Source: Favolaschia claudopus (taxonomy: Eukaryota; Basidiomycota; Agaricomycetes; Agaricales; Mycenaceae). From it: DNA of 64,000 nt. The notes beneath the pieces were generated by a model. The model was given only the letters and a program-made list of their open reading frames with translations. It was not told the DNA's origin and searched no databases. Positions 1-64,000 of the stretch are shown one piece after another; the first letter of the stretch is position 1, and every line of letters begins with the position of its first letter. Position numbers and translations under genes: made by a program. The stretch lies in assembly GCA_037176885.1 (NCBI GenBank), contig JAWWNJ010000070.1:62001-126000 (forward strand), written 5' to 3'.

Positions 1-2
1 CA

Positions 3-92
3 GACGCCGGCAAGATCATCGAAATCCGGGAATACCTCGACACGGCGCTGTGCCAGGAGGTGATGCAGACGAACGAACCCGTAAAAGGTTAA
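3..92 (+). CDS. SnoaL/NTF2-like protein, 3' end only
   Basis: The window opens inside a reading frame that ends at a TAA at 90-92. The visible 29 residues contain the stretch GKIIEIREYLDTAL, which resembles the last beta strand and helix of SnoaL-like/NTF2-fold proteins, small cone-shaped domains used by polyketide cyclases, dehydratases and many proteins of unknown role. Only the C-terminus is present, so neither length nor catalytic residues can be judged. It stops 180 bp from the 3' end of the laccase, so the two genes converge. Confidence 0.5.
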   Translation, partial: DAGKIIEIREYLDTALCQEVMQTNEPVKG

Positions 93-271
93 AGCCAAAT
101 TCGTCTTTGCGTTTGTAAACATGAACAATGAATGGAAATTTTTGTCAAAGTTTAACCCAAACTATTATTTGAACAGGTCAATAAGTTATTGCGATAATCT
201 ATCCCTCCCTCCCTAAAAAAAACGCCCAACGTCGGATTTGATTCGGATTCGGATTTGCCCACACCCAACCC

Positions 272-3090
272 CTACTGCCCACCAAGCTGATCCGAGGTCA
301 AAGCGTCATAGGTCGGGCAGAGGGAATCCCATGCGCCTAGACCATCACAGTCAGAGTCAGGATAAACACGGCGCAAAGAGAAGTTTGAAAGTGAAAGACT
401 GACTTGGATGAGTCGAGTTTCCAACAGTGTCAGCGTCCTCTGCAAAGACGATAGCCATTCCGCTGAAAAGAATTAGATAAAACGGCACGATTGCTTCAAC
501 GGCGCGTGACTCACACGTCTGAAGCAAGAAAGATAGCGAGTGAGCGAGAGGAGTATTGCATCGAAACAAAAAAACTTGCTTACCCAAATGAAAGTCGATA
601 TGGCTCAAGGGAAAAGGGAGTTAGAGGAAAATCGAAACCACCACTGAATGAAAAATCACCAATGCAAAAACCAACTATTGCGGCGTAGTCAGTATAATAA
701 ACTCAACGAAAATATAAACCGTCCACTAACGGCCCCGCATTGTCCGTCACGAATCGGATGGTGGTATTGTCACTAAGCAGGGTGAGAAGGATGCTCGGTG
801 AACAGAAAAGAAACCCGCCGTACGTCGTGCTGTCCCCAGTGCTAGCGACGGAAAGATCAGAATATTCTCCGCCTACGATTGAATGGCCACAAACTTCACA
901 ACATCACGAACAATCGGATCGTCCCAATTATAAGTATCGCTTCCGGCGCTTCTGATGACCCAGAAATTATGCTGTGAAAGCGTCAGCGATAAATAACAAA
1001 CGCAATGCATGCATCCAAGTTGACTCACACCGTGCAAGTGAAAGGGATGCGGCGCGCCGGCCGTACCGCCAGGGATGCTGATATCGACAACAGCATTCGC
1101 AGGCAAAGAGTACACACTCCCACTCGGAAGCAGCTCTGCCGCTGTCTTAGCACCGCTGAGGATCTGTAGCAGAACCGGCGCCGTCGGGGGGATGAATTCC
1201 TGACAGTCAAGTGAGTAAATCAATTTAACTCGATTCACTTCGAGCAATAAATACGATATACGCACGACGCCATTGATCTCAAACGTAACAGTGTTAGGGT
1301 CCAACGTGATCGCCAGATTCATGGAAACGTCCGCCCCGCCGACCTCCAGTGTCCCGGGTACAGGAGTGGCTGTAAGAGGATGCAAGTCCGTCTCGACGAG
1401 CGGAACCACAGATGTCGTTTGATTCGTGGTCGGGTCAACATCGTCTTGCCCCGAGTATCTCAGGATCGCAGAATTGATACCATTGTCAAAGCCCGCTGTG
1501 CCGCCATTAGCTACGGTTCGAATCCAGTAGTTACCAGGCGTTTGGTCCGCTGTGAGAACGAACGAATAGCGCTGGCCCGCGTCTAGAAAATTATTTAAAG
1601 TCAATCAAAGGTGAATGCGGAAATAATGAGAAATGAACGCGCAGATCTGAATAGAATCAACAACGAGCGGTTGCGCATTGATGCCGTCGACCTCGATGAC
1701 GGTGAAATTGTGGCCATCAATTGTGAAGATGAAATTGGGATCTGCCATTAAGGTCGTCAAATCATGTTCGCATGCGTTCGGAATCCGATACGCACCGCAC
1801 GAGAGCGACACAAGCCGGAATCTGTAGCGAGTACCCAAAGTAACTGTTATAACTGCGAGTTGAGAGGTGGGCTGAAGCGCGTGAGCTTGCACAATTCGAA
1901 TAATATGGCAAACGAACATACCCCTCCGGCATATCGACCTTGTGGAAACAAGTCATATCACATAACGATAACCCGCATTCAAGCGAACGCACCTAATCCG
2001 TTGATCAGAGTCGAAATCAGAGTCGGGATGGCACCAAGATCGTGCGCCGGATCGTGATACCTGCATTAGAGGAATCCGTCAATAGCAGGAATAAAAGGCT
2101 GACGATGTAAACAGACCAATCGGCCAAAGTAATTACAGTTGTCTCTGAATCTTAGTCAACGAATAGGATCATGCCATTGAGTTAAGAGCCTCATACCGTC
2201 GTCAACATCTATTAGGAGTTGTTGACGCACAAGATCAGATTCTTAGCTAGGTGAGGAGATTTACCATAAAGATTAAGATTCGGGTCTGCCGGATCGTAAA
2301 TCACCATTACACCGCGCAATCCATCACCTTTAAAATCTGGTCAACAGAAAATCTCATAGAAAGGACGACGCAGATACAGTATTGAGTCGCTGATGAGCAG
2401 TGACTTTAGTTGAATTGACTGAACGACAAGACGAATAACGCACAAAGGTGACTGTGATACCAGTACGTTCCAGCCTGGTCGGCGGAGGAAAAGCTAAGGT
2501 GAAGAAAGGGCTTTCGGTGAGCGGAATGAGCATTGAATAGTGTTCACAAACGTGTATAGAAACGAGTCATTGGCTGCGATTGGGCATTGGGTCACAAAGG
2601 AGGCACTAAGGGGGAAACATGAACATCGCCAGGGTTCCAAAATAGACTAAAGATTGCTTACCCGTCAGCCCAACTAGAGTTTTGTTGAAAGAGCCCATGC
2701 CAGTGCTAACAAAGTCAGACGAGAGTCTCAAAGAAATGCTTAGAATGCATACGATGGAACTGCTGAGGAGCATGGTATTGTCTGTTAACGAGTTGATCAC
2801 ATTGATGTTGAATTCGTCGCCCTGGTATTGGATGGTGAGCTACATTCTAAGTCCTTGCTGAAGCGTACTTTGTTGCCGGTGATAACAGGCCCAGGGACAA
2901 TTCCATTCGCCGTAACAGCTCTGCCCTCAATAGTATCAGAGGTGGCAGGAAAAGTCGTAGACCCTCACGAGCGCGAAAATCCATCGGGTGCAACGTCTAC
3001 GTTGGTGAGAGTCAAGTCCGCCGTGGGCCCAATAGCCGCAAACGAAAGTGAGATTGAAAGAGAGAGTGAGAAGAGAGAGGAGTAAAGCAT
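272..3090 (-). CDS. Laccase (multicopper oxidase)
   Basis: A secreted copper enzyme that oxidises phenols and reduces O2 to water. The ATG at 3090 opens a hydrophobic signal peptide. Spliced reading gives all four laccase copper signatures: L1 HWHGLFQQ (about 2715-2650), L2 HSHLSTQYCDGLRG (2470-2300), L3 HPFHLHGHNF (about 1050-960) and L4 [19 protein letters not shown] (about 610-430). The C-terminus reads [12 protein letters not shown] and ends at TAG 272-274. L2 and L4 only read correctly if very small exons are included: 12 nt at 2378-2389 and 4 nt at 515-518. I count at least ten introns of about 50-65 nt. A minus-strand TATAAA-like box lies at about 3129-3137. The residue beside the T1 copper at the end of L4 is Met (GMAIVF); Leu or Phe there usually goes with higher redox potential, so a lower-potential enzyme is inferred. 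Confidence 0.93.
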
Positions 3091-3128
3091 CTGAAAAGCC
3101 TGGTTGGTTTGAGCGTCAAACAGTGAGG

Positions 3129-3137
3129 CTTTATAGC
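3129..3137 (-). promoter_or_regulatory. TATA box of the laccase gene
   Basis: On the minus strand the sequence reads GGCTATAAAGCC, about 40 bp before the laccase ATG at 3090. The site is nearly palindromic. A matching plus-strand TATAAA lies about 185 bp away and serves the divergent small secreted protein. Confidence 0.55.
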
Positions 3138-3320
3138 CTTCCGAAAGCCGGAAACGGATCCGAGCGCAGCTGGCTTCTTTACAACATCTGAACATTAGCA
3201 TCAAACCAAATTAGAACGGAACTGGCTCTGGAAAATTCCCCGTCAATGAGGCGGGTAATCGGAACTGTAGGCCCAAGAGGATATACAGTTCTAGAACTGG
3301 GTGGGACGGACCGGCGAATG

Positions 3321-3327
3321 AGCTATA
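3321..3327 (+). promoter_or_regulatory. TATA box of the small secreted protein
   Basis: GAGCTATAAAGTG lies about 50 bp before the ATG at 3374. With the laccase TATA box on the other strand it makes a compact bidirectional promoter. Confidence 0.45.
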
Positions 3328-3373
3328 AAGTGAGTCGAAGGTGGGTGCCGTCTAGAAACCTACCATCGAAACT

Positions 3374-3683
3374 ATGTTGTTCAAAGTCTTCTTCTCCCTC
3401 CTTGCTCTTGCAATCTCTGTCAAAGCGGTAAGCAGGACTCACGAGTCGGATATATGGCACTCGAAATTAATCCTACCCAGGCTCCCGCTGAACCGGGCCA
3501 CGTCTTCACGGCCGTCCGCGCGTACAAGGTTTTGACCGATGTCTCACCCTTCATTGTAACCAAGACCACAACGTTTGTATGGACGTACGGAGTCTTTCTA
3601 GCGTCCTCGTCACTCTCTTCTGAACCCTTCCTAGTCAGAGCCCGACCACGACCATCGCTGAGCCGACTGGGAGCGGAATTTGA
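3374..3683 (+). CDS. Small secreted protein, about 68 aa
   Basis: No family recognised. The ATG at 3374 opens an 18-residue hydrophobic leader (MLFKVFFSLLALAISVKA) ending in an Ala signal-peptidase-type site. I infer three exons, 3374-3427, 3481-3584 and 3635-3683, with 53 and 50 nt introns that have GTAAGC and GTACGG donors and CAG/TAG acceptors. The mature part is Thr-rich, includes FVWTQSPTTTIAEPTGSGI, and stops at TGA 3681-3683. If the second intron is not removed, the frame stays open to 3954 and gives a longer Cys-containing protein. A plus-strand TATAAA lies at about 3321-3327. The gene is divergent from the laccase, with 283 bp between start codons. Confidence 0.5.
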
Positions 3684-5445
3684 AGGCGTTGGTGTCGCCG
3701 GTTGTCTACTGTACTCGGTCGTCCCGGGAGATGTAGAAGTAGAATGTAATGCAATCCAGTGTGAACTTCCCAGTGTTCCTAGCGAAATGCCGGATGGTGG
3801 ACGGCTTTTGAAAGTAGGTTCTTCAAGTCGACACGTTAGACGGTGTGATCTCCGCGATGAGATTAACAGGATTCGCATGATCCGAGCGAACCGAGCCATA
3901 ACAGTCGAACGCCGAACGTCGTATGTTCATGGATTTTCGAGGAGTCCCATATGAATACCTACTGCAGGTTAGCTGCTGAAGACGGAGCTATATTTCTCGG
4001 TGAAATTCTTTCACGACGGCCGGTCGGAGATGGAAGGATCAAAACGAGAGCAACAAGGCGGAGACGCGCAGGGGATTTTCAGGATCTGCCCGGCAAAGTT
4101 TCAGCCATATTCAAACCAGCTTCCTTACGTTCCCTTACATAGCCCCAGCGTGCGCGCCTGCCTGCCTGCCGCTTCCGGTTCCGAGATGTCATGTTGCAAG
4201 TGAGGCGGTGGATGATCCAAGCGCAGCTGTACTTATCGCCGTTCATCAAGATAGCGTGCAGCTAAATGAGCCAGGCCCTCGAAAGGAACACTGAGCGGAA
4301 TGTCAATTACGCCCTTGTATAAATCACTTGAGAATCACTAGTACTACGGCTAGATCACCGCAATTACCACGACTGGACAACGGTGGGTTGTTGATGGATG
4401 TGTAGGTCAAAGAGGGCGGCGGCAGAGGCGGCGCAGGTATCCTCAAGCCGGGGACGGGGACGACGATGATGGAAGCAGAAAGAGAAAGGGTAACGGGTTC
4501 ACGCGTCATCGGCGATCACCGATATTCACCTCCTGCGGCCAAATATGGAAATTTTCTGGAGGATCCTACTACGAAGAGGATTCAAGGGGTAGATACGTGT
4601 GAGTTCTCTCAATCTCCGGTGAGCCTTGCCAAATTACCAGCAAGCAAATTGTTGGGGCGAAACGAGATTCTTCCCTCAATAACGAAGTAATTTCGCTCAG
4701 ATGGCCAATCACACGCCACACTTTCCTTGCAACTGAAGTTCGGCCATGAGTCCTACTGCAAAATCCACTGAGAATTTGTTTCAACTTGAATCCCTACCAA
4801 ATTCCTACAGAATAATCTGTCAGGAGATCGTGCGCATTTACTTAACGCGATCATCCAATACAGTTAACATTCCGGGGTTCCCGGGATAAGTTAAGGGGAG
4901 CATCTAATTTGCTTCTCGTCCCATTATTTGCTCAGCTATCTTTCTCTCTAATCGTTGCAAGCCTTGTCCAAACCTGCAGCAAACTTCTGCCAACTCGATC
5001 CGGATCAACCCGGCGCATCAAGTGCACAGTTACGATGCCATAATGCCACGTCACATCTTTCGCTCTTGACTTCGTCACTCATCTCGCAAGCCGCTGAGCG
5101 CTGAGCATTTGCGTTCAGATCTTCCCGACCGCGGTGGTTTAGCAATCAATAAGACAGAGTCGTGGACTCGGGATGTCCTGAAACCGTTCTAATCTAGGTA
5201 TTCCCCAAGCTAGCCGCCACACTTGAGGTTCCGGAATCTCAGTACTAGCTGTATCTAGTCTGTATCTCCTCCCAAGACACTATGGTTTCCTTCAGTCCGG
5301 CTGCCCCAAAAGATTGGTGGCTCAAGGGCACCGAAGCCGAGAGTTGTTCTCCCTTTTGTTGTCCAGCACGACCAACACGTTCTCTTGCAATCGTGAGTCT
5401 AATTTTTTTTTTACTGTATTACAGGCAGCATCTATTCTATTCGAT
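3684..5445. other. Intergenic stretch without a recognisable gene
   Basis: The plus-strand frame of the small secreted protein stays open to 3954 if its second intron is retained. Beyond that I see only short frames without family resemblance or consistent splicing. Confidence 0.5.
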
Positions 5446-7467
<2,022 letters not shown>

Positions 7468-8993
7468 TTTGCGTGAAGTTGTTCGAGGTGCGAAGTTGTG
7501 CAATGTTGCCTACCTCGTTTCGAGTCCGAATTTTATATCGACTGCTCTGTAGGTACGCTCCCCTATGCAATGCAACTACTCACGGCAACACCTTCCACCT
7601 TGCGCTCCGATATCAAAGCATCGACCCACATCGCGCCCCGTGGCCAAAGATAAGTTCCTGTTCAAGTCGAAATGTGATGCTTATCCAACTCAATGTGTTG
7701 TTTAGTTGCCCTGTGGCTTTCCTTTCGAAATCTTGTATCGTTAAAGCCGTTTGGCTGAGTCGCAAAGTGCGCAGCGCGTTTAAGTGTCTGCCACATCAGT
7801 CGTGAAGTGCAAGATGCTGCACTCTTTGTATCCTTTCTTTCTTCTCCGTGTTGAACGGCACCTCGCAACACAGAACACGATTGATGGGGATCCGCATTCA
7901 CCGACCATCCCGAACTCTGCCTCGACTGACAACCAATACTAGTAACCCTTTTCCTCGACTACTTGCTGTGTGGAGCATCCACGGACTAACTGCGACGGAG
8001 CGGCGGTCTCAATCGGTCGCGGGATGTGGATATCCGATGCTAATCAAATCAATGTCTTTTCAGTCGTGGCCACGGCACCACAGGTTCTCAGTTCATTGTT
8101 CAGAATCAACGGAACGTCATGTATATTTGAGATCTGCGGGATAACGTTCTCGTGAGAAGTCGCCGGTTTTGACACGTCAAGTCCGTAACTCTTTTTCTTC
8201 TATAACGCAGTTCAACCTCAACTAATTGATCCCCAACTCACCACGACGGTGAACGATGGACCACAGCCTCACAGAGCATGCCTCGATCTTAAATTCCCCT
8301 CTCGTGAGCCTAGTACTATTCGCCAATTTTGCTCGTTGCGTCTTTTGGACGTCCGTCAACTCAGAACGGTCAAAAGTGTAGGTCTGTTTGAAGTCATGTT
8401 AGGCACGGATTCTCAAGTCATATTTAGCCCATTCTCGTCCGTACTTGGAGTTCTATCTATGACTTGGCGCCTTCTCGAAACATTGTTGTTCTCCCACCAA
8501 CCCGGAGATGTCCGCTGTCCGGCGACACGTTTGGGTGGTGCTCGTCATTCAAATTGGAGAGGACCTGCCATTCAGCGTATGTAATCTGCCATATTCACCG
8601 TGTCTACAGGCTCCGCTGACCCAATCCGGCTGTTGCAAAACACTACATTATCGTTGATAAGTACCATGGTACCACTTCGGGAGATTGCTGATCGCACAGC
8701 GTGCGTTTTGCGGTGAGTCTTACAATAGGACCGCAAATCGTGGTTGGCGGGCTTCCAATAATCTTTCTCGGAGGGCGGGTGGATATGCAACTATGTCCGT
8801 TTCTTCCTGTTCAGGTACGAGGGAAGCTCCACGGATGGAACAATCACTACATAACTAATCACTCACTCAAACTTCTCCACAGCCCTCAGGAAACGGTACT
8901 TAAGTAAATAGAAACTTTCGGACATACCTTCGGTATACAATCAGACACCACCAGCAGCCAGCTACCCTCCGTCAACATCTTCGAAATTCAGCC
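7468..8993. other. Halogenase-P450 intergenic region
   Basis: 1.5 kb between the divergent start codons of halogenase and P450. A few coding-like stretches occur on the plus strand (an ATG at 8255 followed by about 40 hydrophobic-rich codons, and tracts at 8430-8580 and 8610-8710), but I could not splice them into one frame and recognise no family. They could be remnants of a further tailoring gene or chance. Confidence 0.4.
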
Positions 8994-11204
8994 ATGGATG
9001 GTTACTACAGCGTGGCCATCGCTGTCCTTTCCCTCTCTCTTATTTACTTGATTGCTGCACACTTCAAATCACCTCAAATCCCCGGTCCCACGCCGCATTT
9101 GTTTGTTGGGCACACGTTTCAAGTTGCCACGATCAAGCCCTGGAAGTACTTCGAAAATCTCTGGCATCGATATGGTACGTGCCCACAGCTGCTGGCATCG
9201 TCGAACATGAGTTGAAGCGTGTTCTAGGATCCATGGTCAAGGTCACTCTTGCTGGGGACGACATGGTCATTTTGAGTGATCCAGCAGACGCCGAAGAACT
9301 TGTAAGTATTATACTTAAGCTTTGGACCATCGCTATAGACTCGCGGCTCACTTTGTATGCAGCTCGCCCGTCGAGCTCGTATCTATTCCTCCAGGCGACC
9401 GCTCATTTACGCAGGAAAGTACCAATCAAATAATCTGCGGCTCTCCCTTCTACCATACAACGATGTTCTCAAGCGGCAGAGGGCGGCATTTCATCAGATG
9501 CTTCAACCAAAAGGTAAGAGTCGCCTTTTCATATCGTTCATGTTTCCAACTTCGTTTTTGTTTCTAGCAATTGGAGGTTATGAAATTCTCCAATATACGC
9601 AGTCACTACACCTCCTCGGTGACCTCGTGCGGGCTCCATCTGACTACTACCTTCACGTTCAGCGTTTCCCGGCCTCTCTGATTTTCAAGCTCGCTTTCGG
9701 AGAGTCACTCAAGGACGATGGAAAGGATCTTGCCACGGCCATCGACATCTTCACAGGTTTTGTTTCGGACATCACCCCAGGCGCACATTTGTGTGATACC
9801 TTCCCGATCCTGGACATACTTCCGGATTTCCTTTCACCGTGAGTTTCCTACGATATTATGTTCTAAGCCAAATCACTGATTTGGTTTCTTAAGCTGGAGG
9901 AAAGAAGCGAAGAGGAAGCACGAGCGCGAAATAGAGGTGACTGAGAATTTACCTGTTCAATTTCGAATGCTCAATCTTCTGACTTCTGACAGCTATACAG
10001 CCGTTTATCTTTGAATGTTAAAACTCGCATGGAGAAGGATCCTGGTCTTGAATGTTTCACTGCCCGACTATGGGACCAGCAGAAGAGGCTTGGAATCCCG
10101 GACGAAGAACTGTACGTGACCCTCAACAGCCGTGATTTCCATTTACCGATTCGTCCCACAGTTATTACAGTGCGTAATTCTCATCAGCGGGGGTTCCTTG
10201 TGGCTGACTCGCCTCGTAGTCGCTGGTTCAGCATTCATAGCAGGAACAGATACCAGCTCCTTGACGCTATTGTGGTTTGTCATGGCGATGGCCCTTTATC
10301 CTGAAACTATGCGCAAAGCGCAGAAGGAGATTGATTCTATCTTTGACTCCCATACCCTGCCCACGTTCGCCGGCATGCAAGACATGCTATACTGCGCAGC
10401 GTTGATCAAGGAACTATTACGGTAAGTAACGTTTCGCCTGTACCTCAGTTGTATGTTAATTCACTGGTTCTTAGATGGGCGCCAGCAGCACCTCTTTCCC
10501 TCCCGCATTACACAGACGCCGATGACGAATACAAAGGTTACAAGGCGAGTTCGATTAGGTCGCCTTTGCGCTATTATTCACCGCGAACGTTCAGATCCGC
10601 AAGGGAACGATGGTCATTTCATCCATCTGGAATATGGTCAGCGCGAATTCTTGAAGGTATCTTCAAGAGCTCAATTTTTCATAGCACCACAACGAGGACG
10701 AATTCCCGGATTCTTACACTTTCAACCCGGAAAGATTCTTCGTTCAAAATCCTAGCTCGGAGGATTCTGCTACCTTGATCGGAGAAGGTCATTATGGCTT
10801 CGGTATGTTTGTCCATTCCTTTAGTTCGAAATTGGGTCTTACTTGCGCCTAGGCTTTGGACGGTTAGGACCTAGAGTACCCTCTTTCTCCCTTGATTCAA
10901 CCCATATTCAGGCGTAAATGTCCGGGCCACCACCTGGCCGCAAAGAGCACATGGATCGCCGTGGTTCGGATGCTTTGGGCATTCAACATTGAACCTAGCA
11001 AAGATGCCTCTGGGAAGCCAATGAAAATCGACCCCGAGGACTGCACTTCCGGACTCACTTCGTGCGTACCTGTGTTCATCTGCAAACGTCAAGGCGACTT
11101 AATATTTTCAACGCTGCAGCCGACCTAAACCATTCGCCGTCGAATTCGTTCCCCGGAGTGCTGCGCACATGGAAACGATTATGACAGCAGAGGATAGAAT
11201 TTAA
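8994..11204 (+). CDS. Cytochrome P450 monooxygenase
   Basis: A heme-thiolate monooxygenase anchored in the ER. The ATG at 8994 starts a membrane anchor (about residues 5-22), then a proline hinge (PQIPGPTP). Later exons give the I-helix AGTDTSS (about 10240), the K-helix pair KELLR (ExxR, about 10410), the PERF-type motif FNPERF (about 10720) and the heme loop FGFGRRKCPGHHLA with the cysteine ligand, split by two introns at 10804-10920. The last exon, after an intron ending near 11124, reads PKPFAVEFVPRSAAHM and stops at TAA 11202-11204. There are about ten introns of about 50-60 nt. The overall pattern resembles the OrdA-like/CYP64-related group common in Agaricomycetes; the substrate cannot be read. 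Its place beside the halogenase suggests joint action on an aromatic or terpenoid product (inference). Confidence 0.9.
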
Positions 11205-11429
11205 TCACGTAGAAGTTAGAAAGCTAAATCGAAGCTTAATTGAAGATGGAATGTTAACCTTAGAGGTACTCACATACGCATGTACGGGCTCTGTCAATTT
11301 GAACACAGACTGGTTCGGATCGTTGATAACTTGGGTTCAAGGCCTGGCTTAGTCCATGGACACGTATGCAGAGAACGATAGAAAAATATTATTGTACTCG
11401 AGAGTTTTGGGGTATTAGGATTAATTTCA

Positions 11430-13394
11430 TTACACCTCAGCGGCGTCACCGCTCGCTTTATCCTCAACAACCTTCTCAACCTTGCCGCTCTCAGCAGCCC
11501 AGGTGGTATGCGGCCTCCATGTCGACGACGTGCGGGGAGTGGTTTCACGGAGCATTTGGTCGACCTATACCGCATCGAGTCATCAGCATACAGATGAGGA
11601 GCACGGAGATAGAAGAGCATACCTGCTCGAGTGAAAGACCCTTGGTCTCTGACACGAAGAAGTATGCGAAGGTAACGGAGAGGGCGGCAGTCGAACCCCA
11701 GATGAAGAACACCTTGGGACCAAGGTCGAGCTCGTCAGTCGAAACGAAATACGGCGTGATAACGCCGATGATGCAGTTCCAGAACCTGGGAAGTACGATG
11801 AGCATGGGGAAAGAAATCACGAAAGTTGAAACAGACGAACCAGTTAGATGCGGTCGACATGCCAACACCTCGGGAGCGAATGGGCAGCGGGAACATCTCG
11901 CCGACGACGACCCAGGCGGCGGGACCCCAAGTGGTGGCGAACGAAGCGATGTTCATGCAAATGAAAGCAATCTCGACCTTGACAGCGGAAGGGTTGCCAC
12001 CGGGAGTCTGGGCGTGGGGAGCGGCGGTGCCAACGATGGCGACGATGAATTGGCAGACGACCATGAGCGAACCACCGATGAGCAGAATGCGGCGACGACC
12101 GAAACGCTCGATGATGTAGAAGGAAATCGGCGTCGATACGACGTTGACGAGGGTGGTAATGAGCGCGATAAGGAAGGGGTTGCTGATCGTGCCGAGGGTC
12201 TGGAAGAATGAAGTGCCGACTACGATGAGGCGTGAGCGAGTGAAAATTGTAATGAGGGGATAAAGACGTACAGTAGAAGATGAAGTTGATGCCGGTGAAC
12301 TGCTGGGCGCACTGGAGACCTGAATGAAGGGTCAGACGGCTGCTCAGAGCGGGGTGAATCGAAAAGCTAACCAGTTCCGACAAGGGTTCGGCGAATGTTG
12401 GAAGAGCCATCGAAGAGAGAGCCCTTGAAGCATGCGAGCCAACTGCCGACATAGCTGAGCTGGGGAGTGTTGGCCCTCTCGAACTCCAAGTTGCCGATGA
12501 TCTCGGCCAACTCGTCCTGAACATAGTCGGAATCGCGGGGCTGGTCACGAACGCGAGCGAGAGCGATAGTGGCCTTCTCGATGTCGCCTTTGTTGGCCCA
12601 GAAACGAGGGGATTCGGGGAGGAATAGAAGACCGGTACCGAGGATGAGAGCCCAAGAGAACTGGACACCAATGGGAATGCGGTAGGAGCCGGTGTCGAGT
12701 CTGTCTTGCGTGGCGTACACAACACAGTTAGCGACGAGGATACCAATGGTGATGCAGAATTGGTAGCCGGAGACGAGGGCGCCGCGAACCTGCGGGTCAC
12801 GTCGATGTGCGAATTGCATAGAAGAAAATCACAAGCGCGCACCTTCTTAGGCGCAATCTCGGACATGTACAAGATGATGATGGCAGAGATGAAGCCGACA
12901 CCGGCACCAGCGACGAGACGACCAATGACGAACACAGCGAGAACATCCTCGGGGGCGATTTCGAGAATGCAACCAAGGCAGAAGACGACACAACCCATGA
13001 TGATCGTAGGACGACGGCCAACCATGTCCGCAATATCACCCTGCCAACAACTGTCAGAGAAAGATATAGGCAGAAAGGAGAAACGACATACAGCAATGAG
13101 AGCACCGAAGAAAGTACCAGCCGAGAGGATAGAGGTCATCAACGACTTCTCCCATGCAGGGAGGGCGAAGTCGGCGGGAATGTGAGCAGCGCGAGGGTCG
13201 TCGGGGTAGGGCTTGTGAGTGTAGATCTGGATGAAGTAGGGCATGCCGAGCACACCACCCATCCAACCCGTATCGTATCCGAAGAAGATACCACCGAAGG
13301 CGGCGAAGACACACATGAAGTAGGTCTTGAGCGTCACCGGCGCCTCAATCCGGGACGTGTCGGTCGTTCCGAACACAACAGCTCCTCCGGGCAT
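11430..13394 (-). CDS. MFS hexose transporter
   Basis: A sugar porter of the major facilitator superfamily in the plasma membrane, expected to carry monosaccharides with protons. The ATG at 13394 begins MPGGAVVFGTTDTSRIEAP, then a first membrane helix and FGYDTGWMGGVLG. Family signatures visible after splicing are DMVGRRPTI, GRLVAGAGVGF, YMSEIAPKKVRGALVS, PESPRFW, QQFTGINFIFY, FGRRR and SETKGLSLEQVD. The C-tail is charged and ends at TAA 11430-11432. Introns are about 55-75 nt. Expected length about 530 aa, normal for the family. A continuous minus-strand frame of about 595 codons across 11844-13631 mixes exons with out-of-frame reading and is not the protein. It lies tail to tail with the P450. 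Confidence 0.9.
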
Positions 13395-16300
13395 CTTGGA
13401 CGAGTACGCGGCGCGAGGGAGTGTAGTAAGTGTGAGTGAGTGTGGAGGGGGACACGAAGAAAACTCCCCGAACCGACGCAGCCGCTTTTTTAAACACGAA
13501 ACCCGTTGCACACGATCATCAATACGAAATAGCCCATATGGGAATTTGATGTGACCGTAGCCCTGACTCGTGGGATTCACGCCGAAAAACACGTCAGAAG
13601 ACCAAGAGAATCTCGTAACTGATTCAAACACACATGGTTCTAAATTTAGCGAAACGAGTTGAAAAAAGTGGTGAAAAGGAGACAGAGAGCTTGCAAGGAG
13701 GCAACAAGGTAGAGTCTGAGTTGGAGTAGCTGAAGAAGCTGCGTTTACATGGTTTGATGAGACTCGAAGCTAGAAAGGCAGAGAATTCAGAGCTTCCGAA
13801 GGTGATTGAAGCCATATGGAAGAATTCCGTGGGCGACCGACCGCAGATCTCCGCAGATGACGAAACCAGACGAAATTGGCGCAAAACAGACATCGATGAG
13901 TCCAGGCAGGTGAACGGGTCTACCGAGCGCGAATGTCAATGAACGTTAAGCGGGAGACTGCATGCACAACCTACCGAGCCTACCGGTTAGCAATGCCCGA
14001 GTGAAACCGTGATAATAGATTGAAATTTGACCATTCCGGTCCTTGTGGGATGTTGTGGGGCATGGAGGCGGGGGAAGAGGGGTAAAACAGGGCCGAATCG
14101 TCAAAAAGTATTACCTGGCGATAGGGGTAACGCCGTGGGTCTGGGATATTCAGTTTTGTAGGCGTTCAACGCTCAGCCTTCATTCAGCCTCAAATAATGA
14201 ACAGAAAAAATTGAAAAAGAAAAGGAGGAGGCGAATGTATTGCTTTTGGGAACCAGCGAGGTCCGTGTGGTCGTGCAACGAGATCGGTGATCCCCCGCGC
14301 TTGGTTGCGATTTCCCCATGGTTGCCGGGCGAAATTGTGACACGGTGCACTGAAACACGCGAAATCACGGACTTTAGAAATGAATGCAGACGTCACCAGG
14401 AGGACAAGCATGCCAGAAGTCTTTTCTGTAAACCGTGGAGGTGCTGCGCGCTGGAATTGAGCCTCAAATACGAAGAGGAACAATGAGCATCTCCAGTCCA
14501 GCTTCGAGATTCAAGATTGTGTGGACGAGTTAAGAGGCGATTGTCACAGGATGTCACAACGTAACATGCCGAACATCACGTTCCCACGCTTGTTGAACCA
14601 ATGTTCGAATTTACCTGCACTTCATCTGCTGGTGATGCGGAACGTTGTGTGTACTGGGTGTAGTTGGACGCAAATAGAACTGCACATATAAATCCCTTTT
14701 CAGCTTCACAACGACCGCAATATCGCAACTTTTACCGAATATTCCCATCTCAGCTCCAACAACGGAGGTCTCGCCGTGTTCAACTAGTACCTGAAAGCTA
14801 TGCGACGCATGTACTTAGTCCCCTGGTAGAGCCGTTGATAACCCAATGTGTCCGCTGGTGAATGTCCGCTGGTGAATGTTGGATATGATGACATCGAATC
14901 GTCCTCCACCAGGCCACCGACGGACGCCGAAAGATGCATCCTACAAATTTGAATTACGAAGAAAGCTAGGAAGATAGCGGGTCCACGGCGCTTTGCGTTG
15001 CTTCATCTAATTTAGCGCTCGAAACGAGACATAAATCAACGCCGTTGAACAGAACGCGATCACATGATGTGATTTGGATTCCGCGTCATGACCACGTTCC
15101 AGGGAGGCGCGTCACTATTCTGCTTTGGACACAGAACACAAAGCATTATTCCAGAAATAGGAGCGGAGAACAGAGCAGGACAAGAACGAGCAAACCAATT
15201 GAAGTCAACTGGCCGCTGAGAAGTAAGATGAGAAAAAACACAAGGTTGGTCAATGACTGCTGAATGTTATCGACGGCAATATCGAGATGAACCCCACAGT
15301 ACCAGTAATATATTTTCGCAAAATCATCTTCCTCTGAATGGAATGGATCGGATTCCTCACCGAAGATGCCTGCTCACCAATTTCAGTATGAGAGTCATAT
15401 TTCTTCAAAATCCAACGAGAATGAGGATTCTTCCGACCCCCGGGACAATGGACATAGGAGCCATGGATGCACGAATCAAAAGCGTACCTGAGTCTAAGGT
15501 GTTCGGAATCTCCCACAGGACTCGCCGCTACCGTATACCCACCAACGCTATGAAAGGGGATTCAAATCACGATTTGTACAAGAAATCAAGTCTCGCATAC
15601 CATCGCATTTTCTCCGAGTTTTCTCGAGCCTCGGAGTTGAGGAAAATGGAACGACAAAAGCCGACGAGGGCTATCCGTAAGAAAGAGAGATATCGGTCAA
15701 GCAAGCAGAAGCAGATAGAGTTCGTGGAAATCCAGCATGAGCAAAATCCGAATCCAAGATGTAAACATCCGCAAACAACGTTAACAACCCAAAAAAGGTA
15801 AGAATCCAAAAGCTAGGGGTGAGGCAAGCATCGGGAACTCGGCGAATCGCAGACAAGATTCAGTGGTTGGTAGAACGCGTGTACACGAACCACAAGCGAG
15901 AAACAGAAGGTAAACGTTGGGAGGGGAGAACGAAGCTGCAACGAGATCGAGAGTCGCTGCAGCCTTCAGAGCTCAATGCGGAGGTGGTCGAGGATGAGAA
16001 GCTGATATAGAGGGAGAGGGCGAGGCAAGGCGCTGCCTAGGATAGGACTATACGATCGTCCATAGGCGTAAAGAGACCACCGAATCGATCGAGCAATGGT
16101 GAAGGGCGACCGCCCATCCTACTCTGCACCTCCGCCTCCGCCTTCGGGCTCTCATTGCCTCGCCTCTCCACGTCCCTCGGACCTCCACACATCGTCACTC
16201 GCAGCTCGCAGCTCGCAGCTCGCAGCTCGCACCTCCACGCCGTTATATAAGTATCTTCCCTTCCCCCCGCTTCCCTCCTGCAGCTCGCGTCCTTCATCCT

Positions 16301-16399
16301 CACCGAAGCACCCTCTTCCATCCACACCATCCCCTTGCCCCAACACCACTCCCCTCCACCTCGCGCATACCTTCAGAAAGACGGATCCCGACGGTGCAC
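13395..16399. other. Gene-poor stretch
   Basis: The longest open frame here is 182 codons on the plus strand from an ATG at 15253 to 15801. It is Lys/Arg-rich with no recognisable domain, no intron signals and no neighbour context, so I do not call it a gene. A short GCAGCTC tandem repeat (about five units) lies at about 16199-16233. Nothing else is visible. Confidence 0.4.
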
Positions 16400-16677
16400 A
16401 TCGAACTCCAGAGAGGAGTGGAGGCGCAAGATGGGAAGGGCGGCGGGTAGGCGTAACTAACGGGGGCTTGAGCGGCGTCTTGAAGAATACGACGCGCTCC
16501 TCCAGCGTGCGGTAGTGGCGCGCGCGGGCGATGGGCGTCATCAACGAGACAACGTAAGGAGCGTCGTGCGCCGGCGCCGAGCAGGATGCAGCTCTGGGTG
16601 ATTCGTCTCGTATCCGACGGAGGCAGTCACCACGGGCGGAGGGAGTCGAAGTGTAGATAGATTCGACCGAGCGGCAT
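16400..16677 (-). CDS. Possible gene fragment of unknown function
   Basis: On the minus strand an ATG at 16677 starts MPLGRIYLHFDSLRP. A 40-nt GT..AG intron joins it in frame to a stretch reading DAPYVVSLMTPIARARHY and RTLEERVVFFKTPLKPP, which looks protein-like in composition. A second intron of about 55 nt may follow. I recognise no family, and I could not extend the model convincingly past about 16400. It may be the first exons of a short minus-strand gene or a decayed one. Confidence 0.25.
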
Positions 16678-18402
16678 GAAGCATGAATTCACAGCAGCTC
16701 ACCGACGCGGAAACGGGGTGGAAGAAGCAAGGAAAGGGAGGGAGAAAGGGAGGACACGTCATGCGTTCTCTCGCCTATATCCCACCCTAGCTAGCCCTTG
16801 CGCATACCACAAGCAAGACCAAGCTATGGATGTACAGCGCATAGCACAAGAGCAGCGGATCCGCAGCAGCGGCGCACACGACGAGGACAAGCCTACACCA
16901 CGAAATAATGAATATTATCAGCAAACGCGAAGACGGGACTGGTGAAGACATACATACCAAGCTAGCGCCACCCTGCGATACGTACCCCTTGTCCCCGTCC
17001 TCTCGAGACTGCAGCCGACGAGGTGTGCAGACCGTCGACACCGACGTACGTTCCCAGCTTCGACACAGTATTGCGCGGAGAGTGTGTTAGATAGAGAGCC
17101 ATCTTCGCTTTCTCCCCCGGCGACTCGCCTGTCCCCCGTCCCCGCTCCTGCCACGTAACCCGCCCTCAGCGTAATCACTCTCCCCTCGTCCTCGTCCTCC
17201 CCTTCCCCACCTGCGACGCTGCTCGTCCAGAGCGGGGGGTATACGACGGACGTGGAGAGCTGCTCTAGCCGAGATTAGCGCATGTACATGTATATGAATG
17301 AGAAGAGGGAGGGTAGGGGGTAGGATAGAACGACATACATACATACAGCGATGGTGACTCGATCTCTCTTGTCGGTGACAGCCTCTGTTGGACGAGGAGG
17401 GCGGGTCGGCGGCGGCGGGGGCGGGGGCAGGTACTCATGAGATCGAAGTCGCCGTCACGAGTGGTGAACGCTGAATCGCGATACTTATGAGCAGGAGACA
17501 ACGAGACGAGACGAGACGTACGGACCTTCTGTTCCTCCTCGTCCTCCACATCCCCCCCTACCCACCCACATCACCTCTACCTCTTCCTATCATCCTGAGA
17601 TAGACTAGGCACGATGACTTCTAGGTCCAGATCTGAAGATGTGGAGGGATTAGCCTTGACAACGGAGTAGAATTTTAGAAGAAGAAAAGGATGGATGAAC
17701 GCACGTCAACGCCACGACCTCCCATCCCGATTTGCAGACCGAGCGGAAGCAGAGGTGTGTCAGAGGGGGACGGGGACGGGGGCCTGCTTTGATAGAAGAT
17801 TATGAGTTATCTTGACGAAGGGAACAGAGCAGAGAGGAGGAGGGAGGAGGGGGGAGGGAGGACGATAAATACCATTCCTATATCGCGCTGACGACAAACC
17901 CGCTCTCGCCTAGTCACCACCCTCCATGCACCCGTCTTCAGACTTTGACAGCACTGGTCGCTCTTCTTGACAGCCACTACTGGTCTCTCTCCATTTCAAT
18001 GGCGGCGCGGGTATGGATCATAGTATGAATTCGAGCAACGGAAACAAGCGGTGGCGATGGAGACCTGGATGGGAGATTGGGAGGAGGGACTTGAGAGCGA
18101 GAAGGAAGAGAAGGGACGGTATGAGAACGAGAAAGAAGGAAGAGAGAGGGAAGGAGAGAAGGGGAAGACATACCTTCGCACTACTAGTAGACCGAGGACG
18201 GATTTGATTCTCTCTCCTCGCATCCAATCCCAAGGAATAAGTATAGTGATTTCACGATACGCGAAAAGAAATTCACCCAACCGTTAACGAGACAAGCGTA
18301 AGTGCAGATTACAAGTAAGACGAAAAAATTCAGACACACACGCATTACAGACAAAACTCGACGAAACCACGGAAACACGAGCGAATTCCCGGCATCACCT
18401 CG
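16678..18402. other. Low-complexity intergenic stretch
   Basis: Mostly purine/pyrimidine-biased sequence, including a polypurine run of about 35 nt near 17835-17870 (AGAGAGGAGGAGG type) and CT-rich tracts. Short minus-strand frames rich in Arg, Pro and Ser (for example 17265-17549) have no family resemblance. No gene supported. Confidence 0.45.
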
Positions 18403-19247
18403 TCAAGAAACTAGCTGACCACCAGCGCTGGAAGACGACGACGGCTCCCCTCCGCCTCCCCTCCTAGCGAACCCCTTCGCCTGCGCATCCATCGGCCCCT
18501 TCGGATTCCGCGTCACACCCGACTCCGCCTTCTCTCTCTCCCTCTCCTTGTCTCCTTCCTTCTCCCCACCACCCCCACCCGCACCCCCAAATATCCGCTC
18601 CCTCGCCGCCCTATACCTCGCCTCCCTTTCCTTTATCGTCTCCGTCGGCGTTTCTGTCGACGTACTCTGCACCGGCGCGGCATTAGGCGGGCGTTTAAGG
18701 ATTCGCATCGTCGGCTGAAGGAACGCTGTTGCTGCGGCCGCGGAGCTCGAGGTGGATGAAGATGAGGATGAGGATGAGGAGACGACGACGAGGGCGGGTG
18801 GGGGTGGTGGACGGGCGTTTCTATTCGCAAACAAGAAGAGGTTGTGTGAGCATACATATAGAATGGTGAATGGGAGGGAGAAATGGACGCCAACGCACGC
18901 ATCCGCCCAAATCCGCTGATTCGAATTCTGCTTCTGATTGTCCTCCCCCTCCATATCATACCCACTCTCCTCGACGTCTGCTTCGTCGGGGTCATCGTCG
19001 TCGTCGTCATCGTCTTCCCAATCATCCGACACAGGTATCACAGTCTTCTTAGGTGTCGGCTTTTGAGTGCGGGGGCGGGGTCGGCGCGCAGTGGCAGCGG
19101 ATGTAGATGTGGAAGGCTACTTCTTATTCGATGAGTACTGTCCGCACGGCGAGTTTGGGAGAGGTAGAGACCCACAGATATCGACGCTGACGAAGCCGAG
19201 GTCGAAGCTGATGCCGGTGGGGGGTCCCAGTCGCCCGAAGGAGCCAT
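18403..19247 (-). CDS. SUZ-domain RNA-binding protein (SUZRD1-like)
   Basis: A small, largely disordered protein with a SUZ and a SUZ-C motif, modules known to bind RNA and to mark post-transcriptional regulators. The ATG at 19247 starts MAPSGDWDPPPASAS. One intron removes about 19175-19115, and a second of about 78 nt with a GTGCGT donor joins IWADAN to ARPPPPP. The acidic run after VSDDWE is followed by Ser/Ala tracts, then RILKRPPNAAP and IKEREARYRAARERIFG, which match the SUZ consensus of a basic start and an aromatic-rich helix ending in IFG. The tail NPKGPMDAQAKGFARRG matches SUZ-C. It stops at TGA 18403-18405. The order SUZ then SUZ-C at the C-terminus fits the animal and fungal SUZRD1 layout. 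Confidence 0.75.
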
Positions 19248-20583
19248 TAGAATAGGATAGAGGAGCGAGAGAGCGAGAATGAGAGGAGGAAAGGAGGTGG
19301 TGGGCGATGGAGGGAGAGTTACGTGTGTTTACGCTTGCTGTTGTGGCGTTGGTTTACACGGTGATTGATAAACAAACTCGCCTCTTGTCTTTGACCTTCA
19401 ACGACAGTCAAACGCCCGACTACAAGTTCACCGTGTTTGCTCCCTGCTAGTCTCCCAACCAGAACCAATTGTCACTGTCAATCACACCTATTGCAACGCC
19501 TTGCTCTTCAGCGCCGCATCAAAATTCACCAGGAATTCTCCAAGAAATTCTTCAAAAATTCAATCTTATCGCTTACTGACAACAACTTCAACCGCATCTC
19601 AATCAGGCGGCGTAGTCCTACTCATCAAGCAATAATCTTCCCAAAGCGAAATCTCGTCGATGCCCCGAATCGGTTCAATTTTAAGATCTACTTAGAATCA
19701 AGACGAGGATTGATTGGATTTCCGCACAATGAAGAGTTCAAGCGGCGGAGTTAAGCGCAGGCCGTTGTGTTGCGTCGTCGAAGATGCAATTTGATCTGCT
19801 TGCGTGCGTGCTTACACTGTTTGCATAATGCGCTGGCCGGTTCTGATTCCTTGTTGCAGAATATCCAGTGACGGCGGTTGAATACAGTCCACCAGAGTTC
19901 GCACAGCAATCAGGGGGTTATAATGCAGCGTCGTTTGGCATTATTCTCAATCTCATGCTCTCAACGGAATTTTGCTGATAAATACGAAGACTTAGCTGCC
20001 GAATTACTTGCACAAGATAGAACTTTTCCAAACCTAGTACTACGTGCGTTGTCTCCCTGCGTCTTCATTTCTCGTCCAAGCTCACCAATCATCTTCGTCA
20101 TTGAATCGTTCAAGATTTCTTGCTTCGCTGCGCTCAAAATCACCGTTCAAGTTCTGACACGCTAACAAAATGTTATGATCCCAGTCGATCACGATTTCGC
20201 GCTTCGACACATTCAAAAATACACCGCCTCGGACTTCAAACTCGCCAACTGATGTGTTTCTCTTCGCTAATAATAACAGCCTCTAGTCCAGTCGGCCCAA
20301 TCGTGGTGGCATCCGGTCCTCCACCTAGAACCTCTCCAGGGAAAACTCCCGTGAACGAATCCTATTTCCGAACCCTCTGCTACTATTCCCGTCTCAAAAT
20401 CCCACCCGGCCCAAAAATATCCCAGTACTAATAACTCCTAGTCCTCCACCGAGCACCCACCCTACCCACCCCACCCACCCCACCTCTCGAAGGATGTATC
20501 CCTCCCGAATGATCCCGCAAGTCAACCCTCCCCCGTCTCCTCCGAATCCACAGCTAACCCTCTTTTCGATATCATTCCACCAG
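19248..20583. other. Intergenic stretch with unresolved 5' exons
   Basis: Promoter side of the SUZ gene and probably the first exon or exons and signal peptide of the Ser/Thr-rich protein that follows. Candidate ATGs are at 20251 and 20494, but neither joins in frame by a clear intron. No other gene seen. Confidence 0.35.
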
Positions 20584-21516
20584 ATTCATCCTCCTCCTCT
20601 GCACAACCCCATCCCTCTCAACACTAACGGTCAACGCCCCAACCTCGCCCCAATCCGCCACTACGACGACCATCACATGGACGAGCAACGCCAGCGATCC
20701 GTATGTCGTCTGACTAGCTTTCCCGGCCTAAATAGTTGGAATATAGAATCCATATTGACCGACGTCGGTTTTGGCAGAGTTTTCTCAATCGAGCTCACTC
20801 ACCCGTCATTTGTGAGTCCACATTCATCCCCCTCCCCCTCTCTTTCTCACTTTTTAAATCAGAACATGGCCTTCGCCCTAGCCAACAACGTCGACCCCAC
20901 CCTCAACCAACTCACCATCGAGCTCCCCCTCGTCCCCGCTGGGTAATTTTGCTCCTCCAATTTCTCTTCAATTCCTTGCTTTTCTTCTACTTACATTCCT
21001 TGCTTCTCTCTCTATACTCAACCTCTTTCTATACTCAACTCGAGTTTCGACAGCGACGGATACACCCTCGAATTCGTCAACATAACCAACATCAACCAAA
21101 TCTTCGCCATGAGTTCGGACTTTAGCATCGCCGCCGTTAGCTCTTCTCAATCCTCCTTGACCGCCACGATATCGATAGTGCCGTCTGCGCCTTCCGCGGC
21201 GTCCACCGCTATGGGTGGTGGACTTGGGGGAACTCCTTCCTCCGCGGGTATTCCCTCAGCGGTGTAAGTCTCTTCCGCTTCGTTTTCACGCTCGACTTCT
21301 CCTGTGATTCAACCTTATAAATTCAAGTCGACCAGTGCTAACTCGATTTACTCTCTCTCCAGACCGTCCCCGCCTCTCATCTCAACCGCAGGAACGAACG
21401 CACAGACCTCCGCAGCGCCTACCCCAACCCTGAGTCAGAGCGCCGCTACCCGGCACACGCCTCTCGGCGCATCTATTATCTTTGGACTCGTGGGTGTCGG
21501 AAGGTGGATACTGTGA
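20584..21516 (+). CDS. Ser/Thr-rich Kre9/KNH-type wall protein (5' end unresolved)
   Basis: A secreted, probably cell-wall or GPI-linked protein with one Kre9/KNH-type beta-sandwich. The exon from about 20584 reads TLTVNAPTSPQSATTTTITW and TSNASDPVFSIELTHPSF. Two introns (donors at about 20699 and 20812) lead into NMAFALANNVDPTLNQLTIE and LPLVPAGDGYTLEFVNITN, then DFSIAAVSSSQSS. The alternation TITWTS, then DP, then SIEL, then GDGYTLEFVN is the signature of this basidiomycete group. The tail is Ser/Thr/Ala/Pro-rich (an O-glycosylation stalk) and ends in a hydrophobic segment (GASIIFGLVGVGRWIL) consistent with a GPI-anchor signal, with TGA at 21514-21516. The residues before LTVN (ILLLCTTPSLS) look like the end of a signal peptide, but the start codon lies in an upstream exon I could not fix. 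Confidence 0.6.
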
Positions 21517-22539
21517 GCGTGAGCGTGTGGGGGATGTTCAGTGAAGGTGAAGGTGAAGGGGATTGGCGGACAAGGTTCTATGATTGTTTCTCGTATCGTT
21601 GTATGTTTCTTCCTTGGACTATCCAAAATTACCACATTATTTCGAGCAGTACACTCGGCACACTGACGGCCGCCGCGTCAAATTTTGAGGACCATTCGGG
21701 ATCGAGAATCGCACAATAACGAGGCCGAAATGAACCGGAACAAGCCGAGTCTCCGGATCGACGGCTATTTTGATTTCTCCCCCAAACAATGAGCCGATCG
21801 ACAAGCCGATCAGTCGGAGCTCCAAAGCCTACTTGTTTGCGCACCACCACCGCCATCCACTGTGTAATGGGAACACTCGTGAGTCCCGAGATCTTGGATC
21901 CAGCGAGATACCCCTTGCTAGCTGGTCAAACTCTCGCTATCTGGATACCTTTCCCCGATCTCGTGCGTTGATGCGGATAGAGCAGTAGGTTACCAGGCTA
22001 GGTATTGACTGTCGCGCTTTTCAAAAAAACTTGACAATGCGTGCAGTGAGTATTCATAAGAAGCTTTGATTGCTGCCTGACAGGGTCTGTAGGTCTCGTA
22101 TTCAAGTTGGGAATCACATTTTCGAGTTCAAGTTCAATGCCCTGTCCGAGTGGTTTTCTGAAACATTTTTAACGTTGTGTTGCCAATGTGTTGCACGGAA
22201 TGAAACTACTAGTACCTACTCTAATTTCTGAATCTCGTTTAGATCTGGTGAGTGAGATTTGAAGACAACGGAAATTTCCCTCCGCTCGTATGGTCAAATG
22301 GCGTAGTAGGGGCTTCCATTTATACTGATGCGGATTTTCGATTTCAGATTCGAAGCTCATTGATTGTCCAGGATCTGATTAGCACTGCTATAAGGTATCT
22401 GTACCGTTCGAAATTCGCACTATGTTCATTCACAAGTTTCAAATGGGCTCGTTTTCGAGTGTGCTAACGAATTGTAGAACGAGAAAAAAACCGGAATCAC
22501 CCAACACTTATGCATCAATCCCGAATCGGACAGGAGATA
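21517..22539. other. Intergenic stretch
   Basis: No supported gene. Short frames near 21770-21990 are not conserved-looking. The stretch ends at the left terminus of the TGACGCG element. Confidence 0.45.
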
Positions 22540-22590
22540 CCGTACACGGCGGGCAAAGGGATTTTGACGCGGCACTGACGTTTTGACGCG
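22540..22590 (+). repeat. Left terminal inverted repeat of the TGACGCG element
   Basis: Pairs imperfectly with 23708-23758 on the other strand. The first 35 positions align without gaps, with about ten mismatches. The best part is TTGACGCGGCA, then GACGTTTTGA after a 2-nt insertion on the left. Confidence 0.55.
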
Positions 22591-23707
22591 GGCGCGTCAG
22601 TTCGCGTCAGTTGCGCGTCAGTCACATTTCTCGAGACCTTGCAAACTCCGCGCTAACAATCAAATTTTGCTTACCTATGGCATACAAGACTTGTGAAGGC
22701 CTATATGTATATTCTAGCACACCCAGAGTTGTTGTCAGTAATATATACTGTGCGGAGAAGTCTTGCCCAAAATTACTTTGAACGTCAAGATGCGTCAATC
22801 TCATGTCAGTGATGCCGCGTCAATGGCTTGGTCGCGTCAAAGTTCCGCGCCGAATCGTTGAGTTGCCGCGTCAAGTCTTTTGTGTTGACGCGTCGACGCG
22901 TCAGTCCCGGCGCGCGCCGCGTCAATGCGAATTTTCTTCAAGGTCCATTATCGCGCCTCGTCAACCCCGCTAGAAGCCGACTTGAACTGCGCATCAAGAT
23001 CGCGATTCGCGCCGTCACCAAGAGCTGCATTCGAAAAGCGAGGCGCTTTTACACTGTGAAAACAATCTTCAGGTTTCAAGTTCAGTATATTTGGATACTC
23101 GGTCTAAGCTGACAAGCGAAGGGAAACTCCTTCTTTTTGTGATTCGTGGGTTTTATTCGCATAATAGTCAAACATTGGTATTGAAGGGATCGAGTTTGAC
23201 AGCCTCCAAATTTCGTTTTTCGGCTCTCGAGAATTTCCTGCATCTTTCTGTAGATATTCCTGACGCATTTGGATCACATTTCCTTGCACTGAGCCAGGAT
23301 AAGCCAGCACTCCTCTGTTTTTCCTTGCACGCCGCCAGTATGGGAAGTTTGATTGCCGAATTGGACATAGTACTATAGTGTGGTACAGTAGGCGTTCAAA
23401 TTAACTATAAGAGACTTACCTCTACCTCTGTGTATTCAACTTGATATCAAACTCCATGGATCCATGAAACAAAATAATTGAATGCACGAGCCACAGGAAC
23501 ATACCTATTTGAGGTGAGTCTCAACTGGAGACAGTACAGGATTGACGACATTCGTTGTTGAATGAAATTCAGAAAGAGTCGAGGGAAGGTAGTTGAATAA
23601 TTCATCATAAAGTAGCTTCACACAATGTTCAAAGTACCCGCGTAATGGGTTGAACTGGAGAGATTGACGCGTTGCGCGTCAATGTCCAAATGCGGCGCGT
23701 CAGTGAC

Positions 23708-23758
23708 GCGTCATCAAAACGTCTGCCGCGTCAATTTACCCCTGCCCACAACGTACGG
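23708..23758 (-). repeat. Right terminal inverted repeat of the TGACGCG element
   Basis: Reverse complement of the left terminus (see 22540-22590). The inner part carries ATCAAAACGTC followed by TGCCGCGTCAA. Confidence 0.55.
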
Positions 23759-24081
23759 GCACGGCTTATGCGAATTGGCGGTATTGAATAACTGCAAATG
23801 CAGGCGAGATGCAACTAGATATCCAGGCCATTGGGATCCCAGACTTCTCTGTCAAAACTATGCTTGCTATGTACGACAATCACCACAGCTCAGTAAATTA
23901 CCACAAATCGCAAACAACGCAAAGGGACACATGTCATGCAGAACACCACTACTTTGCGACCTTGCACTGCAATTCAAATGAGTTTAGCATAAACCTCAAG
24001 ACAGCTTTGAAGGAAGACGAACCCTCGACACATCCATCTCGGTTGATACAGCGGAGATGGTCGTGCACGGTGCTGGGTCTG
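23759..24081. other. Short intergenic stretch
   Basis: Between the DNA element and the stop codon of the secreted protein. Nothing recognised. Confidence 0.4.
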
Positions 24082-25007
24082 CTACGTCCGCACACTATAG
24101 TAATATTCCTCGCGGTCAGTCTCCATGTCAAAGGCTGATAAGTAGTTTCGAAGACTCGCCTTTGGGAGACCTTCATTCGCACCCTTGAACGAGCCGGGAG
24201 GCGGCGCATCGAACGGCGTGCACTCCGTGGTTCCCTTGAGAGTGTTCGGGAAGCGCTGTACGGCGAGAAGAGAGCTGCACTGTGAAACGAGAAAACGAAA
24301 ATGTAAGGCCCTGTTTCACGGTGAATAAAGACAGAAAACGCACGGCCGACGTGCCGAAAGCGTTTTGTACGGCTTGGATGTTCGTGCACTGAAGAAAGAA
24401 TCAAGGCTTGTCAACAGCCGCAATCATCGCAGCGCAAAAAGGGTTCGTACCGGAAAGGGAACGTCCACGTTTCGGCACTGCAAAAGTCATTTGGGTATGA
24501 GCATCGGTGCCACCTTCGGATATAAACACAGAGCGGAACTAGGACTCACAGGCGGTAGCACTCCGTCAGGGGACTCTCCACCGAAGCCGGCAGCAGATTG
24601 GTCTGTGTCGGTGCACTGTGACGATTTAAACCGGATGAGTTTTGCTGAACGGCGCGGGATGATGGAGAACATCGTACCTCGGTGGAACCGGCAGGCGCAC
24701 CGCTGGTTGCAGCTCCTGCAGCCGGAGCGGCACCAGCAGGTGCGGCACCAGCAGGTGCGGCAGCGGCAGCGGCAGGCACAGCTGCTGCAGAAGGGACTGC
24801 AGCACCTTGAGCACCCGCGTTTGTGGTAGCACCCTGTCCTTGGCCTTTGTTTCGGAATCGGCGAACCTGTTTATTGCGCCAGTCAGATTTGCCCCAGTTG
24901 CAACAACAGAATTAGCATACCGCCAGGCCATTAGCGTCAATCGGGGCGCCGACGGCGCTGCCAGCGAGGGAGACGATGAATGGGAGGATGATCAGGAATT
25001 TAAACAT
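24082..25007 (-). CDS. Secreted Ala/Gly-rich, Cys-containing protein
   Basis: No named family recognised. The ATG at 25007 begins a signal peptide (MFKFLIILPFIVSLAGSAVG, Ala-Pro at the likely cleavage site). Spliced by eye into six exons: the second is an Ala/Pro/Gly-rich linker (repeats of AAPAG), and each of the last four starts with a TGC codon, giving CTDTDQSAAGF, CRNVDVPFP, CTNIQAVQNAFGTSA and CSSLLAVQRFPNTLK. The last exon has one more Cys (TTECTPFDAPPPGSF) and ends EEYYYSVRT before TAG 24082-24084. Introns are 50-70 nt with GTAYG or GTGAGT-like donors. The Ala-rich linker followed by spaced cysteines suggests a surface or effector-like protein (inference). Exon-intron phasing is consistent throughout, which supports a real gene. 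Confidence 0.62.
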
Positions 25008-26060
25008 CGTGCAAATGTGAAGATGAAGTCGTAGTGCGCAGCACGTTGAGTATGACAAAAAGGCCCGGGAGAAGAGAAAACGGCCACCAGGGGTCGATTG
25101 GAGATGTGCTGGAGGAAAGAACAGGCAAGAGAGCACGAAGGAAGCTGGATTTGTTGATCGTTTTTATACGCGATTTTGTGTTGACAACTGCCAGTGGTCG
25201 GGCATCATTCCTCCGGTGAGGTAGATCTTCTACTGACCCGATCAAGGCTGTAACTTGGTCATTGGAAGCGAAGCATTATTCAACGAAAAGCCGCGACCGA
25301 AAAGATCAGCTCTTGGTGACCAGTCAGTATTCACGGGCGGGAGATGTGAGGGTAGAAAGTAACCAGAAGAAATCGTAGTGACATCCTACACCCCAACATA
25401 AGGGACGTGAGCCCTTGCCAACCGGAGGTTGTCAGCTATGAGAGAACGTCTTCCGCCTACAAAGATCTTGAGGGTTCTCGGACTATTGGCAACTTGTCGC
25501 ATGCAGAACAACGCAAGATTACTGGTTACGAATCGAGGGTTTGTCGAAAATTTCACATTCAACCGTCGTGAATGATATCTTGCGTAAGGGAAGACGGGTG
25601 AGCTGTGAGCCCCGGATTTCCCAGCTCTTTGATGTATAGCGGCGACGGTGGACACCTTTGCGAGTTCGGGAAATCGATGGTGGTGGTTGGAAGCAAGCCT
25701 CGGCAATTCAAATTGCCGGAAGTGACGAGTGACTGATATGTGACCACCGCCGTCAACAAGCAGGTGCAAAGCAGGTGCCTTTCTCCATCAACGTCGACGA
25801 CGTCGACGTGAACTGCGATATCTACAGCGGCGTTAACAACACGATCTCAGCTACCTACGTTGCAGGTCGTTGCTATCTCGTCTAAGCTGAATCTAACGGC
25901 TCTAACTAGCTCTAACCTGCTCACACGCTGATCTATCGATCGATTGCCTCGATCCCGCCGGTCGCTTCCTCCGAGTCCCTCAATCTTCGGTCGACGCGTC
26001 TAAGTAACGTGCTGCGTTCCATTCCCACTTCCATCCAAGTTGATAGCACCTCAAGGACGG
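25008..26060. other. Intergenic stretch with a dispersed repeat
   Basis: No gene supported. It contains the first copy of the dispersed repeat at about 25651-25835. Confidence 0.45.
25651..25835 (+). repeat. Dispersed repeat, copy A
   Basis: Clearly similar to 33013-33207 in the same orientation. The strongest shared block is AAATTGCCGGAAGTGACG followed by GTGACTGAT and TGTGAC, then a CTTTCTCC block and ATCTACAGCG. It contains the inverted repeat CGGCAATTCAAATTGCCG. The copy lies a few hundred bp upstream of the F-box gene. Confidence 0.6.
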
Positions 26061-26141
26061 GCATGAGCCAGCAATCGATGTTATCGTGAGAGTCGTCAGG
26101 ATTCTGGTCTGCCTCATTCGAAGCTCAGTATTTCTCCAGGG

Positions 26142-27727
26142 ATGTAGAACAAGAAAAGCTCGTCTTTTCAGCCGAAGCTGCAGCACTTCGCACCTTGGTG
26201 GAGACTTTGAGAGCCAAGGCACTTCTGGGAACGAAGTCTTTGAAGCTCTCTCATGTCACTTGCTTTGACGATGACCAGGAGCTACAAGCTACGCGAAAGA
26301 AGCTATCGGACACCCGAAGATCATTGGATGTACTTGAACAACGAATAGCAACCCATAATCGGCTCTCCTCAGTTGTCGGGCGCATCCCAGTGGAGGTTCT
26401 GTGCTATATCTTCTTCCTCACCCTGGGATCCAATCGCCCTTTCTTTATCAATCGCCAGGCCTTCAGTGCTCCTTGGGGAGTCACACACGTCTGTCGAGCT
26501 TGGAGGCGTGGTGCTCGCGGCGATCCTCATCTATGGTCCTACATCGACATAAATACAAATGATTATCCCGAAACTCGCATCCCCATATCGAAGCGATTAC
26601 CTCTAGCTGCCTTACAAGCTCAGATCCAGCTATCTTCTCACATGACTCTATACATCGAGATCTTCGTCGGTGACCCAGTCAATGATCGCGTGCACTGGAT
26701 CGCTCTTCTCGAGGCTCTCATTCCCCATAGTGATCGTTGGGCTTCACTTCAGCTTCAATGGGACAGCAAACCGGACATCTTCCACGTCATCAAACGCGCG
26801 GAAGGCCATCTCAGCAACCTCAAGCTCTTGCGCCTTGATTCCTTAGGCGCTTGGGACTCGGTCACATGGCCGCGCGAGCTCATGGACATGTTCGTCCACA
26901 CTCCGTGTCTACGAACCGTACTTCTCACCGACCGTGAACTCGATAAGCTCTCCCCACCCCTTGCATTCGGACTAGGCTGGCCCAGTCTCACGCACCTCCG
27001 TATATCATCCGCCTCAGCATTCATTCTCGGTATTCTGAGAAATGCGCCCAATCTCGTCGAATGCGGTCTTGACGAAACCTCTGCCGGCACCTTGCCCGTT
27101 CTCTCATCGGGAGCTCCCAGCATCATACACCTTCCGCGTTTGCGTCGTCTAGTGTGTTATGGCGAATACTTTTTCAGACACGTCCATTTCCCCGCCTTGC
27201 AGTGTCTAGAAATCGGATTCGTTGGCGATATTACCCGAGTACCCGAATCCCTCGAGCGGTCTCAATGCCAACCCCGGACTTTGAGATTCGGAATGCGCTA
27301 CTTCGGATCGGCACCAATCCTTGCTGTGCTTCGCCAAGCTGTCGGTATTTCACGTGTGGAGTTCGACTTCACGTGGCATGAGGACTTGCGCGACCGTGAT
27401 ACAACGACAATGACGCATGTTTTACGGGCTCTCAACAATAGCGCTTCGCCGACTCTCTGCCCCAAGCTGACAACATTTCAGATTACTTTACCGGAGCTGG
27501 AGACTGACGTTCCGGTTGAGATCCAGGAGGAGCTTTGCAACATGGTTGAATCTCGATGGAACCTTTCGATTGAAGAACGCACGCTGAAAAGTGTCGGTTT
27601 GTCGCCGATGCGGCTCTCACCTTCAATCAGGGCGAGGTTCGACAGTTTGGAATGTGGTGGACTTGACCTTAACGAGGCAATTCTGCCTAACTTCGACGAT
27701 GAATTTGAGGTTATCAAGAATTTTTGA
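26142..27727 (+). CDS. F-box protein with N-terminal coiled coil and leucine-rich tail
   Basis: A probable substrate adaptor of SCF ubiquitin ligases. The frame reads through a heptad-like coiled coil (LVETLRAKALLGTKSL, LEQRIATHNRL), then the F-box-like segment IPVEVLCYIFFLTLG with VTHVCRAWRRGA and the tail WSYIDIN, a pattern shared by hundreds of Agaricomycete F-box proteins. A leucine-rich C-terminal half follows. It stops at TGA 27725-27727. No in-frame ATG lies at the 5' end of the open frame; upstream codons QYFSRDVEQEKLVFSAEAAA are clearly coding, so a short first exon is needed, possibly the ATG at 26064 joined by an intron ending at about 26141. The start is therefore approximate. Length is about 530 aa. 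Confidence 0.8.
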
Positions 27728-28181
27728 CGGTGTGTTTGTAATTCGCACATCGCAAATGGTCCTCTCGGCCTAATGTTGAATTAGATAGAGTCTATCGTGC
27801 ATTCAAAGTTGGACGTTTCTGCGTCTATTACTGTCAGCTTGGCCAGTGTTGACAATGAAGACGTATTTTGTTGAAAATTGAAATGGTTCGATCGATTACG
27901 CGGTTGGAGCTCAACGGCCGGCAGGAGAGATGACACGAAATGACTAATTTTATTAAACAATTTCCCGGAATTTTCACTTCACGGCTCACGTACTCGAGCC
28001 ATCCCATGCAATGGTCCACCTCTCGCTTCCTCGCATGCATCAAACTACTTCTCCGCATATTCGACCAATCACTGGTCACAGAATCCAAAATCATACACAA
28101 CTAGAGGGCGAATAGCCCGATCGTAGATACTGAGTTACTTTTACTTAAGTACATATACACTCTTCCGAACCGAAACTCGCT
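27728..28181. other. Convergent intergenic region
   Basis: Between the 3' ends of two convergent genes. Nothing recognised. Confidence 0.5.
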
Positions 28182-30332
28182 TCAACGGCCATCGCCCCGC
28201 GTCGGGACGCACAAATGCTATAAAGAGAGAGAGAGAGAAAAGTCCCAATGTTAATCGCCTCGACAAAGACGAAGACAAAGACCACTGACATTCCTACCCT
28301 CCGCATGCGCCTGCTTGTGCACCATCGTCTTGCAATCATACCCGTACCAGCAATCTTCCGGCGGGGTCCATCCACCTGTGGACATCACATGAGTCAGTTT
28401 TTTTCGAAGCAAGCGCAAAAAATGCAACGGAGAAGAAGAAGCCGAATTTAGAGGAGAAGAAACAATCCAGAAGCTCGAACAAGAAACAGACCTTCAATTT
28501 TCTCCCGCAGATACCACCGCCACACGTTCTCCTCCAAGAATCGTTTGAAACAGCTCTGGCAATAGCTCTTGTCCTGCGTCCACGCGGCCCAGGCGCTGGG
28601 CTTCGGGGTGGCGAAGACGGCGGCGTAGAAGGGCGCGGGGGAGGTGCGGGTGGGGTCGTTGGTGAAGTCGAGAGAGATGGAGAGGGGGGTGTGGGCGTTT
28701 GCGTTGGCGGGGAGGGGGAGGAGGGATGATGAGAGCGGCATATGGTGGGGGAGGAGCGATGAGAGCGGGGTGGGGAGGAGGCGCGCGATGTGGGGCGGAA
28801 GGAAGTCGGCCATGTCGTCGTCGTCGCCATCGTTGTCATCATCGAAATCCAAACCCAGGTGCAGCCGTTTGTTCTCCGCGCGTGTCGCGGCAGCGTGTTC
28901 CAAGCGCAGCTTATCGACCACTTGGTCGAAGGGCTGCACGATCGAGTGGGTGTGCTTGAGGCGGCTTTTCAGGAGTGTCGTTGGTTCGAGATCGACGCGG
29001 TGCCAGTCTGATGTGGAAGTAGTGAGTGGGAGTGCGGAGTCACGGAAGTGAATAGATAGAAGGAGGGAATACAAGAACGGAGGATATGTACGCACTGGCT
29101 GAAGTGATGAGTTTGAGTTCGCCCGGGGTGGGACATTGCGAGCCTATGGCGGGACTGCGTTCAAATTTTATATTAGAGGACGCAGAGACGACGTACATGT
29201 ATCATTAGCCCCGATAATCTCGTCCAGAATATACTTCGTCGCGGGCTCGTCGTCTTTCGGCGGCGCGGTGACGTTCCTCGCGGTCCAGATATTGTTGAGG
29301 GGGATAGAGAAGTAACCTTTGTAGAGTGCGCTGTCGCTGTCGTCTTCGAGTATGGAGTAGCCCAGCAAATCTTTCGAGAGGTTAGGAATCAGAAGCGGTG
29401 AGCGAAGCCACAGTGACCTTCGAGAAGGTCGTAGTTGCGGTCTTCGTATGCGTGGAGGATGCTGTCTGGACCGAGGGAGAGAAAGAGGTATACGAGGCCG
29501 GGAGCTGTGGTAGAGTGAGCGAAAGCACATGTTCAGGTGGCGAAAGGAAGTTAATAGACTACGTACCAAGCTCCTCATCGCCAATGACGTGCTCAAGGAT
29601 GCCGCACAAAAAACGCACGACGGCGTAGAGCTGCATCAGTTCGTCGGTGGCGTACTCAGCCAGAACAGCCGTCCGTTGTTTTTGAATCTGCTGGATGCCT
29701 TCTTCTTCGAGATCCTCTATTTCATCTAGCGTGTATCGATCGCCAGGGAACAGCCTGCAATAAAGCATGATGCGGTACATCGCGCGGCGGAAACGCCAGG
29801 ATTCCTCCGCGGTGAGCACGCTCGTCGCAGAGGTGCGGTCTTTCTCGCTGTGGCCAAGTCAATTTTTGTGTGTATTCAAATAAGTAGAGCACGCACATCA
29901 GACTGTAGACATCCTCCAGGTTCTGCACCACCTGAGCATTCTCCTGCAGCTCTATCTTCTCCTTTGCGGTGATAACGCTCACTTCGTGCTCTTCAGGACA
30001 CGTCGTCGCCATTGTGTCGGCGTCTTCCTTATGATATTCCCTGTCAACTAGCCTGTCTTCGTCGTCGCCATATGGGTACCGAATGGCGCGCAGCGCTTGG
30101 GGGAGGGCGGGGCCGACGATGTTATACGCTACCGCACGGGTGATGGACTGTCCAACCGTCTCAAATCGTGCCCAAAAGCTCGGGTGGGGCTCACTCTTGG
30201 ATGGGTCTGGTAGACGGTGTAGAAAGCTTTGGAGACAAGCATGAGAGAGTGGAGCGTTGTAAACGTTGGGCAGAAGGTGAATATGCGGTCGAGGACGTCG
30301 TCGCCGAGCGGCAAGGCGCTGAGCGCTCGCAT
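28182..30332 (-). CDS. F-box protein with C-terminal Cys/His zinc finger
   Basis: The ATG at 30332 reads MRALSALPLGDDVLDRIFTF with CPTFTTLHSLMLVSKAF, an F-box. Later exons are helical and charged (NAQVVQNLEDVYSL, WRFRRAMYRIMLYCRLFPGD), then a long Leu/Pro region (about 28980-28600) with an acidic DDDNDGDDDD run. The last exons give GWTPPEDCWYGYDC and KTMVHKQAHAEGRN. With a GTCAGT donor at about 28291 they join HLCVPTRGDGR and stop at TGA 28182-28184. The C-x5-C-x4-H-x3-H pattern followed by NHLC-PTR resembles PBZ/CHFR-type fingers seen at the C-terminus of similar Agaricomycete proteins. About eight introns. If the last intron is retained the protein ends a few residues later in LCLCLCRGD, without the NHLC motif. 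Confidence 0.68.
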
Positions 30333-31915
30333 CGTGGGCGACGGTGAGGAGAGCAGTGACCGGATTTGGCAGGTGGTCACGACAGTGACGGTCACATACC
30401 GCTCTTTCTTTCTGCCTCAAGAGTCAAGTTCTGCCTTCATGTTGAAGTTGGTATCGCTGCTGGCGACGGTATTCAATCTCGTTTCACTTTTAAATGATCT
30501 CAACACCCTCAATACTCAACGCTGTGCTGAAGGCAGAGCTCGGAGTGGCCCAATGAAACATCTCAGCTTGGGGCCTGGGCCCGGGGGCACATCGCACCAG
30601 CTGGCTGCCAGTGGACCTGGTTCGGAACTCAAGTAGTTTGCGTGCCAGTGGACCTTCCAAAACGACTCAGATTTGTCTTTTACCTTTGCAAGAAAAATCC
30701 CTCATCTTATCTAGAGTCTCGACTCCTCGATCTTCCGCCAACCAACCACCGATCCAATAGCGAAAAAAAAGCTCAATATCTGCGTATAAGTACTTACAAT
30801 CAAATGCCCTCTGCTTCCCTTCTACCCCTGGCTTCCTTTTTGTTCTTTGGACCTGACTCAGGCCTTTCCTCGCTTTATTTTTTTTGATTCCGCCAATGCC
30901 GCACCATCGATATTTTAACGCTCCCCAACACGCTCACGGCCCCTCTACTCTCCCTTGTCACCAGACTCGGAGTCAATATTTATTGCGCCCAACGCCCCTC
31001 CAGAATAGAAATGTATCAACCCTCGAGTACCTAGGACCCATCCAGAATTCCATGAAAAAAAAATCATCATCGGCGTTCTCATCGGCGGTGTTTTCGCTGG
31101 GTGCGCCGTTGATTATACTGATTCCTCCCGGTACGAGTAGCTTAACCCTACGCTTGATGGGCGTAGAGGACTTGCACCTCCGCGTCTTGGCAGTGGCTCT
31201 AGAAGACGAGACTGAGAAGCGGAATGCGAAGAAGGGTATTACCGTAATCGATCTATGCTGGCTGAATGACCGACATAGTGAAACGCGCCGTTCGCACCTG
31301 CTGCTTATTATATTACGCGTTACGCGGACGCCGGGGATACAAAGGGGATCGTCACGCTCGACGGTGTGATTTCGTTCAAAACTTTTACTTAATTATTTTT
31401 ATACTCGTCTATTAACACTTCAACTTCAACTCATTTCAAAACATCATCGAAGAGATACTCACAAAAGAAATCGTTTTATTCTCCCAATCTCACGAGGCAG
31501 AAGGCGAGGAGGTTGGCTATTACTGCGAGTTTGCTGCCTGGGTGCGCAACCTTCTCCTCCTTTTTCTTCCCCTTCCACATCCACGAGACATCCAACTAGG
31601 TTTATGTGTCAGAACGAATGACGATTGTATGAGAGTGAGCAAGTCGCTTCTGACCCACTGGCAAAGTGTTCGCTCGAGTTGTCAAGATCTCTCACTTCTT
31701 CGGATCTCTCGCGTCTTCCTAGTGCCGATTCGCGTAAGTTACTCTTTCGGCCACTCGTTGAAATTTGAATCCGGAATAATAATAGCAGACAAAAACCGAT
31801 GATTTCCACGCTACACAGGAGAGACAAAACACACGAATCAAACTTTTAGAGACACTTGTATAAGAATTTTTAGCCCTCGTCCCACGAGCAATGGCAGAGG
31901 AGTCCCTCATTCGAT
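30333..31915. other. Intergenic stretch
   Basis: No supported gene. One plus-strand stretch near 31056-31110 encodes a hydrophobic Ile/Gly run (IIIGVLIGGVFAG) that could be a transmembrane remnant, but no exon structure could be built around it. Confidence 0.4.
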
Positions 31916-32838
31916 TCAGATTTCAAGTTGGACCTGCACAAATGTTGAGAGCGATAATAAAAGGCAAAGAATGTAACGCAGACCCGGTCGATGCTTGCAT
32001 TCATTGCCGGAAGGTACGTATCTTTAATGAAGGCCCCTAACAATTGCAAACCGCCGCGCCGACAAGTGTCACATAACGCAAGTTCTTCTTGAGCCTTGGA
32101 TAGATAAATAAGGTCCTGGATATCAATACCCGGTGAATCCTTCAGGATGGGTGCAATCTCATCGAGATAGCGAGAAATTGCAGCTCGCGCGTGTGACGGG
32201 TGTCGTCCGTCTCCCTCGTACATAAACCGCGCACAATGATTCGAGATAGCTCCTGTTGAAACATGAAGCGTGGCGGCAACTTCGCTGCACTGCACATGAT
32301 AACGAAGCAGGGCTAGGAACTGAGCAACGGATATACCCTGCAATTGCCTCGCCAAACGTTCGTCCAGGTAAAGGAAGGAAATGTGGTACTTCAGCGTCTC
32401 CTTCGCTGCCATTCGCGCAATATCTGCCCATTCATGCTTGCACGCAATAGCAAAGGCGGTGAGACAGTCTTCGTGAAGATGTTGCCGTAGACCGTGCCGC
32501 AGCAGGGGAGCAACTGACTGGATGTCGTATTTCGAGAGTGCCAGCTCGATGATCTGCTCAAGCTCCTCAAACCCGCTAAACTCTACCAGCATCTCCGCGC
32601 CAGGATACCAGACTCGTAAGAATCGGTCCAGGAGTTCGCTCGACTCGGAAACCTCCACAACGGGTACGTCTTTCCGTTCCTTATCATGAGATTCCACGGG
32701 CAGAGTGAACATGGTGTTGAAGAGCGGTGAGGCGAGGGACAGAACGACAGAATGGACGTGGAAATCGATGCCATCGCAAGAGCGTAGGATGGTGTCAGAG
32801 TTGGCGGCGCTGTTGAATGGGGCTGAGGGCGGACTCAT
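31916..32838 (-). CDS. BTB/POZ domain protein
   Basis: A BTB-domain protein, a protein-protein interaction module often acting as a cullin-3 adaptor. From the ATG at 32838: MSPPSAPFNSAANSDTILRS, then DFHVHSVVLSLASPLFNTMF, the core BTB helix-strand signature, followed by VVEVSESSELLDRFLRVWYP and the helical C-terminal part including DTCRRGGLQLL, a feature of the Agaricomycete BTB family. Near the 3' end an intron of about 50 nt would give the short tail VQLEI and TGA at 31916-31918; without it the frame runs to 31870. An upstream in-frame ATG at 32880 is possible, but it adds residues outside the family pattern. Confidence 0.82.
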
Positions 32839-33012
32839 AGGATCCAGGTGGGAGAAGACAAGCGCCAGTCCTCGTGGCATGCTCGTGGCAGTCGCATGTT
32901 ATAATTTATTGGGCTTTATTTAAACAGTTCGTGTGCTTCAATTTACCGAGCCCGATTGTTCGAGAATGTACTTGTAGCAAAGAGAGTTGCATATTAGCCT
33001 GGCGCTTTTTGT

Positions 33013-33207
33013 TGACCGCAAAGACCTTCGCGAATTTGAGGAAGTTGGTGGGGTGGTGGTGGTTTGAAAGCAAGAGTGTCGGCAACTTAAATTGCCGGAA
33101 GTGACGCGTGACTGATCTGTGACAACCGCCAACTCACACGATCTCCAGCCTTTCTCCGTCGTCGACGTCGATTTGACGTGGACGACAATCTGAGAGATCT
33201 ACAGCGA
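33013..33207 (+). repeat. Dispersed repeat, copy B
   Basis: Second copy of the repeat at 25651-25835, about 70-75 percent similar by eye. It lies about 180 bp upstream of the BTB gene start. Confidence 0.6.
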
Positions 33208-36200
33208 CGGAGGCTTGTATTCCTGGATAGACCGCCTCTCGTGGAAGAAGAGGCTCGCAATATCTACATTGACAACGGACCGACGCCCGACCCAATCCGC
33301 CCACGATGTAGGCCACTACAGGCTTCATCTTCAGCTGCTTAGTTCCAACTCGTAGAATTTAATACCTAGGTGGGGACTCTCAAGCTAGCCTCTGCGCATT
33401 GACATGTGTGTATCTGTCCCTCAGAATCCGCCTTCTTCCTCGCTCGGCGCACGACGGGTCTTGTTTGCTTGCATATGAGATGGCACAGGTAAGTATGCGC
33501 ATTCTTTTAGTACTTCAATTGGACTCAACGATTTCTTGTTCGCCCGACAGGAATACCTAATCTAAGGCAAATTTTATGCCCCTGCACTATCTAGTATCTC
33601 GTTCGGCGAAGCGACCATTCGCTCAAGGTGATATCGCGCAATGGACATCGTAGCGGAACGCAGAAAGTCTGGTGGAGTACATACAGCTGCAGTGCGTATC
33701 CTACTCTCCCCAATTTGTGCGTCGAGGCGCTGATATTGTGTTTTTTCATGGGCAGCTCTAATGCCTCATACACCTTGCTTTCACCTCCGCTTGCCGACAC
33801 CGTGCCTGCAAGATGTCCTTCCGCCATCGTCGACAGCACCTTCAGCGATCGGCAGCTTCCCCGGGCAGTACTTGCCTATCCTCGCCGCCGTCGTCCATCC
33901 GCGTCTCACACGAAGATCTCGACATGCTATAAAGCTCATGACGCTTCAGTCTCCACCGATGCCGTTGGCTGCTGCGGATGTTTCCCATTTCCGCACCACT
34001 TCTCCGTTCCTCCGCGCTAGCCCATCGCATAATCCACGCGTCCTAGCCCCACAACACGCCGTACCCCTCCGCTACTGTACCCCTGCGACATCGTCAGCAC
34101 GACGTATCCTCGTCTTCCTCGGTCTTGAAAGTATTTCGTCCGCCCCACCACTATCTCTTACCCCGTACAGGGCGGGTGCTACCATCGCCGCCGTATTCTT
34201 CCCGCCGCGCCCCGCGCCCCCAGCATCCTACCGACTTCCTCGTGCTCGTCGTTTCTTACGGACGATGGTGCTGGCGTCGTGAGGTAGGACGGTAGTCAGG
34301 GTAGCGGAAGATGCGGCGGGAACGTGCGAGATGCACCGCAAGCGAAACGTGAAGAGGCTCGCTTTGTCTCGTGGGTTCTCTACGACCCCTTCGCACACGG
34401 ACGCCGTCCACCCTCCGCGTGGTATCTGCTTCCGCTAAGCCGCCATCACCACTGTCCTCGTTGCCGTTTTTGCTCGACCATGATGTCGGGTGTCTGGGGC
34501 ACGCTACGAGTAGAGGGTGCGGAGGAAAGGAAGGAAGTGGTGGTAGTGGCGGCGGCGGTGGATGAGGAGGGCGGCAAGACGGGGAGGATGACTCGGGGCT
34601 GGAATGTGCGTCGGGGCGCGTATCTTCTCGAGGTACCTCGAGCCACTAGTGCCCCTTGTCGAAGGAGCAGACGACACAGCTCTGCTCATTGCCCGTGCAT
34701 GTGTTTCTCTGACGAGCGATGGTGGTGGGATTCATCGGGAGCTGGGGAGATGACGACGAAGTGGATTTGCGGCGCAAACACATTGTCTGAAAGTAGGAGC
34801 GGCGGGAGTGGTGGATGAGGGGTCGGGCACAGGACGCGAAAGAGGTGCTGATGCGCGTCGGGCGGATGGAATGACGATGCACACGAAGCTTCCTGGGCTC
34901 GGGTTATCTTCTTGTGGCTTTCTTCCATGCGTTCGCGTTGGAGGCGGTCGGGCTCTCGATCCTCCTTAGCGAAGCCATCGTTCCGTCGCTACCTCGTTGG
35001 ACCTTCGGGAGTGGATGCCCGCTCGCCTCTCCTGCTGACCCCACAGCGCCCGCGGGTAAGCGGGGGATGACCGGATGGTCTGCGAGTGACGATGCCGGAT
35101 TGGCGGGATAACGCGCTGTATCGTACAGGCACCGGTTTCCTGTCTCCCCTTGTACGTCGAGGATCGTCGAGCGACAATCACTTTCCGCCCACGAGCACGT
35201 TTCCCTACCGTTTCTCCTCGTTGCATCCCCTCCGCTCGACGTCTCTGCAATCGGTCCTGAGGACCTGGTCTTGCACGCAGCTTGTGCAGCCTTATCTTAC
35301 CATCAGTGGTATCAAACGCTCCAAAGCCAACGGAATACCTCTATCCATGCCCGTGTCATGCTCCGCGTACGCCCCTGCCTCCGGAACTCACCCCTCCTCT
35401 CGGTCTGCTTCGTCGACGATCTGGATGCCCCACGTCTTTTCCACCTGCCTACAGCGCTGTGTGGGCCATATGTTGTCCCGTTTTTGGCTCTTCTAGTCAG
35501 GGTATGGCTGCCGACTTTCCTCCCGCCGCTGCCTTATCCCCAGCTTCACGAACGAATGGCATTCGGGGGAGGTGTGTCCCGCTGTCTTGTTTGGTGATGC
35601 TTGGCGCTTGATCGGAATCCTTCGGAATGCCGAACGAAAAAATTGAGGCAGTGAAGGTTATTATCTATGAGCGATGCTGATTCCAAAGCGTACTAGAAAT
35701 GTTTAAATTTGGATCTCTTTTGAATCAATCCCTTGGCGAAAAACAACCTTCTATCCCTCTCCATTTTGCATCCAGTGCGCCGGTTCCTCAAGTGAGATTT
35801 GAAACATGACAGGAAAACACCGTCTTCCTGAACGTCAAATACTGATCTGACGCCTTTTGTGTTTATTGTTTTCTTTTGACTCGGAAGGTCTCTCGGTATA
35901 TTCGGTGAGTTCGGTTACCAGACGTCTCGCCGCATTAGTTTGCTATTATCCACAAGACTAATCCCTATTTGTTACCCTCTCCAGAGCCGCCAAAAGCTGT
36001 GTTTTTTTGTTCAAGTGACACGTTCATTCGATGATCAGTCTTTGTGGGTCCACTACGTTATCAGTGGCGAGCCGATCTTGCTGAAGCTCGCCGAGAGGCG
36101 CAAGTCTCATTAGTGAGTTGCGTCCATCACCGTTGGATCTCTAAAATTTATGCTAGAAGCCGTGGCGAACCGAGCCTCCACAGCTCAAGCAAAGACATTC

Positions 36201-36668
36201 GAAAGTTGACCGTCAGATATGAACCCGAGGGTGAGATCAGGACTTCTCCGCCCTATGTTCGACACTTTAACCGTTCGATCACAGAATCTAGAGCCTGTTC
36301 GAAGCTCGGCCACGCCGCTTGCATTGGAACGGATAGTTTCGCCCTTGTATTTCTCCATCACGGAAAGTACCGACTTCCATACTACGCCACCAAACGCTGA
36401 GTTTCTAGAGTCAGCTTCGGTGTATGTATATTTTTATGCTATCGGAAAAAAAAATTAGACTCAATGGATGATGTGACAGCATTCTTGTCTCCTCCCGTGT
36501 GGCTAGGCCGTTTTCGATGTTCGACTATTGTGCCTATGTGGGCACGAATTCACAACTCCAGTATTGTTTCGTCTCAATCTGCAAGGGTTTGGCGGACTTC
36601 GTCAGCGGCTGGCCGCAGTATTATGTTTTGAAGGCCCGCGGTTCTTATTATGATCCTTTACAATTATT
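33208..36668. other. GC-rich gene-poor stretch
   Basis: Several overlapping frames of 100-170 codons occur between 33628 and 35600 in different frames, mostly because GC-rich DNA has few stops. None shows a domain, a usable signal peptide or consistent splice joins. A decayed gene cannot be excluded. Confidence 0.4.
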
Positions 36669-36970
36669 AGGGTGTTTCAGATATCTAAATTCTGCTCAAC
36701 TTTGGGTCCAACTTTCGTGTCAACTTTGTCCCAACTTGGAGTCCGATTTCGAGGGTTGAGGCCAGTTTTTGGGCCGTAGGAATTAGCTGAAGTTGAGCGG
36801 AAAGTTGGAGAGTGGAAGTTGGAGTGAAAGTTAGGATGCAAGTCGTGGTCCGATGCACGACTTGCATCCCAACTTCGAAATCGGACTCAAATTCGGACTT
36901 GCAACTTTAAAAATCGGACATCAAGTTGGAACCAAAATCGGGCGCAAAGTTGGGATATCTGAAACACCCT
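36669..36970. mobile_element. 302-bp MITE with perfect terminal inverted repeats
   Basis: Begins AGGGTGTTTCAGATATC and ends with its exact reverse complement. It is flanked either by a 3-bp ATT duplication (36666-36668 and 36971-36973) or, if the terminal A/T is counted outside, by TA. The interior is filled with AAGTTGG/CCAACTT and TCGGAC motifs and has a central hairpin at about 36834-36869 with 14-nt arms (GGATGCAAGTCGTG paired with its complement). No coding capacity. These are the features of a miniature inverted-repeat transposable element; TA would suggest a Tc1/mariner relative. Confidence 0.82.
36834..36869. repeat. Central hairpin of the MITE
   Basis: Perfect 14-nt inverted arms around an 8-nt loop, at the centre of the element. 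Confidence 0.7.
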
Positions 36971-37222
36971 ATTGTTAACAGTGCTTTAACTCAGAGGAAT
37001 TCTCTGTCAGAGGCGATCGGTCGCGGAGCGCTCAACATGTACCAGTCATCCAACAACACTAGTCCTATTTTGAAGAACTTCGTTGGCTGACCCTCTTGCC
37101 TCGTTGCAGTACCCAAAAATTGGCTCCATTTTCATCTTGAACATCACCAGGTTGAGGGAGATCCCCGAACTAGATGCGATGACTGAGTCTGCCGGTTCAG
37201 TATTGTGGGCGGCCCAGGATGC

Positions 37223-37230
37223 CTATAAAA
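37223..37230 (+). promoter_or_regulatory. TATA box
   Basis: GCCTATAAAAACAG, about 50 bp before the ATG at 37274; supports that start. Confidence 0.55.
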
Positions 37231-37273
37231 ACAGCCGTTGAGTGCGATATTCCGCCATCTGCACTTACCCAAC

Positions 37274-38084
37274 ATGGCCACCTGTAGGAACTGTAGGAGA
37301 CGGAGGAGGAACGCAAGTGTCTTCTCTTCTTTTCCCAATACATGTTTTATTCACGGTTTTACAGTGCGAGAATGGCGGCCAGATGGTACGATGCAGACGA
37401 TGTCGTCAAACCCATGACGATTGTGTATACGGACATGTCCGTCTTCCAGCCACTCCGCCTCAGGCTCCAAGCATTGCACTTGCTCAGCCGTATCCAAACC
37501 AACCTGCCTTCCAACCTCCAAGTCCGTTATCAGCTATATTTCAAATTTCGACTGCCGCTCATTGCATATCTCTCCAGTGCTACCACCTCCCGATATTCCT
37601 CCCACCAACACCAATTTCGCTTTCTACCCGTCCTACCCTCATGTCGCTGGGCCTCGTCCCCGTCCAATGATGTATAACCACCCGGGTTATCCGCCACTCA
37701 ATCCCCAAATTGGCGGAAACCATTCGCCATTCCTTGGGCACTCCACGACGCCGGGGCCTGGGATGGCGCATCCGCGTGGCGGGGCTCCCTTTCAGACTCC
37801 TCAGCATTATCATTACCCGCCCGTTCCAGCTCCGCCTTTGCTGCCAGCCCAGAACTATCCTGGACCCCACGTACCAGGTATGACAATCATATTGAAAAAG
37901 TCGCGCCGCCCTCACTATTATATTCCGACTCGGAATAGATTCCTCCTTGCTGCCTGACTCGGATGATACACAACCTGGCCCGTCTCGTCACCGCGGCTCA
38001 CGATACAGGTCCCCAGAAGATTCGACCGATGACACTGAACCCGGTCCTTCTCGAGGACGCGGTCGCTACCAATCTCCAGAGTAG
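37274..38084 (+). CDS. Small Cys-cluster, Pro-rich protein
   Basis: The ATG at 37274 reads MATCRNCRRRRN. After an intron ending at 37364 come CENGGQMVRCRRC and RQTHDDCVYGH. The two parts give three Cys plus three Cys in nearly the spacing of the fungal Zn2Cys6 binuclear cluster (x2, x5-7, x8, x2, x6, depending on the splice site). The intron donor is either GTCTTC or a GC donor (GCAAGT). The rest is Pro/Tyr/His-rich (FQPPMLPPPDIPPTN, MMYNHPGYPPLNPQ) and ends in an acidic/Arg tail (DSDDTQPGPSRHRGSRYRSP) at TAG 38082-38084. Two more introns are inferred, near 37523-37582 and 37880-37939. The cluster suggests DNA binding and the low-complexity tail an activation domain, but no family is recognised. 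Confidence 0.52.
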
Positions 38085-40365
38085 GAGCCTGTTGTGCATC
38101 ATGAGTGCTTACTGTGCGCGTCAACCAACTACGCATTCCCTTGTTCTGTAGTCTCTCATAATGACCCCGACACGACTATTCACGGTTTTCTTCCTCAAAT
38201 CGAATTACCTGCCTGTGCTACGTCCCTTTCCTTTCTGTTTATGCTCTCCATTTCCTCTTAACGCATCACACACTCGTTCATCGTGGTATCTTTCTTTGGA
38301 CATCCTTTTTCTTGACCGATGTCAATCACTCTCCTTACCATTCCTGTCTTCATTGCTCCGCGCTTTTACCAATGATCGTGGTATATAGTGTGCATGTTTT
38401 GAATTCCATGTGGTAGATAGTACAAGCTTTCGCGCGAATCTATTTATCACTTTGGCATTCTGAATCCGGGCTCTCGTAATCAGCAAACTTCCCTCGTATA
38501 TCGTATAGGTACGAATAAACGGCATTGCGTCATCATTTCGAGCCTAGATTGTTTCAATAGGACAAAAACACGAAAGGACCTTGACGTACAAATGCGAATA
38601 CCTGTCTTGTCTCCCGCAGATGTTGGATTTGACTTTGCCCGATGTTCTTGCAGCAATTGCCCAACATGTTCCCAGGCCGGATTGGGGTCAAATATGGAAA
38701 GCGAGGGGAGCGTGGCGAACAGAAATTTGGCAACAGGGTAAGGGGAATGGATGGGTGCGCCGAACGGATACCACACTGTGAGCGATGATTCTTGTTGTAT
38801 CATCAGGAAAAACATTCTGGGCCGTAGATCGCCGGTCAGTTTGATAGCCGAAATAACTGTGGATAGCCGGAGCTTGGCGGACCATTTGATAGTTGGCGGT
38901 AGACGTGGTAGTTACGCGCCAAACCTTTGTAGCACTATGTGCTCGCAAGCGTCCAAACTGTAGTTCTATACAAAGTACACCAGCATCTATCTTACCTTTA
39001 TTACAGAGCATAGAAACAGGTTCAACTTACACAATACCAAACAACAGCAGCAGCTTGCCATCCTCACGAATCCTCCAGACACCCTTCACACTTCCTACGC
39101 TTGATATCAGCGACGACAGCGTTCAGGCAGAAATAGACGGCGGGGTTGGCAAAGTCTGAAGTGTGGGAAATGAGGGCTACAGTCCGCAGCAGCCAACTTG
39201 TCGAACATGTTGAGTGTTTGTACGAAGGGGAACACGGAAGACAGTTGAAGCCTGAGGGTTCAAAGGACTGAGGGAGGTAATGGAGGGGAAGGGGCCGGAA
39301 CGGGACGAATGTAAAAAATGACAAGTCCACGCGCACGTGTCAGATTGCGTGCTTTGTTTATGATGTTCCATCATATTCCGCTGTCAACCGTGACGTGGCA
39401 ACTCGAACCATTTTGTCGTCTCCCACCATCCCCCACTCTCTTCCCCCGAACGACGCCGCCGTCAGCGTCCTCCACACTCGTCGCTCATCTCACACAGTCT
39501 CGCAACGACCCTCGGCAAGCACCCAAACTTCCCTGACGCTCGAACTGGTCAACCACTATTCAACGACCCAGCCCTTCAACTGCTCCCAAGCCCTCCACTC
39601 GACAACTTCCCCTCCCTTCCTCGACGTTGCCTGCTGCGGCTCTGTAGCCGGTACCCCGCTGCCACGCTTCTCAAGCATTCTTCTCAAGCTGTTCTCTAAA
39701 GATGCTTTCGGCACATTCGTCAAGTTCTTCGGTCAAGCTCGTCGTCAAATACTATGCAAGATCTAGCGCTGCGGCCCTCTCATGCTCAAGTCTCTTTCCT
39801 TTAATCAAGTATGCCCCGCAACCTCGCAAGATCTGGTTCTGCAAGATCTGGCGCCGCGTAAATTGTGCAAGTCAGTCAAGTCGAAGCTTTCAAAACCCGG
39901 ATATTTTCCGTCAACATTTTGTTCTTTTCCAGATGTGTCGAGTCCATGAAGCTGTTGAGAGACAGCGGGTGTCGACGTTTCAATCCTTTGGTACGCAGTC
40001 TCGCCCTCTAGCCTTACACTGACTGATGTTCTTGCTTCACACCCTTAGTGCCGCACTCGTGTTGCTAATATATCCACTCCTACCCCCTCCCTTCCCTGCC
40101 CTTCAGCCTCTCCACTTCTGGATGCTGCATTCCCCCACACACGACATCTTTGCCCCCTTCGTTGTAGTAGTTTCCTGTTCGTCGTTACCGTTCAATGAAT
40201 TTCTGTTCACCATCTATTTGGGCTCGGAGGTGGTGAGCTATCAATAAGTATCTAGAGCTATGTCGAGCTACATGTGCTACTGCACTACAGAACTACCATG
40301 CTACGACATGCTACAGCCGAGCTACAGCACACTATATAATTTCAGTGACAGCTATATTTCGGGGG
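38085..40365. other. Gene-poor stretch
   Basis: No supported gene. It contains a CTAC/GCTAC-rich low-complexity run at about 40230-40340. Confidence 0.45.
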
Positions 40366-41240
40366 TTAAGCTACGCGACTACAATCACTACCCGAGCTAT
40401 GTATGGCTTCATAGGCTGCCGGTTTTTTCCTGATGATGTCCGAATCGTAAGCAGTCGGTACAGCAGTAGCATCCACTGCGAGCCACAATGTCCGTAGGTG
40501 TGGACAATTTACGGATAGGGAGGGCAAAGAGCGGAGTGTAGGATATGAAAAGGATTCAAGGTGATGGGATAAATCTCCGCCAACGTAGAGCGCTTCGATC
40601 TGGGGCCAGGCGCGAGCCATGTCGCTCACTAATCTGTCGTCAAGCTCGAATCCCAGTGGGGACAGCAAGGCGAGATGGCGCAAGTTGCGATACCCCAACA
40701 ACGACCGTGCGATGTCGAAGGAGATGGCGTACATCGCCTGGTTGGACAACACAACCTCCCCATCATCGCGGAGATACAGGCAAAGGGATTTGAGCCGCGA
40801 GGGAACACATGCACTATATATCTGATTGAACAGGGTTATCACATTCATCGCAGTTGAATTTTGCAACGCGGTGATGGACAGTAAGACGAGGGACGAGTTT
40901 TTGAAAACAGCCATGAAATTCATTGCGAAATCTAGATCCGATGTTGTGAGTTTGAGTTCACGAAGAGCCGGGAACATGGTCTCGGAGGAGCAGGGAAATG
41001 CTCTTTCGAACAGGCGCCAGATCGTAAGGCTAGTGAGGTTGGGGAAAGTTGTGATGTGCTGGAAACAGTGCAGGTTTAACGAAGGAACATCCAGGGTACG
41101 AGGATCGGTGAGATGCATTATGAAGGAAGATATGTCGTTCGAGCCTTCATCACCGATATGCACGTACTCCAGCAAACGGAATTGCCGTGCCACGGATGGC
41201 AAAGCGGACAAGCGGAATGAGGGGCCATCGAGGAGCGCGG
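40366..41240 (-). pseudogene. 3' part of an F-box gene split by the retrotransposon
   Basis: The minus-strand frame continues the F-box gene that begins at 59193. It encodes a leucine-rich C-terminal region (FPNLTSLTIWRLFERAF, FPALRELKLTTSDLDF, YRNLRHLALLSPLGFELDD) typical of Agaricomycete F-box proteins, and it stops at 40366. The frame runs open to the LTR edge at 41240 with no start of its own, so it is not an independent gene. Removing the LTR element and one GCGG duplication joins it in frame to the exon ending at 58642. The transcript would now be interrupted by 17.4 kb, so loss of function is expected. Confidence 0.85.
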
Positions 41241-42605
41241 TGACAGACCTGGTATTGGGCTACGCCTGAATTTATTCATTTTAAGGCTAGTTACAACGGT
41301 ACTATTAATAAAGTACTACAATACTCAGCGAATGAGTCTCAATAAGGACTGAGGTCTGCCTGGGCGGTCAGTCAAAGGAGAATACACAGGTGGGAGCTCT
41401 GGGGTCCGTTTACGATGGCACTGCAAAGTGTCAGAGTTACAATAAGTCGGACATGAGCTTCCGCGATAGGTCTCTTACCATCCGGAATAGGATTGGGAGT
41501 TACCTGGTGCTCCAGGAACAAAGGCGTACATTGAAGGACATTCCATTTGGGACTCGTTGGAACTCGAAAGGTGTTACCAGGAGCAGGAGGCTTCCGCGGA
41601 AAGGTCTAAGACAGGACTATAACTCAGGAACGTTGGCGACCTGTAGGAAGAGAATATTCCTTATTCACGCAGTGCTACTTGGAGCAAGTAGATCATCGAT
41701 TGGATAGCAAGAGGGCTATTGATTCATGACCGGAGATATCAGTACAAACGGGGAAGATCTACGTTGGCCAAGCCAGGAGAACAATGGTATCCAAGAGGAT
41801 GCCGGAGGTAGAACAATGGTATCTAGTGGGCGCCGGAGGTAAAGGCGTAAATCCCTCACCAGTACCGGAGGAAAGCCTTTAACAAGTAAAACTGAATGAG
41901 GTCTGGACCAAGAGGGTCCGGAGTTACCAATATTATACCCATAAGATGGTTTGTTTATCGTCTCATATTTATTGCTGTGAATGTATATAAAGCACTGTAT
42001 CATGTACTGGAGCTCTAGTGGATTCCCCCCTCTCGTTGTGAGCGTCAAGCCAGTGTTGGCTTCGTGAATAACTAGACGTTGGACTTCATTCGAGATAAAC
42101 TCCAGAAGCTTATTTGTTTCTTTTGTTTGTTTTCGTTGCAATATACTGTCTGTTGGATCATATCTTGAATTATACGCGTGAACATATTATTGAGAATCAG
42201 TACCAACGCGTGGAATTATAAGAGCCTGACACGGACCTTTTGAGAGAACGGAATCAGTTCAAACATACTTTCCGCGGAAACTCATTTTGCGAACGAGCAC
42301 ACACAACTTAAACCTCTAAACCTCTACCAAAGAGTAACATCTCAATTACCTGTCTGAACGCACCTTCCTGTGTCAAGACTAGGATAGTTAGTATAAGAAC
42401 GGTCAGAACGAGCTATCGCGAAAGCCTCGAACTAGTATATTTTGAAGATAGTATTGGTTGAATTGCAACAGTCTATACTGGACTGGAACCCCGAACCTCG
42501 CACGTCGATTAGAAGTGGTTAGGATTTATATTAGGATTTTGTGTGGATTAGATTCTGCGCATTTTCTTGGTTTATTTCCACCGTAGCCCCATAGTCAGCG
42601 TTTCA
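41241..42605 (+). repeat. 5' LTR
   Basis: 1,365 bp, TGACAGACC...GCGTTTCA. It contains a TATATAAA box at 41984-41991, so U3 probably ends near 42015. Apparent open frames inside (41390-41707 plus, 41716-42141 minus) recur exactly in the 3' LTR and are not genes. Confidence 0.96.
41984..41991 (+). promoter_or_regulatory. LTR TATA box
   Basis: TATATAAAGCAC in the 5' LTR, expected to drive the genomic RNA. The same site recurs at 58020-58027 in the 3' LTR. Confidence 0.55.
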
Positions 42606-42607
42606 TC

Positions 42608-42629
42608 TGGAGCCCACCGCGAGGGGTTC
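42608..42629 (+). other. Primer binding site
   Basis: Two bases after the 5' LTR comes TGGAGCCCACCGCG, the usual TGG start of a PBS complementary to a tRNA 3' end (GGTGGGCTCCA). A U at the discriminator position is characteristic of tRNA-Cys; that assignment is an inference, because complementarity beyond about 12-14 nt does not fit a normal T-arm. Confidence 0.6.
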
Positions 42630-42801
42630 ATTCAACCAGTTACTAGTTCAAAGTAGAAAACTTCGTACTATCGTTGGAACTGCTTAGTTCTAAAACTGGT
42701 CTTTCTACACTTCCTATAACAGGATTATACCTTGGAATTACTCCAGGAAGAACGAAATTCGTTAAAACCCAAAAGCACCGTTGACTTAGTTCAACATTTC
42801 G

Positions 42802-44718
42802 GTGCAACCAGAGTCAGAAGAAATATCTGCGGACGGTGAACTTGCTTCCACTTCGTTTGAAAGACCCAGAGTGCGGAGGTCTAGTCGGTTGAAAACACCA
42901 GCTGATCTATCTCCTCTTCCTAAAAAGAAAAGGAGTAGTGCAACTGAAGCCGGCAGAGCTCAGTCCAAGGCTAGAACAAAAGCCAGGGTTACAGCATTTA
43001 AGTCGAAGCAGAAAGCTATCGCGGAAAGACAGACGGCTTCGCAAACCTTATCAGAAGAAGAAGAAGAGGATAAAACCCCTTCTCCTACTTCTCCTACCTC
43101 CTCACAAACCTTACCATCTCAACCGTCGACTAGTACGATGGCAGATCAGAACCAAAACCAAAATCAAGGACCTAAGGTCGCTAGTTTCAAAGTTCCATAT
43201 GCATGGGACTCTAACGCGCCTAAGTTCACGACTGAAGACTATGAGGATTTAAAAACCTTCATAGATCACGTAGATCAAATCCTAGAGTTGGCTGGAATAA
43301 CAGATGACCAAACGCGGAAGGTCCATCTGACAAATTATCTCAGTGCCAAGAAGAAGGAGCAATGGAGATCTCTTGCAACATACCTAGCTGGGTCATACGA
43401 TGACTTTTTGGCTGAAGTGTACAAGAGTTATCCTGAGATTAAGACGGACCGAGCAGGAACCGTTGAAAATCTTAAGAGACTCTGCAAGCGTAATAAAGGA
43501 ATTACGGTATACGAGGAAGGGAAACTCCGACGGTTCAACTTAGAGTATCTCACAGAGGTCAAAAAGTTGTATAAAGCACCGGCGTTGTTAACCAACCAAG
43601 TTGCTTGCAAGCAGTATCTTGACACCCTGGAAATTGCTTTCAAAAATATACTAGAAGTAGCAATCGCGAATTCGGTATTAATGAAAGCACAATTTCCGAA
43701 TCTGGCAAAGAAAACCGCAGCAGCAGTAGCTGGCGCGGAAGCAGCTAAGCCAGACGCAAGGAAAGAAGATCCAATAGAGTTGGAGGATCTTATCCAATTG
43801 GCGGAAACGTTGGCCGCAAGCCAACATGAAGCACCAAGTGTGACGATTGAGCAGGAAACTAGGGTTACTCCTGGGGTACATCTTGTTCCTCCTAACACCG
43901 TTGTGAAGAGCGAGCCACTGGATGAGAAATTTGAGATCATAGAAGGTGCTATAGCCCAGCTGAGGGACCAGTACTCTCTAACTCAAAAGACGTACGACGA
44001 AAGGCATAACGAGTTGCTTAAGTCGATGCAACAACTCACAAAGGATCCTCCGCCTCATTTTGGTGGAAACAGGGATTACAACCGTTCCAGTTTCGCCTAC
44101 AATTCTCAGGGCCCTAGTCAGAAGGCTGGTGGACCAGAAAGAAATGAGAGGCGGAGCTTCCGCGAAAACGACAGAGAATGTTTTTACTGCGAAGAAGCAG
44201 GGCATTACTCTCGCGAATGTCCGTATAAGGATGAACACATCCAAAAGGGACACTTAGTAGTTGAAAATGGGAAGCATAAGCTAGGAGATGGGAACTGGAT
44301 TCCTTCCGGAACCGGTAGCCAGAGAGTTCGAGTGGAGAACTACTGGAAGAATAAGTCTACTAGCCAAAACTGGAATGTAGTAGACTCCTACTATAACGGC
44401 GAAGGAGAAGGGAGTCATTATGACCCTGAGCTTCAAGCTGATGAGATAAAGACTCTGAAAGTACGGCTCAGAAGAGCTGAGCAGTATAATCAGATCCAGC
44501 AAACTCATCAGGCTAACCAAGTGGTTCAACCCACTTTTATGGCACAGATGCAACCAATCGCGGCTGCTCAACCAGCCGCTGGCCCAACCGATTTAACTAA
44601 CGCCTTACATGCGTTACTGTTAAAAGGACTGAGTGCTGTGGATGCTCAGCCACAAGAGCAGTTCGCGGTTACTAGGAATGTGTCTAGACAAGGTGGAGGT
44701 TCGCCTTCAAATTTCTAA
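42802..44718 (+). CDS. gag: Gag polyprotein with CCHC zinc knuckle
   Basis: The structural protein that packages the element RNA. The clearly gag-like part starts at the ATG 43138 (MADQNQNQNQGPK), then a helical capsid region (YEDLKTFIDHVDQILELAGI, about residues 150-300 of the full frame), and a zinc knuckle CFYCEEAGHYSREC with exact CX2CX4HX4C spacing near 44180. It ends at TAA 44716-44718. Upstream of 43138 the same frame is open for 112 codons back to about 42802 and encodes a basic, Ser-rich segment (VRRSSRLKTPADLSPLPKKK), although no ATG exists there in any frame. Either a non-AUG start or splicing from the LTR would be needed to use it. The protease frame starts 11 nt after the stop. 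Confidence 0.9.
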   Translation: MQPESEEISADGELASTSFERPRVRRSSRLKTPADLSPLPKKKRSSATEAGRAQSKARTKARVTAFKSKQKAIAERQTASQTLSEEEEEDKTPSPTSPTSSQTLPSQPSTSTMADQNQNQNQGPKVASFKVPYAWDSNAPKFTTEDYEDLKTFIDHVDQILELAGITDDQTRKVHLTNYLSAKKKEQWRSLATYLAGSYDDFLAEVYKSYPEIKTDRAGTVENLKRLCKRNKGITVYEEGKLRRFNLEYLTEVKKLYKAPALLTNQVACKQYLDTLEIAFKNILEVAIANSVLMKAQFPNLAKKTAAAVAGAEAAKPDARKEDPIELEDLIQLAETLAASQHEAPSVTIEQETRVTPGVHLVPPNTVVKSEPLDEKFEIIEGAIAQLRDQYSLTQKTYDERHNELLKSMQQLTKDPPPHFGGNRDYNRSSFAYNSQGPSQKAGGPERNERRSFRENDRECFYCEEAGHYSRECPYKDEHIQKGHLVVENGKHKLGDGNWIPSGTGSQRVRVENYWKNKSTSQNWNVVDSYYNGEGEGSHYDPELQADEIKTLKVRLRRAEQYNQIQQTHQANQVVQPTFMAQMQPIAAAQPAAGPTDLTNALHALLLKGLSAVDAQPQEQFAVTRNVSRQGGGSPSNF

Positions 44719-44729
44719 AGGGTTCAGGG

Positions 44730-45950
44730 ATGGAGGCAATCTCGCGGACCAAACAATTAGAAAAGCCTCCTGAGGACCGTACCGATAAAAGTGCCGCAGA
44801 CAATAGTAGAGATTGGAGGGCAAGAGCTGCCGACGATGTAGAAAAGTCTCAGGCCTTGGAAAAGGGAGAGCCACGGCCAAGACGAGAAATCGCGATTGGT
44901 GTTGAACTTCCATATAGACAGGTGAAGCCAGTAATAAACCGGCAGAGAGACCAAAATGTTGATGAGGTGAAAGAGAATAAAGAAGCAGACGAGAGGGCAT
45001 ACCAGCTGAAAGCTCCAGTACAGAAAGATGGACTGGGAAGAGCAATCGCGGATGCTGTTCTAAACTCGGAAGTCACTTTGGGTGTTAAGGACTTGGTTGG
45101 AGTATCCCCAGAAGTCAGAGAAACACTTAAACGTGACTTCACAAAGATAAGAAGGATAGTGAAAGCTCCAGGAGCTAAGCAGGTTATGTTCGAAGAAGAA
45201 CTAGACCTACCCTTCCCAGAAGAGGAAGAGGAAAATCTGGAGTATGACGCACTCAACTTGGATGAACTTCCAAAAATCTCCTCTGTTTACGTCAATACGA
45301 TTGAAACAGACGAATTACCGGAAGGAGCGGTGTCAATTCCGGATCCATTTGTTCAGTACTTAGAATCCCTGAGTCCTGATGAAAAACCTAAACAGGTATA
45401 TATGGATCCGAGAAATTCAACCGTGGGAAGAGACTCGGCTAATCTACGAGTACTATTTCCGTCCATAAATAAGCAAGGACGGGTAGAGTGTGTATTAGAC
45501 TCTGGCTCACAAATTGTGTCCATGTCTCTTGAGCAAGCGGTTCAGCTGAAGCTTAGCTGGGACCCTGACGTAAGAGTATGGATGCAGAGCGCCAATAGTA
45601 CAATGGAAAGAGCCGTTGGCTTGGCAAGGAACGTACCTTTCAAATTTGGGGACATAACGGTGTACCTGCAGGTCCATATTATTAAAGGACCAGCATATAA
45701 GGTGCTACTAGGTCGACCATTTGAGGTATTAACCGAATGCCAAGTCAATAACAGTCGAGACGAGACCCAAACCATCACTATCAGAGACCCTAACACAGGC
45801 AAGCGTTGCACCCTGACAACTATCCAAAGAGGAAAAGAGACAGAGCAATCGCGGAAGCCCACTGTAACGGTTGAAGAGGAAGATGAGCGTCCAGAAAAGA
45901 CTGCTGACCCAGAATCAAAGCAGGGTTTTCGTCAAACTTCGAGGACTTAA
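44730..45950 (+). CDS. Retropepsin (aspartic protease) frame
   Basis: 406 codons from ATG 44730, in a different frame from gag. The N-terminal 230 residues are charged and of unknown role. The C-terminal part carries the retropepsin core: VECVLDSGSQIVSM with the catalytic DSG at about residue 257, then the second strand LQVHIIKGPAYKVLLGRPFE, matching the LLG motif after the flap. It should cleave Gag and Pol. It ends at TAA 45948-45950, whose last A is the first base of the pol ATG (TAATG). A separate protease frame placed between short intercistronic signals is unlike the usual gag-pro-pol fusion. Confidence 0.85.
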   Translation: MEAISRTKQLEKPPEDRTDKSAADNSRDWRARAADDVEKSQALEKGEPRPRREIAIGVELPYRQVKPVINRQRDQNVDEVKENKEADERAYQLKAPVQKDGLGRAIADAVLNSEVTLGVKDLVGVSPEVRETLKRDFTKIRRIVKAPGAKQVMFEEELDLPFPEEEEENLEYDALNLDELPKISSVYVNTIETDELPEGAVSIPDPFVQYLESLSPDEKPKQVYMDPRNSTVGRDSANLRVLFPSINKQGRVECVLDSGSQIVSMSLEQAVQLKLSWDPDVRVWMQSANSTMERAVGLARNVPFKFGDITVYLQVHIIKGPAYKVLLGRPFEVLTECQVNNSRDETQTITIRDPNTGKRCTLTTIQRGKETEQSRKPTVTVEEEDERPEKTADPESKQGFRQTSRT

Positions 45951-48900
45951 TGCAATTGCATGAACGAGGAGAGTTGGCGTTGAAATTTGGCTTTAATGAA
46001 GATAAAGAGTTAGAGATTGAAGGATATTACAAGCCAAAAGGAGTGGCGTTCACGGAGACAGAAGTTCTTGAGGCCTATGTTAGTGCCTCCACGGGAACAA
46101 GGAATATGAGAAAAGACAAGAAAGCTAGAGTCTTGTTCAACGAATTCCGCGAAAAGTCTAAGAAGACAACTGGGAAACGTAAGCCGTATGGTGTCTTCAC
46201 TTGGAGCATGAGTGAGGGACCAGTGGAGGCAGGAAAAGGGAAGAATAAACCTGGGGAATTTATCCCTCCCGCACCTCGATATACTCGGAATGAAGTCAGA
46301 ACTATGCATGTCCTAAATCAAGGAGTTCATTGCCCTTGTTGCGACTCAGCGGAGTTCATTCATCCGACTCTTTCTCAAGAGATATCGGAAGAACCACCTT
46401 CCGCGGAAGATCAGGAGGATCAAGATGATCCTGTTTCGGTGTTCGCTGGCAAAAAGTACAAGCCAGTAGGGTTGAAGATTCGTCCTGTATATACTGAACT
46501 ACCTGAAAAGTTCAGAATAAAACGAGAAATTACGGGCGATCCTTTAGCGGAAATGCCTGAACTAAACCCTGTACCAGGGGAGTTCAAACCCACAGGACGT
46601 TACACCGAGGAGAGAAAAGCTATCATCGATGGACTGCATGATGGAGACTTCTTATGGCCGGAAGAAAGGAAATTGATGCATGAATTCATGATGAGGCAAG
46701 AACAAGCCTTTGCTTGGGATGATTCAGAGAGGGGCAGCTTCAGGCATGATTTCTTTCCTCCAGTCGAATTCCCTGTTGTGGAACATGAGACGTGGGTAGA
46801 AAGGAGTATTCCAATTCCAAGGGGACAGTTGGAAGAATTCTGCAAAGTAATTAAGAAGAAAATAGACGCTGGAGTCTATGAGCCATCGAATGCTTCTTAT
46901 AGAAGCAAGTTCTTTGGAGTTGTAAAGAAAGATGGAAAAAGTATTCGGCTGGTGCATGCACTAGAACCTTTGAATGCAGTTACTATCGCTCATTCTGGGG
47001 TTCCACCAGCTACGGATGAGTTGGCCAACCATTTCGCGGGAAGAGCCTGCGGTGCCAGTTTGGATCTCTACTCAGGTTATGATCACAGGGATATCGCGGA
47101 AGGTTCAAGGGACTATACGACGTTCCAGACACCTTATGGGGCACTACGCTTAGTAAAGCTACCCCAAGGTTGGACAAATTCGGTTCCCATCTTTCACGAT
47201 GATGTGACTTTCATCTTAAGAGACGAAATTCCACATGTAACTATACCCTATATTGATGATGTACCTATAAGGGGACCTGGTACGAGGTATCAGAATAAAC
47301 ATGGCACGTATGAGACCATCCGCGAAAACTCCGGAATAAGGAGATTTGTCTGGGAGCACTTCCAGAATTTGAACAGAGTAGTTCAGAGAATCAAATATTG
47401 TGGGGGAACCTTTTCTGGAGCTAAATCAGTACTGTGCTGGGATGTATTCCCAGTAGTAGGACATATTTGCTCTTATGAAGGTCGCCGTCCTAGTACGGAT
47501 AGAGTTGGTGTTATCATCCGCTGGGGACCCCTCAAAGATGTTTCTGGAGTCAGACAATTCCTTGGAGTAGTTGGAGTCTTGCGGATGTTTATAAAAGGAT
47601 TTGGGGATATGAGTAGGCCTATTGCGAAGTTAACTCGAAACGATGAAGAATTCGTTTGGGGGCCTGAACAAGAGGCAGCCATGGAGGTAATAAAGCATGC
47701 GGTGCGGACCTGTCCAGCCCTACGGCCGTTAAATTACGACTGGGATACGGACATAGTTCTCGCGGTTGATACTTCTTGGATGGCCGTTGGGATTCAAATA
47801 TATCAGATAGATATAATTGATAAGTTGAAAAGGCATTACGCAAAGTTTGCTTCAATCACACTCAACAGGCGAGAATCCAGATTTTCACAACCCAAGAGGG
47901 AGTTGTACGGGCTAAAGAGGGCCTTGGAAGCAATGCAGTACTGGCTGCTGGGGTGTAGAAGGCTAGTTGTGGAAACTGATGCGCTGTATATCAAAGGAAT
48001 GTTGAACAATCCCGGTATGGGCCCGAATGCCACAATCAACCGTTGGATTGAACAAATCCTGATGTTCCATTTCAAGTTGAAACACGTAAAAGGAGCCACT
48101 TTTCCTCCTGATGGTCTCTCGAGACGGGAATATCAGCCAGGGGATGAAGAATTCCCAAACAATGAAGAGGGTTTGGATGAGAACCCTATTCCGGGGAACC
48201 ATGAAGATTGGGACTATGACTGTGAGCAGCCTTTGGATTTCGACGAATTCAAGGACGAAATAGACGAAAGGGGTGGATACCTGCAGTCTATGGCTGGCAC
48301 AGCAAGCAGTATTGATGAATTCGCGGAGGAACTACTTTCCGCGGAAGCTCAGGAAAAAGTGATTTCTGACCGGGTGAAAGAGGTATACGTTGGAGAAGGA
48401 CTAGTAGTGCCTCAATACATTAATGTGAACGTTGCGGAGCCTACAGAACCCCTGCTACCAAGCAGAGAATTCAGAGATAGTCCAGATAAACGGGAACCTT
48501 ACCCGGAGGAGCATCGTACAGGTGCGGGGATAGCACAGGACGAGCGGATTGAATTAGTGAAGATATGGCTCAAGAATCCCATGGTTAGGCCAGAAGGGAT
48601 GATGGTCAATAAGGACTTCAAGAGATTCATGAAGTTCGCAAGATATTTCTTCTTGAGTAAAGAAGGAAAGTTATACCGTAGAGGGGAAGGTTCTATGCAT
48701 AAGCTAGTAATCGCGAAAGAGCATAGAATGTACATGATGAGGGCGGCACATAATTCCTTGGGTCATAAGGGCATATTTGCAACCAAGTCTCTATTAGAAC
48801 TGCGTTTCTGGTGGCCAGAAATGGAAAGAGACGTTAAATGGTTCATAGACACTTGCAAGATATGCCAACATCGACAAAAGACCTTGCTCAGAATCCCACC

Positions 48901-50095
48901 AAGACCTACGCATACTCCAAGCTTGTTCCAAAAAGTACATGCAGACGCTATGGTCATGGGGGTGATATCCAACGGGTACAGGAATGTCGTCGCAGCGAGA
49001 GATTCGCTTTCGCGGTATGTCGAAGGGAGACCTTTGCGGTCGGAGAACGCGGAATCCATTGGGAAATTCCTATTGGAGGAAGTGATTTGTAGATGGGGGT
49101 GTCCAGAGACAATAGTCACTGACAATGGACCAGCATTTGTGGCTGCTCTAAAATGGCTAGCGTCTAAATATGGGATTAGAGGAATAAAGATATCTCCTTA
49201 TAATTCCCAGGCGAATGGTCCTGTAGAGAGGGGACACTGGGATTTGAGACAGTCGTTATACAAAGCAACGGGAGGTGATACTAAGAAATGGTACTGGTTT
49301 TTCCACCAAGTATTATGGGCAGATAGAATAACTATAAGGAAAGGGATGGGTTGTTCCCCTTTCTTTGCGGTCTCAGGAGCCCATCCTATTCTACCTCTTG
49401 ATGTGGAAGAAGCGACTTGGCTTGTCGAATACCCTGGTGAACCTATTACCACTGCCGAACTCATTGGCCTAAGGGCAAAGGCCCTTGCAAAACACTCTCA
49501 ACACGTAGAAGAAATGAGGATTCGTGTTAGTGAGGAAAAGAGGAAGTTAGTGCGACGGTACATTGATATCCATAAGAACACCATAAAGGATTTCAATTTC
49601 AAACCAGGGGCACTCGTTCTAGTAAGGAACACAGAGACGGAGAAGTCTTTGAATAGCAAAATGGATCCTAGATATTTAGGGCCGTACATTGTGGTGCGCC
49701 GTACAAAGGGAGGAGCGTATCTGCTCTGCGAGCTAGATGGTTCTATGTTACAAGGGAGAATTGCTCAGTTCAGAGTAATACCTTTTGAACAAAGACAAGC
49801 AATACAACTCCCAGAAAATATACTAGATCTCATCGACTTGTCGCAGGAAACACTCGATGAGATGGCTGAGGACGATGCTGAGGAAGATCCATTCCTGGGG
49901 AAGGACTTACAATTCCATAAAATTCGTCTTAATGATCAACTGGAACCTTCCGCGGAAACCAATGATGGCTCCGAGGAATCAGAGTCGGACGGTTATGAAA
50001 GTGATGAAGTTCCTGATTTGGACTTAGACGAGATAAGGAAGGAGACTTCCTATAAAGAGGAACCCAGGCGGTCAAAGAGGAATAAAGCCACATAA
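45950..50095 (+). CDS. pol: Pol: reverse transcriptase, RNase H, integrase
   Basis: 1,381 aa. RT: LVHALEPLNAVTI, LDLYSGYDHRDIAEG, LPQGWTNSV and the active site YIDDVPI (about residues 300-440). RNase H: LAVDTSWMAVG, KRELYGLKRALEAM, VETDALYIKGML. Integrase: zinc domain HNSLGH and CKIC (H-x4-H, C-x2-C), catalytic core VHADAMVMG, VTDNGPAF and GPVERGHWDLRQ (D, D, E; I count 34 residues between the last two), then a GPY/F-type domain (PRYLGPYIVVRR). No chromodomain follows; the tail is acidic and then basic (EEPRRSKRNKAT). The order RT-RH-IN makes it Ty3/gypsy-type. The frame is uninterrupted. Confidence 0.97.
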   Translation: MQLHERGELALKFGFNEDKELEIEGYYKPKGVAFTETEVLEAYVSASTGTRNMRKDKKARVLFNEFREKSKKTTGKRKPYGVFTWSMSEGPVEAGKGKNKPGEFIPPAPRYTRNEVRTMHVLNQGVHCPCCDSAEFIHPTLSQEISEEPPSAEDQEDQDDPVSVFAGKKYKPVGLKIRPVYTELPEKFRIKREITGDPLAEMPELNPVPGEFKPTGRYTEERKAIIDGLHDGDFLWPEERKLMHEFMMRQEQAFAWDDSERGSFRHDFFPPVEFPVVEHETWVERSIPIPRGQLEEFCKVIKKKIDAGVYEPSNASYRSKFFGVVKKDGKSIRLVHALEPLNAVTIAHSGVPPATDELANHFAGRACGASLDLYSGYDHRDIAEGSRDYTTFQTPYGALRLVKLPQGWTNSVPIFHDDVTFILRDEIPHVTIPYIDDVPIRGPGTRYQNKHGTYETIRENSGIRRFVWEHFQNLNRVVQRIKYCGGTFSGAKSVLCWDVFPVVGHICSYEGRRPSTDRVGVIIRWGPLKDVSGVRQFLGVVGVLRMFIKGFGDMSRPIAKLTRNDEEFVWGPEQEAAMEVIKHAVRTCPALRPLNYDWDTDIVLAVDTSWMAVGIQIYQIDIIDKLKRHYAKFASITLNRRESRFSQPKRELYGLKRALEAMQYWLLGCRRLVVETDALYIKGMLNNPGMGPNATINRWIEQILMFHFKLKHVKGATFPPDGLSRREYQPGDEEFPNNEEGLDENPIPGNHEDWDYDCEQPLDFDEFKDEIDERGGYLQSMAGTASSIDEFAEELLSAEAQEKVISDRVKEVYVGEGLVVPQYINVNVAEPTEPLLPSREFRDSPDKREPYPEEHRTGAGIAQDERIELVKIWLKNPMVRPEGMMVNKDFKRFMKFARYFFLSKEGKLYRRGEGSMHKLVIAKEHRMYMMRAAHNSLGHKGIFATKSLLELRFWWPEMERDVKWFIDTCKICQHRQKTLLRIPPRPTHTPSLFQKVHADAMVMGVISNGYRNVVAARDSLSRYVEGRPLRSENAESIGKFLLEEVICRWGCPETIVTDNGPAFVAALKWLASKYGIRGIKISPYNSQANGPVERGHWDLRQSLYKATGGDTKKWYWFFHQVLWADRITIRKGMGCSPFFAVSGAHPILPLDVEEATWLVEYPGEPITTAELIGLRAKALAKHSQHVEEMRIRVSEEKRKLVRRYIDIHKNTIKDFNFKPGALVLVRNTETEKSLNSKMDPRYLGPYIVVRRTKGGAYLLCELDGSMLQGRIAQFRVIPFEQRQAIQLPENILDLIDLSQETLDEMAEDDAEEDPFLGKDLQFHKIRLNDQLEPSAETNDGSEESESDGYESDEVPDLDLDEIRKETSYKEEPRRSKRNKAT

Positions 50096-50332
50096 AGTTG
50101 ATTAAAAGGAACGTGGAATAGCATTTACAGAATAGTAACGCTAAGTTGGAGGAGAGTAAAGACAGGCGATGAGTTGGACTAAAAGAACGGGGTATATGCT
50201 AAGAAAGGGACATAACCCTAAAAGCAAGAAGTAGAAGGATGGGTATGGCTAGCGCAATGGGGACATTCTGCAGTGGGGCGTTGGATTCCAAAGAAGGCAT
50301 CCAGATCGCGCTCGGCGAGTTCGGCTAGAGAA
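50096..50332. other. Spacer between pol and antisense gene C
   Basis: 3' ends of pol (plus) and gene C (minus) converge here. No motif besides a TGGGGACA similar to those before the PPT-like sites. Confidence 0.4.
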
Positions 50333-51852
50333 TCACTGAAAAATTAGGTCAGGGGTTTTCCGCGGAAGCTAAAATCTGGCTTACCTGCGACGATGGCTGG
50401 GCACTTGCTGCTGCGGGGGGTTGTTCGCGCGTGTGTTGAAGGTCGAGAACCCGCCGAAGGTCGGTGAGGAGGTACTCGCGATGCTCGAGGTGGTATCGAA
50501 GTTGGGCATTCTCGAACCCGACGCGGGACCGGAGGTCCGCCTCTTGGAGACGAAGGGAACCGATCGAATCGGCCGGGGCGCCTTTGACGGCATGGCGCGC
50601 TTCGGTAACAGTTTGGCGGATTGCTTCATTGTTAACCGATAAGTCTGTGGCTGTACGATTGTTAATTAAGATAAGATTAGCAATCGCGGAAGCTAACTCA
50701 CCTGCGTATTGATCTGCAGAGTCTTCGTGGGCGAAGTTTTGCGATGGCCGAGCCCGTTTTCTGGGAGGTGGGACTGGGAAGTCCTCAACGACGGGTCCTG
50801 ACGCTGATTTAGGGTCAGTACGAGCGAGAATTGCCATAGCCTTAAGATATTGGGGCGCTCTTCGGTCAAGGCCTTTTATGCGAAGGAAGGAAAGGCGTAC
50901 CGAGGAAGGACGCGTACTGCCGGGTTGGGATTGACTCTAAAAGGAAGAAGTCAACAATGATAACAACCATGGATAGTATCCGCGGAAGGTCAAAGTTGGA
51001 CTCACCGCACTGTTACGGTCGTCGAGAGATTGAGTCGACCGATGGCCTGAAGGACCTGCGTCATTCTATAAGTCCCAATTAGAGAAAAGGAAAAAAGCGA
51101 GTTGCAAAACTCACTGAGTCGTCGACGACCATAGCATCGTCTTGCTCAGCGGGCAACTCGGAATCATCGAAAGGAGATTCATCTCCGTCCTCAATAATGG
51201 CCTTGGACTTCTTGGCCTTGGGTTCCTTCTAAAAATAGGCATAGTCAGGCGAGAGATAAGCAAAAAGAGGCGATAACGTACGCGGGGTTTAGGAGTGGCC
51301 TTGGCCTTGCGAGATGAGCGAGACTCCTGGTCCTCCGCCTGCGCACGAGCATCTTCCAGCTCCGTACGATGCGCCTGCTGACCAGCAACGACGTTAGCAC
51401 GAAGGAGTTCGCGCTCGCTCCTGATCTTGGCACAAAGATCAAGGATAACGGGATAGCGCCCGCCAATTACACCATTTGCGCCGACAGCGCTTTGGTGGTA
51501 GCTGTTCTTGACGCTGTAGAAAGCATCATAGAGAGCTTTGTCCTTGGCAATTTCGCCGATAAGTGGCGCAAACGCTTCCTAAAGTCCGGTTCAGAGCATC
51601 AGCGGAAAGTCCAAATACGGAATTTACCAAGGACACAGCCTGTTGATCAAGGAAAGCGCGCTGCTTGTTGCGATCGGGGTATTTGGTGGCCGAAACGATG
51701 TCGGCGACGCCCAATATAGCATCATGCTGGGCTTTTGTAAGAGAAGCGCGAGGAGCCATGTTAAGGAGTGTGGGGTATTCAGCGAATGTACTGGTAAAAG
51801 GCGTATAATACAGGAAGGTTTTATACGTCGGTACTGTAGCAGCGGGCGCCAT
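50333..51852 (-). CDS. Antisense cargo gene C, basic nuclear-type protein
   Basis: Unknown family. Start at ATG 51852 or, better, 51759 (MAPRASLTKAQHDAILGVAD). Eight exons splice in one frame by GT..AG introns of about 50-70 nt: FLDQQAVSL joins EAFAPLIGEIAKDKALYDAF, then ILDLCAKIRSERELLRANVV, a basic stretch (RKAKATPKPR, KEPKAKKSKA), an acidic one, then AMAILARTDPKSASGPV, PPPRKRARPSQN (bipartite NLS-like) and a helical end (GFENAQLRYHLEHREYLLTD). It stops at TGA 50333-50335 directly after the last intron. About 345 aa. The consistent splicing over seven introns makes chance very unlikely. The basic tracts suggest a nuclear, nucleic-acid-associated role (inference). Confidence 0.68.
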
Positions 51853-52353
51853 ATTGAAGTACGACTCTCGTTCAAAGAAATTAACTGGGGACAGTTAAAA
51901 TCTATGAAAAGGGGAGGAATATAGTACAGAGGCCCTGACACAACAAATTACCAAGACATTCCGGAGATACGAAAGGAGAAGAGAACAATGGGAGAATTGA
52001 AGGCAGCAAAAATAGCGCAACAAGAATCCATTGTTCTCGGATTTAACTCCGAAAGATGTGGATGAAGTCGTGATAGATCGTCCGGGCTTCAGTCTAAAAG
52101 GGGAAATTTCCATGAGGACCGCACCAGCCGTCGGGATTATGACTTAACGACAGAAACACGAGCGCGGGAATAGGGATAAAAGGAGTAATTGGCCATAGGC
52201 CAAGAACGGGCATGAATAGAAAGCGAAAGAGAGCTTTCGCGATTGCTCACTTAATCGATAGATTATGGGTCTTAAAGGAGTAATTGATTCCACAAGGACA
52301 AAAGTGTCTAAGGAACGTTACTAAGTAAACTAAGCCTAAGACCATAAGCTAAT
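51853..52353. other. Spacer 5' of antisense gene C
   Basis: Contains the PPT-like ATGAAAAGGGGA at 51904-51915. Otherwise nothing recognised; presumably the promoter of gene C. Confidence 0.4.
51904..51915 (+). other. Internal PPT-like sequence 1
   Basis: ATGAAAAGGGGA, identical to the 12 nt overlapping the true PPT at 57263-57274. The similarity extends upstream (TGGGGACA about 18 nt before) and one G downstream. Confidence 0.6.
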
Positions 52354-53110
52354 TCAAGCTAAGGAGAGCTTGTGAAACTCGTCAATCGCTAGTTCAGTTC
52401 TGAGGAAGGCATTAACAGCGGAGAAAGCGTTAAGTCTAGTATGAACGACAGTCTGAACTTCGACTGGGAAGTGGTAGAAGGGGAAAAGACCAGCAAGGTA
52501 GCTAAGGCGATCTTCGTCAAAGATAGCTTCGACCTGGCTAAGAAGGGAGATGCGAGGGTTCCTCCAAGGAGATACTCGCGAGTCAAACTTGCGAAAGGCC
52601 GCTTGGCAGCTAGCAAAGAACGTGGCCTCTTGCCTAGCATAGGTCAGGACTGCAAAAGGACGAAAATGAGCTTCCGCGGATGCTAAGAAATAAGCAAAAC
52701 GCACCTGGATCAATGGGGTCTTGCAAGGCGAGACGTTCCATTTGAAGCCTATCGCTTTCCAAAAGCTCGACGAAGGCCAAGCGACTGCAGAAGGAGCAAG
52801 CAGTGCTGGTACCAGAGGCGACACAAGTCAAGCAAGGAATCCCCCATTGAACGAAGCTGTTGGAACGACGACAGTTGTCTTTGATAACAACGTCGAGTGG
52901 TCGTTGAACAGGGTTCTGAATAACAGGATGAGAAATACGAAGTAGACAGAGAGAAAGGGGACTTACCAATGAGAGAAGTCTTTCTCGACCAGCAAGGCTG
53001 GGAAAAACCCGATAGGAATAAGGCGATAGGATAGGAAAGTCGTCATCCGTCGCAGTTCCAAGAAGGAGAGGAAGAGCAGGAGCTACGTCCGACATAGTGG
53101 TGGAAGACAA
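52354..53110 (-). CDS. Antisense cargo gene B, Cys-cluster protein
   Basis: Unknown family. ATG at 53110 or 53095 (MSDVAPALPLLLGTATDDDF). Two introns (about 52954-52905, and 52708-52654 ending TTTTGCAG) give about 216 aa. The middle carries spaced cysteines: NCRRSNSFVQWGIPCLTC and VASGTSTACSFCSRL, that is C-x12-C-x2-C-x8-C-x2-C, a possible zinc-binding site. The C-terminal 90 residues are helical (LSQVEAIFDEDRLSYLAGLF, NAFLRTELAIDEFHKLSLA). It stops at 52354. A TATTTAAG box lies about 30 bp upstream on the minus strand (53136-53144), so the gene probably has its own promoter. The second intron contains a copy of the CGCGGA motif. Confidence 0.68.
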
Positions 53111-53479
53111 GCTGGAAATCCAAGTATTCGCGGAAGCCTCTTAAATAGAGTTTCTGTGGGAAAATTCCCGATATAGAAGCTCGGTGCGAAAGAGCCGGTC
53201 TATATCGATAACTCTGGACGATGGCTTATCAGACGGAGATAAACCAGCCACGAGGGAGAGACGGTAGTCTGTTGCTTGAATTACTCAGGTCACACGAGGT
53301 AGGAGCAGGATAGCGTGATCACATTGCGACTATTCGAAGTACAAAAGTAATAAGAGAAATTGAAAGAAAATCAGATACGAGTGGTATCTAAGAAGAGTCA
53401 TTGCAAGTATTCGCGACGTTTACTGAAATTATCTAAGTAAAACGGGTCAGCGAGTAAATAGCAATGAAAAGGGGACTAA
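53111..53479. other. Spacer 5' of antisense gene B
   Basis: Holds the TATTTAAG box of gene B, one CGCGGAAGC motif (53128) and the PPT-like ATGAAAAGGGGA at 53464-53475. Confidence 0.45.
53464..53475 (+). other. Internal PPT-like sequence 2
   Basis: ATGAAAAGGGGA, identical to copies at 51904 and 57263. It lies just past the stop of gene A and 5' of gene B. Confidence 0.55.
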
Positions 53480-56400
53480 TTACGGGTCACCACGAGGCTT
53501 GGATGGACCAGCCACGGGAGCAGATGGAACAGGAGGAAGAAGAGAACCTTCCGCGGAAGCGTCAGTTTCCTGAAAATCAAGGAAAGGAAAGAGCTTACCT
53601 GGGGGAGCGGTATCTAAAGACTCAAGAATGGTCTGCTGAGTGTCGACATCCATGTCAGGATGAGCATCAACGACCATATCAGGATGAGCCTCGCGGAACC
53701 GGGCGAAAGCTTCATCCTCCGAGTCCTCGGAATCCACCAAGTCGTAATACTCGTCGGCGCGGTGCCCGTCCTCCATCCAGAAGTTCTTCCGCAGCCCCTC
53801 ACGCCAGTGCTGATAGACCACCTCGAACGACTGTCGGTCGCCCTCCTCGAGGTCTTCCACGCCAGCAATACCAGGGACAGCTTCAGGACCCATGGCAGAG
53901 GCATAGCCGGTCATAAGCGACAAGAGTTCGTCGCGAGCACGAAAGAGGCGGCGGTTGGCAATGGCATACTGAGCATGGCTCACGATTTGAGCCTGGCGGG
54001 CCTCCACCAACTCGGTGAACACACGATTCCAGCCTAAAGAGAGGTTTGAACATAAGAGATGCTCAAGTAGAAAATTGGTTACACATACCAGCATTGGAGA
54101 AAGCAGTGATTGGGGCAAACCCCTCAATCATTCGTATAACGTCCATTTGAGTGAACTTATGCGAGCAATGGGAGAGTTTCCCTCGTTTGCAAGCACGACA
54201 GTCCTTGTTGAACTTTGAACGGTGGCACTTGCGATTGCGAAGAATGCAATTCCCGCATCCCGCCAATTGCTAGGAAAAGAGATAAGGGACACGGGATGCG
54301 GAGGAAAAACAAGAAAAGGGGACGTACCAAGACATTGTTCCCATCTTTGAACAATGTGCGGAAGTCAGTCTCTAGTTTGGACAAAGCAACCGCGGCGAAT
54401 TCTTGATCAAAGATGACGGGGTCGAAGTTGGGGACGTAAGGGGCTTCCTTGTTCTTCTGGGACACCCCACGAGTCTTCTTGACGAGTTTGGGGACTTGGG
54501 AAACGTACCCGTCGTCCGACTCTTCAGATTTCGCTCTTCCTTTACCTTTCGCGGAAGCCTTTTCGGAGACCTTGCGACGTTTAGGTGGCGGGGAAACCTC
54601 AGGTTCACCCTCCTCGTCAGAGCTGGACTCCTCGTCATCGGCTTCCTCGAGTTCCGCGCGACGGCGCTTCGAGAGACGAGCGGGCTTGGTTTCCGCGGAA
54701 GACTCGTCTGGGTCGAGACCAGTCGCAACGGCCTCGAGAGTGTTGTCAGGCTAATTAAAGATGGATAAGGAAATCTTCCAAAGAAGGAAGGTAATAATAA
54801 CGTACTTTGATCTTGGTACGGGTGCTCCGACGGGTAGCGATGGAAGTACCTCGGCTACCGCGACCACGTGAGCGAGATGACGAACGGCCTCTGGACTATA
54901 AAAAAGTCTAAGTCAGTAACTAGCAAAAATAAGGAAGAGAGAACGCTTACAGACGAAGCTGTTGGGGCAGCGGGAGGTTCATCAACGTAAGAATCAGCGC
55001 CGCCTCCTCCACCTCCTCCTCCGCCAGAAAGCGACTCGTGAGCAGCTAGCTCAGGAACGCTCGACTCAGGCTCGGGTTGGGGAGGGTCGACCTGAATGGG
55101 CGATGCAGGCCCTGGAGAACTCGCGCTAGGCGCCGTTTGAGTTGATAAAGTGAGCGCGGCCATGACTAGCGCCGCGGTAGCAGAAGAAGCGGGCGTAGGA
55201 TCCACAAAGGGATCTTCCGCGGAAGCGTTCCCTTCGCCCGATGGACCAGATTCCGCGTTCCCAGTGGATGGAATAACGGTCTTCCCTGGAGAAATAATAA
55301 GCGGAGGTCCATCGGAACGATACCAGTTCGGAACTGGAGAGAAACGACTTATACCTTCTAAAATAGATGCCGCTGAAGCATCTGCGGGGTGAGAAACGGA
55401 TGGTGTGGATACCGCTGGCTTCGGAGGAGAGAGTGCGGGGCCAGGCGTGCCAAAAGAAAGTCCGCTAGCAGGTATCCCTGGGCCAGATAAAGCACTGGGA
55501 CCAGCGCGGGGAGTTTCCGCGATTGCTGGCGTAGACGGCGCAACTCGAGGAGTTTGGAGACCAGAACCAATGGGGCTAGCAGGCGAATCAGGAGGGTTGT
55601 GGTGACGCCACGCGTCTACCACAGGGTCCTCCTGGCCGACTTGAGTCCAAGGAAGAAACTGGCCTTGAGGAATAAACTCGGCGTCTGGATACGAAAAGAA
55701 GACAGGGATCAACAGATGTTGACGTTCAGGAATGGGAAGAACGCGGTCCCAAGCCTTGGGACGCTCATCCTCAGGAATCCGCGATGCCAACAGGACAACG
55801 GAAGTGAGGATGGCATCCGCGAAAGGTCGGTCCTGGACGTCGCCAACTGCTTCGTGGAATTCGTTCTGCGAAACGAATAAGTTGAAGTTGGAGAACGAGT
55901 ATTTGGAGAAAGAACACTTACCAGGGTCATGGCGGAGCGGCTAATTAGCTGACGAATATCCGAACGACGAGAAACGTCGAGCGGCGTTCTCACATCCGCT
56001 CCAGCCGCTGAGCTAGCGTTCTCGACACATGCCTCGAGGAGAGCGGGAAAGTTGGGGTCGTCACGAAGGTCGTAGAGAGCCTTGTGTTCTGTGGCGTTAG
56101 GCTTTAACACCTCGCGAGGAAAATCTGAGTAGAATTCCAACGAGTCCGGAATCGTGAAACTCTGATCCATGATGGAGAGCTGGAAAGGATGAGTCCTGAA
56201 AAGTCTAGACGAGTAAAAAGACGACGTACGGAAGCAACCTTGTTCAAGTCAAAACCTTGGGGGAGGACTTCGTACGGTTCAGCCCAGACGTCGGGGAAGT
56301 TGGTTTGAAGCCAGAGAGCAATTGAGCTCACACCGACCAAGACACGGTCGAAGGCGGGCGTAATCTCCATGTGGTGATAGAAACGTTTGATGAGTTGCTA

Positions 56401-56812
56401 AAGAAAACATCAGGACTTCAGAAATGGAGGACTGGTACCTTCCGCGGTAGCTTACCGAGACGGGTTTGAACTGCTCAAGGAGATAAACGATGTAGGTGGG
56501 GTTGGAGTTCGATAGACGCGATGGAATGCGTATGAACTGCATTAGGCGCACAGTTGAGATGTGCTGAAGGAGGATTAAACACTCCAAATCAGCGCGGGAG
56601 AACGTCGGCCTGTCCATCAGCTCGGTGCGAGCCAACGGGATGAAAGGGCGCGACATATGGTTAACGACGTGGGCATCGTTAACCTTGTAAGGGATGACAC
56701 GAATGCCAGCCTTACGAGCCTGGGTATACTCGTCGACGGAGAGGTCCTCCATGACAAGCGTGCCCGTCATCATCTTGAGGAAACTGAAGTACTGGGAAAT
56801 TGGAGACGACAT
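53480..56812 (-). CDS. Antisense cargo gene A, large Zn2Cys6-like protein
   Basis: Unknown family, about 980 aa in eight exons, all joins in frame. The ATG at 56812 reads MSSPISQYFSFLKMMTGTLV. The N-terminal 350 residues are globular (IRVIPYKVNDAHVVNHMSRP, FYHHMEITPAFDRVLVGVSS, RPFADAILTSVVLLASRIP). A 250-residue Pro/Ser/Ala-rich linker follows, then a poly-Gly run, an SR/RG stretch (SRGRSSSRSRGRGSRG), an acidic and basic region with an NLS (PPPKRRKVSEK), and at about residues 740-775 a Cys cluster CGNCILRNRKC, HRSKFNKDCRAC, KRGKLSHC. Its spacing, C-x2-C-x6-C-x8-C-x2-C-x7-C, matches the Gal4-type Zn2Cys6 consensus. The C-terminal part is helical and acidic, with TAA at 53480-53482. It has its own TATA box and a spliced leader. 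A DNA-binding nuclear role is inferred. Confidence 0.74.
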
Positions 56813-56817
56813 CTTGT

Positions 56818-57018
56818 CTGTGAAACAGTCAAGATGGTCGAATCGTGAGCCCAGGAGCACCCGTATAGCTCCTACACGCACCTAGGGTGTTAGTTGAAGG
56901 AGTTTGAGTAATCGCGGTAGCTGGTTGTTGTGGGAGGAAGCAAGAGAAAAGTGGGCGGAAAGCGCTGCAAAACCAACATAAATCACGTGTCCCGCAGTCT
57001 AACGCACGGACCACTTAC
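56818..57018 (-). other. Spliced 5' leader of antisense gene A
   Basis: Two introns are inferred in the leader: 57018-56965 (GTAAGTG...TTTGCAG) and 56881-56818 (GTGCGTG...TTCACAG). After splicing, the first ATG is at 56812. The exon between them is open in frame but has no ATG. Confidence 0.5.
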
Positions 57019-57077
57019 AAATTCTCGAGCAAACAAAGGCGCAGAGTTGCGCTGGGATAAGGGCAATAGCGGAAACG

Positions 57078-57084
57078 TTTTATA
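57078..57084 (-). promoter_or_regulatory. TATA box of antisense gene A
   Basis: TATAAAA on the minus strand inside the element, about 190 bp before the 3' LTR and about 60 bp upstream of the first leader donor. It shows that the antisense gene does not depend on LTR transcription. Confidence 0.6.
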
Positions 57085-57262
57085 GGGGATCTCTCGTCAT
57101 TTAGCGAAGATCCCGCTGTCCATCAACGGAACCAAATTTCCAGGTGGCGGACGCCCAATCGGGAATGATATCCGAGATAGCCGAATGATTGTGGGAAGCA
57201 CCACGAATAAAGAGATAAAATGAGTCCTGATAAAGACATGGTTGAGTGGGGACACTCAATTT

Positions 57263-57276
57263 ATGAAAAGGGGAGA
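57263..57276 (+). other. Polypurine tract (PPT)
   Basis: GAAAAGGGGAGA directly abuts the 3' LTR at 57277; the usual plus-strand primer position. Confidence 0.85.
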
Positions 57277-58641
57277 TGACAGACCTGGTATTGGGCTACG
57301 CCTGAATTTATTCATTTTAAGGCTAGTTACAACGGTACTATTAATAAAGTACTACAATACTCAGCGAATGAGTCTCAATAAGGACTGAGGTCTGCCTGGG
57401 CGGTCAGTCAAAGGAGAATACACAGGTGGGAGCTCTGGGGTCCGTTTACGATGGCACTGCAAAGTGTCAGAGTTACAATAAGTCGGACATGAGCTTCCGC
57501 GATAGGTCTCTTACCATCCGGAATAGGATTGGGAGTTACCTGGTGCTCCAGGAACAAAGGCGTACATTGAAGGACATTCCATTTGGGACTCGTTGGAACT
57601 CGAAAGGTGTTACCAGGAGCAGGAGGCTTCCGCGGAAAGGTCTAAGACAGGACTATAACTCAGGAACGTTGGCGACCTGTAGGAAGAGAATATTCCTTAT
57701 TCACGCAGTGCTACTTGGAGCAAGTAGATCATCGATTGGATAGCAAGAGGGCTATTGATTCATGACCGGAGATATCAGTACAAACGGGGAAGATCTACGT
57801 TGGCCAAGCCAGGAGAACAATGGTATCCAAGAGGATGCCGGAGGTAGAACAATGGTATCTAGTGGGCGCCGGAGGTAAAGGCGTAAATCCCTCACCAGTA
57901 CCGGAGGAAAGCCTTTAACAAGTAAAACTGAATGAGGTCTGGACCAAGAGGGTCCGGAGTTACCAATATTATACCCATAAGATGGTTTGTTTATCGTCTC
58001 ATATTTATTGCTGTGAATGTATATAAAGCACTGTATCATGTACTGGAGCTCTAGTGGATTCCCCCCTCTCGTTGTGAGCGTCAAGCCAGTGTTGGCTTCG
58101 TGAATAACTAGACGTTGGACTTCATTCGAGATAAACTCCAGAAGCTTATTTGTTTCTTTTGTTTGTTTTCGTTGCAATATACTGTCTGTTGGATCATATC
58201 TTGAATTATACGCGTGAACATATTATTGAGAATCAGTACCAACGCGTGGAATTATAAGAGCCTGACACGGACCTTTTGAGAGAACGGAATCAGTTCAAAC
58301 ATACTTTCCGCGGAAACTCATTTTGCGAACGAGCACACACAACTTAAACCTCTAAACCTCTACCAAAGAGTAACATCTCAATTACCTGTCTGAACGCACC
58401 TTCCTGTGTCAAGACTAGGATAGTTAGTATAAGAACGGTCAGAACGAGCTATCGCGAAAGCCTCGAACTAGTATATTTTGAAGATAGTATTGGTTGAATT
58501 GCAACAGTCTATACTGGACTGGAACCCCGAACCTCGCACGTCGATTAGAAGTGGTTAGGATTTATATTAGGATTTTGTGTGGATTAGATTCTGCGCATTT
58601 TCTTGGTTTATTTCCACCGTAGCCCCATAGTCAGCGTTTCA
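57277..58641 (+). repeat. 3' LTR
   Basis: 1,365 bp, same sequence as 41241-42605 wherever compared. Confidence 0.96.
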
Positions 58642-59193
58642 GCGGTGAAAAGCACTACTCGCGGTCCCACGAGTAGATGGATGTACGAGAAAATTACGGA
58701 GGATGATCTGCATGATAGAGCTCGTACATTTGAGAGAAGCGTGCCGGATGGGAGCGAGATAATGGCTTCCATGGCGGAGCTGTCGAGAGCGATAGAAGTA
58801 TCATGTGCGCGAAAAATTTTGATCCGCCTCGAGTAAGCCAAAGGCCGTTCCCAGTCATGGAGATTCAAAGCAGAGACAATCCTCTACAAAAACAGGTTGC
58901 CATTAGTCCAAGCTTGCGGTTTGACAGCTAGTACTGATACTCACAAAGTGTCCATCGGCAGATGTCCAGCTACTGGAAGGTAAACATTTGAGAAGGGTAA
59001 CAAGCCCATGGCTTGACTGCCACAGTAAATCCAGCGCTGGGTCGCTGAACTGGCGGCATGTCGTTGCCAGCGCATAGAGAGCTGCAACATTTCCGCGAGC
59101 TACACTCGGAACGGTGTAGGATTCTTCGGCACATGGGTCCAGCTCGGCGAAAATCGCTCGAGTCAATTCTACGATCTTCCAGCACCGGTGCAT
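58642..59193 (-). pseudogene. 5' part of the F-box gene split by the retrotransposon
   Basis: The ATG at 59193 reads MHRCWKIVELTRAIFAELDP, an F-box, then AALYALATTCRQFSDPALDL. An intron with donor GTGAGT at about 58946 leads to IVSALNLHDWERPLAYSRRI and SSVIFSYIHLLVGPRVVLFT, where the retroelement begins after the GC of an Ala codon. The other half is at 40366-41240. The exact in-frame match shows that the gene was intact at insertion. Confidence 0.85.
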
Positions 59194-59870
59194 TCCTCAG
59201 TATGGACTAGGATTGAGGGGGGGCGGGATGGAACGAGTCAGGACCCACATCTGACACGTGTAGTGGCGCCAAAGCCGCATCTTGTGATTCTTGTCCTGTC
59301 GATGCCCATGATAGGTTGGTCCCGGCCGTCGGCCCGAGATTTTTTTCAACCAATTCGAGTCGACAGGATGAGAGCATTAGTACGGGGGTCTTATCAAAGA
59401 TTCGAAATACATACTTGAACAATGGGGAGGTCCACTGGCCAGCTATGAGGAGAATAAGTAACTTGGGATTTTGTCCAAAATCAAGAATCCTCGCGTTATC
59501 CAGGGTGAATTTCTGGGGATGGCGCACCCAGCAGCAGAGAATCTGAGGAAAGATTCTGGACGCACAAGACTATACAGGATGGCAAAGCTTTTTTGAAGTA
59601 ATAAGTTCCAGCTTGGTTCCAGCTGTTCCACAGACGACTTTCAAACGTGGAGTAAAAAATAGTCCTACTCACTACCTGCAGCGTTACTCGCCATCCAAAT
59701 TAAGAGCGAACGAGGCCCGAGTTCCGGCGGCGGCGGACGGTGGACCGTTGGTGGTGGGAGAAGTGAAGAACAACTGTCACAAAATGATGTGAGAACGCGG
59801 CTCCGACGGATCAACACCCTTTGTCTTCAAACCTCCACTGTACCGAGTCGCTTTCGCTCGTTTGGCAAAA
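59194..59870. other. Intergenic stretch
   Basis: A minus-strand open frame at 59207-59527 has no recognised domain. No gene supported. Confidence 0.4.
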
Positions 59871-61955
59871 ATGCACCCAGACCTGGAGCCTAGCGCGCTG
59901 CGTCGTCTTCCCCCGGACTCTCGTGTATGTTTTGTGCCATCTCCGCAACGCTGCGACGGAAATTGAGGCTGAAAAAATGCAAATTTATCAGAGAGTAGCC
60001 CTTCGTATTCTGCATCCCTCCGCAAGCCGCTCTCTTCAGGACGACTTTCAAGATCTCATGCAAATTGTGCACAACTCGCCTACTGGGAGATTTGCGGACT
60101 TTCTCCCCGTTTTCTATCACTTTATCGACCCGTCGCGTGTTCCCAGAGAAGAGCAGCTGGACGGTTATCTTACGGAGGATACCGTGGCTTCCATAGCCTC
60201 AGCCTCTTGGTGCTTGATACAGTTGTATATTTCCTTGCCCCCTGTGGAAGCGGGTGTGGACCTCTGGCCGCGCATCTGGGGCTGGACGCGTTTCTTTTGG
60301 ACGTATGGCGATTTTCTGCGCCAGGGGTTGGAGCTGGGAGATGACCGAGAGATGAGTCTGTCTTTCTTGAGATTCTCCTGGTATCTCTGGAAATATCCGC
60401 CTAATCGAGCCATAATGCTCTCATCTCCGGGACTCACCGCATTGACCGTCAGTGCTTGGGTATCTTTCACGGATGAGGATTTCACGGCGTGTAGCGACTC
60501 GCTCCACATGATCCGTAACTTCCTCGTTCATGGCAATCCCACCGAACAAGAGATTCTGGACGGAGTCGACGACAACGTCGGGAATCTGGCCCATTGCATT
60601 ATGCGTCAGTGCGAATTTGTCGTCCCTCTTGCCCATGATAGCCCGACAGTTGCAATGGAGAATATATGGCTCCTCGAGATCGTGATGGATATTGTCATCG
60701 CTGTCGACCACATTCGCATGGATACTTTCGCGGGCGGAACACCAGGACCCTTGACCTCTGCGCTGATTGCTTTCGAATTCGTGAAGACAGTGTCAATTTC
60801 TGTTCACACCCTCAGTGCATTCTCTTCGTTGACTCAGAATCTTCGGAACCTCGTCAAAAACTTGTTGATGAATCTGTGTCACATCTTTCAGCTCGGGAGC
60901 CCAGAAGCAATACAAACCGCTGTTCAGCTTGGCCTATTGCACGTCATTCTCTGTTGTGCCCGATGGCATCCCGCGGACGACATCCATCGCATTTTGCACT
61001 TTCTGCTAGCAGAGATGCTTGGACCGTATTCGGTTTATTGTGGCGTTCTTGCCGCTTTGGAAAGCAGCCATGCTGGAGTGATATCTCCTCTCAGTTCCGC
61101 AAATTTTTCACAACCCGGGGTGTACGTTGCGTGGACTCGCTTTGCAGAGGCATTGTGCTGGCGAACTAGCATTCTCAATCTCTTCCGTTCTCGCCAACGT
61201 TCATCCCCCCTTACCGCGTGCGATAATGTCGAGGTGAGTTGCTGAATATTTCTCTTACTCCCAGAAAATGAGAACTTTATACAAGTGCGAAAATATACTT
61301 GAAAAGATCCAACTGAAGCGCTGCTCCGGGTGTAAGAGTGTGTTTTATTGTTCTCGTTCTTGCCAAGCAGCGGATTGGCGCGATGGTCATCGAACAGCCT
61401 GCGTCTGGTATCCCCGTGTTCGTAGCGGTGAGTTTTGAGTTTCTTGGTTTGAAGTCTAGCTGTACCTTCTTTGATTCATCCACAGCACTCGATTCCACCT
61501 TCACTCGAGAAGAATACGCATTCATGCGCCTCCTGCTGCAGCAAGATCACCTCATCGCGCGCGCGAAATTTGTTTCCGAATATGCTCAAATAATGCGCCC
61601 AGCACCCAACGTGGATACCATCTTAGCGGGATTTTTCGACTATCGCGCCGTCCCGGTCTCATTCAAGGTGTATGATTTCCCGGCTCAGGTATCCCAGGAA
61701 GATGCCGACTACTGGAGTAATATCAAGCGGCGTGTATTCCAAAGCTCTGGCCGCATGAGTCTAGATTTGGTGCAGATAAAGGATGGTGGAGCCTTTACGC
61801 GGAGCATTGTCATCCCACTGCGGAGGGTGAACACTGAGGTACCGGATGCACTTAGACGGGTTCTTTCCACTTGGGGTTCGGCGGAATCGACTGAGGCGCG
61901 GAGGGAGATCGAGGCCATCCTTCGACGAGCGAGTGCAACCGACCTGCCTCGCTGA
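59871..61955 (+). CDS. MYND-type zinc finger protein
   Basis: The ATG at 59871 reads MHPDLEPSALRRLPPDSR, followed by a short intron (about 59926-59968) and then EKMQIYQRVALRILHPSASR. A long helical region of about 400 residues follows. After an intron at about 61233-61289 come CENILEKIQLKRC, SGCKSVFYCSRSCQAADW and RDGHRTAC, the C-x2-C, Y/FCSRxCQxxDW, HxxxC pattern of MYND fingers. A last intron (61432-61490) leads to the C-terminal region, TGA at 61953-61955. Total about 640 aa. Large MYND proteins of this layout form a family in Agaricomycetes; MYND fingers bind proline-rich partners, and the specific role is unknown. Confidence 0.85.
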
Positions 61956-62104
61956 ACTAAATAAGCTATACGATATCGTGTCGAATGCAGAACAAATATC
62001 GCCATTGTCTGTAGCTAGTTTTGAGTATACGTAGCAAGAGCAACTGTCTCCAAATACGACTTCTGCCCAGGCGTACGATTGATACTCAATCACCCTGTGG
62101 CTTC

Positions 62105-63444
62105 TCACCCCGTGATGAATTGCGGAGGAATCGGCAGAGGTTCATCATCCTCAGCGGTTTTTGATCTCGGCGTAGAAAGCTTGTTGAAGACCCACCAAGC
62201 AACCACAGGCCGAACCGTGTCATTTTTGCCAGAGTTTGATTGTGGATCGGTGGACGAAATGCTAGAGGAATATCCGACTCCTGTGAGACCCGCGACTATG
62301 AGACTCTGTGCCTCGATTCCACTTTGGCTAGTGGTGACTTGAACCTCCGCGTAAGAGATCGGAAGATTGTGAATCGTGAAGTAAGGGTATCGAATTTCTT
62401 TTTCCTCTTTGAACTCGTGATCGACTAGAGAACTATGTTTTTGCCAAAAGAGTCTGGAGTTGCGTTCATGCAATGACAGCCTTCTGTTTTTCCCTTTACC
62501 GTTTGGGAACTACAAGAGAAATCAGCAATCAGTTCGACAAAATGAAGTGCTCAACAACAAACCACAATCTGAGAAAGCTGCGGTCCACACCAAGCGCCCT
62601 CAGAAGAGAATACACAAAACACTGTGATCCAACCTGAAAGGTGAGAATCCTTCCCGCCGTGCCCCTCGCGATGAACAACCCATTTCCAAAAGTCCTGCAT
62701 TCGGTGCGTGTTCGGTCCTGCGAACGATTCGGCGAGACGCGCGATAATGGGACTTAACAGATGGTACCAGGCAATAGCTGGAGTTCCATATTCTTTCAAC
62801 CGCTCTAATTTCGACAGCAGCAGGTCCCAGTCCCCTCGGACACCCTCCAACATTACGCGTGGAATTCCGTGTCGAGTTTGAATTTCCCCGACCGGAAGGG
62901 AGATTGGGATCCTCGCTGATTTCGCTCCAGCGTGAACCATCGCCAATGCTACTGCTCGGTCGTCGTCGGTGGAGGTAGAAAACGTGGGTGTGATCCACTC
63001 GCGCAGAGAAGGATCTGACGAGGTGCCCAGAAACTGATGTATCCCATTCGAGAGCGATTGCGATCCCGGACCGCAAGGCTTTCCAAGATGCGGACCAGTC
63101 GCAGTGATCGATGAGTCGGCGGTAGAGAATTCAAGCAGTTCTGGGCGTGCATGAAGGTACAAACGGAACTGTGAAATGATCGCCAGCCAGACATGGTCCG
63201 GTCGGAGAACGAGTGCAGAGCCGCTCTTGTACGCAGCAATTACCGTATTCACAAATCCATTCTCTGTAGGAGAGACTTTAATCCGTGGATCCACGAGCCC
63301 CGTCCATTGCCCGATGCAATAACGAAGAGTCGAGTCGGCCGTTTGAGACTGGCAGGATAAGTTCTCGAGAATCTGGCGCGGGGTAAGAGGTTGGACGGGA
63401 TTCGATTTTGCGCGATGGTCAGTGAGATCGTGGGTTACTGGCAT
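62105..63444 (-). CDS. DUF4419 protein
   Basis: The ATG at 63444 reads MPVTHDLTDHRAK. Diagnostic DUF4419 segments: FVNTVIAAYKSGSALVLRPD followed by HVWLAIISQFRLYLHARPE, GDWDLLLSKLERLKEYG, and FWKWVVHREGHGGKDSHLSG with WITVFCVFSSEGAW. To continue, an intron from about 62572, a 10-nt exon at 62500-62509 and a further intron to about 62427 are needed, giving WFPKRSLVDHEFKEEKEIRY then FTIHNLPISYAEVQV and IVAGLTGVGYS, the expected C-terminal half. It stops at TGA 62105-62107. About 400 aa. The domain is of unknown biochemical function and common in basidiomycetes. Confidence 0.82.
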
Positions 63445-64000
63445 AGTGCGGAGCCTCGATGGGTGCGGGTGGGAGACAAGAAAGACACGAGGCGTCGGTG
63501 CTTCAGGATAAAGTTAGCAATTTATTCACACTGGAGCAAACGGCCCGACTTCCATCGAATACGTGGGCAGATTCCGAAAAATCTCTCGCTATTCTGCGAT
63601 CGCTGAATCAAGGTGCTGAACCCGCAATAAGAGGTACAAGAGAGTAATACTTAGTGCAATGTAAATGTAGCATCGTAATAGAATTTCGACGGAGATACAG
63701 GGGTCTAGGGTTAGGGTTAGGCAGACTCAGCAACGGGGAAACGCCGACCTATACCAAAACCGAGACAGAAGACAGTCGATCCACCGCATCCCGAGCACAA
63801 TCCCCTGCGACACCACAGCTGACGGTACCTACATACCGGCTATGAGCAGCGCGAATTCAAGATAAGCGAAAATACTTACGAGCGCAGGTCACCACCGTTT
63901 CCGTGTCACGATGGTTAAGGATGAGCAGAGTGGCGGTGCGCAGGAGCTACGAAAAGCTGAATCATATATGTAAGAGCCTGGGGTAAAGCATTAACCCAAC
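63445..64000. other. Right edge, no gene recognised
   Basis: Contains a short telomere-like repeat at 63705-63721; otherwise nothing supported. Confidence 0.45.
63705..63721 (+). repeat. Interstitial telomere-like repeat
   Basis: TAGGGTTAGGGTTAGG, two and a half units of TTAGGG, the telomere repeat of most filamentous fungi. Confidence 0.6.

Follow-up and report, generated by a model that had tools for sequence, protein, structure and literature searches.

A Ty3/gypsy retrotransposon of the mushroom Favolaschia claudopus with three spliced antisense genes and a scattered CGCG-centred motif

The stretch of DNA that we analysed (64 kb of the Favolaschia claudopus genome, hereafter the window) contains an autonomous Ty3/gypsy element of 17,401 bp at 41241-58641. 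According to PMC10905254, F. claudopus (Mycenaceae) is a mushroom that lives on wood, its assembly amounts to 265 Mb, and 86.8% of the BUSCO genes in that assembly are duplicated; some of the element copies compared below may therefore be alleles. The element was assigned to Ty3/gypsy from its TG..CA LTR ends, primer site, polypurine tract and target duplication, together with its gag-PR-RT-RH-IN order. Its two LTRs are 100% identical over 1365 bp, which indicates a young insertion, and a 4-bp target duplication, GCGG, flanks both. The gag, protease and RT-RH-IN frames are all open (42790-50095, plus strand); PF00078 scores below its cut-off on the pol frame. A tRNA search of the 64-kb window found none, and an Rfam search gave no match inside the element.

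41241..42605, plus strand: 5' LTR, 1365 bp, TGACAG..GTTTCA, with the GCGG duplication outside
42606..42635, plus strand: presumed primer-binding site region, TCTGGAGCCCACCGCGAGG
42790..44718, plus strand: gag, a 642-aa frame with a CCHC zinc knuckle (PF00098, E 1.4e-4)
44688..45950, plus strand: aspartic protease frame (PF13975, E 3.6e-7)
45908..50095, plus strand: pol, with reverse transcriptase, RNase H and integrase (PF17921, E 4.9e-17; PF17919, PF17917, PF00665)
57265..57276, plus strand: polypurine tract, directly before the 3' LTR
57277..58641, plus strand: 3' LTR, 1365 bp

Three further genes, A, B and C, with 8, 2 and 6 introns respectively, lie on the minus strand in the interval that separates pol from the 3' LTR.

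53480..56812, minus strand: gene A, 964 aa, 8 introns, 9 exons (56812-56456, 56397-56230, 56179-55922, 55865-54951, 54895-54806, 54750-54328, 54269-54089, 54033-53599, 53547-53480), with a Zn2Cys6-like cluster at about residues 742-772
52354..53095, minus strand: gene B, 211 aa, Cys-rich, 2 introns, exons 53095-52967, 52915-52705 and 52649-52354
50333..51852, minus strand: gene C, 397 aa, or 366 aa from the second ATG at 51759, 6 introns, 7 exons (51852-51628, 51578-51282, 51228-51115, 51065-51006, 50936-50702, 50644-50385, 50335-50333)
57079..57084, minus strand: TATAAA box at -272 from the start of A

A first-pass annotation of this DNA had described three spliced minus-strand genes of about 980, 216 and 345 aa with about 16 introns, and TATA-like boxes before A and B. 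The gene models, along with a public model of A, confirmed the three genes and refined the sizes to 964, 211 and 397 (or 366) aa with 16 introns; the boxes were seen at -272 (A) and -52 (B), and a third lies at -66 from the second ATG of C, whose start codon is uncertain (397 versus 366 aa). Exon boundaries were read by eye and then by protein-guided spliced alignment, and they replaced the splice choices of an automatic exon chaining with gag-pol codon usage. The public protein prediction P0003 (964 aa, 8 member sequences) aligns with the whole of a 981-aa draft of A at 97%; a spliced alignment guided by P0003 places all 8 introns of A in the window, the last one measuring 51 nt as in the public model. 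All 16 introns in the window are GT..AG and 49-69 nt long. Read on the sense strand, the exons of A, B and C in the window contain 6-47 stops. No Pfam family matched A, B or C at E<=1, and the TRP28 domain of the Retand lineage is thus absent from them at this threshold. A structure model of C (mean pLDDT 63) has a confident helical N-terminal bundle and a long C-terminal helix, and a PDB fold search with it returned no match at E<=0.001. The best PDB sequence matches, with E 0.64 for C and 0.069 for A (an antibody fragment), were judged to be due to chance.

The first-pass annotation had proposed dN/dS between copies as a check on its reading. In a whole-element alignment of a single pair of copies, the window and C143 (89% identical), dN/dS was far below 1 for all three antisense genes (A 0.124, B 0.078, C 0.121), compared with 0.084 for gag, 0.049 for protease and 0.029 for pol. 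Substitutions at codon positions 1/2/3 numbered 90/63/318 in A, 10/4/55 in B and 13/3/42 in C. Column-wise reading of C143 met no stop in A, B or C. In the separate alignment used for the eight copies below, C143 A breaks around exon 3/intron 3, where it is locally different, and protein-guided splicing gave 0 stops. The introns differ by 8-39% between the two copies; their gaps add up to 0 to 19 nt, a sum not divisible by 3 in 11 of 16. The codon-position bias, the low dN/dS and the stop-free C143 indicate that the frames of A, B and C are not chance, and in this pair the antisense genes are thus under purifying selection, somewhat weaker than that on pol. dS is uneven along the pair (0.16 in C, 0.65 in A) and the LTRs differ by less than 5%, which suggests recombination between lineages.

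Eight other copies (C97, C8, C57, C107, C108, C12, C92 and C143) were re-read from alignments. In six of them (C97, C8, C57, C107, C108, C12) the frames of A, B and C are free of stops and of net shifts; at C8:958325, only 1.7 kb of the A region is present, and C97 and C92 have a 3' flank in common. The introns of A, B and C are still present in all eight, as expected if the genomic RNA is sense, and in keeping with the earlier proposal that antisense introns survive retrotransposition. That proposal overreached in treating the antisense orientation as the one way for introns to travel: retroelements can also retain introns in the sense orientation when they package unspliced RNA. The GT..AG character attributed to the introns likewise holds in the window and breaks down for one intron of B, which is not GT..AG in 7 of the 8 other copies (C8, C107 and C12 have a GC donor).

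Searching the assembly with one exon of C gave 84 matches, or 77 loci after 7 secondary rows of the same places were dropped: 11 at >=95% identity, 26 at 76-78% and 40 at 55-63%. In 58 of the 77 (9, 23 and 26 in the three identity groups), exon 1 of A lies on the same strand 4.8-5.4 kb upstream. Four of the 19 unlinked loci were read, namely C127, the truncated copy at C164, C46 and C363. A search with exon 1 of A gave 95 matches, 18 of them at 34-37% without a C match nearby. These comparisons cover one species' assembly, and between one and five loci were read for each diverged family: C163, C66, C164, C11 and part of C127 for the 76-78% group, and C47 alone for the 60% group. Both LTRs are present in the window, C143, C163, C66, C164 and C11; a 3' LTR was seen at C97, C92, C8, C57, C107, C108 and C12, one LTR-like end at C47 and at C127, and only a 191-bp LTR-like piece, in opposite orientation, at C46 and C363. 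The letters of the presumed primer-binding region, TCTGGAGCCCACCGCGAGG, also stand after the LTR-like end in C143, C163, C66, C164, C11, C47 and C127.

The elements at C163, C66, C164 and C11 are 10.7-10.8 kb long and carry C-B-A antisense; all that they retain of gag-pol is 64 to 110 aa from the start of gag and 70-100 residues close to where pol ends. Having so little gag-pol and LTRs 98-100% identical, they are non-autonomous and recently mobile. In this pol-less group, A has no stops in C163 and C66, one stop in C11 and doubtful introns in C127; identity to the window is 34.1% for A (C163), 39.7% for B (C127) and 75-76% for C. The C47 element is autonomous, with gag, protease and pol as well as antisense A, B and C, and its identity to the window is 57.5% in gag, 57.2% in protease, 75.8% in pol, 27.8% in A, 32.2% in B and 62.7% in C. 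Linkage of homologs to a related pol, which the first-pass annotation had named as a check on its reading, is thus found in a second autonomous family (pol 76%). Between families, conservation is lower in A (25-34%) and B (26-40%) than in pol (76%) or C. Intron positions are shared nonetheless: C has introns at 75, 174, 212, 232 and 310/311, in the same phases, in the window, C163, C66, C127 and C11, and at 75, 176, 212, 230 and 311 in C47, while positions 119, 172/175, 261, 596, 737 and 798 of A, again with matching phases, are common to the window, C163 and C66.

These comparisons bear on whether the antisense genes might be functionless remnants or artefacts of prediction, which we consider very improbable. 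A gene finder can chain exons by chance, and some copies are damaged: the C363 copy contains stops, A and B have frameshifts in C92, and A and B have one stop each in C11. However, the dN/dS of about 0.1 and the codon-position bias (in one pair of copies), the intron positions shared at 34-75% identity, the retention of A, B and C in pol-less elements and the public model of the same structure for gene A all argue against it.

Homologs of C extend to other Mycenaceae; the first-pass annotation had suggested looking in other Agaricomycete genomes. A profile of four C proteins found at least 30 proteins among the best 7995 candidates scored, 7 from F. claudopus and 23 from Mycena; the homologs, 36-56% identical, come from eight Mycena species (albidolilacea, filopes, epipterygia, leptocephala, olivaceomarginata, latifolia, rosella and vulgaris). 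The search with B gave 2 matches and that with A at least 4 among those listed, all from F. claudopus, a restriction that fits both the faster change of these genes and the word-based search. The M. latifolia protein P0023 aligns with window B at a score of 38 (shuffle maximum 24) and with another B at 22 (maximum 30), which is no more than suggestive of a fused B+C prediction. A search for relatives in IMG/VR gave 47 pattern matches, none confirmed. The occurrence of the cassette across several element families, together with C homologs in eight Mycena, indicates that it is an old, integral part of this gypsy lineage and contradicts the suggestion that a host cluster had been captured as a one-off.

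The proteins offer a candidate DNA-binding domain. Fungal Zn(2)-Cys(6) proteins (PF00172) are defined by the spacing CX2CX6CX5-12CX2CX6-8C, and this spacing occurs in window A, in C163 A and in C47 B. The cluster reads C-x2-C-x6-C-x8-C-x2-C-x7-C in the A proteins of the window and C163; C47 A has the variant C2C7C7C2C7C, with a first loop of 7 instead of 6 residues, and C47 B has a cluster of its own, C2C6C8C2C6C. The Pfam Zn_clus model scored 18.3 bits on C163 A and 16.7 bits on C47 B, both below the curated cut-off of 21, and gave no match on window A, so we call the cluster Zn2Cys6-like and do not class these proteins as members.

The DNA of the element carries a short recurrent motif.

41459..58315, no strand assigned: CGCGGAA/TTCCGCG, 31 scattered sites, 11 of them the full palindrome TTCCGCGGAA

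The sites span the LTRs (three unique sites in each), gag, pol and the antisense exons and introns, with gaps of 36-1692 bp (median 424); the introns, 870 bp in all, contain 6 of the 31 (p 0.004). All 11 occurrences of TTCCGCGGAA in the 64-kb window lie within the element (expected 0.07). Counted on both strands, CGCGGAA occurs 42 times in the window element against a shuffle mean of 1.9 and 45 times in C143 against 2.0, compared with 0 in C163, 2 in C66, 1 in C11, 1 in C127 and 2 in C47; the rest of the window has 10, with 8.9 expected. The pol-less elements favour CGCGAT[AT]G (16 in C163, 12 in C66 and 16 in C11, with 0.6-0.7 expected; 4 in C127) and also CG[CT]GATAG, and C47 has 16 copies of AGTCGCG (2.0 expected), which numbers 0-3 in the other elements. 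CGCGAT[AT]G is raised in the window family too (13 versus 0.8), so not every word is family-specific. The words were taken from enrichment lists of the same sequences, and the enrichment of each in its own family is therefore partly a matter of choice; the contrast between families, the correction for 256 palindromes and the conservation test below are affected less so.

Among palindromic 8-mers, TCCGCGGA ranks first in the window element (13 versus 0.23, corrected p 1.8e-16) and in C143, and TTCGCGAA in C163 (p 1e-4), C127 (p 3e-3) and, at a borderline level, C66 (p 0.07); the top palindrome of C11 is AATATATT, and C47 has no enriched one after correction for the 256 palindromes. Six of nine control stretches were without enriched palindromes; of the other three, the C11 3' flank has 3 copies of TCCGCGGA (corrected p 6e-3), the C66 5' flank 3 of TATATATA (p 5e-4), and the C11 5' flank 7 of GCTCGAGC (p 2e-8), a local cluster with 7 of 8 matches within 220 bp. 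CCGCGG words are also raised in three flanking stretches, one of which is a gypsy with pol 69% identical over 281 residues: CCGCGGAC is enriched in the C66 5' and C11 3' flanks, and the C66 3' flank has CCGCGGAA 4 times against 0.18. No CGCG word stood out in another gypsy, at C164 (pol 28-35%). Genome-wide, GCTTCCGCGGAAG gave 60 matches against 18 for its reversed control, many of them outside known copies.

Comparison of the two aligned copies indicates that the palindromic motif of the window family is conserved at the DNA level. C143 keeps 40 of 42 motif sites, where the CpG-bearing words found within 300 bp would lead one to expect 21.9, and 0 of 2000 simulations reached as high a value; these 42 sites are not independent, since each palindrome contributes both of its half-words and the count covers both LTRs. 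The palindromes themselves are kept in 11 of 11 cases (5.0 expected). At third codon positions of A, 22 inside motifs are the same and 0 changed, compared with 624 and 318 outside (p 2.7e-4); in pol the counts are 19 and 1 inside, 1065 and 287 outside. For the pol-less pair C163/C66, word conservation was not significant (10 of 16 versus 7.9 expected, P 0.19).

Binding of CGG-type half-sites by dimers is common among Zn2Cys6 proteins, and two CGG placed back to back make up CCGCGG. The motif would therefore have its natural reader in A, or in A together with B. The earlier suggestion that the cassette encodes nuclear factors gains support from the Zn2Cys6-like cluster, the basic and acidic stretches and the scattered motif, while the function itself is what we infer.

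The best explanation of these observations, which we put forward tentatively and at somewhat less than an even chance, is an element-encoded regulator that binds the DNA of its own family and counteracts silencing, as VANC does. A, B and C would be transcribed from their own promoters into spliced mRNAs; A, possibly with B, would enter the nucleus and bind the CGCG-centred motif as a dimer. Scattered along copies of the same family, the motif would provide self-recognition, which would control the chromatin or transcription of the element and most likely protect it from silencing, comparable to VANC for VANDAL. The packaged RNA being sense, introns of the antisense genes would escape removal and could themselves hold binding sites. 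A and B would evolve fast along with the motif, with C as a conserved partner common to the families; between families, A/B and the enriched word do differ, and the changes in C and pol are smaller. Elements that no longer have gag-pol would keep A, B and C since regulation would act family by family and Gag-Pol could be borrowed.

The same DNA-binding system might instead yield an ordinary activator or a copy-number repressor of transcription, in the manner of HBZ or Tax, a possibility to which we assign a clearly lower probability. Each LTR does have its three unique sites, and plant antisense ORFs have been proposed as such regulators (PMC7264820, PMC11963269). However, the sites run through gag, pol and the antisense exons and introns, more than a promoter needs, and they are densest in the introns. 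We prefer an anti-silencing or chromatin role to a simple promoter role, with modest confidence, because of the resemblance to the VANC motif pattern. The most complete form of the anti-silencing reading, a spliced, antisense, multi-gene self-recognition system in which a fast-evolving zinc-cluster protein reads a family palindrome and prevents silencing, pol-less relatives keep only this system, and introns double as docking sites, is possible but doubtful.

It is improbable that A, B and C are instead an anciently captured host cluster that persists as cargo, with a motif bound by the host or serving RNA or integration. Intron-rich genes do look host-like, A, B and C lack Pfam relatives as described above, and insertion sites are CG-centred. 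Against this, the read C loci lie in elements (with only the LTR-like piece at C46 and C363), the divergence of A and B is much greater than that of pol, and each family has its own enriched word.

Antisense extra genes in gypsy elements are already known, and the general idea is not new. Antisense ORFs between pol and the 3' LTR, suspected to encode nuclear regulators, are described for maize Grande (gene 23), rice RIRE2 and Silene Retand (PMC7264820, PMC11963269). According to the same sources, these plant elements have in common with ours a long pol-3' LTR region, one or more antisense extra genes and some non-autonomous members; Grande has its own promoter for the antisense gene, where the window element has TATA-like boxes as putative promoters, and the plant products are nuclear or possibly DNA-binding, as is proposed here for A. 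The present element differs from them in its three genes, 16 introns, scattered motif and fungal host, and the word "intron" is absent from the main text of both papers. Among fungi, the Boty-like elements of Botrytis are a further parallel.

These are said to carry an antisense gene, brtn, in work attributed to Zhao in 2011. In PMC8365987, Boty-like elements likewise carry antisense brtn; as fungal LTR elements with one additional antisense gene, they are likened to ours by description. A retroviral parallel is HBZ of HTLV-1, an antisense regulatory gene in an LTR retroelement (PMC11963269, PMC7264820); it is one gene, where the present element has three.

HBZ exists in a spliced form, is of the leucine-zipper type, and has its antisense promoter in the 3' LTR. 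VANDALs are DNA transposons of the MULE type, unlike the present element with its reverse transcriptase and LTRs. VANDAL/VANC is an anti-silencing system of Arabidopsis (PMC5735166, PMC10398659), and VANC motifs are short, lie in introns and other non-coding parts and differ between related families (PMC5735166). As in that system, the cassette would supply a fast-evolving, element-encoded factor and a short motif that differs between families and occurs in introns too; a family-specific motif along the element was found in the window family and more weakly in the others. As described there, VANC motifs are tandem repeats in non-coding parts and their binding has been shown, whereas here 31 sites are scattered, in coding sequence as well, and the candidate reader is proposed from sequence. 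In the literature searched (open PMC papers, hence no proof), no LTR element was described with an antisense cassette of several introns; as far as this search goes, the new points are a cassette of three genes and 16 introns, the fact that it survives in pol-less elements, the selection measured on its genes and the DNA word.

Why large gypsy elements keep antisense genes is a question in both plants and fungi, and here the selection on such genes can be measured. The antisense genes outlive gag-pol in non-autonomous relatives and come with a candidate DNA target, so their function is directly testable through binding and methylation. If the anti-silencing reading is true, sequence-specific self-recognition of the VANC kind would be known from retrotransposons and fungi as well, and the element would be an example of how genes rich in introns can travel by reverse transcription. 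Such a system may also bear on genome expansion in the Mycenaceae.

The Ty3/gypsy element in the window is flanked by a 4-bp target duplication:

41237–41240 and 58642–58645, target duplication of the window element, 4 bp

We compared the outer 3′ LTR ends of the window element, the copies L014–L018, L020 and L021, and the contig copies C143, C163, C66, C164 and C11. An xCGx tetranucleotide directly followed the LTR in 13/13 ends (12 distinct places), as GCGG, CCGT, GCGC, GCGT, TCGT, TCGC or CCGC. Target duplications were 4 bp long, and the two flanks agreed in five of the six elements where both were compared, the exception being the pol-less element C11. Thus, judging from these junctions, NCGN seems to be preferred for integration.

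At C164:46000–86000 in the F. claudopus assembly (G000), a complete pol-less cassette element is inserted within a different, distantly related gypsy element with 884-bp, 100% identical LTRs, and a truncated second cassette copy lies next to it. Separately, in L036:1244–1461, the cluster reported for the C11 5′ flank, the palindrome GCTCGAGC occurs seven times inside 220 bp.

Within the cassette, the segment ahead of the second ATG of C can be read as the peptide YK..YTP..S.F..YP.L, conserved in some Mycena and Favolaschia proteins, but in the window its YK codons spell TATAAA. This segment may be either the N-terminus of C or a promoter:

51760–51852, minus strand, segment ahead of the second C ATG

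Further relatives of A exon 1 (34–37%), with no C match nearby, were found at 18 places in G000; they perhaps represent another cassette family or A-only elements:

C98:133084, A exon-1 relative
C66:631933, A exon-1 relative
C170:328243, A exon-1 relative
15 other places, A exon-1 relatives

Along 41241–58641, dS between the window element and its copy C143 varied fourfold, from 0.16 in C to 0.65 in A, while their LTRs differed by <5%. This combination suggests that recombination has perhaps produced a mosaic history.
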